Shown here: positions 1 through 64,000 of the stretch, piece after piece | Layout of the letters: every line of letters begins with the position of its first letter | Numbering within the stretch: the first letter of the stretch is position 1 | Source: Agelas oroides | Lineage: Eukaryota; Porifera; Demospongiae; Agelasida; Agelasidae | Assembly (NCBI GenBank): GCA_949130485.1 | Contig: OX422191.1 | Span: forward strand, 5,023,754-5,087,753 | Length of the DNA stretch: 64,000 nt | Direction: 5' to 3' | Made by a program: the position numbers and the translations under genes | The notes under the pieces: model-generated | The model's input: the letters and a program-made list of their open reading frames with translations, nothing else | What the model was told of the DNA's origin: nothing | The model's database searches: none

Positions 1-382
1 ACTAAATCGCTTTGGCCACCATACATCTGCAGCAAAGGAGAAGAGGAAGACCATCTGGTCCATCTACCGCCATTTTAGCTCTGGAAGACACAGCTTTGAG
101 ACGCACGTGACAATCCTGCCTCTTGAACTTTGCCCCCCAAATCAGCTCCTGTCTCGTGAGAAAAACTAGATTAGGGCACTTAACACAGTCCTTCCCTTTG
201 GTCTTAATTCCAAGTACTCTATAACATAAGGCTTCCTGAGTAACATGAGCATCTAGGCTACGATACACACGCCAGCTACTTCGCGTAAGCGCGCTGCTTC
301 CTCGCCTCTCACCACTGAATCTCGCCAGCCTACCACTAGCGTTGAGAGCATCTGTCCACCTCGTGTTCTACGTTCGGCCCCC
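1..382. other. Unique left edge, no recognised gene
   Basis: This stretch precedes the duplicated segment. A minus-strand open frame covers 2-268, but I see no domain, splice sites or start context to support it. If the receptor model is right, it is intron or further exons of the LRR region beyond the window. Confidence 0.3.
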
Positions 383-581
383 ACCCGCCCATGGCCTACA
401 CCCTTGCATGATCATGACACAGGGATGCAGGTAACCATGCAAGAATATAGTGACAAATGTGTATAAGACAATGTTTGCAACTGTCACCAGCCCTCCCTAC
501 TATTTCAGCACAGGCCTGGGAACAACACTACCATCTCAGTGTACACCTCTTAAGAAGTACAACATGAATGACTTGACTTAC

Positions 582-665
582 TTTAGCTTCTGAAGTGTCT
601 GGTTCACTTGCAAAGCTCCAGTTACTGCACAAGCTCCTTTGTGTGAGATCTTGTTGTGACTGAGG
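582..665 (-). CDS. NLR leucine-rich repeat exon 22 (leftmost seen)
   Basis: An 84 nt exon encoding one 28-residue LRR beginning LSHNKISHKGAC. The acceptor reads CTGTAG and the donor GTAAGT on the minus strand. It starts with the last base of a codon and ends with the first two bases of the next (phase 2 on both sides). It is the counterpart of 23178-23261 in copy B, differing by T/A in the ..AVTGAL/AVAGAL stretch. The receptor must continue beyond the window, because no terminal exon or stop follows. Confidence 0.8.
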
Positions 666-932
666 CTACAGAACATCAGAGAACAAGAGATGACAGGTGG
701 CTGACTTTGTGTAAGGTATATTTGGTTTCTATACCTCACTACTGAGACACAGTATCAGACACTAGCTGTGTGTCAGTTTCTCAGTTACTGAAGTAGAGGA
801 GTAGCTACTCCCTGTGTGGTTACTGTCACAGTCACTGGTTGCATCATGATTACAAACACTATTGCTACATGTGTACACCAGGAACCAAAGCATCATTACA
901 GACCTACAAAATTAGGACATGAAAGGTTAAAC

Positions 933-1312
933 TTAGCCTTGTTCCCAGGCCTTTCCCTTTTTTTTTTTGTTCTTCGGTTTGCGTTCAGTATAATGTAAAA
1001 GGCAAACCGAAGAACAAATGTGGCAGTCCCATGTAGAAATCGAAGGTTATTCCGTCACGTATTTCGACTGCATCACTGCTTTCGAAGCACCGTATCGCTG
1101 AACTTCCGTTAAGGGCGGGGCTCATACGTGCTTCGTAGATGCATGAATATGTAATCAATCTATGAAGCGTATATGAGCCCTGCCCTTAACGGAAGTTCAG
1201 TGATACAGCGCTTCGAAAGCAGCGATGCAGTCGAAATACGCAACGGAATAACCTTCGATTACTACACGGGACTGCCACAAATAAAAACGGAGGAGGCCTG
1301 GGAACGAGGCTA
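933..1312. mobile_element. TAGCCTCGTTCCCAGG-family MITE with nested insertion
   Basis: Terminal inverted repeats TTAGCCTTGTTCCCAGGCC and GGCCTGGGAACGAGGCTA lie between 8 bp direct repeats GGTTAAAC (925-932 and 1313-1320). The equivalent place in copy B (23534-23541) has GGTTAAAC once with no element, a true empty site. The same insertion, smaller, is present in the tandem units at 14755-14879 and 17518-17643. The 8 bp duplication suggests a hAT-type source; no transposase is encoded. It sits just upstream (minus-strand downstream) of an LRR exon, inside the intron. Confidence 0.85.
1020..1278. mobile_element. Nested foldback element GTGGCAGTCCC
   Basis: A near-perfect palindrome with ends GTGGCAGTCCC and GGGACTGCCAC, flanked by AAAT on both sides (1016-1019 and 1279-1282). 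It lies inside the 933-1312 element and is absent from the other copies of that element. Arms are roughly 110 bp. Partial relatives occur at 19551 and 21129 with the same GGCAGTCCC..AGAAATCGAA start. Confidence 0.75.
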
Positions 1313-1324
1313 GGTTAAACTCAC

Positions 1325-1408
1325 TCTAGCTCCTGAAGGCTCTGGTTCACTTGCAAAGCTTCAGCCAATTCACGAGCTCCTTCAGCGGTGATCTGGTTAC
1401 CACGGAGG
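1325..1408 (-). CDS. NLR leucine-rich repeat exon 21
   Basis: An 84 nt LRR exon starting LRGNQITAEGARELAEAL. Acceptor CTACAG, donor GTGAGT, phase 2 on both sides. Closely related to the exons at 14892, 17656 and 23546, all of which keep NQITAEGA and the LQVNQSL core. Confidence 0.82.
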
Positions 1409-2814
1409 CTGTAGAACAAGAGATAAGAGGTAGTTCAACAAACTTGTCTCGGTACCTCACTACTGAGACACAGTATCAGACAGTGGGTGTCAGTGTGTCA
1501 GTTAGTGAAGTAGAGGAGCACTCCCTGTGTAGCATAGTTTTGGTGAAGACAGAGGGGTCCTGTGCACTCCCACACTCCCACAGACCTCACACCTTAAAAT
1601 TTGCAGTGAACAGGGACACTTTTACAAGCCTTTTTTCAAACCATCAGGGAAGTCAAGCAAAACAGTGTGAAACAAGAAATAGACAAAGGCTCCACGAGGT
1701 TATTTAAACCTAGGTGGGTTTCCTGAAGTATTATGTAACATGATTTACACATGTACAGAGGACGCTTACCTGTCGCATGTTATGTGTACCATCTTTGGTT
1801 TTGCTCATTGATAACAAGATGCAGCTCAAGATTTGTCTTGAAATACATCGTTTTCATGGTCGACAATATTGCTAACCATCCAGGCTTCTATTACTCACTA
1901 TGCTCTGCCCCTGGAGAGTTTCTGGACTTACCTAATTACTTAGCACGGGAGCTGCAACCTAACCGCAGACCCTATTTGCCTTGGGCTCTGATCCTGGGCT
2001 GTGATAATGCTTAGCAATATCCATGACACCAATTGGTGCTTATCGCACTTCGTAAACGCGCACGTGTGATGCCGATTGGCATCTATCAGGCACAATCCGT
2101 CCTCCATTGTCACTTATACAAAATCATGTAAACATATGTGTACGTATGTAGCTATCAATGTACATGAAAACATATATTGTGAACACACCAACCAGAGGTG
2201 TACTGGGGATGAGGGAGACACATTAAAATAGAGTCAAACTACCGTAATACTACATAAACATCAATAATTAGGTTGTGACCTTACGTTAGATTGGATTCAT
2301 TATAAATTCCTGAAATTGAATTTCTTACGTAAAATTAGATCATACGTTGGAAAGAATCACAATATGCAAAAACACGGAAGGCCTGCTTTTGCAAGCTAGG
2401 TAAGTGCTAGAATTGTGTGCAAAATCACAATAGCTATGTGGAAATGGAAGGCGTGCTTTAACAAGCCTACTAGACCTCGTCAAACTCTGTAACCGATAAA
2501 GGCAGTATCAAGCATCCTTTTGCTAGTTTGATGTAGGGTCTGGAGTCCATTCTAAGTTACCTAAGTATATATCTGTCTTGTCCTTGAATTGCGTGCATAC
2601 CTGCATACCTCGCCGCACACTCTGCAACTGATAAACGCAGTACCAAGTGTTGTTCGCCACCTAGGTAAGTCTACAACTGGCTTTTCCTCCAATTGTGTAT
2701 ATACCTCATCAAACTGTGAGACCGATGAAGGTTGCACCAAGTCACGGTAGCTAGATACTAAGAAATTAAACAGCTACGCTGCCAAAAAGTGTCATTGGTG
2801 GTTAAAGGGTTAAA
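1409..2814. other. Intron sequence, no gene
   Basis: Intron between two LRR exons. At about 2270-2350 it carries one arm of a dispersed repeat (GATTGGATTCATTATAAATT and onward), whose inverted partner is at about 7760-7830 in the same duplicon. Open frames here, such as 1751-2014, recur in copy B only because the DNA is duplicated. Confidence 0.6.
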
Positions 2815-2908
2815 CATGAGTATACATGGGTATATGCAGGTAGACAGCAGTATACACAGGTATACATGAGTATACATGGGTATACACAGGTATACATAGG
2901 GTATAAAC
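2815..2908. repeat. GTATACATGGGT-type minisatellite
   Basis: About eight imperfect 10-12 bp units of the form GTATACATGRGT / GTATACACAG in tandem. The same array lies in copy B at 25081-25171, so it predates the segmental duplication. Confidence 0.8.
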
Positions 2909-3116
2909 TATCACCTAACCCTAACACTAACCCAAATCACATGTGAATGTGTATATCATGTATAATGCAATGCAGCATATACTGGGCACACCGTGTATAC
3001 TGAATGAGACTGTGTGTGCTGAATGGGACTGCAACTTGAATAGAAATAAGTAATAAAAAAATTGTGTTCACCTGTGTACTGCCTAAGAAGTAGGATATAT
3101 GAAGGGCTACACTTAC

Positions 3117-3200
3117 TTGAGCTCCTGAAGGCTCTGGTTCACTCGCAATGCTGTAGCAAGTGTACAAGCTCCTTCGTCGGTAATCTCTTCGCTACTGAGG
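3117..3200 (-). CDS. NLR leucine-rich repeat exon 20
   Basis: An 84 nt LRR exon starting LSSEEITDEGACTLATAL, phase 2 on both sides, donor GTAAGT, acceptor CTGTAG. It differs from its copy B partner (25386-25469) by E/K in ITDEGA / ITDKGA. The usual Asn of the LxxN motif is replaced by Glu (LSSEEI), a departure from the consensus shared by both copies. Confidence 0.82.
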
Positions 3201-3354
3201 CTACAGAAGATCAGACAACAAAAATGAGATGTGGTTTGGGAAGCCATAAGATGAAAGGCATTCCAAGGGTAATATAACCTGAAGAACCCAATTTGGAGGG
3301 AAATATAAGCCAATTGGGAGGGAAATATTGATATTTCCCTGAGGTACAAAATCA

Positions 3355-3600
3355 CTAATTCACAAACACAAGCAGTATGCAGTAGCTACCAAAACAGTCA
3401 GTCAGTATTCCACATTGGCTACCACAGTTTGCCTTCCGCTTGAAATGCAACTCCTTACGGTCGACAAACTTTGAAGACTCCTTCTTCTGTTGCAGAATAT
3501 GCGGTATGGCATGTACGTCACTCAACATCGACCCTCTGTGATCGGGAGAAACTTCAGACCACCGAAGCGCATAGCTCTGGGAAGATAGGGCTGTCAACTG
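3355..3600 (-). other. Conserved open frame in both duplicons, unrecognised
   Basis: The minus strand reads through SQSYALRWSEVSPDHRG and FVDRKELHFKRKANC. Copy B (25624-25980) keeps the same frame, longer at its N-terminal side. Composition looks more protein-like than the surrounding intron, but I recognise no family and see no start or splice signals. It may be a transposon or processed-gene relic carried along in the duplication. Confidence 0.3.
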
Positions 3601-3654
3601 TGTTTTCTGATCACAGTGAAGATCGTGAAAGCCAGTAGTTGAGCCTCTGCAGTT

Positions 3655-3990
3655 GGGGTTTTACGCGAGATCTTGCAGAGACTTTCACACTTCAAAGCAG
3701 CCCCAATTTTGAACACCTTCATTCTGCAAACAGTGCAAACGCCCAAGCACTGCTTCAGCAGCCTCATTCCCGGGCCCTCGCCCAACTTCCCGTCGCTTGC
3801 TTCAGTGTAATCGGCACTGAACATTTCGAAAGAACTGTCGTATTTTCATTGCTAGGGGGCTTCAATGGAGTCCCAGAAGCTCGTAATGTCTTGGCCTTTT
3901 GTTCTGCAGCTAAAAGTCAGCAGAATCAGGATATACATTCTCTTTTCAGCTACAAAATCTACGCGAACTATACACAGCTAGCTTGGCCAC
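3655..3990. mobile_element. Copy-A-specific insertion, unclassified
   Basis: About 335 bp present here but missing in copy B, where the flanks join at about 25917. No terminal inverted repeats or clear target duplication were found. A plus-strand open frame covers it without a recognisable domain. It could be a deletion in B rather than an insertion in A. Confidence 0.4.
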
Positions 3991-4530
3991 TATAATATTT
4001 ACATCATAGTGTTGCTTAGAAACACTTAGCAACCATGATACAAGCATATTAGAACATGCCTACTGGCGGGCTTTTATCGATGAATACACTCAGCACTATT
4101 CAATATTTTAAGTGGTGCTCACTGAGAATGTATTGTTGTTCCCGTGCCTGTGCACTGAATATTGGGGAGGACCTGCTTTTATCAATGAATACACTCAGCA
4201 CTATTCAATAATCCCTCGGGCGGAGCCCGAGGGATTATTGAATAGTGCTTCGCGTATTCTAATAAAGGCCTAGTAGGCATGTTCTAACTATAATCGAAAA
4301 CTGAGGAACATAACTAATTCCTTGTGATGAAACACAATATCATTATTACTATTCATGAAATCATCACACCCACTGTTGTGACACTATTATGACTGAGGCT
4401 TGAATGGAAGAGCTTGCTGACTTGGGAATTGAATTAACCTAAAAGAGACCATCAGTGTTGGAAAGGTGGTGGTATCCAAGAGGCTTGTAAGCAACACAGA
4501 TGCAATGAAAGTGCTTCAAGTTAAACCTGT

Positions 4531-4585
4531 GCACACACACACACACACACACATACACACACACATACACACACACATACATACA
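4531..4585. repeat. (CA)n microsatellite
   Basis: CA dinucleotide run interrupted by CATA units. The copy B equivalent at 26413-26466 is longer and purer, so repeat length has changed since the duplication. Confidence 0.9.
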
Positions 4586-4812
4586 CTTCAATATGCATTT
4601 TCAGATGTTGGTCACAAATGGTGAGTACTGATCAGAATTGTGGTCACAAGGGATGCATGCAACCATCGATGCAAGTATGTAGCTAGGGATAATGTTTGCA
4701 AGTGCCACCATGCAAGCAGGCCCTCCCCAATATTCAGTGCACAGGCATGGGAACAACAATACATTCTCAGTGAGCACCACTTAAAATATTGAGCATGAAT
4801 GGCTGGACTCAC

Positions 4813-4896
4813 TCTAGCTTTTGATGGGTCTGGTTCACTTGCAACTCTCTAACCAGTGCAGACAGACGTTCATCTGTGATCACGTTTTCACTGAGG
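4813..4896 (-). CDS. NLR leucine-rich repeat exon 19
   Basis: An 84 nt LRR exon starting LSENVITDERLSALVREL. Acceptor CTGCAG, donor GTGAGT, phase 2. The usual GA after the aspartate-rich turn is replaced by R-L (DERLSAL), a variant shared with copy B exon 26690-26773. Confidence 0.8.
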
Positions 4897-5767
4897 CTGC
4901 AGGATGTCAGAACAAAGGGAGGTGGTTCATATTTTCAGAAACATACATTGTATAACCTCATCCAATTGCCCATGGGCTCAAGCAAGAAAAAGCACTTGCA
5001 TGGAGGGAAGCACTTGAATGGTTTAACTAACTTGTGCAAACTCAGCCCCCTAATCCTAATCTACAAAGTGCTAGCATATATAGTCAGTCCCATGTTCTCA
5101 GATTTCCATGCCACAGGCTAATGAAAAGTTGAAGCATAGGTGAAGTGATGCAGAGAAGAAAGCCTCGCGTGCAAGACCAAAAATGAGTGGTGCATATGAC
5201 CTGCTAAATGTCGCGCTGCAAGCTAACAGAGTAGTCAGACCTTGAAGCTCGTGCAAAAAGTAGTATCATGTGTGACTAGCCTGTGACCTTGAACAAACAC
5301 ACTAGCTAATATTTCAAATACATCACACAATGCAATTCACAAAAATTTGAAACAGTTGGTGGTTACACAGAGAATCTCACTAAACTGCAGAACTGTCAAA
5401 ATGGGAGGCAGGTGCATGCGCAGTAGGCTACAATCTTATGCAGGGTCGCCCCATGTCACCACTGACAGTGCAACTTACTTTGATGCCTCTGAGTCTTGGC
5501 TTAGTATCAACACAACAAGTGCCGCTGATTTCCCATAGTACACGCTCAGTGAAGCTACCGGTCGTTCTTCCAGAAAGCCACGGCAGTCGTAGTGATTATC
5601 GACCTCGAGTGTAACATCACATGGGAGTGTATGCACAAGACTAATTGAATATTCAAGCAACCGCTCTTCCCCACTTTTGCCTCAAAGTAGTGTGCACAAA
5701 GGGGGGTATATTTTTGGGACCTTACGGTATGTACCCCTAAAGAAGACAACTGAATGGCTGAACTCAC

Positions 5768-5860
5768 CCGCTTAGCTTAAGCTTCTGAAGGCTCTGGTTC
5801 ACTTGGACAACTCTTACCAGTGCACACAAACCTATAGCTGAGATGTTGTTGTACCTGAGA
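5768..5860 (-). CDS. NLR leucine-rich repeat exon 18, long form
   Basis: A 93 nt exon, nine bases longer than the standard unit but still a multiple of three. It starts LRYNNISAIGLCALVRVV and adds about three residues (KLSG) before the GTGAGT donor. The acceptor is CTGCAG followed by T instead of the usual C. The copy B partner at 28114-28206 has the same extension. Confidence 0.75.
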
Positions 5861-5999
5861 CTGCAGAAGGTCGGGCAACAAAAAAAGGAGTTGGTCAAAC
5901 TTCAAAAATGTATTATATACTTCATGCACTTAACACTAATTAGCCCATTAAGCCCTATAGTGAATATTTTGGTTACATCATACTGTACTGCTGCAGCAC

Positions 6000-6330
6000 A
6001 GAAAAGGTTCTGCATCAGCAGAAAGGGTGGGACAGTGGGAGGTGGGTGGGATCACCCACAGGGTGCTGTGCACATGGCAGCTGCTAGGCTTGGCTGTAAA
6101 AGGGCCATGGTTCGACCAGGTGGGCCAACTCTTGCCCTGGCTGCATGAACAGGTTTAGAAAACACTACTCTCACCTTGTAAGGGGTTCATTTCTGGCATA
6201 GAAGGCTGCTTGGGTTCTGAACAGGTGTTTGCCAACCGAGAATGCTGACTATTGCATGCTCGTTAATGAGTGGGCATGGTTAAGGTCATGAGTCGGCTTA
6301 TAGTGGCTGAAAGTGCACCAGGGTTCAGTT
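6000..6330. repeat. Dispersed repeat with GGCTTGGCTGTA core
   Basis: Contains GGTGGGACAGTGGGAGGTGG, then GCTAGGCTTGGCTGTAAAAG and a GGTGGGCC block. Relatives lie at 7888-8170, 28346-28660 and 29400-29670 in the same orientation, and inverted at about 19130-19420. No coding capacity. SINE-like behaviour is a guess from size and dispersal. Confidence 0.55.
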
Positions 6331-6793
6331 TTGGAGTCAGAGCTCAGACAGAAAAGTAGTCTCAAGTGAAAAACAACTTAACTGTTAAAGGGTACAAATG
6401 TACTATATAGCTACGTAGCTAAACTTACATTATGTGAGGAAGAATCAAAAATCATATTAAGAATTCCTTGTCGGGCCTTGAAACAACACACTATACACAG
6501 TCTCTCTTTACACCAGTTGCCTTTAACATCTGAAGTGCACTTCTGGTACTGTAATTATTCTAATACTACGTATGATCCAATTTAACGTACGAAATTCATT
6601 TCAAGGAATTTATCACGATTCTGATTCAGTAAGCAGAGTCTTCATTTACTCACAAACAGGTTTCAGAGCTTGACGAAGTACGTACACAATTTGAGGAAAG
6701 GCAAGTTGTACACTTACCTAGGTAGCAGAGGGCGCTTGGTACTGCCTTTATTAGTTGGAGAGTTAGACAAGGTCTGTACACGATTCCAGCTAT

Positions 6794-7707
6794 ACAGTCC
6801 ACATGCAGACCCCAGGGCTTCCATACATTTTATTCCACCACGCAAATCAGATTAGCAATTACAAGTAGTCAACTAAACTTCAGCTTGTGTAAACTATTAT
6901 TACGTAACAGTTCACAATACGGCTGCCATTCAGTTGCTGTAGCAAGTCCCGCGAACTTCCCGTGAATTTCCAAGCAGATTACTGAACAATATCACGACTT
7001 TGCTCAATCATAACTGGAAAAGTACTTGGAGTTTGACTAAGTTATACGAGTATTGTGTAGTCAGAGTGGGGGAAAACGTGTCCAGAAATTTACGGAGCTC
7101 TTGGCCATTTTGCCCCAAGTTGTGCGCCAAATCCAAAATCGATCACAGCTGAAAGCGGTCACTCGGGCACTTGCATAAGCGCTTGTATCTCGGAGAGTAC
7201 GATAGCTATGGAGATTGGACATTTTGTAAGTTATAGCAAAGAGCCAGAAAGGCTATGTAGTGCTGGTTGCACTTTCGTAGCGTGTTCTGTACCATGTTTA
7301 CGTTCGAGCCAATGAAGCGATTTTTCGTACAATTAGTATCTACTGTGTGACTTGAGCTTTTGGCTTCTAACCCAACTATGTTATAGTGCTGAATGTACTG
7401 TGAAGATCGTGTTCTAGCTCCACTTTGCCCCTAGTTGTGCAGTAAATCAAAGATGGCTCAGAATTGTACTTGTGCCTTGTGAGCGGACGTAGTCTCTACC
7501 GCCGTATGCGGCACCCAGCAGGTACAGTGACACTATGAACTTACACTTGGCAGCGCTCACAACAAGCTGTATAAGTATCATCTCGATCCAGGTTTGCTAT
7601 TACGAAATATAAAGCTTGAAAGTTGGCCGTGTGTAGAGCTAATTACGTATTCACATCAGATTTGATGACGTCACATGATTACGCGGGTGGAATAAATTTT
7701 GGGGTCT
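6794..7707. other. 914 bp segment absent from copy B
   Basis: In copy B the flanks join directly (CCAGCTATACA then CTTATAAGGC at about 29205). The segment has no open frame of note and no inverted ends that I can see. Either an insertion in copy A or a deletion in copy B. Confidence 0.6.
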
Positions 7708-7887
7708 TATAAGGCTTGCAAATCACGCTTTTGTGCATTCATGTCTTGTGATTCTTATGCAACGTAGGATCTAATTTTACGTCAATTTCAGGAATTTATG
7801 ATGAATCCAATCTAAAGTCACAACCTAAATATTTTTTAAGCTCAAATAGTATTGGAATAATTACAGTATATCAGCTCTGTATAGTTA

Positions 7888-8170
7888 GTAGACGGAGTGG
7901 AACAGGTGGAGGTGGGTGGGGTGACAAGGCTGCTGCTGGGCTTGGCTGTAGAAACGCTTTAGGTGGCACTGGGTGGGCCGGTTCTCTCTCCCTTTATACT
8001 TAGACACACTATTTCTCACCATGTAGAGACTCAATTTCTGGTACTAGAAGGCAGTTTGGGATCTGAACCACTGTTTCACTATATAGCCCAAATCACAAGT
8101 TCTAGTTACAACATTCTTAATGAGTGTAGTTATAGGGTCATGAGTGTGTTCAGGATGGCTGCAATTGACA
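7888..8170. repeat. Dispersed repeat with GGCTTGGCTGTA core, second member
   Basis: Shares GGAGGTGGGTGGGG, GGGCTTGGCTGTAGAAACG and the TCTCACCATGTAGAGACTCA stretch with the family at 6000-6330. Duplicated in copy B at 29400-29670. Confidence 0.5.
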
Positions 8171-9019
8171 TGAGTTCAGTTTTGAAGTCTAATACTATAG
8201 CTGTAAACTTCTCTACAGTATAAATGCTCTACTGAAAAGTGTGAAATTATTTTTGTAATTCACACTTATTGAGGAATCTGATTGGAAAAAGTGTGAAAAT
8301 TGTGTAATACTAATCTGATTGGCAAATGTAAAGTGCTGCCTACGAGGTTGCCACAGAAACGTTGTATGGACGCATTTCAAATTTTGGGAGGGTAGAAGGC
8401 ACAGCTCACTTCTTTGAACTAGAACATGAACAGCTGGCATGCTTTTCTACCACTACCTGTTGGCAGAACAGTAAAAGTATTGAACAAAGGTGTTCCGTGT
8501 CCTTGAAAGTACAGGTGCTAACTGTATGCTGCGAAAGCGGCCCCGGCGCCGTATCGAGGTTGCTTGAAAGCTTAGTGCATGCTTTGCTGCAACGCCACTG
8601 TGTTCATTGTGTTTGCATGCAGTACTAATGTTGAATACTACTATGGATAAGCACTGGTGTAAGCAGGTGTGAATACGAGGCTAGCGTGTCATCGTACAAA
8701 AGCTCGGCACATCCTTTAGGTAGCTTCGGTCCTCAAGCCCTTCGTCTTGATGCCGTTACGATGCAAGCTAAACACAAATAATAAAGCTATAGTTGGGGCA
8801 AGCCTGAGCGAGCCCCACACTAGCGGGACTGCATTGCACAGATGTGTGTGTATACGACCGTACGTATGTGCTTGTGTGCTAACCCTATGCATTAAAGTAG
8901 CATCCTTCCCTTTCGTCAACTTTACTACGAACCTACAGTATGATTATACACTGTGGTCTAAGTTTAAATTATCCCTATGCACATGCACATAATGCTTTTT
9001 GAAATTCACAGCGGGAAAG

Positions 9020-9208
9020 TATGCCTCGACAGAACATTAGAAAGCGGCAACGTCTGAAATGGAATGCAGAGGATTTCAAAGCTGCTTTGGAGTAAATCAA
9101 GTCCAATGGGACAACAATTTCTGCAACACACATCTCTGTGACCCACTCTACAGTCTATGCATCATTTGAGATTCCTTCTGTTTACTGTGAAAGGATCAAA
9201 GTATTAGG
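9020..9208 (+). pseudogene. pogo/Tigger-like transposase N-terminal relic
   Basis: Starting at ATG 9020 the frame reads MPRQNIRKRQRLKWNAEDF followed by KAALE, an in-frame TAA, then IKSNGTTISAT and a short remainder ending near IKVLG. The MPR..RK..R..W..E....A pattern with a following helix matches the psq-type DNA-binding start of pogo-family transposases. No CENP-B-like or DDE part follows. It lies at the right of the segmental duplication, in the LRR-region intron, and is a dead fragment. Confidence 0.45.
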
Positions 9209-9710
9209 TACTAACCTTTAGTCAATAGCAGAACTTCATAGAGTTCATGAAACGGCGCAAGTTGGCATCGTTCCGAATTACCTCACATGGTCAGAAATTT
9301 GGTGGTTCGACACAGACTGGAATTCATGCCTTGTTTCCAAAATGTTTTTGACCATTCCTAGCCATGTTTGGTACGCAGAGTTGCAAGTCCCGAAGCACTT
9401 GCCACTGTAGTTTTACACCTGCATGGCTTGTAGTGTTTGAGATAGAGCTCTGTGAACTTAGATGAATGGAAGTGCGTTCCGAATTACCCCACCCTACCTT
9501 AATAAAGTAGCTGCCACAGCAAGGAATACACAGAGAACATTTGCCTTACCTCACTAACACTGCCAAAGCTGGGAGCGAGCCATATGTCAAAGGAGAAAAT
9601 ATGCAGCTTGCATGGAACTTGTAATTTTGTGGGTGTGGCTTCCATTTTGTTTCGTTTCGCCAGTTCGTTTCACTTCTTGATTTACTAGCACCCAACACTT
9701 TAGGAAACAT

Positions 9711-10492
9711 CTCAGCCGCATTAAGCACTGGGTCGAGCTGTTTTGTCTGCGCTGCCTAAATTACTCCTGGGGCGGGCGTTACCAAGGGACCGGCTTAGGC
9801 TTGTACTGGTCCTTACAACAACATTCAGTTTTGTCCTTACTTTTTTGACTAAAGCATGATGTGAGACGCACATCTGTAACACTAGAAGTCGTTTCGCCAA
9901 GCGTTTTCAGCAACTTTCAAAGCACACACAATGGAGTCACATGCACCGTGTAGTGTAGCATATGTGCCAGTTACCTCTGAATAAGCCGCATAATGGCCAC
10001 TTAGCAGCTCTTTTTCCGGAAGTAACTCATGAGGAGTTTTTGCGAAGAGAACTGGAGTATACTGTTGGGTTCCATCGAGAAGAAATCCAATTGTCTTTGA
10101 TTTCACCACGGGAAAAGTTCGTAGCTTACCGCTAAAGGTGCAAAGTGGAAGTTTAAATGCCTGGTGGGTGTGGCATATTTGCTAGTTCCAGCGCTTTGGA
10201 AAGAGATATCCACTATTCCCATGGATAAAAAGTTGAGCAAAATGAAATAGAACGTAATGGTGTAGAAACAATCGTGAAACTTTGCTTGCAAAAATTCCTC
10301 ATATCAAGTTTATTGTACTGATATTCCTCGAGGGGGGAGGGGGAACTTGGTACAGCTGGTAAGCTGTTTATGGGTGTGGTTTGAAATGACATCACAGTAA
10401 ACATTAAGGGTGGGGCTACACATAACAACAGTAAACAATTACGCCACAATGTAGCCTCAAAAACCACAGACCCAGTCCTTCATGCCCCTGAG
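9711..10492. mobile_element. CTCAGG-ended non-autonomous DNA element, copy 1
   Basis: Ends CTCAGCCGCATTAAGCACTG and the inverted CAGTCCTTCATGCCCCTGAG, flanked by AT on each side. It is homologous along its length to 52532-53406, sharing the GCTGCCTAAATTAC, GGTTCCATCGAGAAG-like and GGGTGGGGCTACA stretches. No transposase frame. The two copies suggest a 2 bp target duplication that is not strictly TA. Confidence 0.7.
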
Positions 10493-10594
10493 ATATTGCA
10501 AGTGTCATCAACCCCACTCCCTAATTATTGCCTGAAACAAGACTACACTCATAGCACACTGCCCAGGAAGTCAGACATGAATAGCTGGACTCAC

Positions 10595-10678
10595 TCTAGT
10601 TCCTGAAGGCTCTGGTTCACTCGTAAGGCCTCACTAAGTGCATGGGCTCCTTCATCTTTGATCTGGTTCCCATTGAGG
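10595..10678 (-). CDS. NLR leucine-rich repeat exon 17
   Basis: An 84 nt LRR exon starting LNGNQIKDEGAHALSEAL, acceptor CTGCAG, donor GTGAGT, phase 2. It lies in the unduplicated stretch between the two large duplicons. Confidence 0.82.
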
Positions 10679-10699
10679 CTGCAGAATATCAGAGAAAGA

Positions 10700-12257
10700 G
10701 ATGAGAGGTGGTTCAACAAACCTCTTTACTTTGTCTAAGGTATATTTGGTCTCATACCTCACTACTGAGACACAGTATCAGACACTGTGTGTCAGTTTTT
10801 CAGATGGTTAGAGAACTACTCCCTGCATGGTTACTGTCACCGTCACTGGTGATTTTAGTGTGAATTATTTAGTATGAGCAGAAAGCTTGGGTCCAACCAA
10901 CCTGGGACTTCAGTCAGGCACTCTACTGGACACTATGTACACACTGATAAGTCACCTGGGATGCTCCACTAGTAGTCATATCATGGTATATATGATGTCA
11001 CATAGAGGATGCAACAATTAGAACAAGGCAGGACCTAGCTAAATTTTCACAATTTTTAATTTCATGACAGGGTCGCAACCTATGACCACACCTCCATCAA
11101 TTTTGTTTACTACTCAAAGTGGAGTGAAGTGATGGTAACACAAATAAAACGGTGGGCCCCGTTTGTTGGGGAAGAACTGCCATGCCAAAGAGTGTATACC
11201 CTTTCCGAGGATCTGTTTGTAGTGGTGGTGATACTAAGTTGATTGTAGCTCATTTTATAAGTTTGTGCAGTCTGCTCGATGTTTCTACGATGAAGCAAGC
11301 CGATTCTGTGTTGAGTTGTTAGATACAGGAGCTATTTGTAAATAAACATTTCCTAGATGAAAGTTTTGTGACTCGGGATTTAATGGCAAAATCGCAAAAA
11401 ATATCAATGAGGCTAGTGTTTCCACGTGAGTACATGTTCAGAAGAAAACAATAACTGTGTTTCCTAAACTACATTGGCTAGCAGCTAGCTATGGATCAAC
11501 AGCAACTTTTGTCCACCTCAGTTGAAGAGAAGAAATACTTTCAAACTGGAACATAAGTTTAGTAGCCTTGCTATTGCCATAGTCGATCTCGCAGCTCATA
11601 CACAAGCCTGAGTATAATGTTACATTGCCGAGCATGTATTGCCATTGGATAGTTCAAGCATCTTTGTTTTATGGCTACAGATGCACGTGTTCTTGGTGTT
11701 GAAGTCTGCTATTGTCTAGCCGAAAGTGCCAGTGCTACCACATTACCCTTAATGTCATCATGGCAGCAGTTTAGTGAAGTTTTAGCTACTTTGTAATTAC
11801 ATTCGGGATCAATTTTTCATTGCATAACTTAGTTTTTCCATTAAACAATTCTACATAGGTGTGCTCAGTATGGAATTGATAGTACAGAAAACTTTGATCT
11901 TGTATGGCTTTACACAATAATAAAAAGTCAACATATTAGCATGACTACTGGTAGAGAAGACAATGTAATGGGTGTTAAAGTTCATGTACTCAAGAACATG
12001 CTCTCCCCCTACTCTCTAAACTAGTTTATGTATAAATGATTCGCCACAAGACAAATGCTGACTCAATGTGTTGAATAAGTACTGGAATGAGTTTATTCAG
12101 TGTATTAGTACTAGAATGTATATTATTGGACAGTACACATTGTAAAGTGTTCATTACTATAGTTAATGTGAAAATTCTGGGGGTGCTTCAGAGAACAAGA
12201 GATGAGAGGAGGCTCAACAAACCTTCTCACTTTGTGTAAGGTATCTTTGGTCTAGAT
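10700..12257. other. Intron sequence, no gene
   Basis: AT-rich intron with no supported coding frame. The first part and the last part (from about 12190) resemble the flank that normally lies beside an LRR exon (GAGAACAAGAGATGAGAGG), but at 12190 the exon itself is missing, suggesting an exon lost or truncated at the edge of the tandem array. Confidence 0.5.
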
Positions 12258-13265
12258 ACCTCACTACTGAGACACACTATCAGACACTGGGTGTCAGTTT
12301 GTCAGTTAGTGAAGTAGAGGAGCACTCCCTGTGTAGCATAGTTTTGGTGAAGACAGAGGGGTCCTGTGCAGTTTGTCAGTTAGTGAAGTAGAGGACTACT
12401 ACTTGTTTGGTTACTGTCATAGTCATTGGTAATTTTAGTGCAAATCAATAAGATTAGAGGGCTGGGATCTAGCCTATAAGGAGTTCAGTCAAGCATTCTA
12501 CTGGACACTGTAGACACTGATAAGTCATCCGGGTTGCTTCACTAACAGCTGTATCATGGTATATATGATATCAGATAGGGGATCCAACAATCAGGACCTA
12601 GCTACATGTATGTGTGCACACATGTAATCACAATGGTAACAGGGGAACTTGTGTACCCCCAGCCCCACCCTTAAGGTTATGATAAACTCAGTTGGAAACC
12701 TGTGAAATGCATGTAGTCACCAGTTGTTTATATAAGCAATTATTAGTTGACATACACACAATAATTAATCATTGCTGAAGCTGTGTGAATGGACGTCTCC
12801 AAACTCACCGAACAATGTTCGGTGCCTTGCCATATTTCGAAAGTAGATTGCTCATCCTTGCACCAAATATAAGGCAAGGGAAGCATTTTTTCGGTGTTCT
12901 AGTGTGTTTTATGTGTAGCCCAGTGTATCTTGCAGGACACCATTCAAAGAAATCGGACTTTAATTGAAGATTCTACACTCTTAAGTTCACTTCTTACGTC
13001 CGAAGCAAGTAAATTCTTATATATGTGACCCGCTGAGCGAAAACCCGGCACTTCCTGCAAATATTGAATTCGAGTTAGAAGCGATTTTATCTGTACAGAT
13101 CGTTTTCCAGCTAAACTCAGATTATTGCACCAACGTGTCACAGGAGGCTTGCACTGTATCACACTGAATTATGAAGCCCGGCTCTGCTACTGTAACGACG
13201 ATATAAGCTCAAACTCACAGGCAGGTCAGCAAAATACGGGAATGCGTTGCTATGGACAGCTGGTA

Positions 13266-14397
13266 GAGTAAGTTAGCAATCATCGGACGACAGGTATATT
13301 CGGACACTCAAACGCGGAGGGAAAACTGCATAAACATTCGGCGATACCACAAGACTGTAGCTGAGGTACGTGATACCTGGTGTACCAAAAATGACGCCCG
13401 CGCATTGTTTCCTGTTGGCGCTAGAAGCGATAAAATGGCCGTCCGAAAAACATCAATATTCGGAAAAGTGTATGTATTTTCAGACACTGTTGTTTGTGCC
13501 TTCTCTGAAGCTGCTTTTGGAGAGATTTTAGCATCGATACGATGCCCCAAGACCTCCCCAATTCACAATATATTTTGGTAGTGGTAGCTGCTTTGAACAC
13601 TCAGGGGCGCAGCTGAACATGGACCAGTCCGATTCGATCGATATCGGACGGTGAAATTTGTCATTTCTTGCTGTGTTGTCTCCAAACAAGTTGAAGTCTC
13701 CACCATATTAGCATCAGTAGAATCTACAGGCTCTTGGCTACATGCTGGTATTTGTCCGGTGTTTGTGCGTTGAGTAGTTCTCGAGATATTGCACGATATC
13801 GTTTGAACTCACCTATTTATGCTGCACATAAATCAACCAGCGTAGTTTATGGGAAGAAACATGAAATATATTTATATCTCGAGAACTACTCAACGCACAA
13901 ACTCCAGACAAGTACCAGCATGTAGCCAAGAGCCTGTAGATTCTACTGATGCTAATATAGTGGAGACTTCAGCTTGTTTGGAGACAACACAGCAAGAAAT
14001 GACAAATTTCACCGTCCGATATCAATCGAATCGGACTGGTCCATGTTCAGCTGCGCCCCTGAGTGTTCAAAGCAGCTACCGCTACCAAAATATATTGCGA
14101 ATTGGGGAGGTCTTGGGGCATCGTATCGATGCTAAAATCTCTCCAAAAGCAGCTTCAGAGAAGGCACAAACAACAGTGTCTGAAAATACATACACTTTTC
14201 CGAATATTGATGTTTTTCGGACGGCCATTTTATCGCTTCTAGCGCCAACAGGAAACAATGCGCGGGCGTCATTTTTGGTACACCAGGTATCACGTACCTC
14301 AGCTACAGTCTTGTGGTATCGCCGAATGTTTACGCAGTTTTCCCTCCGTGTTTGAGTGTCCGAATATAGCTGTCGTCCGATGATTGCTAACTTACTC
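13266..14397. mobile_element. 1,132 bp foldback element with TA duplications, copy 1
   Basis: Begins GAGTAAGTTAGCAATCATCG and ends with its inverse. Arms are about 524 bp (13266-13789 and 13874-14397) around an about 84 bp spacer. TA flanks both sides (13264-13265 and 14398-14399). The third tandem unit carries the empty site GCTGGTATGTGTAAATTCC at about 18787, with a single TA, which defines the ends. TA targeting points to Tc1/mariner-type mobilisation. The open frames in the arms (168 and 80 residues) are one inverted sequence read in opposite directions, not a demonstrated gene. Confidence 0.9.
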
Positions 14398-14754
14398 TAT
14401 GCGTAAATTCCTAAATAAAAAATTCACAAGCTTCCAGTCCGTATATGCTTGCCTTTCTGTCTATAGACACAATGTAAGTCCCCGCTTTGACAAGCGCTGT
14501 CTTTCCCAACTGTCTTCGCCGACTTTCAAGCTGCTTTTTTACAACAACACGTGTCGATTTTATGTAACACGATAGTATACGGAGACATTAAAATTTACCG
14601 TAGCAACGTAACACCAGGAACCAAAGCTACTCCCTGTGTGGTTACTGTCACAGTCACTGGTTGCATCATGATTACAAACACTGTTGCTACATGTGTACAC
14701 CAGGAACCAAAGCATCATTACAGACCTACAAAATTAGGACATGAAAGGTTAAAC

Positions 14755-14879
14755 ATAGCCTTGTTCCCAGGCTTTCCCCGTTATTTTTTGTTGTTGTTCT
14801 TCGGTTTGCGTTCATATAGAAGCGGAAAATGGAAACCAAACAACAAAAAAAAAACAGAGGAGGCCTGGGAACGAGGCTA
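14755..14879. mobile_element. TAGCCT-family MITE in tandem unit 1
   Basis: A 125 bp element with TAGCCTTGTTCCCAGGC and GGCCTGGGAACGAGGCTA ends, between GGTTAAAC repeats (14747-14754 and 14880-14887). Same insertion site as 933-1312 but without the nested palindrome. Confidence 0.85.
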
Positions 14880-14891
14880 GGTTAAACTTAC

Positions 14892-14975
14892 TCTAGCTCC
14901 TGAAGGCTCTGGTTCACTTGCAAAGCTCCAGCCAATTCACGAGCTCCTTCAGCGGTGATCTGATTACCACTGAGG
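14892..14975 (-). CDS. NLR leucine-rich repeat exon 16
   Basis: An 84 nt LRR exon starting LSGNQITAEGARELAGAL, acceptor CTACAG, donor GTAAGT, phase 2. Identical in protein sequence to the exon at 17656-17739, as expected for a very recent tandem duplication. Confidence 0.85.
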
Positions 14976-16028
14976 CTGTAGAACAAGAGATAAGAGGTGG
15001 TTCAACAAACTTGTCTCGGTACCTCACTACTGAGACACACTATCAGACACTGGGTGTCAGTTTGTCAGTTAGTGAAGTAGAGGAGCACTCCCTGTGTAGC
15101 ATAGTTTTGGTGAAGACAGAGGGGTCCTGTGCAGTTTGTCAGTTAGTGAAGTAGAGGACTACTACTTGTTTGGTTACTGTCATAGTCATTGGTAATTTTA
15201 GTGCAAATCAATAAGATTAGAGGGCTGGGATCTAGCCTATAAGGAGTTCAGTCAAGCATTCTACTGGACACTGTAGACACTGATAAGTCATCCGGGTTGC
15301 TTCACTAACAGCTGTATCATGGTATATATGATATCAGATAGGGGATCCAACAATCAGGACCTAGCTACATGTATGTGTGCACACATGTAATCACAATGGT
15401 AACAGGGGAACTTGTGTACCCCCAGCCCCACCCTTAAGGTTATGATAAACTCAGTTGGAAACCTGTGAAATGCATGTAGTCACCAGTTGTTTATATAAGC
15501 AATTATTAGTTGACATACACACAATAATTAATCATTACTGAAGCTGTGTGAATGGACGTCTCCAAACTCACCGAACAATGTTCGGTGCCTTGCCATATTT
15601 CGAAAGTAGATTGCTCATCCTTGCACCAAATATAAGGCAAGGGAAGCATTTTTTCGGTGTTCTAGTGTGTTTTATGTGTAGCCCAGTGTATCTTGCAGGA
15701 CACCATTCAAAGAAATCGGACTTTAATTGAAGATTCTACACTCTTAAGTTCACTTCTTACGTCCGAAGCAAGTAAATTCTTATATATGTGACCCGCTGAG
15801 CGAAAACCCGGCACTTCCTGCAAATATTGAATTCGAGTTAGAAGCGATTTTATCTGTACAGATCGTTTTCCAGCTAAACTCAGATTATTGCACCAACGTG
15901 TCACAGGAGGCTTGCACTGTATCACACTGAATTATGAAGCCCGGCTCTGCTACTGTAACGACGATATAAGCTCAAACTCACAGGCAGGTCAGCAAAATAC
16001 GGGAATGCGTTGCTATGGACAGCTGGTA

Positions 16029-17160
16029 GAGTAAGTTAGCAATCATCGGACGACAGGTATATTCGGACACTCAAACACGGAGGGAAAACTGCGTAAACAT
16101 TCGGCGATACCACAAGACTGTAGCTGAGGTACGTGATACCTGGTGTACCAAAAATGACGCCCGCGCATTGTTTCCTGTTGGCGCTAGAAGCGATAAAATG
16201 GCCGTCCGAAAAACATCAATATTCGGAAAAGTGTATGTATTTTCAGACACTGTTGTTTGTGCCTTCTCTGAAGCTGCTTTTGGAGAGATTTTAGCATCGA
16301 TACGATGCCCCAAGACCTCCCCAATTCACAATATATTTTGGTAGTGGTAGCTGCTTTGAACACTCAGGGGCGCAGCTGAACATGGACCAGTCCGATTCGA
16401 TCGATATGGGACGGTGAAATTTGTCATTTCTTGCTGTGTTGTCTCCAAACAAGTTGAAGTCTCCACCATATTAGCATCAGTAGAATCTACAGGCTCTTGG
16501 TTACATGCTGGTATTTGTCCGGTGTTTGTGCGTTGAGTAGTTCTCGAGATATTGCACGATATCGTTTGAACTCACCTATTTATGCTGCACATAAATCAAC
16601 CAGCGTAGTTTATGGGAAGAAACATGAAATATATTTATATCTCGAGAACTACTCAACGCACAAACTCCAGACAAGTACCAGCATGTAGCCAAGAGCCTGT
16701 AGATTCTACTGATGCTAATATAGTGGAGACTTCAGCTTGTTTGGAGACAACACAGCAAGAAATGACAAATTTCACCGTCCGATATCGATCGAATCGGACT
16801 GGTCCATGTTCAGCTGTACCCCTGAGTGTTCAAAGCAGCTACCGCTACCAAAATATATTGCGAATTGGGGAGGTCTTGGGGCATCGTATCGATGCTAAAA
16901 TCTCTCCAAAAGCAGCTTCAGAGAAGGCACAAACAACAGTGTCTGAAAATACATACACTTTTCCGAATATTGATGTTTTTCGGACGACCATTTTATCGCT
17001 TCTAGCGCCAACAGGAAACAATGCGCGGGCGTCATTTTTGGTACACCAGGTACCACGTACCTCAGCTACAGTCTTGTGGTATCGCCGAATGTTTACGCAG
17101 TTTTCCCTCCGTGTTTGAGTGTCCGAATATAGCTGTCATCCGATGATTGCTAACTTACTC
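16029..17160. mobile_element. 1,132 bp foldback element, copy 2
   Basis: Same length, ends and TA flanks (17161-17162 on the right) as the element at 13266-14397. It was copied as part of the tandem unit rather than by a separate insertion, because its position within the unit is identical. Confidence 0.9.
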
Positions 17161-17517
17161 TATGCGTAAATTCCTAAATAAAAAATTCACAAGCTTCCAG
17201 TCCGTATATGCTTGTCTTTCTGTCTATAGACACAATGTAAGTCCCCGCTTTGACAAGCGCTGTCTTTCCCAACTGTCTTCGCCGACTTTCAAGCTGCTTT
17301 TTTACAACAACACGTGTCGATTTTATGTAACACGATAGTATACGGAGACATTAAAATTTACCGTAGCAACGTAACACCAGGAACCAAAGCTACTCCCTGT
17401 GTGGTTACTGTCACAGTCACTGGTTGCATCATGATTACAAACACTGTTGCTACATGTGTACACCAGGAACCAAAGCATCATTACAGACCTACAAAATTAG
17501 GACATGAAAGGTTAAAC

Positions 17518-17643
17518 ATAGCCTTGTTCCCAGGCTTTCCCCGTTTTTTTTTGTTGTTGTTCTTCGGTTTGCGTTCATATAGAAGCGGAAAATGGAAACC
17601 AAACAACAAAAAAAAAAACAGAGGAGGCCTGGGAACGAGGCTA
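17518..17643. mobile_element. TAGCCT-family MITE in tandem unit 2
   Basis: A 126 bp copy between GGTTAAAC repeats (17510-17517 and 17644-17651), duplicated together with the tandem unit. Confidence 0.85.
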
Positions 17644-17655
17644 GGTTAAACTTAC

Positions 17656-17739
17656 TCTAGCTCCTGAAGGCTCTGGTTCACTTGCAAAGCTCCAGCCAAT
17701 TCACGAGCTCCTTCAGCGGTGATCTGATTACCACTGAGG
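17656..17739 (-). CDS. NLR leucine-rich repeat exon 15
   Basis: An 84 nt LRR exon, same protein sequence as 14892-14975 (LSGNQITAEGARELAGAL start). Phase 2, donor GTAAGT. Confidence 0.85.
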
Positions 17740-17784
17740 CTGTAGAACAAGAGATAAGAGGTGGTTCAACAAACTTGTCTCGGT

Positions 17785-18901
17785 ACCTCACTACTGAGAC
17801 ACACTATCAGACACTGGGTGTCAGTTTGTCAGTTAGTGAAGTAGAGGAGCACTCCCTGTGTAGCATAGTTTTGGTGAAGACAGAGGGGTCCTGTGCAGTT
17901 TGTCAGTTAGTGAAGTAGAGGACTACTACTTGTTTGGTTACTGTCATAGTCATTGGTAATTTTAGTGCAAATCAATAAGATTAGAGGGCTGGGATCTAGC
18001 CTATAAGGAGTTCAGTCAAGCATTCTACTGGACACTGTAGACACTGATAAGTCATCCGGGTTGCTTCACTAACAGCTGTATCATGGTATATATGATATCA
18101 GATAGGGGATCCAACAATCAGGACCTAGCTACATGTATGTGTGCACACATGTAATCACAATGGTAACAGGGGAACTTGTGTACCCCCAGCCCCACCCTTA
18201 AGGTTATGATAAACTCAGTTGGAAACCTGTGAAATGCATGTAGTCACCAGTTGTTTATATAAGCAATTATTAGTTGACATACACACAATAATTAATCATT
18301 ACTGAAGCTGTGTGAATGGACGTCTCCAAACTCACCGAACAATGTTCGGTGCCTTGCCATATTTCGAAAGTAGATTGCTCATCCTTGCACCAAATATAAG
18401 GCAAGGGAAGCATTTTTTCGGTGTTCTAGTGTGTTTTATGGGTAGCCCAGTGTATCTTGCAGGACACCATTCAAAGAAATCGGACTTTAATTGAAGATTC
18501 TACACTCTTAAGTTCACTTCTTACGTCCGAAGCAAGTAAATTCTTATATATGTGACCCGCTGAGCGAAAACCCGGCACTTCCTGCAAATATTGAATTCGA
18601 GTTAGAAGCGATTTTATCTGTACAGATTGTTTTCCAGCTAAACTCAGATTATTGCACCAACGTGTCACAGGAGGCTTGCACTGTATCACACTGAATTATG
18701 AAGCCCGGCTCTGCTACTATTACGACGATATAAGCTCAAACTCACAGGCAGGTCAGCAAAATACGAGAATGCGCTGCTATGGACAGCTGGTATGTGTAAA
18801 TTCCTTTAAAAAAACGCGATTCACAAGCTTGCAGTCCATATATGCTTGTCTTCCTTTCTATAAACACAATGTAAGCCCCCGCTTTGACAAGCGCTGTCTT
18901 T
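17785..18901. repeat. Partial tandem unit, copy 3, lacking the foldback
   Basis: Matches the first part of the unit up to TATGGACAGCTGGTA, then passes straight into the sequence that follows the foldback in copies 1 and 2 (GTAAATTCC, then CAAGCTT and GACAAGCGCTGTCTTT). It ends near 18901. It preserves the uninserted state of the foldback target and carries no LRR exon. Confidence 0.88.
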
Positions 18902-19984
18902 GCCATGAAAACATTATCATGAACACCAATTACTGTTGCAGACAAATCTTGAACTGATATACCTGCAAACTACCACTAAGCAATTTCCCTTAACTCTTTA
19001 ACAACCTTGGCTATATGCTGGAAGTCTTTATTAGGCTATGGATATCTTCCTTGGTCCATATTTCCACTTCTGCTTGGAGCTAGCATTGGAAACTTGAGCA
19101 AAGCTTCTTCGGCTCATTCTCGGTGGGTTCACAACCTTTGCCACACCCACTCATTAGCGAGTGTTCAATGGTCAGGGCCCTCCGACCAGTGAACGCTCCT
19201 CCGGACTAAAAGCTGCCTAAGATGCCAGAAATGGAGTCCCTACAAGGTGAAAGGCGCGTTTTCTACACCCGTTTGTGCAAGAAGGCAGACAAATGGCCCA
19301 CCCGGCACTGACCAGGGCTTTTCTACAGGCAGCTACAACCACTGTCATGCACTGTCATCAAGAGTGGTGCACCCTCCCACCTCCCCCTGTCCCACCCTTT
19401 CTGCTAGTGCAGAACCTATCCTCAAAACGGATTGCGCCAACTGATAACATGTGGCCAAAATCTGACGATGCCAAAAAGCACAAGATTAACCCACTTCTCA
19501 ATAAATTTTAAAGTTTGCTTCATGACAATGTAGCTCCAACCAGCAACAATTGTGGCAGTCCCAGGTAGAAATCGAACTTTATTCCTTTGCATATTTCGAT
19601 CGTGTTACTGCGTTTGAAGCGCTGTAGCGCTGAATTTCCAATATACTGTAGCAAAGTTAGTGTTATGTTGAACTATAGCCGAATCCCCTCTGTAGCGACT
19701 GGTTGTTGTAAAAATCCGGTAGCTTTTTGGTATACAGGCAAGTTTGTGACATACTAATTTTATTTATGAACATGTACCCGTAATCTTAAGGAACTGCCCA
19801 TTGGCAACTTCATTGTAGCATTTGGAGACCCTCACTCAAAACCAAATAATTATCACCATACTGCACTTGCAGTAATTTGACTCTTGTAAAGCTACACTAG
19901 TTGAGATATAGTGTACCCTTTATATCATTACTGTAGTACCAGTGTACACCTCTTAAGAGGTAGAACATAAATGGCTAGACTCAC
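18902..19984. other. Intron sequence with old repeats
   Basis: Contains an inverted copy of the GGCTTGGCTGTA-type repeat (about 19130-19420) and a segment (about 19527-19760) that recurs at 21105-21320 and starts with the GGCAGTCCCAGGTAGAAATC end of the palindromic MITE family. No coding sequence is supported. Confidence 0.5.
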
Positions 19985-20068
19985 TTTAGCTTCTGAAGGC
20001 TGTGGTTTACTTGTAAAGCTGTGCCAAGTGCACAAGCTCCTTTGTCTGTAATCTCGTTCCTACTGAGG
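19985..20068 (-). CDS. NLR leucine-rich repeat exon 14
   Basis: An 84 nt LRR exon starting LSRNEITDKGACALGTAL, acceptor CTGCAG, donor GTGAGT, phase 2. Unlike most, the conserved VNQSL reads VNHSL. Confidence 0.82.
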
Positions 20069-20816
20069 CTGCAGAAGGCCAGACAACAAAAAAGAGAGCT
20101 GGTTCAAAAATGTCCATGAACTTACTTGTATATTCCACTAACCCTTGTACCCTAGGTACCAGCCCTGAGTATTTATATAACAGCCAGCTTTGATAATCAC
20201 CTGTGGATATCTCCCAGTATGTGTACTTCTTGTGGCATATATAACACTTATAGCATGCTAGCTATGGTTTTCAATAACCAACCCTCATCCTCATGCTATC
20301 AGGTTGTTAGTGACCATACATCCCAGGCTACAATGCTACGTATAACTGTGACAACAGTACACTGAAAAACCAAAGAACATAGTTGATTTCTTGTGTCCAG
20401 ACACAATATTATTCATGTAATCACCGCACCCCCCTGTGGTGACATTCTTAGATTCAAATAGAAGAGCTGGCAAACACTGCATGTAAGAAGCAAATTAACC
20501 TATACATAGAAATCATCAGTATAGTGAAGGTGGTAGATTTGCATAAAAAACAACTAAAAACAGACCCAAAGAACGTGTTTTAAATTAAACCTGTTTTCAT
20601 TTTGACATATACATTCCTTTATTGGTCAGAGTCATGATCATGAGTCAGGGCTGCACACAACCATTTATGCAAGTATACAGTGCCAAATTGCATGTACAGG
20701 ATAAAGTTTGACGGAGTCAACAGGTCTTGCCCAATATTTAGCACAGGTCTGGGAATGACACTAGGGTATCAGTGTACACCTCTTAAGAAGTAAGACAAAT
20801 AAATGGCTGGACTCAC

Positions 20817-20906
20817 TCTAGCTTAAGCTTCTGATGACTCTGGTTCACTTGCAAAGCTTCCACCAGTACAAGCACACATTCATCTGAGATTCTGTTTCCA
20901 CTGAGG
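20817..20906 (-). CDS. NLR leucine-rich repeat exon 13, long form
   Basis: A 90 nt exon, six bases longer than the standard unit, starting LSGNRISDECVLVLVEAL and ending HQKLKL before the GTGAGT donor. Acceptor TTATTCAG. Length remains a multiple of three and phase 2 is kept. Confidence 0.78.
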
Positions 20907-20934
20907 CTGAATAAAAGAGAGGTGGTTTAAAAAG

Positions 20935-21495
20935 GTTCAGAATGTACATACTTACAACAGGAAGAATCGAACTATGATTAACAGTTCCTTGTGGTCAAAC
21001 ACACTGTATTTGATATGCACATTCAGTGGTTGGTCACAAACGGGAAGCTCATATTAGAGCTGTGATCGCATATATCAGGGGCATCAGAAGCCATGTGGCC
21101 ATGGCAATGTAGCTCCAACCAACAACAATTTGTGGCAGTCCCAGGTAGAAATCGAACATTATTCCTTTGCATATTTCGATCGTGTTAGTGTTTGAAGCAC
21201 TGAATTTCCAATATACTGTAGCAAAGTTAGTGTAACTATAGCCGAATCCCCTCTGTAGCAACTGGTTGTTATAAAAATCCGGTAGCTTTTTGGTATACAG
21301 GCAAGTTTGTGACATACTAAAAAGTTCGGAATGTACATACTTACAACAGGAAGAATCAAACTATGATTAACGGTTCCTTGTGGTCAAACACAATGTATTT
21401 GATATGCACATTCAGTGGTTGGTCACAAATGGGAAGCTCATATTAGAGCTGTGATCACATATATCAGGGACATCAGAAGCCGTGTGGCCATGGCC
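20935..21495. repeat. Local duplication around a 215 bp insert
   Basis: About 170 bp (GTACATACTTACAACAGGAA through GCCATGTGGCCATGGC) occurs at 20935-21108 and again at 21325-21495. Between them is a copy of the 19527-19760 segment. Confidence 0.75.
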
Positions 21496-21504
21496 ACCCC
21501 TTTT

Positions 21505-21523
21505 GGGGGGGGGGGGGGGGGGG
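21505..21523. repeat. Poly-G tract
   Basis: An uninterrupted run of about 19 G, likely unstable and prone to assembly length error. Confidence 0.9.
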
Positions 21524-22082
21524 AATGTGAGGACACTTCAGTGCTTTCATTGACTAAGGGCTCTCACAAGACCATCAGCATCAATATTTTCAAGCAGTAA
21601 GTGCAACAGTCAGGTAGCACTATAAAGGCCTCACCAACCATGAGATGTCATTTTTCCTAAGTGTGATTTTAACTATCATTGTTTCAGTGAGTTGTGACTA
21701 GTGAACGCAAGCTTAATTTTCTCCTCCACACACTAAAAGGGCCGAGGAAGCAAACTAATTCATGACTGCCAGTTTTCACATGCATCAAGGCGGTAATAGC
21801 CTCGTGAGACTGAACAAATAAGTATTTATGGCCCAAAAGAGGCTGTAGACAGACGGGTCAGAGCATCTTATTTCCTTAGGGTGCTAAGACCCCCTAGCTA
21901 GTGCATGCTTATTCATGTACTGCTATGGCCTCACCACTTTCAAAATGCTTCTGACACCTCTGTATATAAAACCATCCATGCAAGTATGAAGTGTATAGGA
22001 GGCCCTCTCTCTAATATTTCAGCACAGGCCTGGGAATGACACATTAGTCTCATCACCAGTGGACATAAATAGTCAGACTAAC

Positions 22083-22163
22083 TCTAGCTTAAGGCTCTGG
22101 TTCACTTGCAAAGCTCCAGCCAGTACCAACACACCATCGGCTGAGACGTTATTGTTCCTAAGG
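22083..22163 (-). CDS. NLR leucine-rich repeat exon 12, short form
   Basis: An 81 nt exon lacking one codon near its 3' end (NQSLKL instead of NQSLQKL), starting LRNNNVSADGVLVLAGAL. The donor is GTTAGT, weaker than the usual GTGAGT or GTAAGT, so this exon may be skipped more often. Phase 2 is kept. Confidence 0.75.
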
Positions 22164-22639
22164 CTGCAGAATGTCAGACAACAAAAAATGAAAGGCACAT
22201 GGTTAAAAAAATGTCCACATACAGTATGTACACAAGAACAGTATAGGAACATCAATTTTGATGATTGATTCCTTGCAGTGGTCCAACATATTCAGTTGTT
22301 GGTCACAAGTGTGGAATTCTTAATATAGAGTCGTGACCACAATTCAACAATGCATGCAACCATCCATGTAAGTATTATGTAAATAAGCAAATGTAAAGGA
22401 TAGTGTTTGCAAGTACCACATGCACTCAATAATATGCTCTCCACCTATTTTCTAAACTAGTTTGCGTGTAAAGTGGGAGGGGATTTCACCACAAGACAAA
22501 AGCTGGCTCAATGTCTTGATTAAGTACTGGAAATGAGTTAATTCAGTGTATTAGTAGTAGAAGTTGTGTGTCGAGTGGGGGAGCACCAACATCGCTGGCA
22601 CATCGATGTTCAAAATTTCACACATACATAAAGTGTGAA

Positions 22640-22930
22640 GTTAAAACATAATGGGAGATGGGGATGGGGCATTTATGGCTTAAATGGATAGGGGCATTTT
22701 ATGGCTTAAATGGATGGGACATTTTATGGCTTAAAATTAATGGGTGGGACATTTATGACTTAAATGAGTAGGACATTTATGTCTTAAATGGGTGGGGCAG
22801 TTAGTTACAGTTTTTTTTTTAGGAGATATGCACAAAAACACTGGTCTTCAGGGGAGTACTCCACGCATGACCACGGGTTTCGGTCCCTTTGAACTCCCTT
22901 ATTTGCACATTTTTGGACAGTACACATTGT
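22640..22930. repeat. Minisatellite-bearing dispersed repeat
   Basis: Tandem units of about 26 bp built on GGGGCATTTATGGCTTAAAT, followed by a unique tail (CACTGGTCTTCAGGGGAGTA and GGTCCCTTTGAACTCCC). The same order, units then tail, is seen at 55500-55720, so the two parts move as one repeat. Confidence 0.75.
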
Positions 22931-23177
22931 AAAGTGACAGTAATTGCAAAAACTCTGGGTGTAATTCAGCACCGCTAGCCACCCGCCCATGGCCTACACC
23001 TTTGCATGATCATGACACAGGGATGCAGGTAACCATGCAAGTATATAGTGACAAATGTGTAAGACAATGCTTACAACTGTCACCAGCCCTCCCTACTATT
23101 TCAGCACAGGCCTGGGAACAACACTACCATCTCAGTGTACACCTCTTAAGAAGTACAACATGAATGACTGGACTCAC

Positions 23178-23261
23178 TATAGCTTCTGAAGTGTCTGGTT
23201 CACTTGCAAAGCTCCAGCTACTGCACAGGCTCCTTTGTGTGAGATCTTGTTGTGACTGAGG
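23178..23261 (-). CDS. NLR leucine-rich repeat exon 11
   Basis: An 84 nt LRR exon starting LSHNKISHKGACAVAGAL, acceptor CTGTAG, donor GTGAGT, phase 2. Copy B partner of 582-665. Its final codon joins as TAC (Tyr), where most repeats give Asn or Asp. Confidence 0.82.
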
Positions 23262-23545
23262 CTACAGAATATCAGAGAACAAGAGATGACAGGTGGCTCA
23301 ACAAACCTTCTCACTTTGTGTAAGGTATATTTGGTCTCTATACTTCACTACTGAGACACAGTAACAGACACTAGCTGTGTGTCAGTTTCTCAGTTACTGA
23401 AGTAGAGGAGTAGCTACTCCCTGTGTGGTTACTGTCACAGTCACTGGTTGCATCATGATTACAAACACTGTTGCTACATGTGTACACCACGAACCAAAGC
23501 ATCATTACAGACCAACAAAATTAGGACATGAAAGGTTAAACTCAC

Positions 23546-23629
23546 TCTAGCTCCCGAAGGCTCTGGTTCACTTGCAAAGCTTCAGCCAATTCACAAGCTC
23601 CTTCAGCGGTGATCTGGTTACCACTGAGG
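23546..23629 (-). CDS. NLR leucine-rich repeat exon 10
   Basis: An 84 nt LRR exon starting LSGNQITAEGACELAEAL, acceptor CTGCAG, donor GTGAGT, phase 2. Copy B partner of 1325-1408; three residues differ (R/S, R/C and Q/R). Confidence 0.82.
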
Positions 23630-25080
23630 CTGCAGAACAAGAGATAAGAGGTGGTTCAACAAACCTCTTCACTTGTCTCGGTACCTCACTACTGAGACAC
23701 AGTATCACACAGTGCGTGTCAGTTTGTCAGTTAGTGAAGTAGAGGAGTACTCCCTGTGTGGTGAAGACAGAGGGGTCCTGTGCACTCCCACACTCCCACA
23801 GACCTCACACCTTAAAATTGCCAGTGAACAGGGACACTTTTACAAGCCTTTTTTTTCAAGAATTAAACCATCAGGGAAGTCAAGCAAAACAGTGTGAAAC
23901 AAGAAATAGACAAAGGCTCCACGAGGTTATTTAAACCTAGGTGGGTTTCCTGAAGTATTATGTAACATGATTTACACATGTACAGAGGACGCTTACCTGT
24001 CGCATGTTATGTGTACCATCTTTGGTTTTGCTCATTGATAACAAGATGCAGCTCAAGATTTGTCTTAAAATACATCGTTTTCATGGTCGACAATATTGAT
24101 AACCACCCAGGCTTCTATTACTCACTATGCTCTGCCCCTGGAGAGTTTCTGGACTTACCTAATTACTTAGCACGGGGGCTGCAACCTAACCACAGACCTT
24201 ATTCGCCTTGGACTCTGATCCTGGGCAGTGATAATGCTTAGCAATATCCATGACACCAATTGGTGCTTATCGCACTTCGTAAACGAGCACGTGTGATGCC
24301 GATTGGCATCTATCAGGCACAATCCGTCCTCCATTGTCACTTATACAAAATCATGTAAACATATGTGTACGTATATAGCTATCAATGTACATGAAAACAT
24401 AACTTATTATTGTGAACACACCAACCAGAGGTGTACTGGGGATGAGGGAGACACATTAAAATAGAGTCAAACTACCGTAATTATTCTAATACTACATAAA
24501 CATCAATAATTAGGTTGTGACCTTACGTTAGATTGGATTCATTATAAATTCCTGAAATTGAATTTCTTACGTAAAATTAGATCATACGTTGGAAAGAATC
24601 ACAATATGCAAAAACACGGAAGGCCTGCTTTTGCAAGCTAGGTAAGTGCTAGAATTGTGTGCAAAATCACAATAGCTATGTGGAAACGGGAAGGCGTGCT
24701 TTCACAAGCCTACTATGCGCATAGTTTGTTTTTCCTAGAATTCTTTACAGACCTTGTCAAACTCTGTAACTGATGAAGGCAGTATCAAGCATCCTTTTGC
24801 TAGTTTGATGTAGGGTCTGGAGTCCATACTAAGTTACCTAAGTGTATAGGTGTCCTTTCCTTGAATTGCATGCATGCATACCTCGTCGAACTCTGCAACT
24901 GATAAATGCAGTACCAAGCGTTGTTCACCACGTGTAAGTGTACAACTGGCTTTTCCTCCAATTGTGTATATACCTCATCAAACTGTGAGACCGATGAAGG
25001 TTGCACCAAGTCACGGTAGCTAGATACTAAGAAATTAAACAGCTACGCTGCCAAAAAGTGTCATTGGTGGTTAAAGGGTT

Positions 25081-25171
25081 AAACATGAGTATACATGGGT
25101 ATATGCAGGTAGACAGCAGTATACACAGGTATACATGAGTATACATGGGTATACACAGGTATACATAGTGT
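25081..25171. repeat. GTATACATGGGT-type minisatellite, copy B
   Basis: Duplicate of the array at 2815-2908, with nearly the same unit order. Confidence 0.8.
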
Positions 25172-25385
25172 ATAAACTATCACCTAACCCTAACACTAAC
25201 CCAAATCACATGTGAATGTGTATATCATGTATAATGCAATGCAGCATATACTGGGCACACCGTGTATACTGAATGAGACTGTGTGTGCTGAATGGGACTG
25301 CAACTTGAATAGAAATAAGTAATAAAAAAATTGTGTTCACCTGTGTACTGCCTAAGAAGTAGGATATATGAAGGGCTACACTTAC

Positions 25386-25469
25386 TTGAGCTCCTGAAGG
25401 CTCTGGTTCACTCGCAATGCTGTAGCAAGTGTACAAGCTCCTTTGTCGGTAATCTCTTCGCTACTGAGG
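25386..25469 (-). CDS. NLR leucine-rich repeat exon 9
   Basis: An 84 nt LRR exon starting LSSEEITDKGACTLATAL, donor GTAAGT, acceptor CTGTAG, phase 2. Copy B partner of 3117-3200. Confidence 0.82.
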
Positions 25470-25623
25470 CTACAGAAGATCAGACAACAAAAATGAGATG
25501 TGGTTTGGGAAGCCATAAGATGAAAGGCATTCCAAGGGTAATATAACCTGAAGAACCCAATTTGGAGGGAAATATAAGCCAATTGGGAGGGAAATATTGA
25601 TATTTCCCTGAGGTACAAAATCA

Positions 25624-25980
25624 CTAATTCACAAACACAAGCAGTATGCAGTAGCTACCAAAACAGTCAGTCAGTATTCCACATTGGCTACCACAGTTTG
25701 CCTTCCGCTTGAAATGCAACTCCTTACGGTCGACAAACTTTGAAGACCCCTTCTTCTGTTGCAGAATATGCGGTATGGCATGTACGTCACTCAACATCGA
25801 CCCTCTGTGATCGGGAGAAACTTCAGACCACCGAAGCGCATAGCTCTGGGAAGATAGGGCTGTCAACTGTGTTTTCTGATCACAGTGAAGATCGTGAAAG
25901 CCAGTAGTTGAGCCTCTCAAATTTCCAATATTTACGTTATAGTGTTGCTTAGAAACACTTAGCAACCATGATACAAGCAT
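25624..25980 (-). other. Conserved open frame, copy B version
   Basis: A 118-residue frame containing FHDLHCDQKTQLTALSS and FVDRKELHFKRKANC, longer than its copy A equivalent because A is interrupted near 3655. No domain recognised. Possible relic of a transposon-encoded protein. Confidence 0.3.
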
Positions 25981-26409
25981 ATTAGAACATGCCTACTGGC
26001 GGGCTTTTATCGATGGATACACTCAGCACTATTCAATATTTTAAGTGGTGCTCACTGAGAATGTATTGTTGTTCCCGTGCCTGTGCACTGAATATTGGGG
26101 AGGACCTGCTTTTATCGATGAATACACTCAGCACTATTGAATAGTGCTGAGTGTATTCCCGATAAAGCCCTAGTAGGCATGTTCTCGAAAACTGAGGAAC
26201 ATAACTAATTCCTGGTGATGAAACACAATTACTATTCATGAAATCATCACACCCACTGCTGTGACACCATTATGACTAAGGCTTGAATGGAAGAGCTTAC
26301 TGACTTGGGAATTGAATTAACCTAAAAGAGACCATCAGTGTTGGAAAGGTGGTGGTATCCAAGAGGCTTGTAAGCAACACAGATGCAATGAAAGTGCTTC
26401 AAGTTAAAC

Positions 26410-26412
<3 letters not shown>

Positions 26413-26465
<53 letters not shown>

Positions 26466-26466
26466 A
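26413..26466. repeat. (CA)n microsatellite
   Basis: About 24 CA units, longer than the copy A tract at 4531-4585. Confidence 0.9.
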
Positions 26467-26689
26467 AACACTTCAATATGCATTTTCAAATGTTGGTCAC
26501 AAATGGTGAGTGCTGATTAGAAATGTGATCACAAGGGATGCATGCAACCATCGATGCAAGTATGTAGCTAGGGATAATGTTTGCAAGAGCAAGCAGGTCC
26601 TCCCCAATATTCAGTGCACAGGCATGGGAACAACAATACATTCTCGGTGAGCACCACTTAAAACATTGAGCATGAATGGCTGGACTCAC

Positions 26690-26773
26690 TCTAGCTTTTG
26701 ATGGGTCTGGTTCACTTGCAACTTTCTAACCAGTGCAGACAGACGTTCATCTGTGATCACGTTATCACTGAGG
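26690..26773 (-). CDS. NLR leucine-rich repeat exon 8
   Basis: An 84 nt LRR exon starting LSDNVITDERLSALVRKL, acceptor CTGCAG, donor GTGAGT, phase 2. Copy B partner of 4813-4896, with E/D and E/K changes. Confidence 0.82.
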
Positions 26774-27298
26774 CTGCAGGATGTCAGAATAAAGGGAGGT
26801 GGTTCATATTTTCAGAAACATACATTGTATAACCTCATCCAGTTGCCCATGGGCTCAAGCAAGAAAAAACACTTGCATGGAGGGAAGCACTTGAATGATT
26901 TAACTAACTTGTGCAAACTCAGCCCCCTAATCCTAATCTACAAAGTGCTAGCGTATATAGTCAGTCCCATGTTCTCAGATTTCCATGCCACAGGCTAATG
27001 AAAAGTTGAAGCACAGGTGAAGTGATGCAGAGAAGAAAGCCTCGCGTGCAAGACCAAAAAATGAGTGGTGCATATGACCTGCTAAATGTCGTGCTGCAAG
27101 CTAACAGAGTAGTCAGACCTTGAAGCTCGTGCAAAAAGTAGTATCATGTGTGACTAGCTTGTGACCTTGAACAAATACACTAGCTAATACTTCAAATACA
27201 TCACACAATGCAATTCACAAAAATTTGAAAAGGTTGGTGGTTACACAGAGAACCTCACTAAACTACAGAACTGTCAAAATGGGAGGCAGGTGCATGCA

Positions 27299-27770
27299 CA
27301 GGAATGGGTAATTGTTTGTCTACCATAAATTTATGTGAACCATGTCTAGTTTCAAAATTAGCAGACCAATAGGTGCTTGTAATCGTGGGGTGGTTATATT
27401 TATGGGGTGCTAATGAACGGATGTAAATGTTATGGAAAAGTACAATTGTAGGGAAACATACCAGCTATAAATTAGACCTACAGGTTGATCTTACTGTTAT
27501 TTCATGTTCCATGTTCTTAGCTTTTATGGAATCCAAGATACAGAAAAATTCCAGCAAAAGTTAGCCACTGGGCTCGAAAAGCCATATCAACAATTCACTT
27601 CAGTTAAATGCAGTAACGGGTGCCTTTTTAAGTGGGGTGTCTAATTTGCATAGGTGTTTATAAATGCAATTTGGTTGTTGTAATCAAATTAGGTGCCAAT
27701 ATTCACGGGTGCTTATTTTGTGTGGGTGCCTACTATCCTGGGCACCATCAAGGTTTTCGTTGCTTGCAGT
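27299..27770. other. Copy-B-specific segment of about 470 bp
   Basis: Present between GGTGCATGCAC and GCAGTAGGCTAC, which are directly joined in copy A near 5418. No inverted ends or coding capacity identified. Confidence 0.6.
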
Positions 27771-28113
27771 AGGCTACGAGCTTATGCAGGGTCGCCCCAT
27801 TTCACCACTGACAGTGCAACTTACTTTGATGCCTCTGAGTCTTGGTTTAGTATCAACACAACAAGTGCCGCTGATTTCCCATAGTACACGCTCAGTGAAG
27901 CTACCGGTCGTTCTTCCAGAAAGCCACTGCAGTCGTAGGGATTATCGACCTCGAGTGTAACATCACATGGGAGTGTATGCACAAGACTAATTGAATATTC
28001 AAGCAACCGCTCTTCCCCACTTTTGCCTCAAAGTAGTGTGCACAAAGGGGGGTATATTTTTGGGACCTTACGGTATGTACCCCTAAAGAAGACAACTGAA
28101 TGGCTGAACTCAC

Positions 28114-28206
28114 CCGCTTAGCTTAAGCTTCTGAAGGCTCTGGTTCACTTGGACACCTCTTACCAGTGCACACAAACCTATAGCTGAGATGTTGTTGTAC
28201 CTGAGA
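28114..28206 (-). CDS. NLR leucine-rich repeat exon 7, long form
   Basis: A 93 nt exon starting LRYNNISAIGLCALVRGV and ending with the extra KLSG-type residues. Phase 2 on both sides, donor GTGAGT. Copy B partner of 5768-5860 (V/G change). Confidence 0.75.
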
Positions 28207-28345
28207 CTGCAGAAGGTCGGGCAACAAAAAAAGGAGTTGGTCAAACTTCAAAAATGTATTATATACTTCATGCACTTAACACTAATTAGCCCATTAAGCC
28301 CTATAGTGAATATTTTGGTTACATCATACTGTACTGCTGCAGCAC

Positions 28346-28660
28346 AGAAAAGGTTCTGCATCAGCAGAAAGGGTGGGACAGTGGGAGGTGGGTGGGATCA
28401 CCCACAGGGTGCTGTGCACATGGCAGCTGCTAGGCTTGGCTGTAAAAGGGCCATGGTTCGACCAGGTGGGCCAACTCTTGCCCTGGCTGCATGAACAGTT
28501 TTATAAAACACTACTCTCACCTTGTAAGGGGTTCATTTCTGGCAGGGAAGGCTGCTTGGGTTCTGAACGGGTGTTTGCCAACCGAGAATGCTGACTATTG
28601 CATGCTCATTGATGAGTGGGCATGGTTAAGGTCACGAGTCTGCTTATAGTGGCTGAAAGT
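28346..28660. repeat. GGCTTGGCTGTA-core repeat, copy B
   Basis: Duplicate of the repeat at 6000-6330, carried by the segmental duplication. Confidence 0.55.
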
Positions 28661-29399
28661 GCACTAGGGCTCAGTTTTGGAGTCAGAGCTCAGACAGAAA
28701 AGTAGTCTCAAGTGAAAAACAACTTAACTGTTAAAGGGTACAAATGTACTATATAGCTACGTAGCTAAACTTACATTATGTGAGGAAGAATCAAAAATCA
28801 TATTAAGAATTCCTTGTCGGGCCTTGAAACAACACACTGTACACAGTCTCTCTTTACACCAGTTGCCTTTAACATCTGAAGTGGACTTCCGGTACAGTAA
28901 TTATTCTAATACCACATATGATCCAATTTAACGTAAGAAATTCATTTCAAGGAATTTACCACGATTCTGATTCAGTAAGCGGAGTCTTCATTTATTCACT
29001 AATCATAAGATGATGACTGAAGCCAACTTCCAACCTTCGAGGCCTTCCTACCCAGTCTCACAAACAGGTTTCAGAGCTCGACAAAGTACGTACACAATTT
29101 GAGGAAAGGCCAATTGTACACTTACCTAGGTAGCAAAGGGCGCTTGGTACTGCCTTTATTAGTTGCAGAGTTAGACAAGGTCTGTACACGATTCCAGCTA
29201 TACACTTATAAGGCTTGCAAAGCACACTTTTGTGCATTCATGTATTGTGATTCTTATGCAACGTAGGATCTAATTTTAAATAAGAAAATCAATTTCAGGA
29301 ATTTATGATGAATCCAATCTAAAGTCACAACCTAAATATTTTTTAAGCTCAAATAGTATTGGAATAATTACAGTATATCAGCTCTGTACAGTGTGTAGA

Positions 29400-29670
29400 C
29401 AGAGTGGAACAGGTGGAGGTGGGTGGGGTGACAAGGCTGCTGCTGGGCTTGGCCGTAGAAACGCTTTAGGTGGCACTGGGTGGGCCGGTTCTCTCTCCCT
29501 TTATACTTAGACACACTACTTCTCACCATGTAGAGACTCAATTTCTGGTACTAGAAGGCAGTTTGGGATCTGAACCACTGTTTCACTATATAGCCCAAAT
29601 CACAAGTTCTAGTTACAACATTCTTAATGAGTGTAGTTATAGGGTCATGAGTGTGTTCAGGATGGCTGCA
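29400..29670. repeat. GGCTTGGCTGTA-core repeat, second member in copy B
   Basis: Duplicate of 7888-8170. Confidence 0.5.
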
Positions 29671-30116
29671 ACTGACATGAGTTCAGTTTTGAAGTCTAAT
29701 ACTATAGCTGTGAACTTCTCTGAATAAATGCTCCACTGAAAAGGGTGAAATTATTTTAATTTCACACTTACTGATGGAAAAAGTGTGAAAATTGTGTAAT
29801 ACTAATCTGATTGGCAAATGTAAAGTGCTGCCTACGAGGATGTCACAGAAACGTTGTACGGACACATTTTCAATTTTGGGAGGGTAGAAGGCACAGCTCA
29901 CTTCCTCGAACTAGAACATGAACAGCTGGCATGCTTTTCTACCACTACCTGTTGGCAGAACAGTAAAAGTATTGAACGAAGGTGTTCCGTGTCCTTGAAA
30001 GTACAGGTGCTAACTGAATGTTGCAAAAGCGGCCCCGGCACCATATCAAGGTTGCTTGAAAGCTTAGTGCATGCTTTGCTGCAACACCGCTGTGTTCATT
30101 GTGTTTGCATGCAGTA

Positions 30117-30672
30117 CGAGCAAAGTAACCGCACCCCAAGATGCTTATAAGAGGTAATGTTTGCTGGTAGGCCACTGCTACTTAGCTACAATACCTGAAG
30201 TAAGTTTTAGAGATCAGGATTTTGTGCTGCAAATTTACCTGCAGTAGAAAGCCTTAGAATTCAGAGTTTTGTGGTTTCTTAAAAAAAGGTTTACCCTCAA
30301 GGGAGGAGCCAGACATCAGTTTATCAATTGTGAATAGCAAGGCGCGCCTTCACCTCCTTTATACTCACGCGTAATATCAGCCCGAAGCGCAGTAGCGTGC
30401 TCAATACACGCAATGATTTTATACGTAGTATATTGAACGTGTGACGTCACGTAAGCGGAAAAATCGCTGTGAGGGGTGACAGTGGTGTAGCTGGTGAAGA
30501 GTTGTTGGTGTACCAAAGTTTCATTCATGGGGTAAGTGCACCATGCCATTAACGAATATCAACTCAGGTTGGATGTTCAACGCTTCCTCTGGACTGTGTA
30601 TTATATTGGGTTATATTAGTTATATTATATTATTTACGCGGGTCATTTAAGTTGCATCTTGGGGTGTAACTA
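30117..30672. mobile_element. CACCCCAAGATGC-ended insertion in copy B
   Basis: About 555 bp absent from copy A at about 8623. Near the ends are CCGCACCCCAAGATGC and the inverted GCATCTTGGGGTG. The exact target duplication is unclear (2-3 bp). No transposase frame. Confidence 0.6.
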
Positions 30673-31082
30673 ATGTTGAATATTACTATGGGCAAGCACT
30701 GGTATAAGCAGGTGTGAATACGAGGCTAGTGTGTCATCGTACAAAAGGTCGGCACATCCTTTAGGTAGCTTCGGTCCTCAAGGCCTTCGTTTTGATGCTG
30801 TTACAATGCAAGCTGAACACAAATAATAAAGCTATAGTTGGGGCGAGCCTGAGTGAGCCCCACACTAGCGGGACTGCATTGCACAGATGTGTGTGTATAC
30901 GACCATTTGTATCATACTGCGTGGGAAGTTGAAAGAAGCCGCCACGGGGTACAAATCCCATGTACACCATGGCGGCACCTGTGATCCTAGTTGCCGCATA
31001 TGGTACAACTAGGTTGCTAAGCAACAGTCCAGCCCGTTCACATAGCAGAAGCCTCACACCAGACTAATTATGATACAAGCCA

Positions 31083-31690
31083 GCTGTACCATGGCTTCTT
31101 AATGGGTATGGGTTGTACCATCCTCAGGTTAGCCTCGTTCCCAGGCCTACCCCGTTTTTTGTTCTTCGTTCAGTATAATACACGGAGGCGGAAGAGCGCG
31201 AAAAACGGGGAAGGCCTGGGAACACTTATCACGTGAATGACGTCAGGTGGACGCGAGGTGGACGTAGGGGGGGAGGGGTCCGCATTTAAATTCATGAAAT
31301 AACGTACTAGACTTCATCATCGAGCGCTCCGTCGCTAGGCAAGACCCCAGACGTTCACAAGATCGTGAGTACTCCGCTTGACCGGTAAGAAACCCGCTCT
31401 CAGGTTTATTGTGCACGTACTTGTAGTCGGGCACCGCCCCCCCCTACGTCCACCTCGCGTCCACCTGACGTCATTCACGTGATAAGTGTTCCCAGGCCTT
31501 CCCCGTTTTTCGCGCTCTTCTACCTCCGTGTATTATATCGAACGCAAACCGAAGAACAAAAAATGGGGTAGGCCTGGGAACGAGGCTATCCTCAGGTTAT
31601 TGATGTCCTTCCTCGGGCTTCGCCATCGGAAGTACATCATCAACCCTCAGATGGTACAATCCCCATACCATTAAGAAGCCATGGTACAAC
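31083..31690. mobile_element. Outer MITE, GTACCATGGCTTCTTAATGG ends
   Basis: About 40 bp inverted ends, AGCTGTACCATGGCTTCTTA on the left and the inverse on the right, surround the 460 bp element inserted at 31129. This gives a Russian-doll arrangement, and the outer element is older. Confidence 0.75.
31129..31588. mobile_element. TAGCCT-family palindromic element, nested
   Basis: TTAGCCTCGTTCCCAGGCC to GGCCTGGGAACGAGGCTA, between 8 bp repeats TCCTCAGG (31121-31128 and 31589-31596). Inside are long inverted arms including CACGTGAATGACGTCAGGTG and its inverse, around an about 165 bp spacer (31272-31437). No coding frame of note. Confidence 0.85.
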
Positions 31691-32194
31691 TATAACATGT
31701 ACGTGCTTGCTTGCGGCCATATACCGTAAATTTTAAATGCGCGTTTAAATATTTCCCGAAAATTTAAACGTCCTCTTGCACTTGCTTGGCAATGCAGGAC
31801 TACTGCCAGAGTGCAGCGTTGGCAACCGCAGCAGAGACGGCTCAAGTTTAAGGATGCACGGGACCTTACTTCTTGTTTGTCACAGCAGCTACGGACCGAC
31901 CATCAACGGCAGGCTGTTCACCGACCATACAAAATTATACACTAAGGGGGTTGAGATCGCTTCAGAGGTAAGTGTCGTGCATAAACGACACTCATAAATG
32001 CTACCGATTTAGCTCGTCATTTCAGCTGCTTGCTCACGCTCGCCCCCACAATGTTCTACATTTTCTAGTATTAATAAGTGATAGCATGGTTTGCTGTGGT
32101 ATTTTGGATTAACAGCACTCGTAAGGCAGTAAAATGCACTTGGCTGCATTATTTCCTGTTTTACTCGTGCTATTAATCCATATGCTATTACATA

Positions 32195-32810
32195 TACAAA
32201 CAAGACTTAAAAACATTAAAATGTAAAAAGATGTAGGGATGGCATGCCAAAAAGTAGGCAAACAAGGTAGGGATAACGCATGAAAGCAAAGTTCAACATA
32301 TTGGCAAACCCCCATCCCTACATCTTTTTCACACTACAGTTAGTGCATGGGGGTCTTCCTAAAACGTACCACAAGTTCACAACCTTTATTACTGGCAGTT
32401 CATGGCTGTAGCCTCGTTCTCAGGCCACCCTTCCTCCCACATGGCCTGGTAATGAGGCTAGTTGACCTTCTTGGTAGCATTATGTTGTACGGAACCTCTT
32501 CAACAACTTAAGCCGTGAGTTGGAGTAGACTGCAGACATGTGATAGTGTCGTTAAAGTACATGGCATGGTTTTAACCTCGTCCCCAGGCCACATTCCTTC
32601 TCCCACATGTTGGCTCAGGAATGAGGCTAATATAATCTAGCAGCATTGCATCAGCTGTAGTGTGAAAAAGATGTAGGGATGGGGGTGGTTTGCCAATATG
32701 TTGACCTTTGCTTTCATGCGTTATCCTTACCTTGTTTGCCTACTTTTTGGCATGCCATCCCTACATCTTTTTACATTTTTAAGTCTTGTTTCTGTACTTT
32801 TTTTATGTTA
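32195..32810. repeat. Inverted pair of AAAAAGATGTAGGGATGG MITEs
   Basis: Two about 150 bp copies, 32195-32342 and 32652-32810, face each other about 310 bp apart. Each has its own short inverted ends (AAAAAGATGTAGGGATGG and CCATCCCTACATCTTTTT). Between them are two short TAGCCTCGTTCTCAGG-like remnants. Confidence 0.75.
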
Positions 32811-33850
32811 ATCTCAGTTACAGTTAGACCTAAGCCTATTTCAAGTGTAATCACAACACCAGAACTTGAAACGGCATTGACAAGTTTAGTAGTGGTTCCA
32901 GGCATGTATCAAATAATTATGTGTAATATAGCCAGCTAGAACCTGATGAAGGGCCAACCACTCTTCCAACCAAACTTTGTGAAACCAATTTCAGTTGTCA
33001 ATCACATGACAACTGACCAGCTGCAGCACAGAAACTACTATCATACTGACAACTGACCATCCTAGAATAAACTGTGAGTAGGCTATTTTTAGTGTAGCTA
33101 CAAGTAGGCAGTTGAATGCAGCGCCTTACCTACGTAGTGTTAATATGCCTTGCCCAATGCTGGCGGGAGGAAAAGACTGTGACAGCCATGCATACTGTCC
33201 ACTGGCGATTTCACTTGTGTACTACTCTCACTTCCAGACCAATGACTGTGGTCTTTGGTCTGGGAGTGAGACTTCGTGTGTGCATGCGTACACAATTAGA
33301 AAACGACGTCCTAAGCAACGCACAGCAGCCTCAGAGTGTTGTGAATGGCTTTTGTTGACCAAGGTAAATTTGAAGCTATGAAGACGCTGAGTGGTCGTAA
33401 AGCTCCGCGCTGTGATAAGCATCAGTTTCGTGCTAAAATTACGGTGAGTGCTTGAACCGTTTTTGAGTTATTTTGTTTGAACAAAAGTCGTAACGAAGAA
33501 AGAAAGAAGAATAAGAAAAATGACACTTTTGCTAGCGCACACGTTTGTGTTTAGCTGTCTTCCACGTGGTTATTGGCCACTTGTATGAGTCTTACTGATC
33601 ACAAAGGCACTCAAAGAGGAAGCCTGGGCGCTTAAATAAGCTTTTAGCGTGTTTGTGGTTAAGTTATACAGCTTTTGCTTAAGTATTGGATATATTGCAC
33701 GTCAGCGCCATCACTACATAGAGAGTCTACCAACTCTCTGATATAGTTCCAACAGAAATAGTTATATGGTATGTTGATACAGATCCATAGGCTAACAGTA
33801 ACCTCCAGCAAATAAAATGCAGATGTTAATGAAAACATTGCTGCACTCAC
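32811..33850. other. Intron sequence, small hairpin, no gene
   Basis: Within the 5.6 kb intron separating LRR exons 6 and 7. A short hairpin (CTCACTTCCAGACCA with its inverse) lies at about 33226-33272. Overlapping open frames at 33112-33381 show no recognisable protein. Confidence 0.5.
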
Positions 33851-33934
33851 TTGAGCTCCTTAAGGCTTTGGTTCACTTGCAAAGCGCCAGCAAATTTACG
33901 GGCTCCTTCATCTGAGATCTGGTTGTAACTGAGG
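33851..33934 (-). CDS. NLR leucine-rich repeat exon 6
   Basis: An 84 nt exon starting LSYNQISDEGARKFAGAL, acceptor CTGTAG, donor GTGAGT, phase 2. The closest of all repeats to the ribonuclease-inhibitor-type consensus. Confidence 0.87.
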
Positions 33935-34054
33935 CTACAGAATGTCAGAAAACACCAAATAAGAAGTTGAAAGAACTTGGGAGTAAAAAAACAGAGGTCA
34001 ATCATAAATCTCCATGAATGCATATGTGCTGTAATCTTCCCCCTAATAACCAAC

Positions 34055-34138
34055 TTTAGCTCCAGAAGACTCTGGTTGACTTGCAAAGCTCCAGCAAATT
34101 CACGGGCTCCTTCATCTGAGATCTGGTTGTAACTGAGG
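34055..34138 (-). CDS. NLR leucine-rich repeat exon 5
   Basis: An 84 nt exon starting LSYNQISDEGAREFAGAL, acceptor CTACAG. The donor reads GTTGGT, the weakest in the array, so skipping is plausible. Phase 2. Confidence 0.82.
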
Positions 34139-34272
34139 CTGTAGAATGTCAGAAAAAACACATTTAAAGAAGTCAAGTGTACTCAAAAGTAAAAAAAGGA
34201 AGGTCAAACATAAATCTATATAAATGATTCCGCTGTAATCTTTTCCACTCCTCCCCTCTACCCAAAACTTAC

Positions 34273-34356
34273 TTTAGTTCCTGAAGACTCTGGTTCACTT
34301 GCAAAGCTGCAGCAAATTCACGGGCTCCTTCATCTGAGATCTGGTTGTAACTGAGG
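34273..34356 (-). CDS. NLR leucine-rich repeat exon 4
   Basis: An 84 nt exon starting LSYNQISDEGAREFAAAL, acceptor CTACAG, donor GTAAGT, phase 2. Confidence 0.85.
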
Positions 34357-34551
34357 CTGTAGAATGTCAGAAAAAAAAAACAACGTACTCAAAAGTAAAA
34401 AAGGAAGGTGAAACATAAATCTACATAAATGATTGCGCTGTAATCTTCTCCACCCCCCCCCCCCCCCACCCCCCCACCCCCCAACACACACATACACACA
34501 CACCCTCCCCATCAAACATGCCAGCTTGGTAACCGCTTCGGCTGGATCCCT

Positions 34552-34620
34552 GGCAGTAGCTCAGTTGGTTACAGCATGGCAGGCCATTTGCCAGGTCGCG
34601 AGTTCGAGTCCCTCCCTGAG
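34552..34620 (+). repeat. tRNA-derived SINE-like head, copy 1
   Basis: Has a box A-like TAGCTCAGTTGGTTACAGCA and a box B-like AGTTCGAGTCC with a 5 bp anticodon stem (TGGCA/TGCCA). Acceptor and T stems do not pair, so this is not a working tRNA. A T-rich tail follows. Confidence 0.6.
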
Positions 34621-34881
34621 TCACTGTCTTTTTTTCCCCTCTTTATTTTCACTTCTCTATTTCTCACCTTTCTCTCTGACTTTGACTTAGGTTTAAGGTC
34701 TGACCATCAGGTCTGGAGCATGTTAAAAAATCTGAGCCTCTGCACCTCGTGCAGGAAGGTCAAACATAAATCTACATAAATGATTGCGCTGTAATCTTTT
34801 CCACACCCCCCCCCCCCCCCCCCCACACACACACCATCCCCATCAAACATGCCACCTTGGTAACCGCTTCGGCTGGATCCC

Positions 34882-34951
34882 TGGCGGTAGCTCAGTTGGT
34901 TAGAGCATGGCAGGCCATTTGCCAGGTCGCAGGTTCGAGTCCCTCCCTGAG
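34882..34951 (+). repeat. tRNA-derived SINE-like head, copy 2
   Basis: Better preserved: TAGCTCAGTTGGTTAGAGCA (perfect 4 bp D stem) and GGTTCGAGTCC. The anticodon loop lacks the expected T at position 33, and the acceptor stem does not form. Confidence 0.6.
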
Positions 34952-35124
34952 TCACTGTCTTTTTTTTCCCCTCTTTATTTTCTCTTCTCTATTTCTCACC
35001 TTTCTCTCTGACTTTGACTTAGGTTTAAGGTCTGACCGTCATGTCTGGAGCATGTTAAAAAATCTGAGCCTCTGCACCTCGTGCTTCGCGCTCGCCGCAA
35101 CCCCCCCCCCAACCCAAAACTTAC

Positions 35125-35208
35125 CTTAGCTCCTGAAGACTCTGGTTCACTTTCAAAGCTCCAGCAAATTTACGGGCTCCTCCATCTGAGATCTGGTTGT
35201 AACAGAGG
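35125..35208 (-). CDS. NLR leucine-rich repeat exon 3
   Basis: An 84 nt exon starting LCYNQISDGGARKFAGAL, acceptor CTACAG, donor GTAAGT, phase 2. The exon ends in G, so its last codon joins as AGC. Confidence 0.82.
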
Positions 35209-35410
35209 CTGTAGAATATCAAATAAGAAGTACAAGTACTCAAAATCTCAATCCCCCTTTGTGTTGCATATACCCCCGGTAGTATCAAATGTATGTATAA
35301 GTGTCATCTGCAGGCCCTTCCTATTTTTATGATTTCAGCATAGACCTGCGAACAACATTCTCGGTGTACAACTCTTAAGAAATAATAAGGACATGAATGA
35401 CTGGACTCAC

Positions 35411-35494
35411 TTCAGCTTCTGAAGGCTCTGGTTCACTTGCAAAGCTCCAGCCAATTCACAGGCTCCTATGTTTGAGATCTGGTTGCCACTGAGG
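35411..35494 (-). CDS. NLR leucine-rich repeat exon 2, damaged acceptor
   Basis: The 84 nt unit reads LSGNQISNIGACELAGAL with donor GTGAGT, but the acceptor that is CTGCAG in its relatives reads CTGCAT here. The first AG available is six bases inside the exon (CCTCAG), which would give a 78 nt exon still in phase 2 and two residues shorter. The exon is therefore either skipped or shortened. Confidence 0.6.
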
Positions 35495-35757
35495 ATGCAG
35501 TATGTCAAAGAACAAGAGATGAGTGGTGGTTTAACAAACTTCTTCACACTTTATGTAAGGCATATTTGGTCTTGGTACCTTACTACTGACACACAGTATC
35601 AGACACTGTGTGTCAGTTTATCAGTTAGTGAAGTAGAAGGTTACTCCCTGTGTGATCATTAGATTAGAGTAATGCAGAACATACAAGATGTGCATATATC
35701 ATAGTCTCAATGAAGACAGAAAAGGACCTGAAGCAGGATGTGAATCACTGGACTCAC

Positions 35758-35841
35758 TCTAGCTCCTGAAGTCTTTGGTTCACTTGCAAAGATCCAGCCA
35801 TCACACGAGCTCCTTCATCTGAGATTTGGTTGCCATTTAGG
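35758..35841 (-). CDS. NLR leucine-rich repeat exon 1 (next to NACHT)
   Basis: An 84 nt exon starting LNGNQISDEGARVMAGSL, acceptor CTGCAG, donor GTGAGT, phase 2. It is the first complete LRR exon after the NACHT exon. A truncated remnant of another LRR exon end (AAGCTTCTGAAAGC on the plus strand) lies at about 35980-36003. Confidence 0.82.
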
Positions 35842-36052
35842 CTGCAGAATGTTAGAGAACAAGAGATGATAGGTGGTTCAACAAACCTCTTCACTTTATG
35901 TAAGGTATATATTTGGTCTTGGTACCTCACTACTGAGACACAGTACATCTCTTTATAGAAGTAGGACATGGCTAAACTCACTTATTAAGCTTCTGAAAGC
36001 TGGACAAACAATATGCTTATATAGTGCATTGCTCACATGTGCTCACATGTGC

Positions 36053-36100
36053 ACACATACACACACACACACGTACATACACAAACATGTACACACACAC
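36053..36100. repeat. (CA)n tract at the end of the NACHT frame
   Basis: An ACACAC run read on the minus strand as a Cys/Val-rich tail of the NACHT open frame. This tail is probably intron. Confidence 0.8.
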
Positions 36101-36103
36101 CAC

Positions 36104-37694
36104 AGTTTCTGAAATACACCACCATCAGGTAGAATGGAATATGCTCTCAGCCATTTTGCCATCATCTCAAATGTCAGGGATCCAAATAGGCACTGGTGAA
36201 ACTCCAATTTACACATCAGTCCTGAGTAGTATACAGCTTGAAATATGTGATGAATATCAAATGAGGTCAACAACTGCTTCTTAAAAGTTAGCTCTGGCGT
36301 CATTACATTTTGTAGCTCCTCAATGGCTACTTCAGATTCACAGGCTGCATACAAAAATATATCCTTGTGGGCCAGAATAATATATGCTTTCTTAGATGAG
36401 TTGCATAGTCCAACATAAAACTGTCTCACATATTGTGGTACTGTTTTTGCATTCAGTATTGGGATATGTTGACGATGTGGAAGGGTGAGGATGTGTAGGG
36501 CACAGAGGTAATACTGAAGCAGCGGAAGAGTGAAGCAGCAACGCTTAGCTGTGCTCATCATGGTGTGGTATGGTGGAGAGACTCGGCTACAGAAGTTAGT
36601 GTAGTCATGGTCCCAATCAAAAGTGGAGTTAGTACTGGTCACCGCATATGCTTCAGAGGCAAGGATGGTAAGGGTGTCATGGCCTGACACACCTGACTGT
36701 CTACGCAAAGAGTGTTTGAGGCTAGAGAACAGCCTGGTCCATGTTCGTGGATTAGCGTTCACACTATCTGACATGCTAGACAGTCTAAACAGAGAGTGTT
36801 TGAGGTTAGTAAACAACTGGGTCCATGTGTTTGGAAGATCGCTGGTGCTCACACTGTCAAACACAAACAGCACAGCAGCAAGGTAGGGTGGACTGGAGCA
36901 AAGTGCTCTAATGTCATGTGCTTCTGAGATGTACATGAGGAACTCCTCTGCCCTGGAAGTATTGTAACGGTAGTGATGAATGACTTGTTTTGAGATCTGG
37001 TCCTGAGACAGACCAAGTACGTCATACTGACAAAGATTCAGATACTGTGTTCCATACCAGGCAAAGCTGTTAGGGTCCTTAATCTGGATTGGACTTGTAA
37101 CAGTTAAAATGACAGATACTTCAGTATCAGCTAACCATTCAAGAAAAGATTTCCATTCACTGTAGGCTTGCCCCTCAGCACCATCAATCACAATGAGTAC
37201 ATCCTGTGTACCATGCCTCTCTAACCACTGTTTAATACTGTCTAAATGACTGCCCCGGGGAAGACAATAGTTCAGAAATGTCCCAAGGGATTGACTAGAT
37301 GGTGCACTAAGATGAGCCTTCAGGTCTAACCAAAGCACTAGAGTGAACTTCCTGAGGCAGAACCCTCGAGCCCAGGATGCACACACCCTCTGGAGCAGTG
37401 CAGTCCTCCCTGAGCCAGGAGAGCCTTTGATGAGGAAGAAGCGATCTTTCTTCTTTGCTACCGTATTCACAAACAACTTGATGGATACAGTCTCAATCTC
37501 AGATGAGAAGTGTTCAAGTGTCTCAAAGTGAGAGGAGTAGTCAATGTTTCTGAATTGTTTGTCTGTGTCCTTAGTAACCTTCCCCAGCCTTCGATCAAAC
37601 TGTAGGAGTTCTGGAGCTCCAGTCCAGAGTGGTTGACTCTCTTCTGACAGGTAAGCCTCTTGGAGCAACTTGCGAGTTTCTTGCACTACAACAT
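36104..37694 (-). CDS. NLR NACHT ATPase exon
   Basis: This exon encodes the nucleotide-binding core of an NLR, which in the family binds ATP/dNTP and drives oligomerisation on activation. About 90 residues in is the Walker A loop GSPGSGRTALLQ, preceded by FFLIK; about 75 residues later comes VLIVIDGAEG, the Walker B position, where the usual DGLDE is DGAEG. The 5' end follows a CATACAG acceptor in phase 1, matching the phase-1 end of the exon at 38450. The 3' end is uncertain: a phase-2 GTGGTG donor after FQKL at 36104 fits the next LRR exon, but donors near 36118 are possible in another phase. Helical sequence after the core (to SLTFEMMAKWLRAYS) resembles the winged-helix/superhelical linker before LRRs. 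Confidence 0.85.
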
Positions 37695-38449
37695 CTGTAT
37701 GGGAGAAACAACTTTGCTTTAACCTAAGCATTAAAAGCATTTTTACTTGCCTCATTCCTATGTCCCAGCCCAGCTTTCTGTCGCTTACAGTACGGAAAAG
37801 TGGGAGAGGGCCTGGTATCTCTTCTCACGAGTGAAGTCAGAATGGAAAGGATGGAAGTAAGGTTTTAGCAGGTGGCAGCTCTCATACACACCAAGCATTG
37901 AGAGTGTAGTCAGATGAACAATACGTGAAATGCTGCCTGTTCTAAAAATTTTCCCCCATTTTCTGATTACATCATGTGAGGAAAGATACCAGGTTCTTCC
38001 TGCTTTTCTTGCCAACTTGTGACTTTTTTGAAAGACAGGTTAGTCTCGTAAGCCAGGCCCTTTCCATTTCCATAGCAGCACTGATCGCATATCGGATACA
38101 AGTATTGGAAGCGATCAGCGCTGTGGAAAGAAAGGATCTGGCTTGTGAGACTAAGCCAACAGTTTGTAAGCATAAGCAAAGCAGATGCAGCCCTCTTCAA
38201 ACAAGCATATAAATTGATGGTACAAAGGTCACTAATTAATAAAAATAAATTTTAAATAGCTGATGCCCACATGGTTGGATAGAAAAAATTGTTTGTGAAA
38301 CAATGGTTTTATTATTATGGGGGATAAAATAGGAGGTAATGTTGGTGTAATCTGTAAAACCATTACCACAATAGGGGTTAAAGTACTTGCTTGTGTAATC
38401 AATACTGCAAAGATTGATATAAAAATTAATCACTCCAGCTCTGTCATAC
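37695..38449 (-). other. Intron of the NLR gene
   Basis: GTATGA donor, CATACAG acceptor, phase 1 on both sides. It contains the MITE at 38041-38153 and AT-rich sequence; nothing coding is supported. Confidence 0.7.
38041..38153. mobile_element. TAGTCTCGTAAGCC-ended MITE
   Basis: A 113 bp element with ends TAGTCTCGTAAGCCAGGCCC and the inverse of CTGGCTTGTGAGACTA. Related ends occur near 40989, 50205 and 51033. No clear target duplication. Confidence 0.65.
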
Positions 38450-39970
38450 CTGGTGTCAGCATCTCCAGAACAGCTTCTACCAAGTCAAATGGAGCATGAG
38501 CCAGTAGACATGCAATGAGATTCTTGTATGTTCCTGTGTCAGGGTTGATCTGCTTCCAGCAGTACAGAACCCTGTATCTTTGTGCACCTACATCTGGGTA
38601 GCAATGGGCCAGCTCCTCTGCTTCACGTTCACTAATGCCAAAGTGTGGAGCCAGCTCTCTCCAGTCTCTCATGTGTGTTGCCAGCTGCTGAAGAAATGAG
38701 TCTGAACAGAGCTCTTCTATCCTTGATTTTGGAATGCTTTCAAGAAGGCCTTTTAATTGACCTTTCTCCTTGCTTGTGAAATGTTCTGCTCTCTGGTTTA
38801 TGTAGCTGTCAAATCCCTTAGCTGTTGTACCACTCTGACCAGCACTGGGACCGCTAATACTTTGTGTTGAGTTTTCAATTCTCTGAGGGCAGTACCTTCG
38901 AATGTCACTAATAATAACGTCATCAATTTGTAGTTCCACAATTCCTGCTTCTGCTAGAATCTCCAAGTCCTCATCACACAGTTCTTGGAAAAGACCAGCA
39001 ACACTTTCAGGAACGAGAAAGGTGAGAATGAGTGATCCTTCACTGTGCTGGGCATGCGTCACAAACTGATGGTCTATGCCAGTTGCATCTTCAATCACTG
39101 TTCGAATTCTCTTAACATCGAAAGCCCTAGCACTTTCAAATACTATGTCACCATTGCACTCCACACGCAGCCTCTTGCGTCTGGTCAGATCCAGTCTCTC
39201 ATCTGAAACTGGGTTTGGCATGTCCTTGAGCAATCTGTTGCTTGGGTAGCGATCATGGTATTCCCGAAGTAGACTCTCTGCTTCTTTGCATTCAAACCTC
39301 TCAATGATTGCCTCAAGGAGTCCAGTCTCCATGTAGTTGATGTACTCTGGGACTAAGCATTCCATTACTTCAGAAACACTACTGGTACTCTTCAGGATAC
39401 GCTGATCTATATAGGTCATCTCAGGATCCAGCGGGTGACAAAGGAAGTGAAGAAACCGCAACAGTTTCTCAAGGTTAACTACTGTTTCTATTACTTCTGT
39501 AATCTTGTCCATTACTATAGCAAAGTAATTAACAATTCTCCTTTGTTCTTGAGAAATAACTTTCCTTGGCTTTAATGCTTTAGTAGTGCTACTTGACTCA
39601 GACATTTGTTCACCTCTGCTCCTTAGATGCTCTGAACTTGGAGGTGGCAAGTTTTCTTCTCTGGACATAGTGGGCCGGATATCGTACTTTCTTGCAATCT
39701 CTTCAGCAATGACACTCTCACCAATGTTCTTAAGTGCTTCATGAATAGCTTCTAATGTTGGTTTCTCAGAATTACTAATCCAGTGCCGAAACATTTCAAA
39801 ACACTGCCTGTCTGCAGTGTCATGCATCTTTTCAATGAAACCCAAAGTGTCCTTACTGATGTTTAGCTTTAGGCCGAGTAGGTACCATTTCTTAAAGTCC
39901 CTCAGTTCAGTAGGCAGTTGACTTGGGGTTGGGAGACTAGTGTTGACATCCTTTGGTGGCAAGACTGACC
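38450..39970 (-). CDS. NLR exon with two Death domains
   Basis: A 1,521 nt exon, phase 1 at both ends (acceptor TGCTCCCAG, donor GTATGA). Residues about 18-100 form a Death-fold domain (WYLLGLKLNISKDTLGFIE, then FRHWISNSEKPTLEAIHEAL). The middle, about 140-400, is a less typical region with an unrecognised helical part (FLHFLCHPLDPEMTYID) and a mixed part (GSLILTFLVPESVAGLF). About 405-508 is a second Death-like domain (WRELAPHFGISEREAEELA, then VLYCWKQINPDTGTYKNLIA). Death domains make homotypic contacts in apoptotic and immune assemblies. It joins upstream to the CARD-like exon through a codon completed as CGG, and downstream to the NACHT exon. Confidence 0.85.
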
Positions 39971-40276
39971 CTGGGAGCAAGTATTATCCAGCAGTCAAAA
40001 TTGTACACACATAATAATTGTGGTACATGTACATGTATGTACTTCACATTTTAGTGAAAGGTACTTTTCACATGATAGCATGTTTAGCGACAAAAAGGAA
40101 ACATTTCCCAGGGTAGAGAGACTACCATCAGTACCTGGCAAGAGTGCCCCTATGAGTAAATTATTACCCAATGATCAAAACTGTGCACAGTATCTGGTAC
40201 TTCATATTAACAAAGCTAGTCCACATCATAGCAACACAAATAGTTATACAACATACACTCCTGACTATACACTTAC

Positions 40277-40577
40277 GGTAAGAATCTGACATAGCATCGG
40301 CAATGTACACCAGGGATGGGTCCCTTCTCACCACTGACAGAAACTTGTGTAAAACAGAAGGGTTTACCATTATCTGGTCCTTCACAGCAGCTACTAGTTT
40401 TGATGCCCTATGATATGCTGATGGTCCCATGATTTTCACTATTTCGTCACGAACTTGTGTACTGATCATATCTTGTGAGTGGAGCTCAAATGCCAGCCAC
40501 TCTGGATGTGAAAAGGACTCCACTAGTTTGTTGCAGTAAAGGTCAAAAACCTTCAGTTCGGGAGTGCACTGTGGGCC
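40277..40577 (-). CDS. NLR CARD-like exon
   Basis: A 301 nt exon, phase 0 at its start (acceptor CACCCTCCAG) and phase 1 at its end (donor GTAAGT). It encodes about 100 residues in a six-helix pattern typical of the CARD branch of the death fold: FDLYCNKLVESFSHPEWLAF, SQDMISTQVRDEIV, ASKLVAAVKDQIMVNP, LHKFLSVVRRDPSLVYIAD. I call it CARD-like rather than CARD because only pattern and length support it. Phase 0 fits the linker exon at 47987-48096. The acceptor could also be nine bases further in (GCCCACAG) without changing the frame. Confidence 0.7.
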
Positions 40578-40739
40578 CTGGAGGGTGAACAGAACTACAG
40601 CATAGTATGTTTGGAGATTGTATAGTTGCTACTGTGAGCTATATAGTGGCATGTTAAATAATGCGGTCATCTGTAAGGCTACATCAGAAAAGGTGGCTAC
40701 ATTATCTGCTTCATGTGGTGAAAGTTGAAATGTGGGTAA

Positions 40740-41330
40740 CTGACCAGCATTAAATACCGTATAGCGGGAAATTTTCGCTGGTGCAAAATTTCGTGGAAAT
40801 GCGTCCAGACTCTTCAGAAGACATTTTCGCAGTTTTGATTTTTGCGGAACGAATGTGACGCTCTGACCACACCCCTACCAGTTGACGGCCACGCCCCACA
40901 TGCGAACAGAAGAAACGACATTGAACAACGAAGTGAAGAAGCAAGCTTGTGCAAAAACAGCCAAGTGTTTTTGTGCGAAGACCATGGGTAGTCTCATGCC
41001 CAGACACCACCCAGCTCACGCAAGGAGAACGGGTCTGGTGTCACAAGCCTGAATTCTTGGGCTTGTGGAAGTATTGAAGCCTTGCATTATTTAGTGTAGG
41101 ATTACAAATTTGTCAGTGCGAATAATAAATTTCATAGCATCACTTTGAGCTGTACGATTGAACTACTTGTTCTCGCTTCCACACTATTCTAATAAACGCC
41201 ACTCTGTGATTTCATTGGTTGCTCCACGCTTCCGCAGCTAGCCCAAGGATCTAGACTTATGACACCACTAACCCCTCTCTCTTCTCCTCGTGTGAGCTGG
41301 GTGGGGTCTGGGCACGAGACTAAGCATTAA
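40740..41330. repeat. Dispersed non-coding repeats in intron
   Basis: Holds ACCGTATAGCGGGAAATTTT with a facing CAAAATTTCG stretch, a motif echoed in degenerate form at about 50835, plus partial TAGTCTCATGCCCAGACACC and GGTCTGGGCACGAGACTA ends facing each other (40989-41323). No gene. Confidence 0.45.
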
Positions 41331-41805
41331 ATGGGTTGCACATGTAGTGTAGCCTCATTCCCAGGCTCCTTCCCAGCTTTTCCATATCCCCCTGACTACG
41401 GGTCTGATAATGTAAACCACTGTTACGTACCAAACTTGAATCTCCTCATAAAACACATGCATCTGACACAACTAACAGTAACAGTTACTGTTACATTTCA
41501 GCCATCAAACATCATCCCTATCTCATGAACCACAATGACCAAAAACTATCTCTAGTAATTATGTAGTCTCGTCCCCAGACCCCCTTTGGAAAGGGGGGTC
41601 TGGTGAATATAGTACAACATTTTTGTACCTCCGCGGAATTTCGGCGGTACAATCTGATTGGCTGATCTGGCAATTACCGTGGATTGCGTTGGGTTTGCCA
41701 AATCCTGTTCCGCGTTCTACAAACCACAAGCAATGAATAATATTAACGATTGCGCAATTTCTTTGACACGTGCGTGCAAGGATAGGATCGAGAAAGAGCG
41801 GTGAA

Positions 41806-41979
41806 ATGACAAGCTTCGACCCATCTGAAACTGACTATAGCTACCCTCTGTACACGTACAGGCAGTACTATGGTGGCTACCCACTGTATACTCATCCACC
41901 AACGCTAGCAAGTCGGTCTAGTGTGGAGTCGGCACCATTGTCGGTTACTCCAGGGACAACCCCAGGGGCAGTGGCATCT
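41806..41979 (+). CDS. Unrecognised two-exon gene, exon 1
   Basis: ATG at 41806 opens a 58-codon exon, MTSFDPSETDYSYPLY onward, rich in Tyr, Pro and Ser and probably disordered. Donor GTGAGT follows codon TCT in phase 0, matching exon 2. An in-frame upstream ATG at 41770 is possible. It lies on the strand opposite to the NLR, inside its 7.4 kb intron. Confidence 0.7.
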
Positions 41980-42608
41980 GTGAGTTTGTTGTTGTATTGT
42001 GTGCGACGTATTCATACAAATAAATATACACGTTTTCTCTTCATAGTCTACGGCAAATGGTTCACAAGAAAAGTATTCTGAGACAATTGTTTTTCAACTT
42101 AATTAAAACTGAGCACATACTGATTTTAGTAATTCCTTTGGCTTCATACTTAGCTAGCACAGTGTTAAAGTTGCCAAATTCCAGGCTTGTGCATGGGCAG
42201 AGAAAAGAGCTTGGTTTGGTTTTCATTGGATTTTCGGAAATTTGGTAATTGCTGAAAATCCGGCTACGTCATCTGCCAATCCCATCCTCATGTGCCTCAT
42301 AGGAAGCACAATTTGTCCTTCTAACTTGTAAACTGAATTGACCATGAATATAATGGAATATACGGCACCGGAAATCCTGTTCACCCACCCAGCCCTAACC
42401 CTTACCCTATGTACCTGTGCACTAACTAAATTATCCGAATTTCTGGTGCCATGTATTCCAACTGGTACATATAATGCCCATTACCAAGGGAACTTGATGG
42501 ATGCATGAACACTGTTTAGCTGGCTCATTTGTACACACTGGTTAGGTTCAAGGATGTGCTAGTGACCATGAATTCTATTTAGTGCTCACTGTTTGCTTTC
42601 TGTTGCAG

Positions 42609-43493
42609 ACACAAGATGATCAACCCCCAACCTATCAATACCTTGTAAAATTTATAAGCCCTACTAAGAAGAGCAAGTATATCACACGTGTATGGCATGG
42701 AGTTGGCAATGTCTTTGAGTCACTGATTCAACTTCAGGAAAAGCTAATGGAAGATTTTCCTGACAAGCTTCCTTCAAGTCCAACGTTTGAGGAAGGGTAT
42801 ATTGAGAAAAGGAATAACGCTAAGAGGTGGATAGAAAATACTGCCGATTTAACTGCAATGTACCACATCTTTCAGCCAGGGAGTACAGTTACTATTTGGT
42901 GTGAAAGTAAAGATGATTCCACTTCCACTGACATTACTAATACAACTGCCAGTGCTAGAAGGAAGCGTAAAGTTACCTCGGAAAAGGATGCAGGGAATTC
43001 CTCAAGTAAGCGCACTTCTCTGAGTCACGAGGAAGATGTGGATGAGTTTATGGAGAAATTGCGTGATAAGCATTTAGAGGAGGGAAAATACACTGAACCT
43101 CAATTACGCCTGTGGGCACGGATGCTAGCGAGGGGCCACCATCAGAGCTTAGATGACCCTCCTAACATCCCTTTGATCACAGGGGCAGTAGCAACAAAGA
43201 AGACACCTAGGAGAGATGAGTTGTCTGATGTAGTTGTCACAGCGATGAAGGCTGCTTCTCAGCACTTTTCTGTAGCTACCAAACCATCTGACCAGCTATC
43301 CCTGAATTTGGAGAGCACTCCACGTGCAGCTGCTGGTATTTCACCGTCCAGCAAGGCAAAAATTTCTGGAATGTATCTGTCGCATCTGAAATCACTGCAG
43401 GAGTTACGTGCTAGTGGAACATTAACAGAGGAGGAGTTTGTTGAACAGAAAAAGTATGCACTGCAAAATATCAAAGGACTAAACGACAAGTGA
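42609..43493 (+). CDS. Unrecognised two-exon gene, exon 2, SHOCT-like C-terminus
   Basis: After the acceptor TTTCTGTTGCAG, 294 codons run to TGA at 43491, giving a 352-residue protein with exon 1. Residues about 65-165 look like a compact domain (YQYLVKFISPTKKSKYITR, then VFESLIQLQEKLMEDFP and STVTIWCES). A basic Ser/Thr-rich linker with RRKRK follows. Then comes a short acidic helical part (VDEFMEKLRDKHLEEGKYT) and a C-terminal about 45 residues (YLSHLKSLQELRASGTLTEE, then EFVEQKKYALQ) with the pattern of SHOCT-type oligomerisation tails. I do not recognise the N-terminal domain. Intact, no internal stops. Confidence 0.75.
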   Translation, partial: TQDDQPPTYQYLVKFISPTKKSKYITRVWHGVGNVFESLIQLQEKLMEDFPDKLPSSPTFEEGYIEKRNNAKRWIENTADLTAMYHIFQPGSTVTIWCESKDDSTSTDITNTTASARRKRKVTSEKDAGNSSSKRTSLSHEEDVDEFMEKLRDKHLEEGKYTEPQLRLWARMLARGHHQSLDDPPNIPLITGAVATKKTPRRDELSDVVVTAMKAASQHFSVATKPSDQLSLNLESTPRAAAGISPSSKAKISGMYLSHLKSLQELRASGTLTEEEFVEQKKYALQNIKGLNDK

Positions 43494-43585
43494 CTAAAGT
43501 GGTATGTGTGCTAGGTACAGTATATATACGAGCATTTTCATTTACCAGTATCTCTGTATATATTGCCTATGGCTACATGACTGCA

Positions 43586-44647
43586 TCATGCGTATCCTGC
43601 ATGCTTAAAGTAACCGTAGCAATCATCCGCTGTGATGGTACAAAACCCCTGTAGAATGAAATCATCAAACTCCTCCTCAGTTGCACCTTCAATGACCTCA
43701 TCATTCTGCTGAAGAAAGTACTTGATTTTTGAGAAAACTTCTTCAGCAGGATTCAAGTCTGGTGAGTATGGTGGAAGAAAGTGAACCAATGCACCAGTAC
43801 TTTCAATTGCAGCTAAAACTTGGCTGCTATGATGGAACTTAACGTTATCCATCAGCACTACACTTCTTGGATTTTTGCCGTCAAAAGGCATTAGTTTTGG
43901 GGCAAGATCCCTCTCTATAAAATCACAAAAGGTGTCCGCATTGACACTTCCTTTTGTAGTGAAGACGTCTACTATTCCACTGACATCCATTGCACAGATT
44001 GAAGAGAGTCTCTTCCCTCTGACCAACAACCGGGTGTCCACTGCAGGTTTTCCTACAAGTAACAATGTCATAATCAAACGATGGGCAGGGCTAGAAACTA
44101 GTCAGTAGGCGTGCTAAGAGACTTACCTACTAAACTGTAGCCAAACTTGCACATTGCATGTCGCCTGTCGCTCCCAGTTTCGTCGATAAATACAAGCATC
44201 TCTGGCGAATAGAGTGAACAGTCAGAGTTGAACAGCGCCCGAAGGTCCTCACTTCGCTGTCTGGCCACACGCTGGAGCTCTTTGCGCGAAAGTGTTTTTG
44301 TGCAGAAAGCGACAAATGGCCGACTCGGATATTGTCGTCCCGGTTGTCTGCTCCACCAGGCGTTGGATTTCGCAGAGGTGAATTGCGGGACGGTTGATGA
44401 CAGCCTCTAGTATAATAAATTCGTCAATTGCTGTGAGTTTTTTAGGCAGCCCTTCGTGAGTATAACAAGAGTCAACCGTACCATGCTCTTCAAAGCGCTG
44501 AACGGTACGCCATACTGTCGAGGGATCCACCGACAACCGAGACGCGATCTCCTCGTATGTGAGACCTAGCATACATCGCTGATACACCATTCTCCAACGA
44601 AGATCGTTGCTGTAAGCCTTCGTTCTTGCAGATTCGCAGGAGTACAT
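43586..44647 (-). pseudogene. Tc1/IS630-type DD34E transposase relic
   Basis: From ATG at 44647 the frame shows a helix-turn-helix region (YSNDLRWRMVYQRCMLGL, then LTYEEIASRLSVDPSTVWRT) and a second helical part. Near 44300 a small frameshift at ACTTTCGCGCAAAG (one base too many or two lost) interrupts it. Downstream, in the shifted frame, are VFIDETGSDRR (first Asp), a 74 bp intron (44053-44126, GTAAGT to TTGTAG) whose exons join in phase as YSLVGKP, then VVLMDNVKFHH (second Asp) and PPYSPDLNPAEEVF (Glu). Counting D to E gives DD34E. The stop is just before 43586. I found no terminal inverted repeats beside it. Dead because of the frameshift, but only lightly decayed. Confidence 0.85.
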
Positions 44648-44959
44648 TGTACCAAAGATAGTATGGTTGCACAACACAGTACTACTCTTTTTTTGCTGTT
44701 TGAATTAACCGCCAAAAGTGTTATAATTATATTCATGTTTTGTGGTTTGCAAAGCTGCGTACTCTTATTTTTGCAAACCCAATGCAATTCACGGTATCTC
44801 ACATGTACTGGACTTCCTTACCGCAAACCACTTAGCTTTACTCATCACACCTTTACAGACCTACTTAGCACACTTCTAATTTACTAAGCGACTTCAAAGG
44901 CTTAGCTTTTAGCGGAATCCATAGCAATGGCTAGCCCATGGTTTGAGGATTACTATATT

Positions 44960-45060
44960 CGCCAGACCCTCCTTTCCTCTTTGGAGGAGGGTCTGGGAAC
45001 GAGACTAGTAATTATGCAACCAAAAAGTTGGGAAGGAGCCTGGGAACAAGGCTAGTAATG
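44960..45060. mobile_element. TAGTCTCGTTCCCAG-type hairpin remnants
   Basis: AGACCCTCCTTTCCTC faces GAGGAGGGTCTGGGAACGAG, followed by a second single end GAGCCTGGGAACAAGGCTAG. These are fragments of the 8 bp-duplicating MITE family. Confidence 0.55.
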
Positions 45061-45749
45061 GTGTGTACGGTTACACATGTGTGTTCCTAATAACATCATG
45101 TGCTATAAAAAAAACTTCATTTGTATATATAGCGCCTTCTGTCTGCCCACTTCTGCTTGCACAATCATACAGCAATGAACTTCAGAGAAGAGGGTAATCA
45201 CTTCTATAGGCATACAAATGGCAAATGCTGTTACAAGAACAGGCAAGTGCTGTTACAAGTGCAGGTAATTCCTGTTACAAGTGCAGGTAATTCCTGTTAC
45301 AAGAATAACTTACACGCATGTGCTCTTGTCTACATTTTATTCACTTGTTACAGTTTTGTGGATGCCAGAAATCTGTAGAAAAATGAGCTCGCTTCTGCAT
45401 AGGTGCTGTTCTCAGGTGTGTATTGACTAAAAACCAGCATCATATGTGATACCATACGACTGCAATTGCAGTGGTGGCCATCTTACACAAGTGACTACTA
45501 ACACATGTTGTCATTTTATAACCAGAAAGTTCTGCCTGCTGCTTGCCTTTCACTGGCCATAATGTCAGTACCTATTTATTCGAATAAAACGCATGCGAAT
45601 TAAATAATTTGAGTGGGCATGCAATAAGTTAGATCCACCCATAAATTCCAGGAATTGAATTTCTTGTGTTAGCAGTTGCAATGGATTCAAACCCGAAAAT
45701 TTTTGCAAGGAGTTCCTGGCCTTCAGTTCTCCAGAAGTGAGGTTCTTGA

Positions 45750-46125
45750 TACTGCGCTTTGCAGATACAGCAGATTGCAAAAGTCTTGCAACAAGCAAGC
45801 TGACCAGTGGAAAACCACAATTGATTTACTGTGTTTGAACCAAGAGGAAGGGCATGCTGAGGCGGGAAAGATAATTAGATTCATATGTGGTAACTCAATT
45901 GTGGTTTTCCACTGTTCAGCTTGCTTGTTGCAAGACTTTTGCAATCTGCTGTAGGTAGGTTGTCAGCAGTTACAAGAACTTGTGGTTTACCTGGTCAATC
46001 AATGGCTTCATACCCTACAAAGACTGACAGTTACGTTTTATGGTTTCTTCAAAGGACTTGAATCAACCACAGATACACGCTGTCTGTTTCCTTCTGACAA
46101 CCTACCTGCAAAGCGCAGTAGACAG
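45750..46125. repeat. Nested inverted repeats
   Basis: Inner arms of about 60 bp (about 45767-45826 and 45891-45953; ACAGCAGATTGCAAAAGTCT and its inverse) lie around an about 65 bp loop. An outer pair, TACTGCGCTTTGCAG at about 45750 and its inverse at about 46108, surrounds it, as does a TTGTCAGCAG/TCTGACAACC pair. Probably a MITE inserted in a MITE. Confidence 0.7.
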
Positions 46126-47160
46126 TAGCAGCTGCAGCAGCAAAAAGTCTTACAAACGGACGAAGTGCAACGTTTATGGGATAGTTCTTTCTCCTGGAAA
46201 TTGTTCTTGCCTGCCTTATGTTGTCACAAAATAAACTGACTGGGACAACTGAGAGGCTTCATTCCTGGCATTGAGCTAAATTGGATCAATCCAAAATTAA
46301 TTAGTGGCAGCTTGCACAAAGTTGGATCCACTCATAAATTCCCAGAATTGAATTTCTTGTGCTAGGTTGGATCCTGCGTTTTATTTGGTAGATACCATAA
46401 GTAAATGTAATAGTGAGTACTCTGATTTAATGGATAATGACACACACAAACATAAGCATACACTTAATTCTCATGTGATAGCATGCAGGTCTTGCACCAG
46501 TTACACTCTAGATGGAACTTACTGTGAACACAAAGTTGAGTAGAGCAACCACCCCAATGGAATGTGAAAACAAAAAGAGAAAAGGAATGCTCTCTGTTTC
46601 CAAATATATTGGCCAATGTCCCAACTGAATGCTTCAGTCATCCAAACTATCTACAGCCATGCACTACTAAGGATACATATCATCAGAGGTCAAAGGTTGG
46701 TGAGGATTACTTCCTTTAGGAGCTACCAGCAAAGGAGGCCCTGTACATACAGATCACACCTATGGAGGAACACTTGACAATGGAAAATTGACGTGTATCC
46801 TTAGGGCTGTGATTAGCAGTGTTTGAGTTTTGTCCTGATGGCAACTGAAGCATTCAGTCAAAACACCAGCAAAAAGGATTTCAAGTTGGTAACAGAGAAA
46901 CTTTTCTATGCAGGAGCCAATGAGAAGCCCCTGAAATAATAAAAAGCACTAATATGTGTCTACTATATCCTTCCAATAGTATATGCCCAGCACTTCAATG
47001 AAATGCCTCAATAGCACATCAACACTGCACTGAGTTTATGTACACCTGCAGTATTAATAAGGCCAGGAAGACTGTATGATGGGTGCACTTTAAACAGTGG
47101 CATAGTGAACCTTGTTCCTAGACTCCTGTCCATGGACGGAGAAAAGAGAACCAGGTACAT
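46126..47160. other. Intron sequence, no gene
   Basis: No supported coding frame. Around 46320-46380 is a copy of a short repeat (GGATCCACTCATAAATTCCC) also seen at about 45625-45660. Confidence 0.5.
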
Positions 47161-47212
47161 CCATGCATCTGAATGCTATTCAGACACTCTTACCACTAAG
47201 CTGGTTGGACCC
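47161..47212 (-). repeat. tRNA-like SINE fragment
   Basis: Read on the minus strand: GGGTCCAACCAGCTTAGTGG, then AAGAGTGTCTGA and a 17 nt anticodon-like arm TCTGAATAGCATTCAGA with a perfect 5 bp stem. The T arm is lost. Related to 47665-47739 in opposite orientation. Confidence 0.5.
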
Positions 47213-47664
47213 TTGGGTACAAAATCAGTCAGAATTCGGCTGAGAACTCTACTCACTCCGGTAGGCCTGGGAAGATTAATCGATTAATCGATTACTGTAA
47301 TGGATTTCTCAGAATTTCCGATTATCGAGTTACAGTGTTCCAAATCGATAAATCGCAGTATGCACATGTGCAGAAGGCTACAAGCCACGAGATTTTCAGT
47401 AGTGAGTATAGTGTTGTTCCGAGTTGCATCCGACAGAATGGCTAACAAAAACCTTCGCTTGGAGGCACCAAAGGGTGCAAAGAGCCCCTATTAAGTGGGT
47501 GGAACTTCCTGGTTTTAATTAACTAATACTTCCACTGATTTTAATCAATTATCAATCGATTCGGAACTGCTGATAATCGATTTCAGAATCTTAGCTGATT
47601 CCCAGCCCTAGGTCACTCTAGACAATGCTGCTCATGTAGCTCGTCTTCCACTCCTCTGCCCAGG

Positions 47665-47739
47665 GGTCCAGGTAGCTTATTAGTAACAGTGTCTGACTAG
47701 TATTCGGAAGGTCTTGGGTTCAAATCCCAGCTGGATCCC
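47665..47739 (+). repeat. tRNA-like SINE, fuller copy
   Basis: A pairable acceptor (GGTCCAG with CTGGATC, one G-T), an anticodon-like arm TCTGACTAGTATTCGGA, and a T arm TTGGGTTCAAATCCCAG with box B. The D arm is irregular and positions 8-9 are off, so a functional tRNA is unlikely. A T-rich tail follows. Confidence 0.5.
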
Positions 47740-47986
47740 AAAATTTATTTTTGTGGATTTATTTCTTACTCTCTTTGAACAATTTCATTATTCATGGTTG
47801 CCTATACTATCACTTAGAGTAACATCAACCCTCTGAGTCATTTGTAGCCACAGTAAGAGGGCCATACAAATGCAACATAAATGCAACCCCTCAGCATCAA
47901 ATTTTAACTTGGAGGGAATTCGCCTGATACAGCTACTCAGAAGCCTTGGCAATCATACACTCTGTACCTAATGCATGTTGTCATAC

Positions 47987-48096
47987 CTGTGTGTGCTGGT
48001 GTTGAAGAGAAGTGTGTATGATCTCAGTGACAGCTTGTGGCTCTGGAGAAGTGGGCTTGTCAATGATGAGGAAAGGGTGGGGGCAAGGAGAGGTTC
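47987..48096 (-). CDS. NLR linker exon
   Basis: A 110 nt exon missed by simple open-frame calls. Acceptor GCATTGCTCCAG, donor GTATGA. It enters in phase 1, matching the Death exon at 48162, and leaves in phase 0, matching the CARD-like exon at 40577. It encodes about 36 residues rich in Pro, Thr and His (FLIIDKPTSPEPQAVTEIIH), with no stop. A flexible linker. Confidence 0.65.
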
Positions 48097-48161
48097 CTGG
48101 AGCAATGCAAATAAATTAAGTCCCTCAAAAATATTTGAACATAAATATCAATTTCACTTAC

Positions 48162-48563
48162 GTGCACTCTCTTGCATGACAGTCTGTTGTAAGATCACTC
48201 TCTGCACCGGTTCAGGCAGTGGTGAAGGTGGGAAAATATCAGTCTCAGAATGGCCACCTATGTCTGATTCAATTCTCTCAACTTGACAGTACTTTGCTTC
48301 CAAAACAGCAGCTGAGTTAGTTGCTCCCACCATTCGACTCCTGAGAGCATCTACAAGAGCCTTCCAGCTGGGATTGTCACCAGTGGTCAACCAGGCATTA
48401 AGCATCTCTCGGAGCTGGTCTTCAGGGGTATTGAACTCTGTTCGAATACAGTTCAGTCTTCCAGTCCTCACTTTCAGCTTGAGCCCAAGGTTATACCACT
48501 GTGCAGCTACGTCCAGAACCTCCTCCAGCACACAACCAAGGTCATCTAAAGTCAGCTTGTTCC
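48162..48563 (-). CDS. NLR N-terminal Death-domain exon
   Basis: A 402 nt exon, phase 1 at both ends (acceptor CTGATCATTCAG, donor GTAAGT). Reading from the join: NKLTLDDLGCVLEEV, then WYNLGLKLKVRTGRLNCI, then LREMLNAWLTTGDNPSW and KALVDALRSRMVGAT, a clear Death-domain pattern of about 85 residues. A Pro/Glu-rich tail (FPPSPLPEPVQRVI) follows. Phase and direction make it the natural next exon after the 2A leader at 54294; the completed codon is GGG. Confidence 0.82.
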
Positions 48564-48714
48564 CTGAATGATCAGAAATGGAACTTTGTGATAGTATACT
48601 TTACAAGAGCATGGTTAGTTTCACTCCAAGACTGCTCCCACTTTGACCACTCACATGCAGCCTCAATATATACAGTGATGCCATAGGCAGAAAGCGGACA
48701 TTATGGTAGGCTCT

Positions 48715-49705
48715 TTCTTTCAAATTGTCGATGACCACATTATACTAGTAGTGGGTCAAATACGCGATAAACTAAATGCATTGCGCGATAAAATGCCCAC
48801 ATTGTGCAATAACTGTGTTACATCACACAATAACTGTTACATCTCACTATAAAAAAGTCATCGCGCGATAACCGTTACATCACATGATGACATGTGGTCG
48901 GTCACATGTACAAAGGCGTGGCCTTGCACATGCAGCAATGTGTAGTGAAGGTGTGGCCATGGTTTTATTCCTTTCTTAAGTCTGAATTTAGTGTGAGCAG
49001 TATTTCATTGAGTTTGAAGGTTTACTGGGAATTTGATGAAGTTTCCTTTACGGAGTATGCAGATGCAGCATATGCATGAAGGTAAAAGAACATAGCGCAC
49101 AAGTACACTGTACAATAGCTGACACCGATTTAAGATTCACTAGGAACAAAGGATATGATATTGTAAACATTTTTAGCATACACCTGCGCTTAGATGGCAA
49201 AAGTCAACATGCTATACAGTGTGCTATCATTATTCCTCCCTTCAAAAAGACATAATTATACTGGTACTTGTATGGTAAAGTCTCATACCCAGGTTTACAT
49301 GAACTGTGCTTGCAACATGACGAGAGTTGCTTGGCTGTTAGTAGCCGTGCCTTACTGGCATGTGGCCATGCTTTTGGCGTGGTCTCACCGCAGCTGCGTG
49401 AGACTGTTTTTGTGTCATCGCATTTTGACTTTGCATGACCACTTGATGTAATACAGTAATGTGACAGTTATTATGCGATAAAATTTGCAAAAGTTATGTC
49501 ATCACATGATGTAGCAGTTATCACACAATGACTTGTCTTTATTGTGAGATGTAACACAATTATTGCGTGATGGGTATATATTTATTGTGCAATGTAACAC
49601 ATTTATCACATGGTGTGGGCATTTTATCTCACGATACATTCCGTCCATCATGTGATGTAACCCACTACTCACATGATGTGGTCATCGGCAATTTTGAAAC
49701 AAACG
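48715..49705. mobile_element. Foldback element rich in CGATAA motifs
   Basis: Ends ATTGTCGATGACCACAT and the inverse ATGTGGTCATCGGCAAT. Arms of more than 200 bp are built from many degenerate GCGATAA / TTATCACA / TGTGTTACATC units that alternate in a partly tandem way. A unique 500 bp centre (about 48905-49450) has no recognised gene. It lies in the intron between the 2A leader and the first Death exon. Confidence 0.75.
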
Positions 49706-51738
49706 GCCTACTATAGGGTATTGTAGACCTCAGAACAGTGAAAAACCAGGCAACCTAATGATCTGTGACCGGTGTATTTACTAAATCTCTAACCTGTGAC
49801 TGCTGCATGCATGCACTGGAAAAATGGATTTGTTAAGCATACAGCAGCAAGTGAGTGAACAGTGCCAAATAACAGACATGTTCCATTGCTATGGTTTGAA
49901 GAATGCTGTATACTGTACTTTACATGAGTAAACAATAGTTTCTAACATATTTACGTATACACGTCACTCTCAACACACTTTTGTCCATGATAAAAGAGCA
50001 AAAATATACACAGCATGGTTGAACACTTGACACAGGACATGCTACTGAAAAGAAGCCCACATCTTTACTAGTCATGTGCCAATGGAGTGAGCCCGGTACA
50101 CTGCAGAGGTCGAAATTACGTGCGGTCATCGGTCAAATTCCGCGCGTTTTATTACAATGACCGACCACAAATGTAAGTGGTTGGTAGGCATGACCGACCG
50201 TTCGTAGTCTCACAAGCCCGAACTAACTGGTACGGATCGCTTCCAGTAGAGACGAGACGAGGCAGACAGTACCAAGAAACTACACCTCAAGTAAACTACC
50301 TTCCGTAAGTGACAGCACGAGCCTGGTCGCGCGCTCAGTATGTTGTTTCACATCTCATTTTCATGCGCTGGCATGCAATGTCGAGTAGCTACCGGCGTTT
50401 CCACCGTTGTATCTTGTTCAGACTTTACTGGCTTCTCTCTGACTATTTTGTAGGTTCATTTCGCTATCGATGGGTCACAATCAATTTCTGTCGTAGCCAC
50501 GTGGGCATGCGCATCGGGCTAAAGGTTATATACACTGTCGTCATTGTAGAGGTATATACAGATATAAAATTGGATGACTGTGACAAGCACGTCCAGACAG
50601 ATTTTAAAAATGACCAGTCAACATCAAAAGTGCTAGGATATGTGACCTTATTTCAACCTCTGCACTGCATCAGCTGCATAACATCAAAGGTAGATACTAG
50701 GGCTTAATTACATGTGGGCACAACCTGAAATGCACCTATGCAGCTCAGAGTTCACAGTTAATTGTTATGGAAATGTTAGCAAACTAGGTTCTCAGTGAGT
50801 CAGACACAGCATCTACTTCTGTTTCAAAGACCAAATACCGCATAGTGGGTACTCTTGCAGGCTTGATCCATCATATTAAAAAGACTTTTTGTGGGTAAAA
50901 CTTTCACGACAAGTAAATTTATTCACCAAGTGCAGAGTAAGCTAGCTAGTCTCTACCAGAGATGCTTACAATTGAGACCTTTGCCAAGCTACCTAGTGTA
51001 GTTATGTCGCCATCGGCAGCATGGACTAGTCTCACAAGCGAAAGTGGACTGGATTGTGGCTCATGGGAGACTAAGCACAGACAGCATCAGGCTGAACTGA
51101 GAAGAGAATGGGCCCTCAGAGTATTCTAACTGCCTTCAGAAGATGGGTATTGCAGCAGCAATGGGCACAACCCTCTGTAGAACTACACTTACATGGATAT
51201 ACATGATATAGATTTTCTTAAGCTAATTTTTTTGCAGCTCCCACTCAACTGCAAAAATTACACACTCACAAAACACACCTCCCTATAACAGGTTGGTTGA
51301 GGGTGCTTGCAGAGTAGCAAATCACTCATGGATGCATAATTAAATAATGGCAAGAGCTACATCAAACACAGCACTTGCCAATACTTAATTAGGCACGCAT
51401 GAGTGATTTACTCACCACCTGCAGTAGTAGGAAATAGTAGACACGTCATGAATATTGTTCAGTGGGGTTCAGGGTCAAAGTCCAGCCTGCTAACAACAAT
51501 GCAGAGCAACAACATGGAGCAGGATCTAGAACCTTGAGAAATATCCCATCAAGCTATACTCTTAGCAGTACTGTTATGTGCTTCAAAAAAGACTGGTTGT
51601 ACATGGTTACAGACAAAGTCGAAGAGACAGTGGTTACCAGAAGTTTATTTTGGCACTACAAACTACACTCAGAGGAAACCATCTTACAAGCATAATCTTC
51701 GGATCTAACCAAACATTTGTAAGGGAGTGACCTGCAAC
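49706..51738. other. Intron sequence, no gene supported
   Basis: A plus-strand open frame at 50309-50707 has no domain or start support. Scattered TAGTCTCACAAGC-like MITE ends lie near 50205 and 51033. Inverted short repeats with ACTCATGG/GCATGAGTGA occur around 51310-51410. Confidence 0.45.
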
Positions 51739-52041
51739 TAAGTTTCGTTCCCAGCCCGCATGCGCCTCCTGGTGAGAAACGGTCCGGTGAACAAAGTTGA
51801 ATTTCTTGGACTTATTACCAAAAAGCGGTAAGGACTAATGAGTCATTACGTAGCACTTCCCTTACAGTAAAATTTGTTCATCTCCATTCAAGTATCCGTA
51901 CCTTTTTTGGGTGGGTTTGCTGCAAAATGTTTTGAACGTTGCTAGGCTACACTGTCGCAAAAGCGTGCGCTAGCCAAGAATTTGACTTGGTTCACCAGAC
52001 TGTTTCTCATTGTGAGAGGGTGGGGTCTGGGGACAAGACTA
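51739..52041. mobile_element. TAGCCT-family element with CCTGCAAC duplication
   Basis: A 303 bp element from TAAGTTTCGTTCCCAGCCC to GGGTCTGGGGACAAGACTA between 8 bp repeats CCTGCAAC (51731-51738 and 52042-52049). This is an independent confirmation of the 8 bp target duplication. Internal inverted GGTGAGAAACGGTCCGGTGA / TTCACCAGACTGTTTCTCA. Confidence 0.82.
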
Positions 52042-52531
52042 CCTGCAACCATCAAGGGGTCAATTGTAACACTTCAAAAGATGTTCTAGGACTGTCAGTA
52101 TACTAAAACTTGAACCTCTCAAATACTGCCTCTTCATTTTGTCAGCAACCATGGTAACCACTCTGTGGTTAAGACAACCAACTTCATTTATGCAGTGCAT
52201 GCATGCAAAGGCAACCCTTTAAGTAAGTCAAAGACAGCTTTGGAAGAGGATTAAATGTGTTTGGTGTTGGGCTGGAATCTGATTCTTGAAATGTCGACAG
52301 TGGACAAACAATTCAGAGAATTTTGTTGAAGGAGGCTCATCTTAATCCAACTGCAACACTCATTGTAAGGGACGAAAATGCCATAGCCAGTGAACCTGAT
52401 TGAAACACTATGATTTGTTCTGTATTGTGAGCTGAGTTGTTGACCCTGAGTCAATAGCAGAGAGGATGTTGGTTTCAAACTCTCATGGTAGTTAATTGTG
52501 GGGGTGCCCAACACTTGCAGCTTTGACACTA

Positions 52532-53406
52532 CTCAGGCGCGTTAAGGAGTGGGTCCAGCTGTTTTGCGTGCGCTGCCTAAATTACCCTTAGGGTGGGCGT
52601 TATCTTACCACAAACAGGAAGGTGGTTGTATCTATGTAAACAATGCGGAACCTTGGAATGCAATTAAATACCTTCGCTATCACGGTACAGATGGACCGTT
52701 TTAGGCTTGTACTCTTCCTAGTGGTCTTGTCCTTACCTTGTTCGACTAAACATGATGCGATACGCACGTCTGTAACACTAAAAGTCATTCTGCAAAGCGC
52801 TTCCAGCAATTTTCAACGCTTCTATAGTGGAGTCACGTGCACCATGTACGGTAGCACGTGCCAGCTACTCTTGAATAAGCCGCATAATGGCTGCTTTTCC
52901 GGAAGTAACTCATGCGGAATTCTTCAGAAGAGAGCTGGAGTGTACTATTGGGTTTGATGGAGACGAAATCTAATTGTCTTTGATTTCACTGTGAGAAAGT
53001 TTTGTAGCTTACCGCTAAAGGTACGAAGTGGAACTTTAAATGCCCGGTGGGCGTGGCATATTTGCCAGTTCCAGCGTTTTGGAAAGCGACATCGACAATT
53101 CCCACGGATAGAAAGTTGGGCCAGTTGAAATAGAACTCATTGGTACAAAAAGAATCGTGAAATTTTGCTGGGGCAAATTCCGCATATCGCGTTTATTGCA
53201 CTGATATACCCTGAGGGAGGGGCTTGGTACAGCTAAGTTGTTTGTGGGCATGGCCTAAAATTATGTCACAGTAAACAATAAGGGTGGGGCTACATGTAAC
53301 AACACTAAACAATTACTTTAAGCTTCTTCATTTGTCATAAAATTGATACAAATTTTGCCATAATATAGCCTCAGAAGCCCTGGACCCAGTCCTTAATGCC
53401 CCTGAG
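52532..53406. mobile_element. CTCAGG-ended non-autonomous DNA element, copy 2
   Basis: An 875 bp element from CTCAGGCGCGTTAAGGAGTG to the inverse CAGTCCTTAATGCCCCTGAG, flanked by TA. About 27 bp inverted ends. Homologous to 9711-10492 along most of its length, in the same orientation. Confidence 0.75.
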
Positions 53407-54178
53407 TATCATAACTATATATGTGTGTATGAAAAATGTACCATGCTCCTCCCTCTTCTTGTGGTGAGGAACCCTGAAAATGAGGCTACATCGTTAATAC
53501 CTTAATACCTTGCGTTAAGGTGGCACACTACCATGTATTTTCAAGGTCAGCAAACCTGGAATCCAAGCTGATAGAATTTTTTGTCTTTGTAAACTTTTAG
53601 CGCACAGTCCGTTTTGGGAGTCTTCAACCGTTCACTGTCCGTAAAAATTGGGGATTTTCCCCATTTCCTGTTGGCATTGGCATCCAATAATCAGTTTATA
53701 AAAAAAATAAAAAGAGGAGTTTTAGTAGAGTGCTGTAGTGTCAGTAGCTGTGAGTAGTGCGTAATGCCTGCTTGTGAAAGCTAGCTTGTGTCTAGAAACA
53801 GCAGAAAGGCCACAGTGGCCAAGACTGTACTCACTGGGTAGGCCTAGGTCTTGTGATCGTATGCCAAGCCTAGTAGGTGACCGTAGCCCGGTGCTTCGAG
53901 TGCTGGTCTGGGCTTTAACTAGAATGCACAATATATCATTGGTACTACGCTGCAGAAGACAAGAAAGCTGAAGAGTTGTGTGTGGAACAGAACCGTGAGT
54001 TGTTTAGTGACATAAGGGGGAGAGGTGGGGCTACTAACGTTTGCATACATTGGTGTTTAAGACACTACCTACAGTGAGCATGTAGATGCGTCCATCGAGT
54101 GGCAATTTTGGCTCATGAATGTGTTAATGAGCTGCTAAAACCTTTTTTTAAAATTAGGCAAAGCAAGATTGCCTTAAA

Positions 54179-54201
54179 GCAAACCCTAACCCTAACCCTG
54201 A
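54179..54201. repeat. Short telomere-like (CCCTAA) run
   Basis: Three CCCTAA-type units (AAACCCTAACCCTAACCC). Too short to mark a chromosome end. Confidence 0.7.
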
Positions 54202-54293
54202 AACTAGGAGTAACCCTGGTCCTGACTGTAACCCAGGTTTATGTTTTCGTTAACCTCCGCCGAGAGACTTCACTGCCACCTTAATATACTCAC

Positions 54294-54750
54294 CAACAGG
54301 TCCTGGATTCATCTCTATATCCCCACTCATCAGCAGTAGTAGAACCACCACTGCCCCTACCACCATCCTCCCTAGACCTGAAGGAATGGTGAAACCTGGG
54401 CTGGAGGAAACACTGCAGACACTGGTATGGGACGAGGAGCGTGACAGACACCAAATGTTTGACTTCACTATTTCATTCTGGAGGGCCATGGCTGGTAATA
54501 CGTTGTTTAGAGATGGTAGCATGAGGGGGGCATGTTTGAAAGCTGTGTTATGTAGGTGAATACACCGTCGATCCATGGGGTTCATGTGGTCTGTAGTGGC
54601 TAGCTGCACGTTTTCAGCTGCTATTACCAACATTGGTAGCATGAAAATACACATGGCCACAAGAAAGGAATGACTAGGGGTCACATGACCAAGTTGGCAC
54701 TGGAACCGAGGGTTAATGCACCGAGGACGTGACCTTCGGAAGGCTCCCAT
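54294..54750 (-). CDS. NLR leader exon with 2A translational recoding motif
   Basis: A minus-strand frame from ATG 54750, 152 codons plus one base, ending at a perfect GTGAGT donor two codons after the motif. Residues about 131-141 are a hydrophobic run (VVGAVVVLLLLMS) directly followed by GDIEMNPGP, the complete D-I/V-E-x-N-P-G-P signature of 2A/CHYSEL peptides, which make the ribosome skip the Gly-Pro bond. An internal ATG at 54366 would give a leader of only 23 residues, close to a signal peptide plus 2A, and a good acceptor (CCATTCCTTCAG) lies just upstream at about 54379, so the 5' part may be an alternative or spurious extension. An earlier hydrophobic stretch (FLVAMCIFMLPMLVIAA) is in the longer form. 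The phase-1 end fits the Death exon at 48563. Joining is inferred across 5.7 kb. Confidence 0.68.
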
Positions 54751-56746
54751 TATGTTGGCTTCACTTTCTGGTGCTTAACACTGACTGGAATCAGGAAAGA
54801 AGAGACGGAGCGAACAATCAATTATTTTAGCAAAAAAATGCCATGTTTAGCACACTCACTCTTGGACTGCAGAGATGGTTTAGTGGAAGGGCATTTAGGG
54901 GCAGTCTGCAATTAGATACAACTGTTCAGGCTATCACTCCCAAGTAGTAAAAGTGTGCACTAAATCACTCAGTTTCGCCTTGTGCTTTGACTCTCGTGTA
55001 AGTGTAGTCAGGAGTGAGCTAGCAACAGCACCTGCTGAAGAAAAACAGATCATAGTAATCACTACATTCAGAAGGGGATGGACTGAACAGTCAATCACAT
55101 GAATAAGGAAGCTGCATAGAACTTTTGTACACAAAAACGAGTCACGTGTACGTCAAGGGCTAGTCACTTACATCCTGCCAGTAGAACTGTTTGTGACTGG
55201 GATCTAAATTACGCCTGATTGCTTCATTGCTCGTGATCACTTGATTTACAGTGTTCAATTGACAATACAGTAGCCACACCTCCTTAATTTCTGAAAAACT
55301 TTGTTGCTCCATTCATTGTCATTCACTGATTAGTTATTACTAAATATGTTGACCACTTGATTCTATTTTTATCCCGTTCACAAACACTTCTACAGGGGAG
55401 ATCAACTGAATACTGCTTGTAGTCAAGAGGGAGTTGCTGTGGAAGGTGGGGGTGTTCCAACACCAACTAACACAACATTGTTCTTATTTTTTCTATGCAC
55501 ACTCATAGATTAAATCCGACTTTGTGGGTAGCTAAATTGGATCAGGAATTTGTAGCTAAATGGGTGGCATAATTATGGCTAAATTGGGTCAGGAACTTGC
55601 AGCTAAATGGGTGGGGTAGTTACGGCCAAATAGGGTGGGGCAATAGTATTATGCTCAAAACACTAGTCTTCAGGGAGTCATCGCATGACTACAGATCTTG
55701 GTCCCTTTGAACTCCCGACCCATAGTCTACTACAGAAGATTGCCAAAAGCACCAGCTGTAGAAAAATGCCAGGGATCAACAAAGCAACAACATAGCTCCA
55801 TTTGCATGGTTTGTTCAGAAAGTAAGTTCTAACTACGTATTTTAGTCACGGGGCAGGATTTACAATACAAAGTGTGCGTTTTCTCGTCCCCAGCCCTTCT
55901 CACCGTCCAATTTGTGATCGTTTACAGCATGTAGATAAGTATGCAAAAACAGATACTGTATTAGCGAAATTGACGACGGTGAGGAGTTTTAGGAACGAGG
56001 CTAGGTGCGGTTTTGTTAGACGAATGGGAGGTAAGAGTTATAAGGACGAAGCTGCACACATGGTAGCTAGCTGATTTACGATATAACTCACCTTTACAAC
56101 TGTACAGTCGAGTTATTCACTAGTCTCGTCCCCAGACACCAAATTTTTCGCGCGGCCTTGTCGAAAAATAGGGTCTGGACACGTTCGTTCGTTCACAGGT
56201 AAAACTGGGGCGTAATCATACGAGCGTATTGGCATGTTGTCGCACCAATCAGATTGTTCAGGTAAAGTAAATTGCGTTATGCGTCATCACAAATAGCCAG
56301 CTTGCACATTTTTTGGCGCCAAAGCGAACGCTGCTGGTAGCTGATAATGTAATTAACACCTACACAATAGACCTTTATCCATTGTTACGTAATTATGACG
56401 TCGGGGGGGGGGGAAACAGTAGGCATTAATTGGAATACGAAGCGATGGCGGTGAAGCGAACAGAGCGCGAAAACGTCAGTTCTCTGGAGCCCAGCGGCTG
56501 CAGACGAGGACAAAACTCGCGGAAACTGTTGCTAGGTAAGTTGCTTAGTTTATGTAGATAGTTGAGTTTATATTTTTATGATAGGGTACTGAGAATGAAA
56601 TTGCGCGATTTGTTAGACTGAGTGTTAGTTTTGTGGAGTTAGTTTGCTAAATCTGTTTGATGTGTTTCAACTTTGTACCGTGGATGTAACTTTGAACAAG
56701 ATCTCGAGATTATAGAGCACTGAATTGAACACTTAAGCTCCATCCC
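54751..56746. other. Presumed upstream region of the NLR and intergenic repeats
   Basis: I see no convincing promoter element. Sections include the repeat at 55500-55720, TCTCGTCCCCAG / AACGAGGCTAG MITE ends at 55886-56003, further TAGTCTCGTCCCCAGACACC at about 56122, and a poly-G run at 56403-56412. A small minus-strand frame (54934-55134) has no recognised content. Confidence 0.45.
55500..55720. repeat. Minisatellite-bearing dispersed repeat, second copy
   Basis: Units of about 26 bp (TAGCTAAATGGGTGG type), then ACACTAGTCTTCAGGGAGTC and GGTCCCTTTGAACTCCC. Same architecture as 22640-22930. Confidence 0.7.
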
Positions 56747-57587
56747 ATGCCTCGGTATCAGATTTGCAGCATACCTGGATGTTCTAGCAGGAGTGATAGG
56801 GAAGAGTTTCATGGGGTAAAATTTCATCGCCTGCCTCAAGACCCTGTTCTGAGATACAAGTGGTCAGTTAGTATTAAGAAGCCAATTAGTGTGAGCGAGA
56901 ACACCAGGATTTGCAGCCTGCATTTTGAGGGGAGTGGAAGAACTGCTGATTGCCCAGTACCAACCATTTTTGCATGGAGTGTGTCAGTTAAGCATCGACA
57001 ACCCCCATCCATCCGTAACCCCATACCTTGCAAGAAACAAAAGCATGAGGAGCCTCTGTCACCAGCAGAAGTAGCAAGGGGAGAAATTGAAAGGCATGAG
57101 GAGCAAATTGCTCAGTTACAGGCCGATGTGTTGCGACTTGATGAAGTACGAACATTGTTGTCACGTTTCTGCCTAAAGCGGTTTGAAGGAAGCGATTCAG
57201 ATATTCAGTTTTACACTGGCCTTCCATCGTACCCTGTGTTTATGTGCCTATATAGATAACTTGAACCTCTATTATGTCATCTACGTCTATGTCGCAGTGA
57301 TGTTAAGAATACCTCTACCCAAACATTTAAACCCAGAGCACGAGCATTGCAACCCATTGATAAACTATTCCTGGTATTAATAAGGTTACGATTAGGATTA
57401 TTGGAACAAGATTTAGCGCATCGATTTAATATTGGCATTGCTACTGTATCTCGTATCTGTGTAACCTGGATCAAGTTCTTAGACCAGCAACTTTGACCCC
57501 TCATCACATGGCCCTCAAGAGCAGTTATCAATACACATATGCCAGCATAGTTTAAAGAATTTTACCCCTCTCCCCGTGTGATTATAC
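56747..57587 (+). pseudogene. THAP plus HTH_Tnp_4-like transposase relic
   Basis: Starts MPRYQICSIPGCSSRS and ends its first domain with RICSLHFEGS and AVPTIF-like VPTIFAWS, a THAP (C2CH zinc) DNA-binding module of about 80 residues. A coiled stretch (EIERHEEQIAQLQADVLRL) follows, then GLPSYPVFMCLYR. Three in-frame stops (57257 TAA, 57496 TGA, 57546 TAG) break what is otherwise one continuous frame: LFLVLIRLRLGLLEQDLAHR, FNIGIATVSRICVTWIKFL, then WPSRAVINTHMPA and FKEFYPSPRVII. This is the helix-turn-helix of DDE_Tnp_4 (PIF/Harbinger-related) transposases with THAP. The catalytic DDE part is missing, cut off where the SWIM fragment begins at about 57587. Confidence 0.82.
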
Positions 57588-58185
57588 TTTGGCTTGGTCA
57601 CTTCCAGCATTTTCACTGGTATTGGTTCTTTTTTAGATTCTGCTGGAACTCCCCACTTTCTGGGCAGCGAGGTCGAACTTGGCCCACCACTGTTTCCATG
57701 GGTAGCATGTGCTCTCTTGATGTCGTCTACTGCAAACATTAATGCAGCAGTGTGATTGCAGGCTGAACTACCTGCAACACAGGTACAGCTTCCGTGAATA
57801 ATTTGCCCATTCGTTTTGTTAACAGCAATAGCTGTTTTGTATGCTCCAGCTTTCTGTGAGGGTAACACAGTTGCACAGATGATGCAGTATACTGAGGTGC
57901 TGGTCACATCATGAACTGATGGGCATTGGACCTTCTTTGAGTCAAACAGCCTGTATCCCCTCTCGAATGGCTTTGTTGCAGTGACACGCTCTTTGCGCAG
58001 TCTACCAGTGATGAAATATTGGTGAATGTGTTTGAGGGTGGTGGAGGCAGTTCGGCTACATTAGCATCTATCCACCCTTGATCTGACACTATTGTTGCTT
58101 GATAACCATCGGGTGCTGTCTCATCAGTTTCTTCATCACTCTCTTCTACAGGTGAATCAAGCCCGCACCTGATTGCTCCTTCAAC
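57575..58185 (-). pseudogene. SWIM zinc-finger protein fragment
   Basis: The minus strand encodes GYQATIVSDQGWIDANVAEL, then, after a frameshift near 58030, RKERVTATKPFERGYRLFDS, VYCIICATVLPSQKAGAYKT, and the SWIM finger GSCTCVAGSSACNHTAALMF (CxC, then CxH). It ends near KPKYNHTG, where it abuts the THAP relic tail-to-tail. In cnidarian and sponge genomes such SWIM proteins are abundant and repeat-like (from memory). No complete start or downstream recombinase domain is present. Confidence 0.75.
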
Positions 58186-59004
58186 CCTATAAATAAACCA
58201 GTATTATGTTTTCATGTGGTGTATTAATAATTTTTATTAACTGGAAGGGAGGGTTCAAATCTCTCCGCCTACTGGGCCGCTATAGCAGTCGTTCCGCCAG
58301 TGACAATATACGGACAATTATTGAAAAAACGGAAAGTGTATACGTACAAAAATTCCAATGTTCAATTAATGGCATCTTGGCTTCCGGTAAGTTTCCAAAG
58401 TCTCTTGCCAGCAAACGAGTAGCTGCAGGCGCCTACTTTGCCAGCGGTTTTATAGACCAATCAGTCTACTCTCGAGATCCAACGTTTCAAGGTGCAGCCT
58501 CTTACCGCTTCGTGTAGGGAAGCCGTTGTTTACGGACGGTTCGATCGTACCTCGTGCGACAGGAGTGCACTTTAGCCTGGCACGTTTCGTTTGGCCCCCC
58601 TGAGCTGCATGAAACAGGTGCCGTTCGAAAGCACTGGAATCAGGCTACAAAATATGCAGAAACTAAGCGTGTACACAGGATATCTTCTGAGATACACGCT
58701 CTGGTACGTAGACAAAAAAAATTGCGGCTGACGCATGCATGTGCAATTGACAAATACACACAAAAAATGATCTGCACTAGTTTTACGCTTGTATGTGCCT
58801 CTCATACTGTAGGATTAAGCCATAGAAAAGGCTGTCATCCTCTATAATACAGGCAGAGAAGCTGGAGTATGATGTAGCACTGAAAAAAACCAAAGTGATT
58901 GCCAGTGCATGACGATAAGATAGAGAAAAGAGATAGGGAGACCAGAGAAATGGGAGAAAGAGCAATAGAAATACACAACAGACAATAGTCAAGTGTTAAA
59001 TGAT
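58186..59004. other. Gap between relics, no gene supported
   Basis: Overlapping frames on both strands (plus 58206-58517 and 58554-58847) have no recognisable domain. The region just before 59004 follows the stop codon of the CXC protein. Confidence 0.4.
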
Positions 59005-62000
59005 TTAAATCCGTTCTTCAGGCTCTTCCTGGTCTTCACTTTCATCATCTTTCTCCTCCGAATTGTAGTCTTCTTCATCGGACTCCCCTTCCACTACCAC
59101 CTCCTCTCCATACTTCATCCTGAGCAACTCATCATGCAGCAGTTCCTCCTGCTCTATCTCATGTAGCTCAACTGGGTTGTGGTGCTGTGTACCTGGGACG
59201 CTAGCTACAGTATTAACACTATTGCTGCAGTTCTTGCACCTACAGCCAGGACCACATCTAGAACCTTTCTTGACACAACTACAACGGCGTGTACTGCATG
59301 CTGTGGTACTGGAACATGAACAGCCTCTAAATAATAATCCTACTCGCTCTCTTATAGCTGTTTGGTTCTCACTGGACTCCCAGTCACACACAAGCTTGCC
59401 CTCTACTACCTTCCAGCCATATTTTGTAAGGTCAAGCAGGGTCAATTGGTTCTGGGTAGCCTGACTCCACATGTTGGACACCCAGCATGTTCTCAACCAG
59501 TGCCGCCAAAGTGCATCAAATGAGGGTGGCAACTCATCTTCAAACTGGATCCTACTCCACACTGTTTCTCTAATAACTTCTATAAACTTCTTATGCTGCT
59601 GCATGGGGGCTACATCACTCTGTGTAAGTGACATGTACAGAGCACGTGGAGTGTTCACAGTGAACTGTGCAAGGTGTTTCTTAAAGTACATGGTACCAAC
59701 AAGTCTGACGAAGGACATAACCCCCTCCTCAACTCTACCTGGGGCAGTGTCAGCTAGTGTGCCAGGAATGTCCTGTGTACCAGTAATAAACCACGCATTC
59801 TCAAAGAAATGTCTCATTATTGTGGCTTTCCCAAACCCAGCAAAGAATGACACATAATCACACCCACTGCATATAAACAGTGTCTGCACCACACAGGCCC
59901 TCAGGCCTGGTGGGACTAATGCTAGGTCAGGGTCACCAGCAAGGTCTAGTTGGAGCTGGTTGAGGTGGAGTAGCCTCAGCTCTGGTGAGGTTATGGGGCT
60001 GAGTTTGACATACACATCATACACATAGGGGTTCAGTGGCGGATGTAGAAATTTACAAAGGGGGGTTCAGTCACCGGCGCGCGAAGCGCGCCGGAAATTT
60101 TTGGGGTTGCCACGCCCACTTTCGGTCACGTGAACGCATTCATACAAAATAATAGCTGGAAGGCCGAACCGAGGGGTCCGTCACACAAAAGAAATCTCGT
60201 ACACTGTCCGATAGTGTTGTTTTAGTTAACTATAACTTTAACTTTAGTACGGCCTTTTTAAAATTTAGTTAACCAAAACTACAACTAACTAAACTTTTTT
60301 GCTAAACATACAAGAAGAAACCTGTCGGCAGAAATCCAAACTGAAATCCAGAAATCCAGAAATCCACCGTGAAATCCAGAAATCCACTCTGAAATCTGAA
60401 ATCCACGTGAAATCCAGTGGATTTCGAAATCTCGTACGCCGAGGCGCGCCGTGGCGGACCCCTCGGGCCGAACTGAATATCTCGAAGCAACTCTAGCCTC
60501 TAGGCCTAGTCAAACGTCTGGAAATCAGTAAGGAACTGATACGTGAGTGTGTAACTGTGCCTGGTTGTTGTTGCTGCATGCCACTGCTGCATAATCATTT
60601 GATGGACTCGTGCAGTTATGTACGCAAAATACATTACTAGCCACCAAAGGGGGGTGCATTTGCACCCCCCTTACCCCCCCTAAATCTGCCACTGGGGTTC
60701 AACAGAGGTAGGCCAATGTGATACACATCAGTATCAGGGGAGAACAGCAGCTTTCTAGTGCCTGCACTGTGCACAACATGCAACCACACCCTAGTGTCTG
60801 ACTCCTCAGCATCAGATGTGAGCAGTGAGCACTCCTGCACACCTGATGGTTCTATACTTAGGGCTTTACCTTCTTCAAAACAACCAGCTACCACTAGCTT
60901 TTGCACACCTGAGAGGAGCTCAGGGGCAACAGTGAGGAATGCCTCACCCAAGTAAATAACTAGCTGTCTTTTGCAGTGACGGCAGTTCAAATGGTCGCGC
61001 CACTTCTGTGGCACAGCTGCTGTATCAGTGAAGTGAAAATGGTCATGGTCAGGTGACACGGAATGTTCAGCATCTCTACAGCTGTGCTCAAAGGCCTTGG
61101 GTGTACGAGGGTTCTGTCCTGGGCTATCAAACACAATATGAACCTCCTTACTACCCCTGGCAAAGTGTGGGACAACAAATCTCCTGACTAGAAACTTGGC
61201 ATAGTCTTTCATGGTGCAGTGAGTGACTAGTGGGCTAGTATTAATGAGGAACATGCCTTCCAGAACAACACTGTCAGGAAACCAGCCTCCAGGGAACATG
61301 CTCACAACAACATTGCTATATCGCTTCTCCAGAAACTTGGTGGTGAAGCTTTTTTGACACTTATGTGGTGCACCACTTGGGGTACATATAGCGCGGGGGA
61401 GTTCTAAATATTGCTCACCCCTATGCTGCTCAATACACTGTGTCTGAGCACTCCATGCTAGCTGCCGCCTGATACACCTGCTTACAAGCTTCTGCTCGCG
61501 CTCTTTCTGATTGATCTTCCTTGAGATCTCTTTCGAGCACAGAAGGTCTGCAAGCGTCTGAGGCGGAGTGGTACCCGTGCACTTGGGTCTCTCACTATGT
61601 AGTACTTTATGTACACTTCATGATACTCCTTGCCTATGCCCCTGAAGGCTACCAGATCTTTGTGTTGTTCTGGGGTTACAACTGTCCCATCTAGTGCTAG
61701 CAAGCCCCTGTTCTCCTGTGCTGCAGCTAGTACCTGTGAGTCACAGAGCTTGGCTTTCATGCTCTGTACATTTTCCTCACAGCGAGCAGCATGAGGGGTA
61801 GCATCAAAAATGCTCACTTTGCTGTCAGGTCTGCTAGGTGGGGAGATCTGCTCTTTGAGCTGCTTGCAGACCTTGGCTCTAACAGGGTAATAATACATGA
61901 TGCGATTGAGGTATTCTCTGGAGGGCCTGACTACACTGGTCTTAATGTCCTTGTTGACTAGCATCTCATGGGCCTCATCCAGAGCTACTGCATGCATCTT

Positions 62001-64000
62001 GGTACCTCTAATGTTGCACACAAACCCTCCCTTCTCCAGACAGTGTCTAATATTCTCAGGCAGACACAAAACCTCGGCAAAATGTTGGGGGAGAATTTTG
62101 AGGTAGTTCACCCTGTCGAAGGCAGTGAACAGAGGACACATCTCCTTTAGGCTGGCCATACGAAGTCTCCATGTACCGCCACATATGGCAAGGTACAGGC
62201 CAACATATGCCAGACAATCATGGAAAGCAAAGCCATACCAAAACTTCCATGTGTCATCTCTACTAGCTAGATCCTCCACAAAGGAAATGAAATCCTTGTA
62301 CACTGACTCGTAGTCACTCCCCATGGCTGTACTAACCAGTATGTACTCATCATATGCTTGATCTTCCTTGCACTTCTCATTACACTGTAGGAGGCGAGCT
62401 TTAATATCTGCTAGCATTGTCTCACTATCAGGTACTGTATCTGATTTACAGTTGAGTAGGTATTGGTCAAAAAAGTGTCTGTAGAAGGCTTCCCACACTT
62501 GCATTAGAAATGCATGGGTACGTTTAAAGTTGGATGCATTAGCCACAGACTTCAGTGTCTCAGCTCTGTACCCAGATGCCATGGCAAGGACTTTAAGGCC
62601 ACCTTCATAGTACACTTTCATCAAAGCCTTCTGGTAGTTGTACAGTACATGCCAGTCTCCCACAAAGGGTAGGAGCCAGTCCAGCTCACTACCATACTGC
62701 TGCTTAAGTTCCTTCAGGCGAAGGTATGTTTTAGCATCACCAGCAATTACTAGATGCTGAGCTCCACTACTGGCTATGTACTCTTTGTACAACATTGCAG
62801 CTACTTCTGACATGGCCTCAACAGTGTCAGCATGCATATCAACAATGGAGAGGTACACTACAACTGCTGGCTCAGTGTGGATACCTTCCATTTCCTTTGC
62901 AGCTATGTGGTCTTTAAAACTGAATATCACATGCTCAGGCTTCAACGCATATATACTCAACATGTAGCCAAAAAAGTCCCATTGTAGCTTATCCAAAGCT
63001 GCTAATTCCTCATCTGACTGGAGAAAATCTTGAAACTGCAGGTGCCCTACAGAGGTTGTCTGTCTGGAACCTACGTGCAAAGCTCCTGTACTTGACAAGG
63101 CAGACTCAGTCATTTCACCAAGGCATACAGCCTCATGAAAGGTTCTAGCACGTTTTACACGCTTAGGAACTGGTGAATGGGCCAATTTGGATGGACTATT
63201 AATTGGACTAGTTCTCTGCCTTCGTCTGTCATGCAACTGTTGCACATACTGACACTGTACAATGGTAAGGGCCACTGGTTGATCCCTACTGGTACTAGTG
63301 GGGCTATCCTGGGTTGCGGGGAGTAAGGTGCTAGTGGATGGTTGGGGAGGGCTCATATCCATCCTAGCTACCTCATCTGGCTGAGCTATTACACTCTTAA
63401 GCTCCTGCTGAGGCTGGACCACCTGTACAGTGGTCCCATGCCAACTACGGTGCTGACTACCAGAGTACACAGAGGCATGGCTCTGGAGGAAATCAATGTT
63501 GTCAGTGGTAGCAACAGTAAAGGACTTATCATCAAGCTCCTTCAGCAGACCCTCCTTTTTACGCTGAGCTGACACCCTTACAAGATGTCTATCAAGGGTC
63601 TCACTAGAAACCACAGCTCCCAGCCTATTCAGCACAGTGATAAGCTCAGATGATCCACCACTGGCCTCTATATAATCAGTCAGGAGGGTGTGCAGTGGGA
63701 CAGAACAACGCCCACCAGTTGCACAGAATACAATCACACACACAATGTACGCAATTCGGACCTTTCTCTCATGAACATGAGAGTCTGACTGTTTTCGGCC
63801 AAGCTTTTCATTACTGGAATGTGTTAACCTGGTGACAGCATCCCACAAATCAGGGGCTACATGGCTAGCAAAGGCCTCTAAATCAAAGGTGGCAGATATA
63901 GGCTTCTGCTCATGTTCAGCCATAAGCTTTGCAGCTAGGTCATGGACCTTCTCATTCAAGTATTCAGCAACTGGTTCAACTGGAGGGATGCTGGTACCTC
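59005..64000 (-). pseudogene. Large CXC (tesmin/TSO1-like) repeat protein, split and frameshifted
   Basis: Open from the right window edge, so the N-terminus is missing. Part 1 (64000 to about 61615) includes FCATGGRCSVPLHTL, LITVLNRLGAVVSSETL and a GDAKTYLRLKEL / LPFVGDWHVLYNYQKALM section of the kind seen in RNase H-like repeat proteins. A one-base frameshift near 61615 moves reading to another frame (VLHSERPKCTGTTPPQTL onward), which stays open through EESDTRVWLHVVHSAGTR and LLFSPDTDVYHIGLPLL, resembling PIN-type acidic motifs. A 658 bp element splits the frame at LLNP; removal of it and one 8 bp repeat resumes in frame at YVYDVYVKLSP. The C-terminal part has LFICSGCDYVSFFAGFGK, a cysteine-rich CXC domain (GCSCSSTTACSTRRCSC, then GPGCRCKNC) and a Glu/Asp-rich tail to the stop at 59005. 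The CXC motif usually binds DNA. Function unknown; probably transposon-derived. Confidence 0.75.
60036..60693. mobile_element. hAT-like 658 bp element inside the CXC frame
   Basis: Ends CAGTGGCGGATGTAG and the inverse of CTAAATCTGCCACTG, typical hAT-style termini, between GGGGTTCA direct repeats (60028-60035 and 60694-60701); two end bases overlap the repeat. Inside are inverted GGCCGAACCGAGGGGTCCG / CGGACCCCTCGGGCCGAAC arms around GAAATCCAG-type microrepeats (60335-60425), a likely second nested insertion. No transposase. Confidence 0.85.

Follow-up and report, generated by a model that had tools for sequence, protein, structure and literature searches.

StopGo (2A) elements are described as very rare in cellular genes (parts of PMC12846837), and the closest described counterparts of the gene analyzed here are sea-urchin NLRs. 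In Strongylocentrotus purpuratus, 85 of 241 NLRs carried a 2A leader in the first count of Roulston et al. 2016 (PMC4981915). The sections of that paper considered here tabulate 14 SpNLR2A leaders of 26 residues each and report about 80% skipping in vitro for the SpNLR2A6 leader, and the cargo of a skip-dead SpNLR2A6 mutant moved to the Golgi and the medium. Skipping and dual targeting have thus been demonstrated for a 26-residue sea-urchin leader; an initial, sequence-only reading of our locus had pointed to switchable N-terminal 2A signals on sea-urchin NLRs. With a leader of 26 residues, the whole signal would still lie within the ribosome at the skip; the same sections also mention 2A inside the N-terminal region, so sea-urchin leaders may be longer too.

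In artificial polyproteins that combine an N-terminal signal with an internal 2A, translocating some of the nascent chains interferes with the skip, and the unseparated fusion is delivered to the ER (de Felipe et al. 2010, PMC2978324). Predicted transmembrane segments have also been described in sponge NLRs (parts of PMC12909245 and the Amphimedon report cited there); the passages of PMC12909245 concerned with sponge NLRs make no mention of 2A, and the word "recoding" occurs 0 times in its text. Among the papers listed on 2A in sponge and other NLRs, the sea-urchin work was the sole 2A-NLR study that we noticed, and the eukaryotic 2A survey of Rao et al. may include such genes.

We analyzed a window of 64,000 nucleotides from the sponge Agelas oroides, in which a leader exon with a StopGo/2A core has the following parts.

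54294..54750, minus strand: leader exon (coding part), ATG at 54750, 151 codons to NPGP plus GTT G; 67 copies in the genome (E<1e-6)
54613..54669, minus strand: H1, first hydrophobic segment, residues 28-46, signal-peptide/signal-anchor-like, after an Arg-rich start
54451..54534, minus strand: conserved central core, residues 73-100, HAPLMLPSLNNVLPAMALQNEIVKSNIW, low dN/dS
54322..54366, minus strand: H2, Val/Leu-rich run, residues 129-143, directly before the 2A core
54298..54321, minus strand: StopGo/2A core D-I-E-M-N-P-G-P, residues 144-151, with the skip expected between Gly150 and Pro151
54288..54293, minus strand: splice donor GTGAGT, phase 1, starting at 54293, right after the last exon base 54294

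The exon ends in GDIEMNPGP-V-G, with GTT G after the final Pro and then the GTGAGT donor, so that the hydrophobic run, the motif, and a phase-1 donor within two codons are exactly as the sequence-only reading had described them. That reading took the leader to be a hydrophobic run plus 2A; both are present, but the leader also contains the separate upstream segment H1 and the conserved core. DIEMNPGP, which conforms to the D(V/I)ExNPGP core of StopGo/2A elements, is the sole D-x-E-x-NPGP in all six frames of the window, and the hydrophobic, Leu-rich lead-in expected of such elements is present as H2 in all 34 leaders compared. The short H2 is preceded by basic and followed by acidic residues. 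The leader matched 0 Pfam families, and an AlphaFold model of low confidence (mean pLDDT 53.8) places helices at residues 25-56, where H1 would be helical, and at 124-141.

Downstream on the same strand lie the exons expected of an NLR.

48162..48563, minus strand: Death-domain exon, PF00531 E=5e-9, phase 1 at both ends
40277..40594, minus strand: ORF40 exon (approximate ends), no Pfam match; in the loci L040 and L053 it follows the Death exon and precedes the Death/Death exon
38434..39970, minus strand: exon with two Death matches, PF00531 E=1.4e-18 over two stretches; acceptor phase 1, weak donor candidate phase 2
36046..37723, minus strand: NACHT exon (3' end approximate), PF05729 E=6.3e-9; acceptor phase 2
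581..35870, minus strand: scattered single LRR exons (tblastn places), candidate members of the same gene, far ones included

On sequence signals, the predicted join of leader and Death exon at 54294|48563 is in frame: the acceptor reads ...ttctgatcattcag|GGAACAAGC, its first exon base is 48563, and it needs two bases (phase 1), while a GTAAGT donor sets the last exon base at 48162. Both the junction and the range 48162-54750 given earlier are therefore exact on these signals, with a phase-1 donor and a phase-1 acceptor. The NACHT match reaches 36.3 bits against a cut-off of 26.7 and is 77% identical to the NACHT of the compact paralogue L053. C-terminal of it, on the same strand, we found LRR_6 (E=5e-11 at 33850-34182) and further LRR places downstream, and the scattered LRR exons probably belong to the leader gene. 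Because the Death, Death/Death, NACHT, and LRR exons share a strand and have agreeing candidate splice phases, the assignment of the exon as the leader of an NLR immune receptor gene, already proposed from the letters, is supported. Against this gene model count the length of the leader intron (5.7 kb), other ORFs on both strands within the Death-to-ORF40 intron, the weak donor of the 38434 exon, and the fact that a NACHT match lay inside the 8 kb fetched for no more than 6 of the 19 leader loci.

The paralogues point to the same exon order. In L033 and L034, leader, NPGP, and Death form a single open, intronless frame, and in that of L034 Pfam finds a Death match at residues 174-252; in three further leader/Death pairs, known from tables only, both matches fall in frames of equal length. 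All 23 readable split pairs, which are close paralogues and not independent, have at least one in-phase candidate acceptor, and in 17 it is the sole candidate. L053 runs leader-Death-ORF40-Death/Death-NACHT within about 7.5 kb. In L059 the leader exon precedes a single frame of 1249 aa, in which NACHT and LRR exceed the Pfam cut-off and a Death match (E=0.0011) falls short of it; among 120 listed homologues of this frame, 0 fused leader-NLR proteins with the motif were seen. Agreeing candidate phases in the window and compact order in paralogues suggest that the leader and all domains may be carried by one transcript.

Across the 259-Mb genome, the degenerate 2A motif occurs 285 times versus 0 for a reversed-pattern control and Death matches are concentrated downstream on the same strand, so the arrangement is not due to chance. 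Of the 67 leader copies (E<1e-6), 54 are followed on their own strand by a Death match no more than 10 kb away, as opposed to 1 with such a match upstream and 0 with one on the other strand. At least 147 D(V/I/L/M)ExNPGP sites, among 263 listed of the 285, have a same-strand Death match within 15 kb downstream (mean of 22 in shifted controls), and these sites fall in several genome clusters. One of the 67 leader copies (C1:3098107) is without the motif, and the status of four copies on contig C11 is undecided. Five of the 25 leader loci aligned (L003, L029, L033, L034, and L037) lack the start Met at the aligned position and would need a start further upstream. The motif is also present in 134 of 136 listed public homologues of the leader, and a contamination check in bacterial and archaeal genomes gave 55 pattern matches, of which 0 were confirmed.

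Comparison of the leaders identifies, at the sequence level, selection on H1, the central core, H2, and 2A. A separate hydrophobic segment lies 92-108 residues upstream of the skip site in 34 of 34 leaders, each with a best 17-residue Kyte-Doolittle mean of at least 1.6 in the H1 region (lowest, 1.62). The dN/dS of H1 is 0.24 in the contig-C9 group and 0.43 in the other leaders, that of the core (residues 73-100) is 0.25 and 0.29, and that of the linkers (47-72 and 101-128) is 0.49-1.5. Within the octapeptide, D, E, N, P, G, and P are invariant in all 34 leaders, even though the script used also accepted many altered forms; variation is confined to positions 2 and 4, with V or I at position 2 in 33 leaders and L in one. 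Maintenance of the 2A motif by selection is supported by a core dN/dS of 0.067 in the more diverse 16 leaders, while the value of 0.45 for the eight-codon core in the C9 group (18 leaders) counts against it and arises because the tolerant positions vary.

Taken together, these results favor, as a reading we hold somewhat probable, an NLR gene whose StopGo leader yields a cytosolic, skipped receptor and a leader-bearing receptor on the ER/secretory route. The first coding exon would encode a leader of about 150 residues with the StopGo/2A element at its end and would be spliced in frame to the Death exon, followed by the further Death, NACHT, and LRR exons. At NPG|P, the majority of ribosomes would skip the bond and release the leader, leaving a receptor that starts from Pro as a separate chain, lacks a targeting signal, and would stay in the cytosol; when the bond is formed, the receptor would retain the leader, and the hydrophobic segments would target this chain to the membrane of the ER or into the secretory route. 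Since the leader-2A arrangement recurs beside Death-domain exons genome-wide, one gene probably makes both forms. That ribosomes skip here, how efficiently they do so, and where the two products go are predictions that draw on the sea-urchin leader experiments (in the parts of PMC4981915 considered). Against this reading counts that a Death-NACHT ATPase would have no obvious function in the ER lumen.

Could the 2A exon instead form the 5' end of a non-LTR retrotransposon that happens to lie near an NLR? 2A also precedes reverse transcriptase (RT) in this genome (3 of the 263 listed sites are followed by an RT match at a distance of exactly 1757 bp), some weak leader matches sit in frames of 528-2390 aa, and RT lies upstream within 3 kb at 1 of the 67 leaders. 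However, among the 149 RT places used from an incomplete list (150 scored of 2738 candidates), none lies within 10 kb downstream of any of the 67 leaders (RT downstream being what the sequence-only reading had named as speaking against its proposal); the ORFs of 130 aa or longer that surround 19 leader loci, 63 in number, gave 23 Death, 6 NACHT, and 0 RT matches; and L033 and L034 have leader and Death in one frame. Within that RT list, a retrotransposon origin thus fails for the leader family and is rejected for the gene in its present form, and we give it a negligible chance. Hardly more credible is a decayed relic whose motif persists merely since the copies are recent. Among the more diverse leaders, the linkers evolve close to neutrality (dN/dS 0.83 and 1.03), the contig-C9 copies are 72-86% identical to the window leader, and the copy at C11:4058847 has eight stops, but H1, core, and H2 are constrained, the six key motif residues are unchanged down to 45% identity, and the donor is common to 33 of 35 leaders.

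Two further explanations accept the skip and differ in its outcome. Skipping might be nearly complete and the receptor always cytosolic, the selected product being the leader, a small membrane or secreted peptide made together with the receptor; purifying selection on H1 and the central core besides 2A fits this, and a leader that did no more than switch targeting could do without a conserved core. Against this, the core might just as well contribute to targeting or to the efficiency of skipping, and the leader resembles no known peptide family in Pfam, so we hold this explanation to be doubtful. Alternatively, unskipped H1 and H2 could form a hairpin that anchors the receptor to the ER facing the cytosol, with skipping freeing it. 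The two hydrophobic segments of every leader, the two modeled helices, the suitability of this orientation for a cytosolic ATPase, and the transmembrane NLRs reported in sponges (parts of PMC12909245) favor such a tether, but the flanking charges of the short H2 fit the opposite orientation and the model is of low confidence, which makes it unlikely.

A bolder and less likely hypothesis is that skipping reports whether the chain has docked at the ER: docked chains would not skip and would enter the ER, and undocked chains would skip and remain in the cytosol. The ribosome plus translocon is said to span 65-70 residues; H1, at 92-108 residues before NPG|P, would be outside the ribosome and could be bound before the skip decision. 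If so, the leader would be a self-consistent switch whose ratio is set by the translocation capacity of the cell, and ER stress or infection would shift the receptor between compartments across the whole NLR repertoire. The long leader sets the targeting segment apart from the skip element, making crosstalk between translocation and skipping testable in a natural gene; to our knowledge, such crosstalk is known only from artificial constructs (PMC2978324). The at least 147 listed 2A sites with downstream Death (about 22 expected) in several clusters make the arrangement look like a main feature of the immune receptor repertoire, and the leader may bear on the reports of membrane-bound sponge NLRs.

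Compared with known systems, the leader is an elaborate variant of the sea-urchin-type 2A leader on NLRs. With SpNLR2A, as described in the parts of PMC4981915 considered, it shares an N-terminal D(V/I)ExNPGP after a Leu-rich hydrophobic run, Death-NACHT-LRR genes, and many copies; it differs in having about 151 residues (from the ATG at 54750) with the upstream part under selection, an exon to itself, a conserved core, and another hydrophobic segment lying 92-108 residues ahead of the skip site. Non-LTR retrotransposons with 2A have the same DxExNPGP, and such sites exist in this genome too, but theirs is followed by RT in the same element, whereas Death and NACHT exons follow here. Like the sponge NLRs in the passages of PMC12909245 concerned, which form large Death-NACHT-LRR families with some membrane predictions, the gene belongs to a large family. 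The polyproteins of PMC2978324 likewise have a signal far upstream of 2A; those were man-made reporters, whereas the leader described here would be a natural arrangement of this kind.

The leader frame of the NLR gene runs on the minus strand from an ATG at 54750 through 151 codons, up to and including D-I-E-M-N-P-G-P at 54321-54298, the only D-x-E-x-NPGP in the window. After NPGP come GTT G and a GTGAGT donor at 54293, which ends the leader exon in phase 1; the Death exon has a good acceptor at 48563 that requires two bases, again phase 1, and its last base, 48162, is set by its donor. The extent (48162..54750) and junction (54294/48563) given by the sequence-only reading proved exact for ATG, donor and acceptor, and the sequence signals bear out its pairing of a phase-1 GTGAGT donor with a phase-1 Death acceptor. 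Across this join the predicted protein would read NPGP-V-G-N-K-L-T-L-D-D-L. The candidate splice phases from leader to NACHT are consistent (1, 1, 1, 2), with a weak donor near 38434 and approximate ends for ORF40, an exon without Pfam match between the Death and Death/Death exons.

Pfam-matched candidate exons of the NLR gene (coordinates, strand, domain, E value)
48157-48600, minus strand, Death, 5e-9
38433-39983, minus strand, two Death stretches, 1.4e-18
36046-37824, minus strand, NACHT, 6.3e-9
33850-34182, minus strand, LRR_6, 5e-11

By eye, the P-loop of this NACHT reads GSPGSGRT, an Arg replacing the usual Lys, versus GAPGVGKT in the compact paralogue L059. Segmental duplications at the LRR exons, which multiply single-LRR exons, pair 381-8625 with 22979-30117 (pieces 94-98% identical) and 12250-16034 with 15013-18799 (99.4% identical). 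In the intron between Death and ORF40, a minus-strand frame (43586-44704) resembles by eye a Tc1/mariner-type transposase, and an adjoining plus-strand frame (42546-43490) has only sub-threshold Pfam matches; a DUF6589 match (E=7e-16) lies in the minus-strand frame 61485-63998.

Because the leader-to-NACHT exons span 18.7 kb in the window, with other ORFs in the introns, paralogues matter for the gene structure. Locus L053 packs the same series, from leader through Death, ORF40 and Death/Death to NACHT (77% identical), into ~7.5 kb of one strand; L040 keeps this order as far as Death/Death. L041, L045, L047, L049 and L054 each combine leader and Death with two Death/Death-like pieces plus a NACHT (~33% identical). 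Within the ~8 kb fetched for the 19 leader loci L040-L058, a Death exon was present in 16 and NACHT in 6 (two weak matches of 25-27 residues in L050 excluded), while L044, L050 and L052, the loci without Death in that stretch, have a Death match beyond it, at 7.3, 7.7 and 12.7 kb. A phase-1 donor was found in 33 of 35 distinct leaders, the other two being fused leader-Death frames. All 23 split pairs with a fetched Death exon have an in-phase candidate acceptor, the sole candidate in 17 (ten leaders had no Death in the stretch), and these pairs are paralogues and not independent. L059 consists of a leader exon, a short intron and a single 1249-aa frame with NACHT and LRR above Pfam cut-offs and a sub-threshold Death. 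In L033 and L034, one open frame (350 and 316 aa) spans leader, NPGP and Death domain with no splicing assumed (Death at residues 174-252 of the L034 frame, by Pfam), and in the match tables leader and Death matches are equal in frame length at C1:4194, C11:2376493 and C1:3199354.

The genome searched (259 Mb, 141 contigs) holds 67 leader copies at E<1e-6; 54 have a same-strand Death match within 10 kb downstream, one has it upstream and none on the opposite strand. D(V/I/L/M)ExNPGP occurs 285 times, versus 0 for a reversed control. Comparisons at motif sites cover 263 of the 285, and Death counts are lower bounds, the map comprising 300 matches from two queries (the best 150 of 786 and the best 150 of 610). 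Among the matches listed, a same-strand Death match lies downstream of at least 137 of the 263 sites within 10 kb and at least 147 within 15 kb; the corresponding counts are 7 and 20 upstream, and 0 and 2 for the opposite strand. Sites moved by 30-300 kb (200 runs, 15 kb) gave a mean of 21.6 Death-paired sites and a maximum of 33. The 147 comprise, again among the matches listed, 51 of 59 long-leader sites and 96 of 204 others, the latter made up of 39/50 on C1 (1.4-7.4 Mb), 13/16 on C3 (0.3-0.83 Mb), 21/22 on C8 (above 6.5 Mb), 3/5 on C7 (2.9-3.4 Mb) and 20/111 elsewhere. One C3 cluster member has a lead-in that differs from the long leader (MADTGIIGVCLLLEVCAVVLVLLLMAGDVERNPGP from the last Met), a frame continuing to the locus edge and, ~2.4 kb downstream, a Death match slightly under cut-off (21.9 vs 22.6 bits). 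This second leader type, in tandem on contig C3 (L060 1313-1501, L061 797-1171), is possibly short, as in sea urchin.

Reverse transcriptase (RT) lies exactly 1757 bp after 3 of the 263 motif sites (C2:14865774, C5:9692675, C7:4325040), none with a Death match; these are probably retrotransposons of this genome that share the motif. Some weak leader matches sit in frames of 528-2390 aa, as retrotransposons would give. Among the matches listed for RT (149 positions, the best-scored of 2738 candidates), one leader has RT within 3 kb upstream.

Public proteins include 329 leader relatives at E<=1e-3 and at least 777 at E<=0.01 by profile, those listed coming almost all from ENA metagenome-type sources. 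D(V/I/L)ExNPGP is kept in 134 of 136 listed relatives, and V-G-E directly follows it in 118 of the 134, which is, as read from the sequence, the trace of the GTTG/GTGAG donor. Several contigs of leader relatives match L059-type NLR contigs in size (1888383, 557106, 275198 and 191978 bases), a coincidence to the base which suggests that the two may share contigs. One homologue (P0064) has a short tandem expansion, GRMVV repeated, immediately before H2, the Val/Leu-rich run preceding the 2A core, which is intact.

The 2A motif is intact in all 34 distinct leaders meeting the script criteria, under a pattern that tolerated changes at seven of eight positions and fixed the first Pro of NPGP. Position 2 of the octapeptide is I in 24 leaders, V in 9 and L in 1, and position 4 varies as well; the other six residues, D, E, N, P, G and P, are invariant.

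Regional dN/dS of the leader, C9 group (n=18) and other leaders (n=16); Nei-Gojobori, pooled over pairs, without confidence limits
N-terminal 27 residues: 0.85 (C9), 0.78 (other)
H1, upstream hydrophobic segment, residues 28-46: 0.24 (C9), 0.43 (other)
Linker 47-72: 0.49 (C9), 0.83 (other)
Central core, residues 73-100: 0.25 (C9), 0.29 (other)
Linker 101-128: 1.5 (C9), 1.03 (other)
H2: 0.17 (C9), 0.48 (other)
2A core: 0.45 (C9), 0.067 (other)

Given these ratios and the motif invariance, the leader looks translated and under selection module by module. The central core (54451-54534, LPSLNNVLPAMALQN) is constrained about as much as the hydrophobic segments and matched no Pfam family. In a tally of the 67 leader copies that leaves out four on C11, the motif is present in 59 among the matches listed, and in L022, L032 and L058 (in the place of L028) as read directly; one of the four, C11:4058847, has eight stops. 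The copy at C1:3098107-3098529, with a Death match 216 bp on, has no intact 2A motif in the complete listing and provides a natural motif loss for comparison. Of 25 leader loci, five (L003, L029, L033, L034, L037) lack the aligned start Met; translation there would therefore begin further upstream. Leaders L006 and L007 have lost ~12-13 residues of H1 but keep a hydrophobic stretch and the 2A core.

The distance from the end of H1 to the last Pro is 92-108 residues (median 105) in 34/34 leaders, taken from the best 17-residue window without a shuffled control, and is held despite drifting linkers; hydrophobicity between H1 and H2 peaks at only 0.35-1.44 on the scale of the H1 window. An AlphaFold model (mean pLDDT 53.8) has helices at 25-56, 59-67 and 124-141, the remainder being mostly unstructured. 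The study of SpNLR2A6, a 26-residue sea-urchin leader, reports ~80% skipping in vitro, cytosolic cargo with ~15% in the medium for the wild type, and cargo directed to the Golgi with ~44% in the medium for a skip-dead mutant (PMC4981915). By analogy, skipping would release a free receptor with Pro as first residue, unskipped chains would still bear the leader, and the gene probably yields both forms.

When the skip is decided, a 26-residue leader could still lie entirely inside the ribosome; here H1 would already be outside it. According to De Felipe et al. (PMC2978324), the ribosome-translocon complex contains 65-70 residues, and some translocating chains inhibit skipping, with the fusion entering the ER. 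With H1 expected to be exposed and some translocating chains inhibiting skipping, we therefore propose, tentatively and at rather low probability, that the outcome depends on H1 docking at the ER: docked chains would fail to skip and enter the ER, and undocked chains would skip and stay cytosolic. A NACHT receptor has no clear job in the ER lumen, and two rivals to the two-form reading therefore stay in consideration. Skipping may instead be near-complete and the receptor always cytosolic, the leader itself being the selected product, which we regard as unlikely; or an H1-H2 hairpin might anchor a cytosol-facing receptor at the ER until skipping frees it, which seems quite improbable.

Sea-urchin NLR leaders with active 2A are already known (PMC4981915), and a 2026 PNAS paper still treats StopGo as a rarity among cellular genes, with reference to the sea-urchin case (PMC12846837). 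Among matches listed in the open-access literature, most subscription papers lying outside it, we found no earlier report of a long 2A leader on NLRs. As far as could be seen, three things are new: the scale of 2A-NLR leaders in another genome, a long leader that occupies a separate exon and comprises several modules under selection, and the spacing of H1 ahead of the skip site. Compared with SpNLR2A6, the leader in the window has a second hydrophobic segment, H1.
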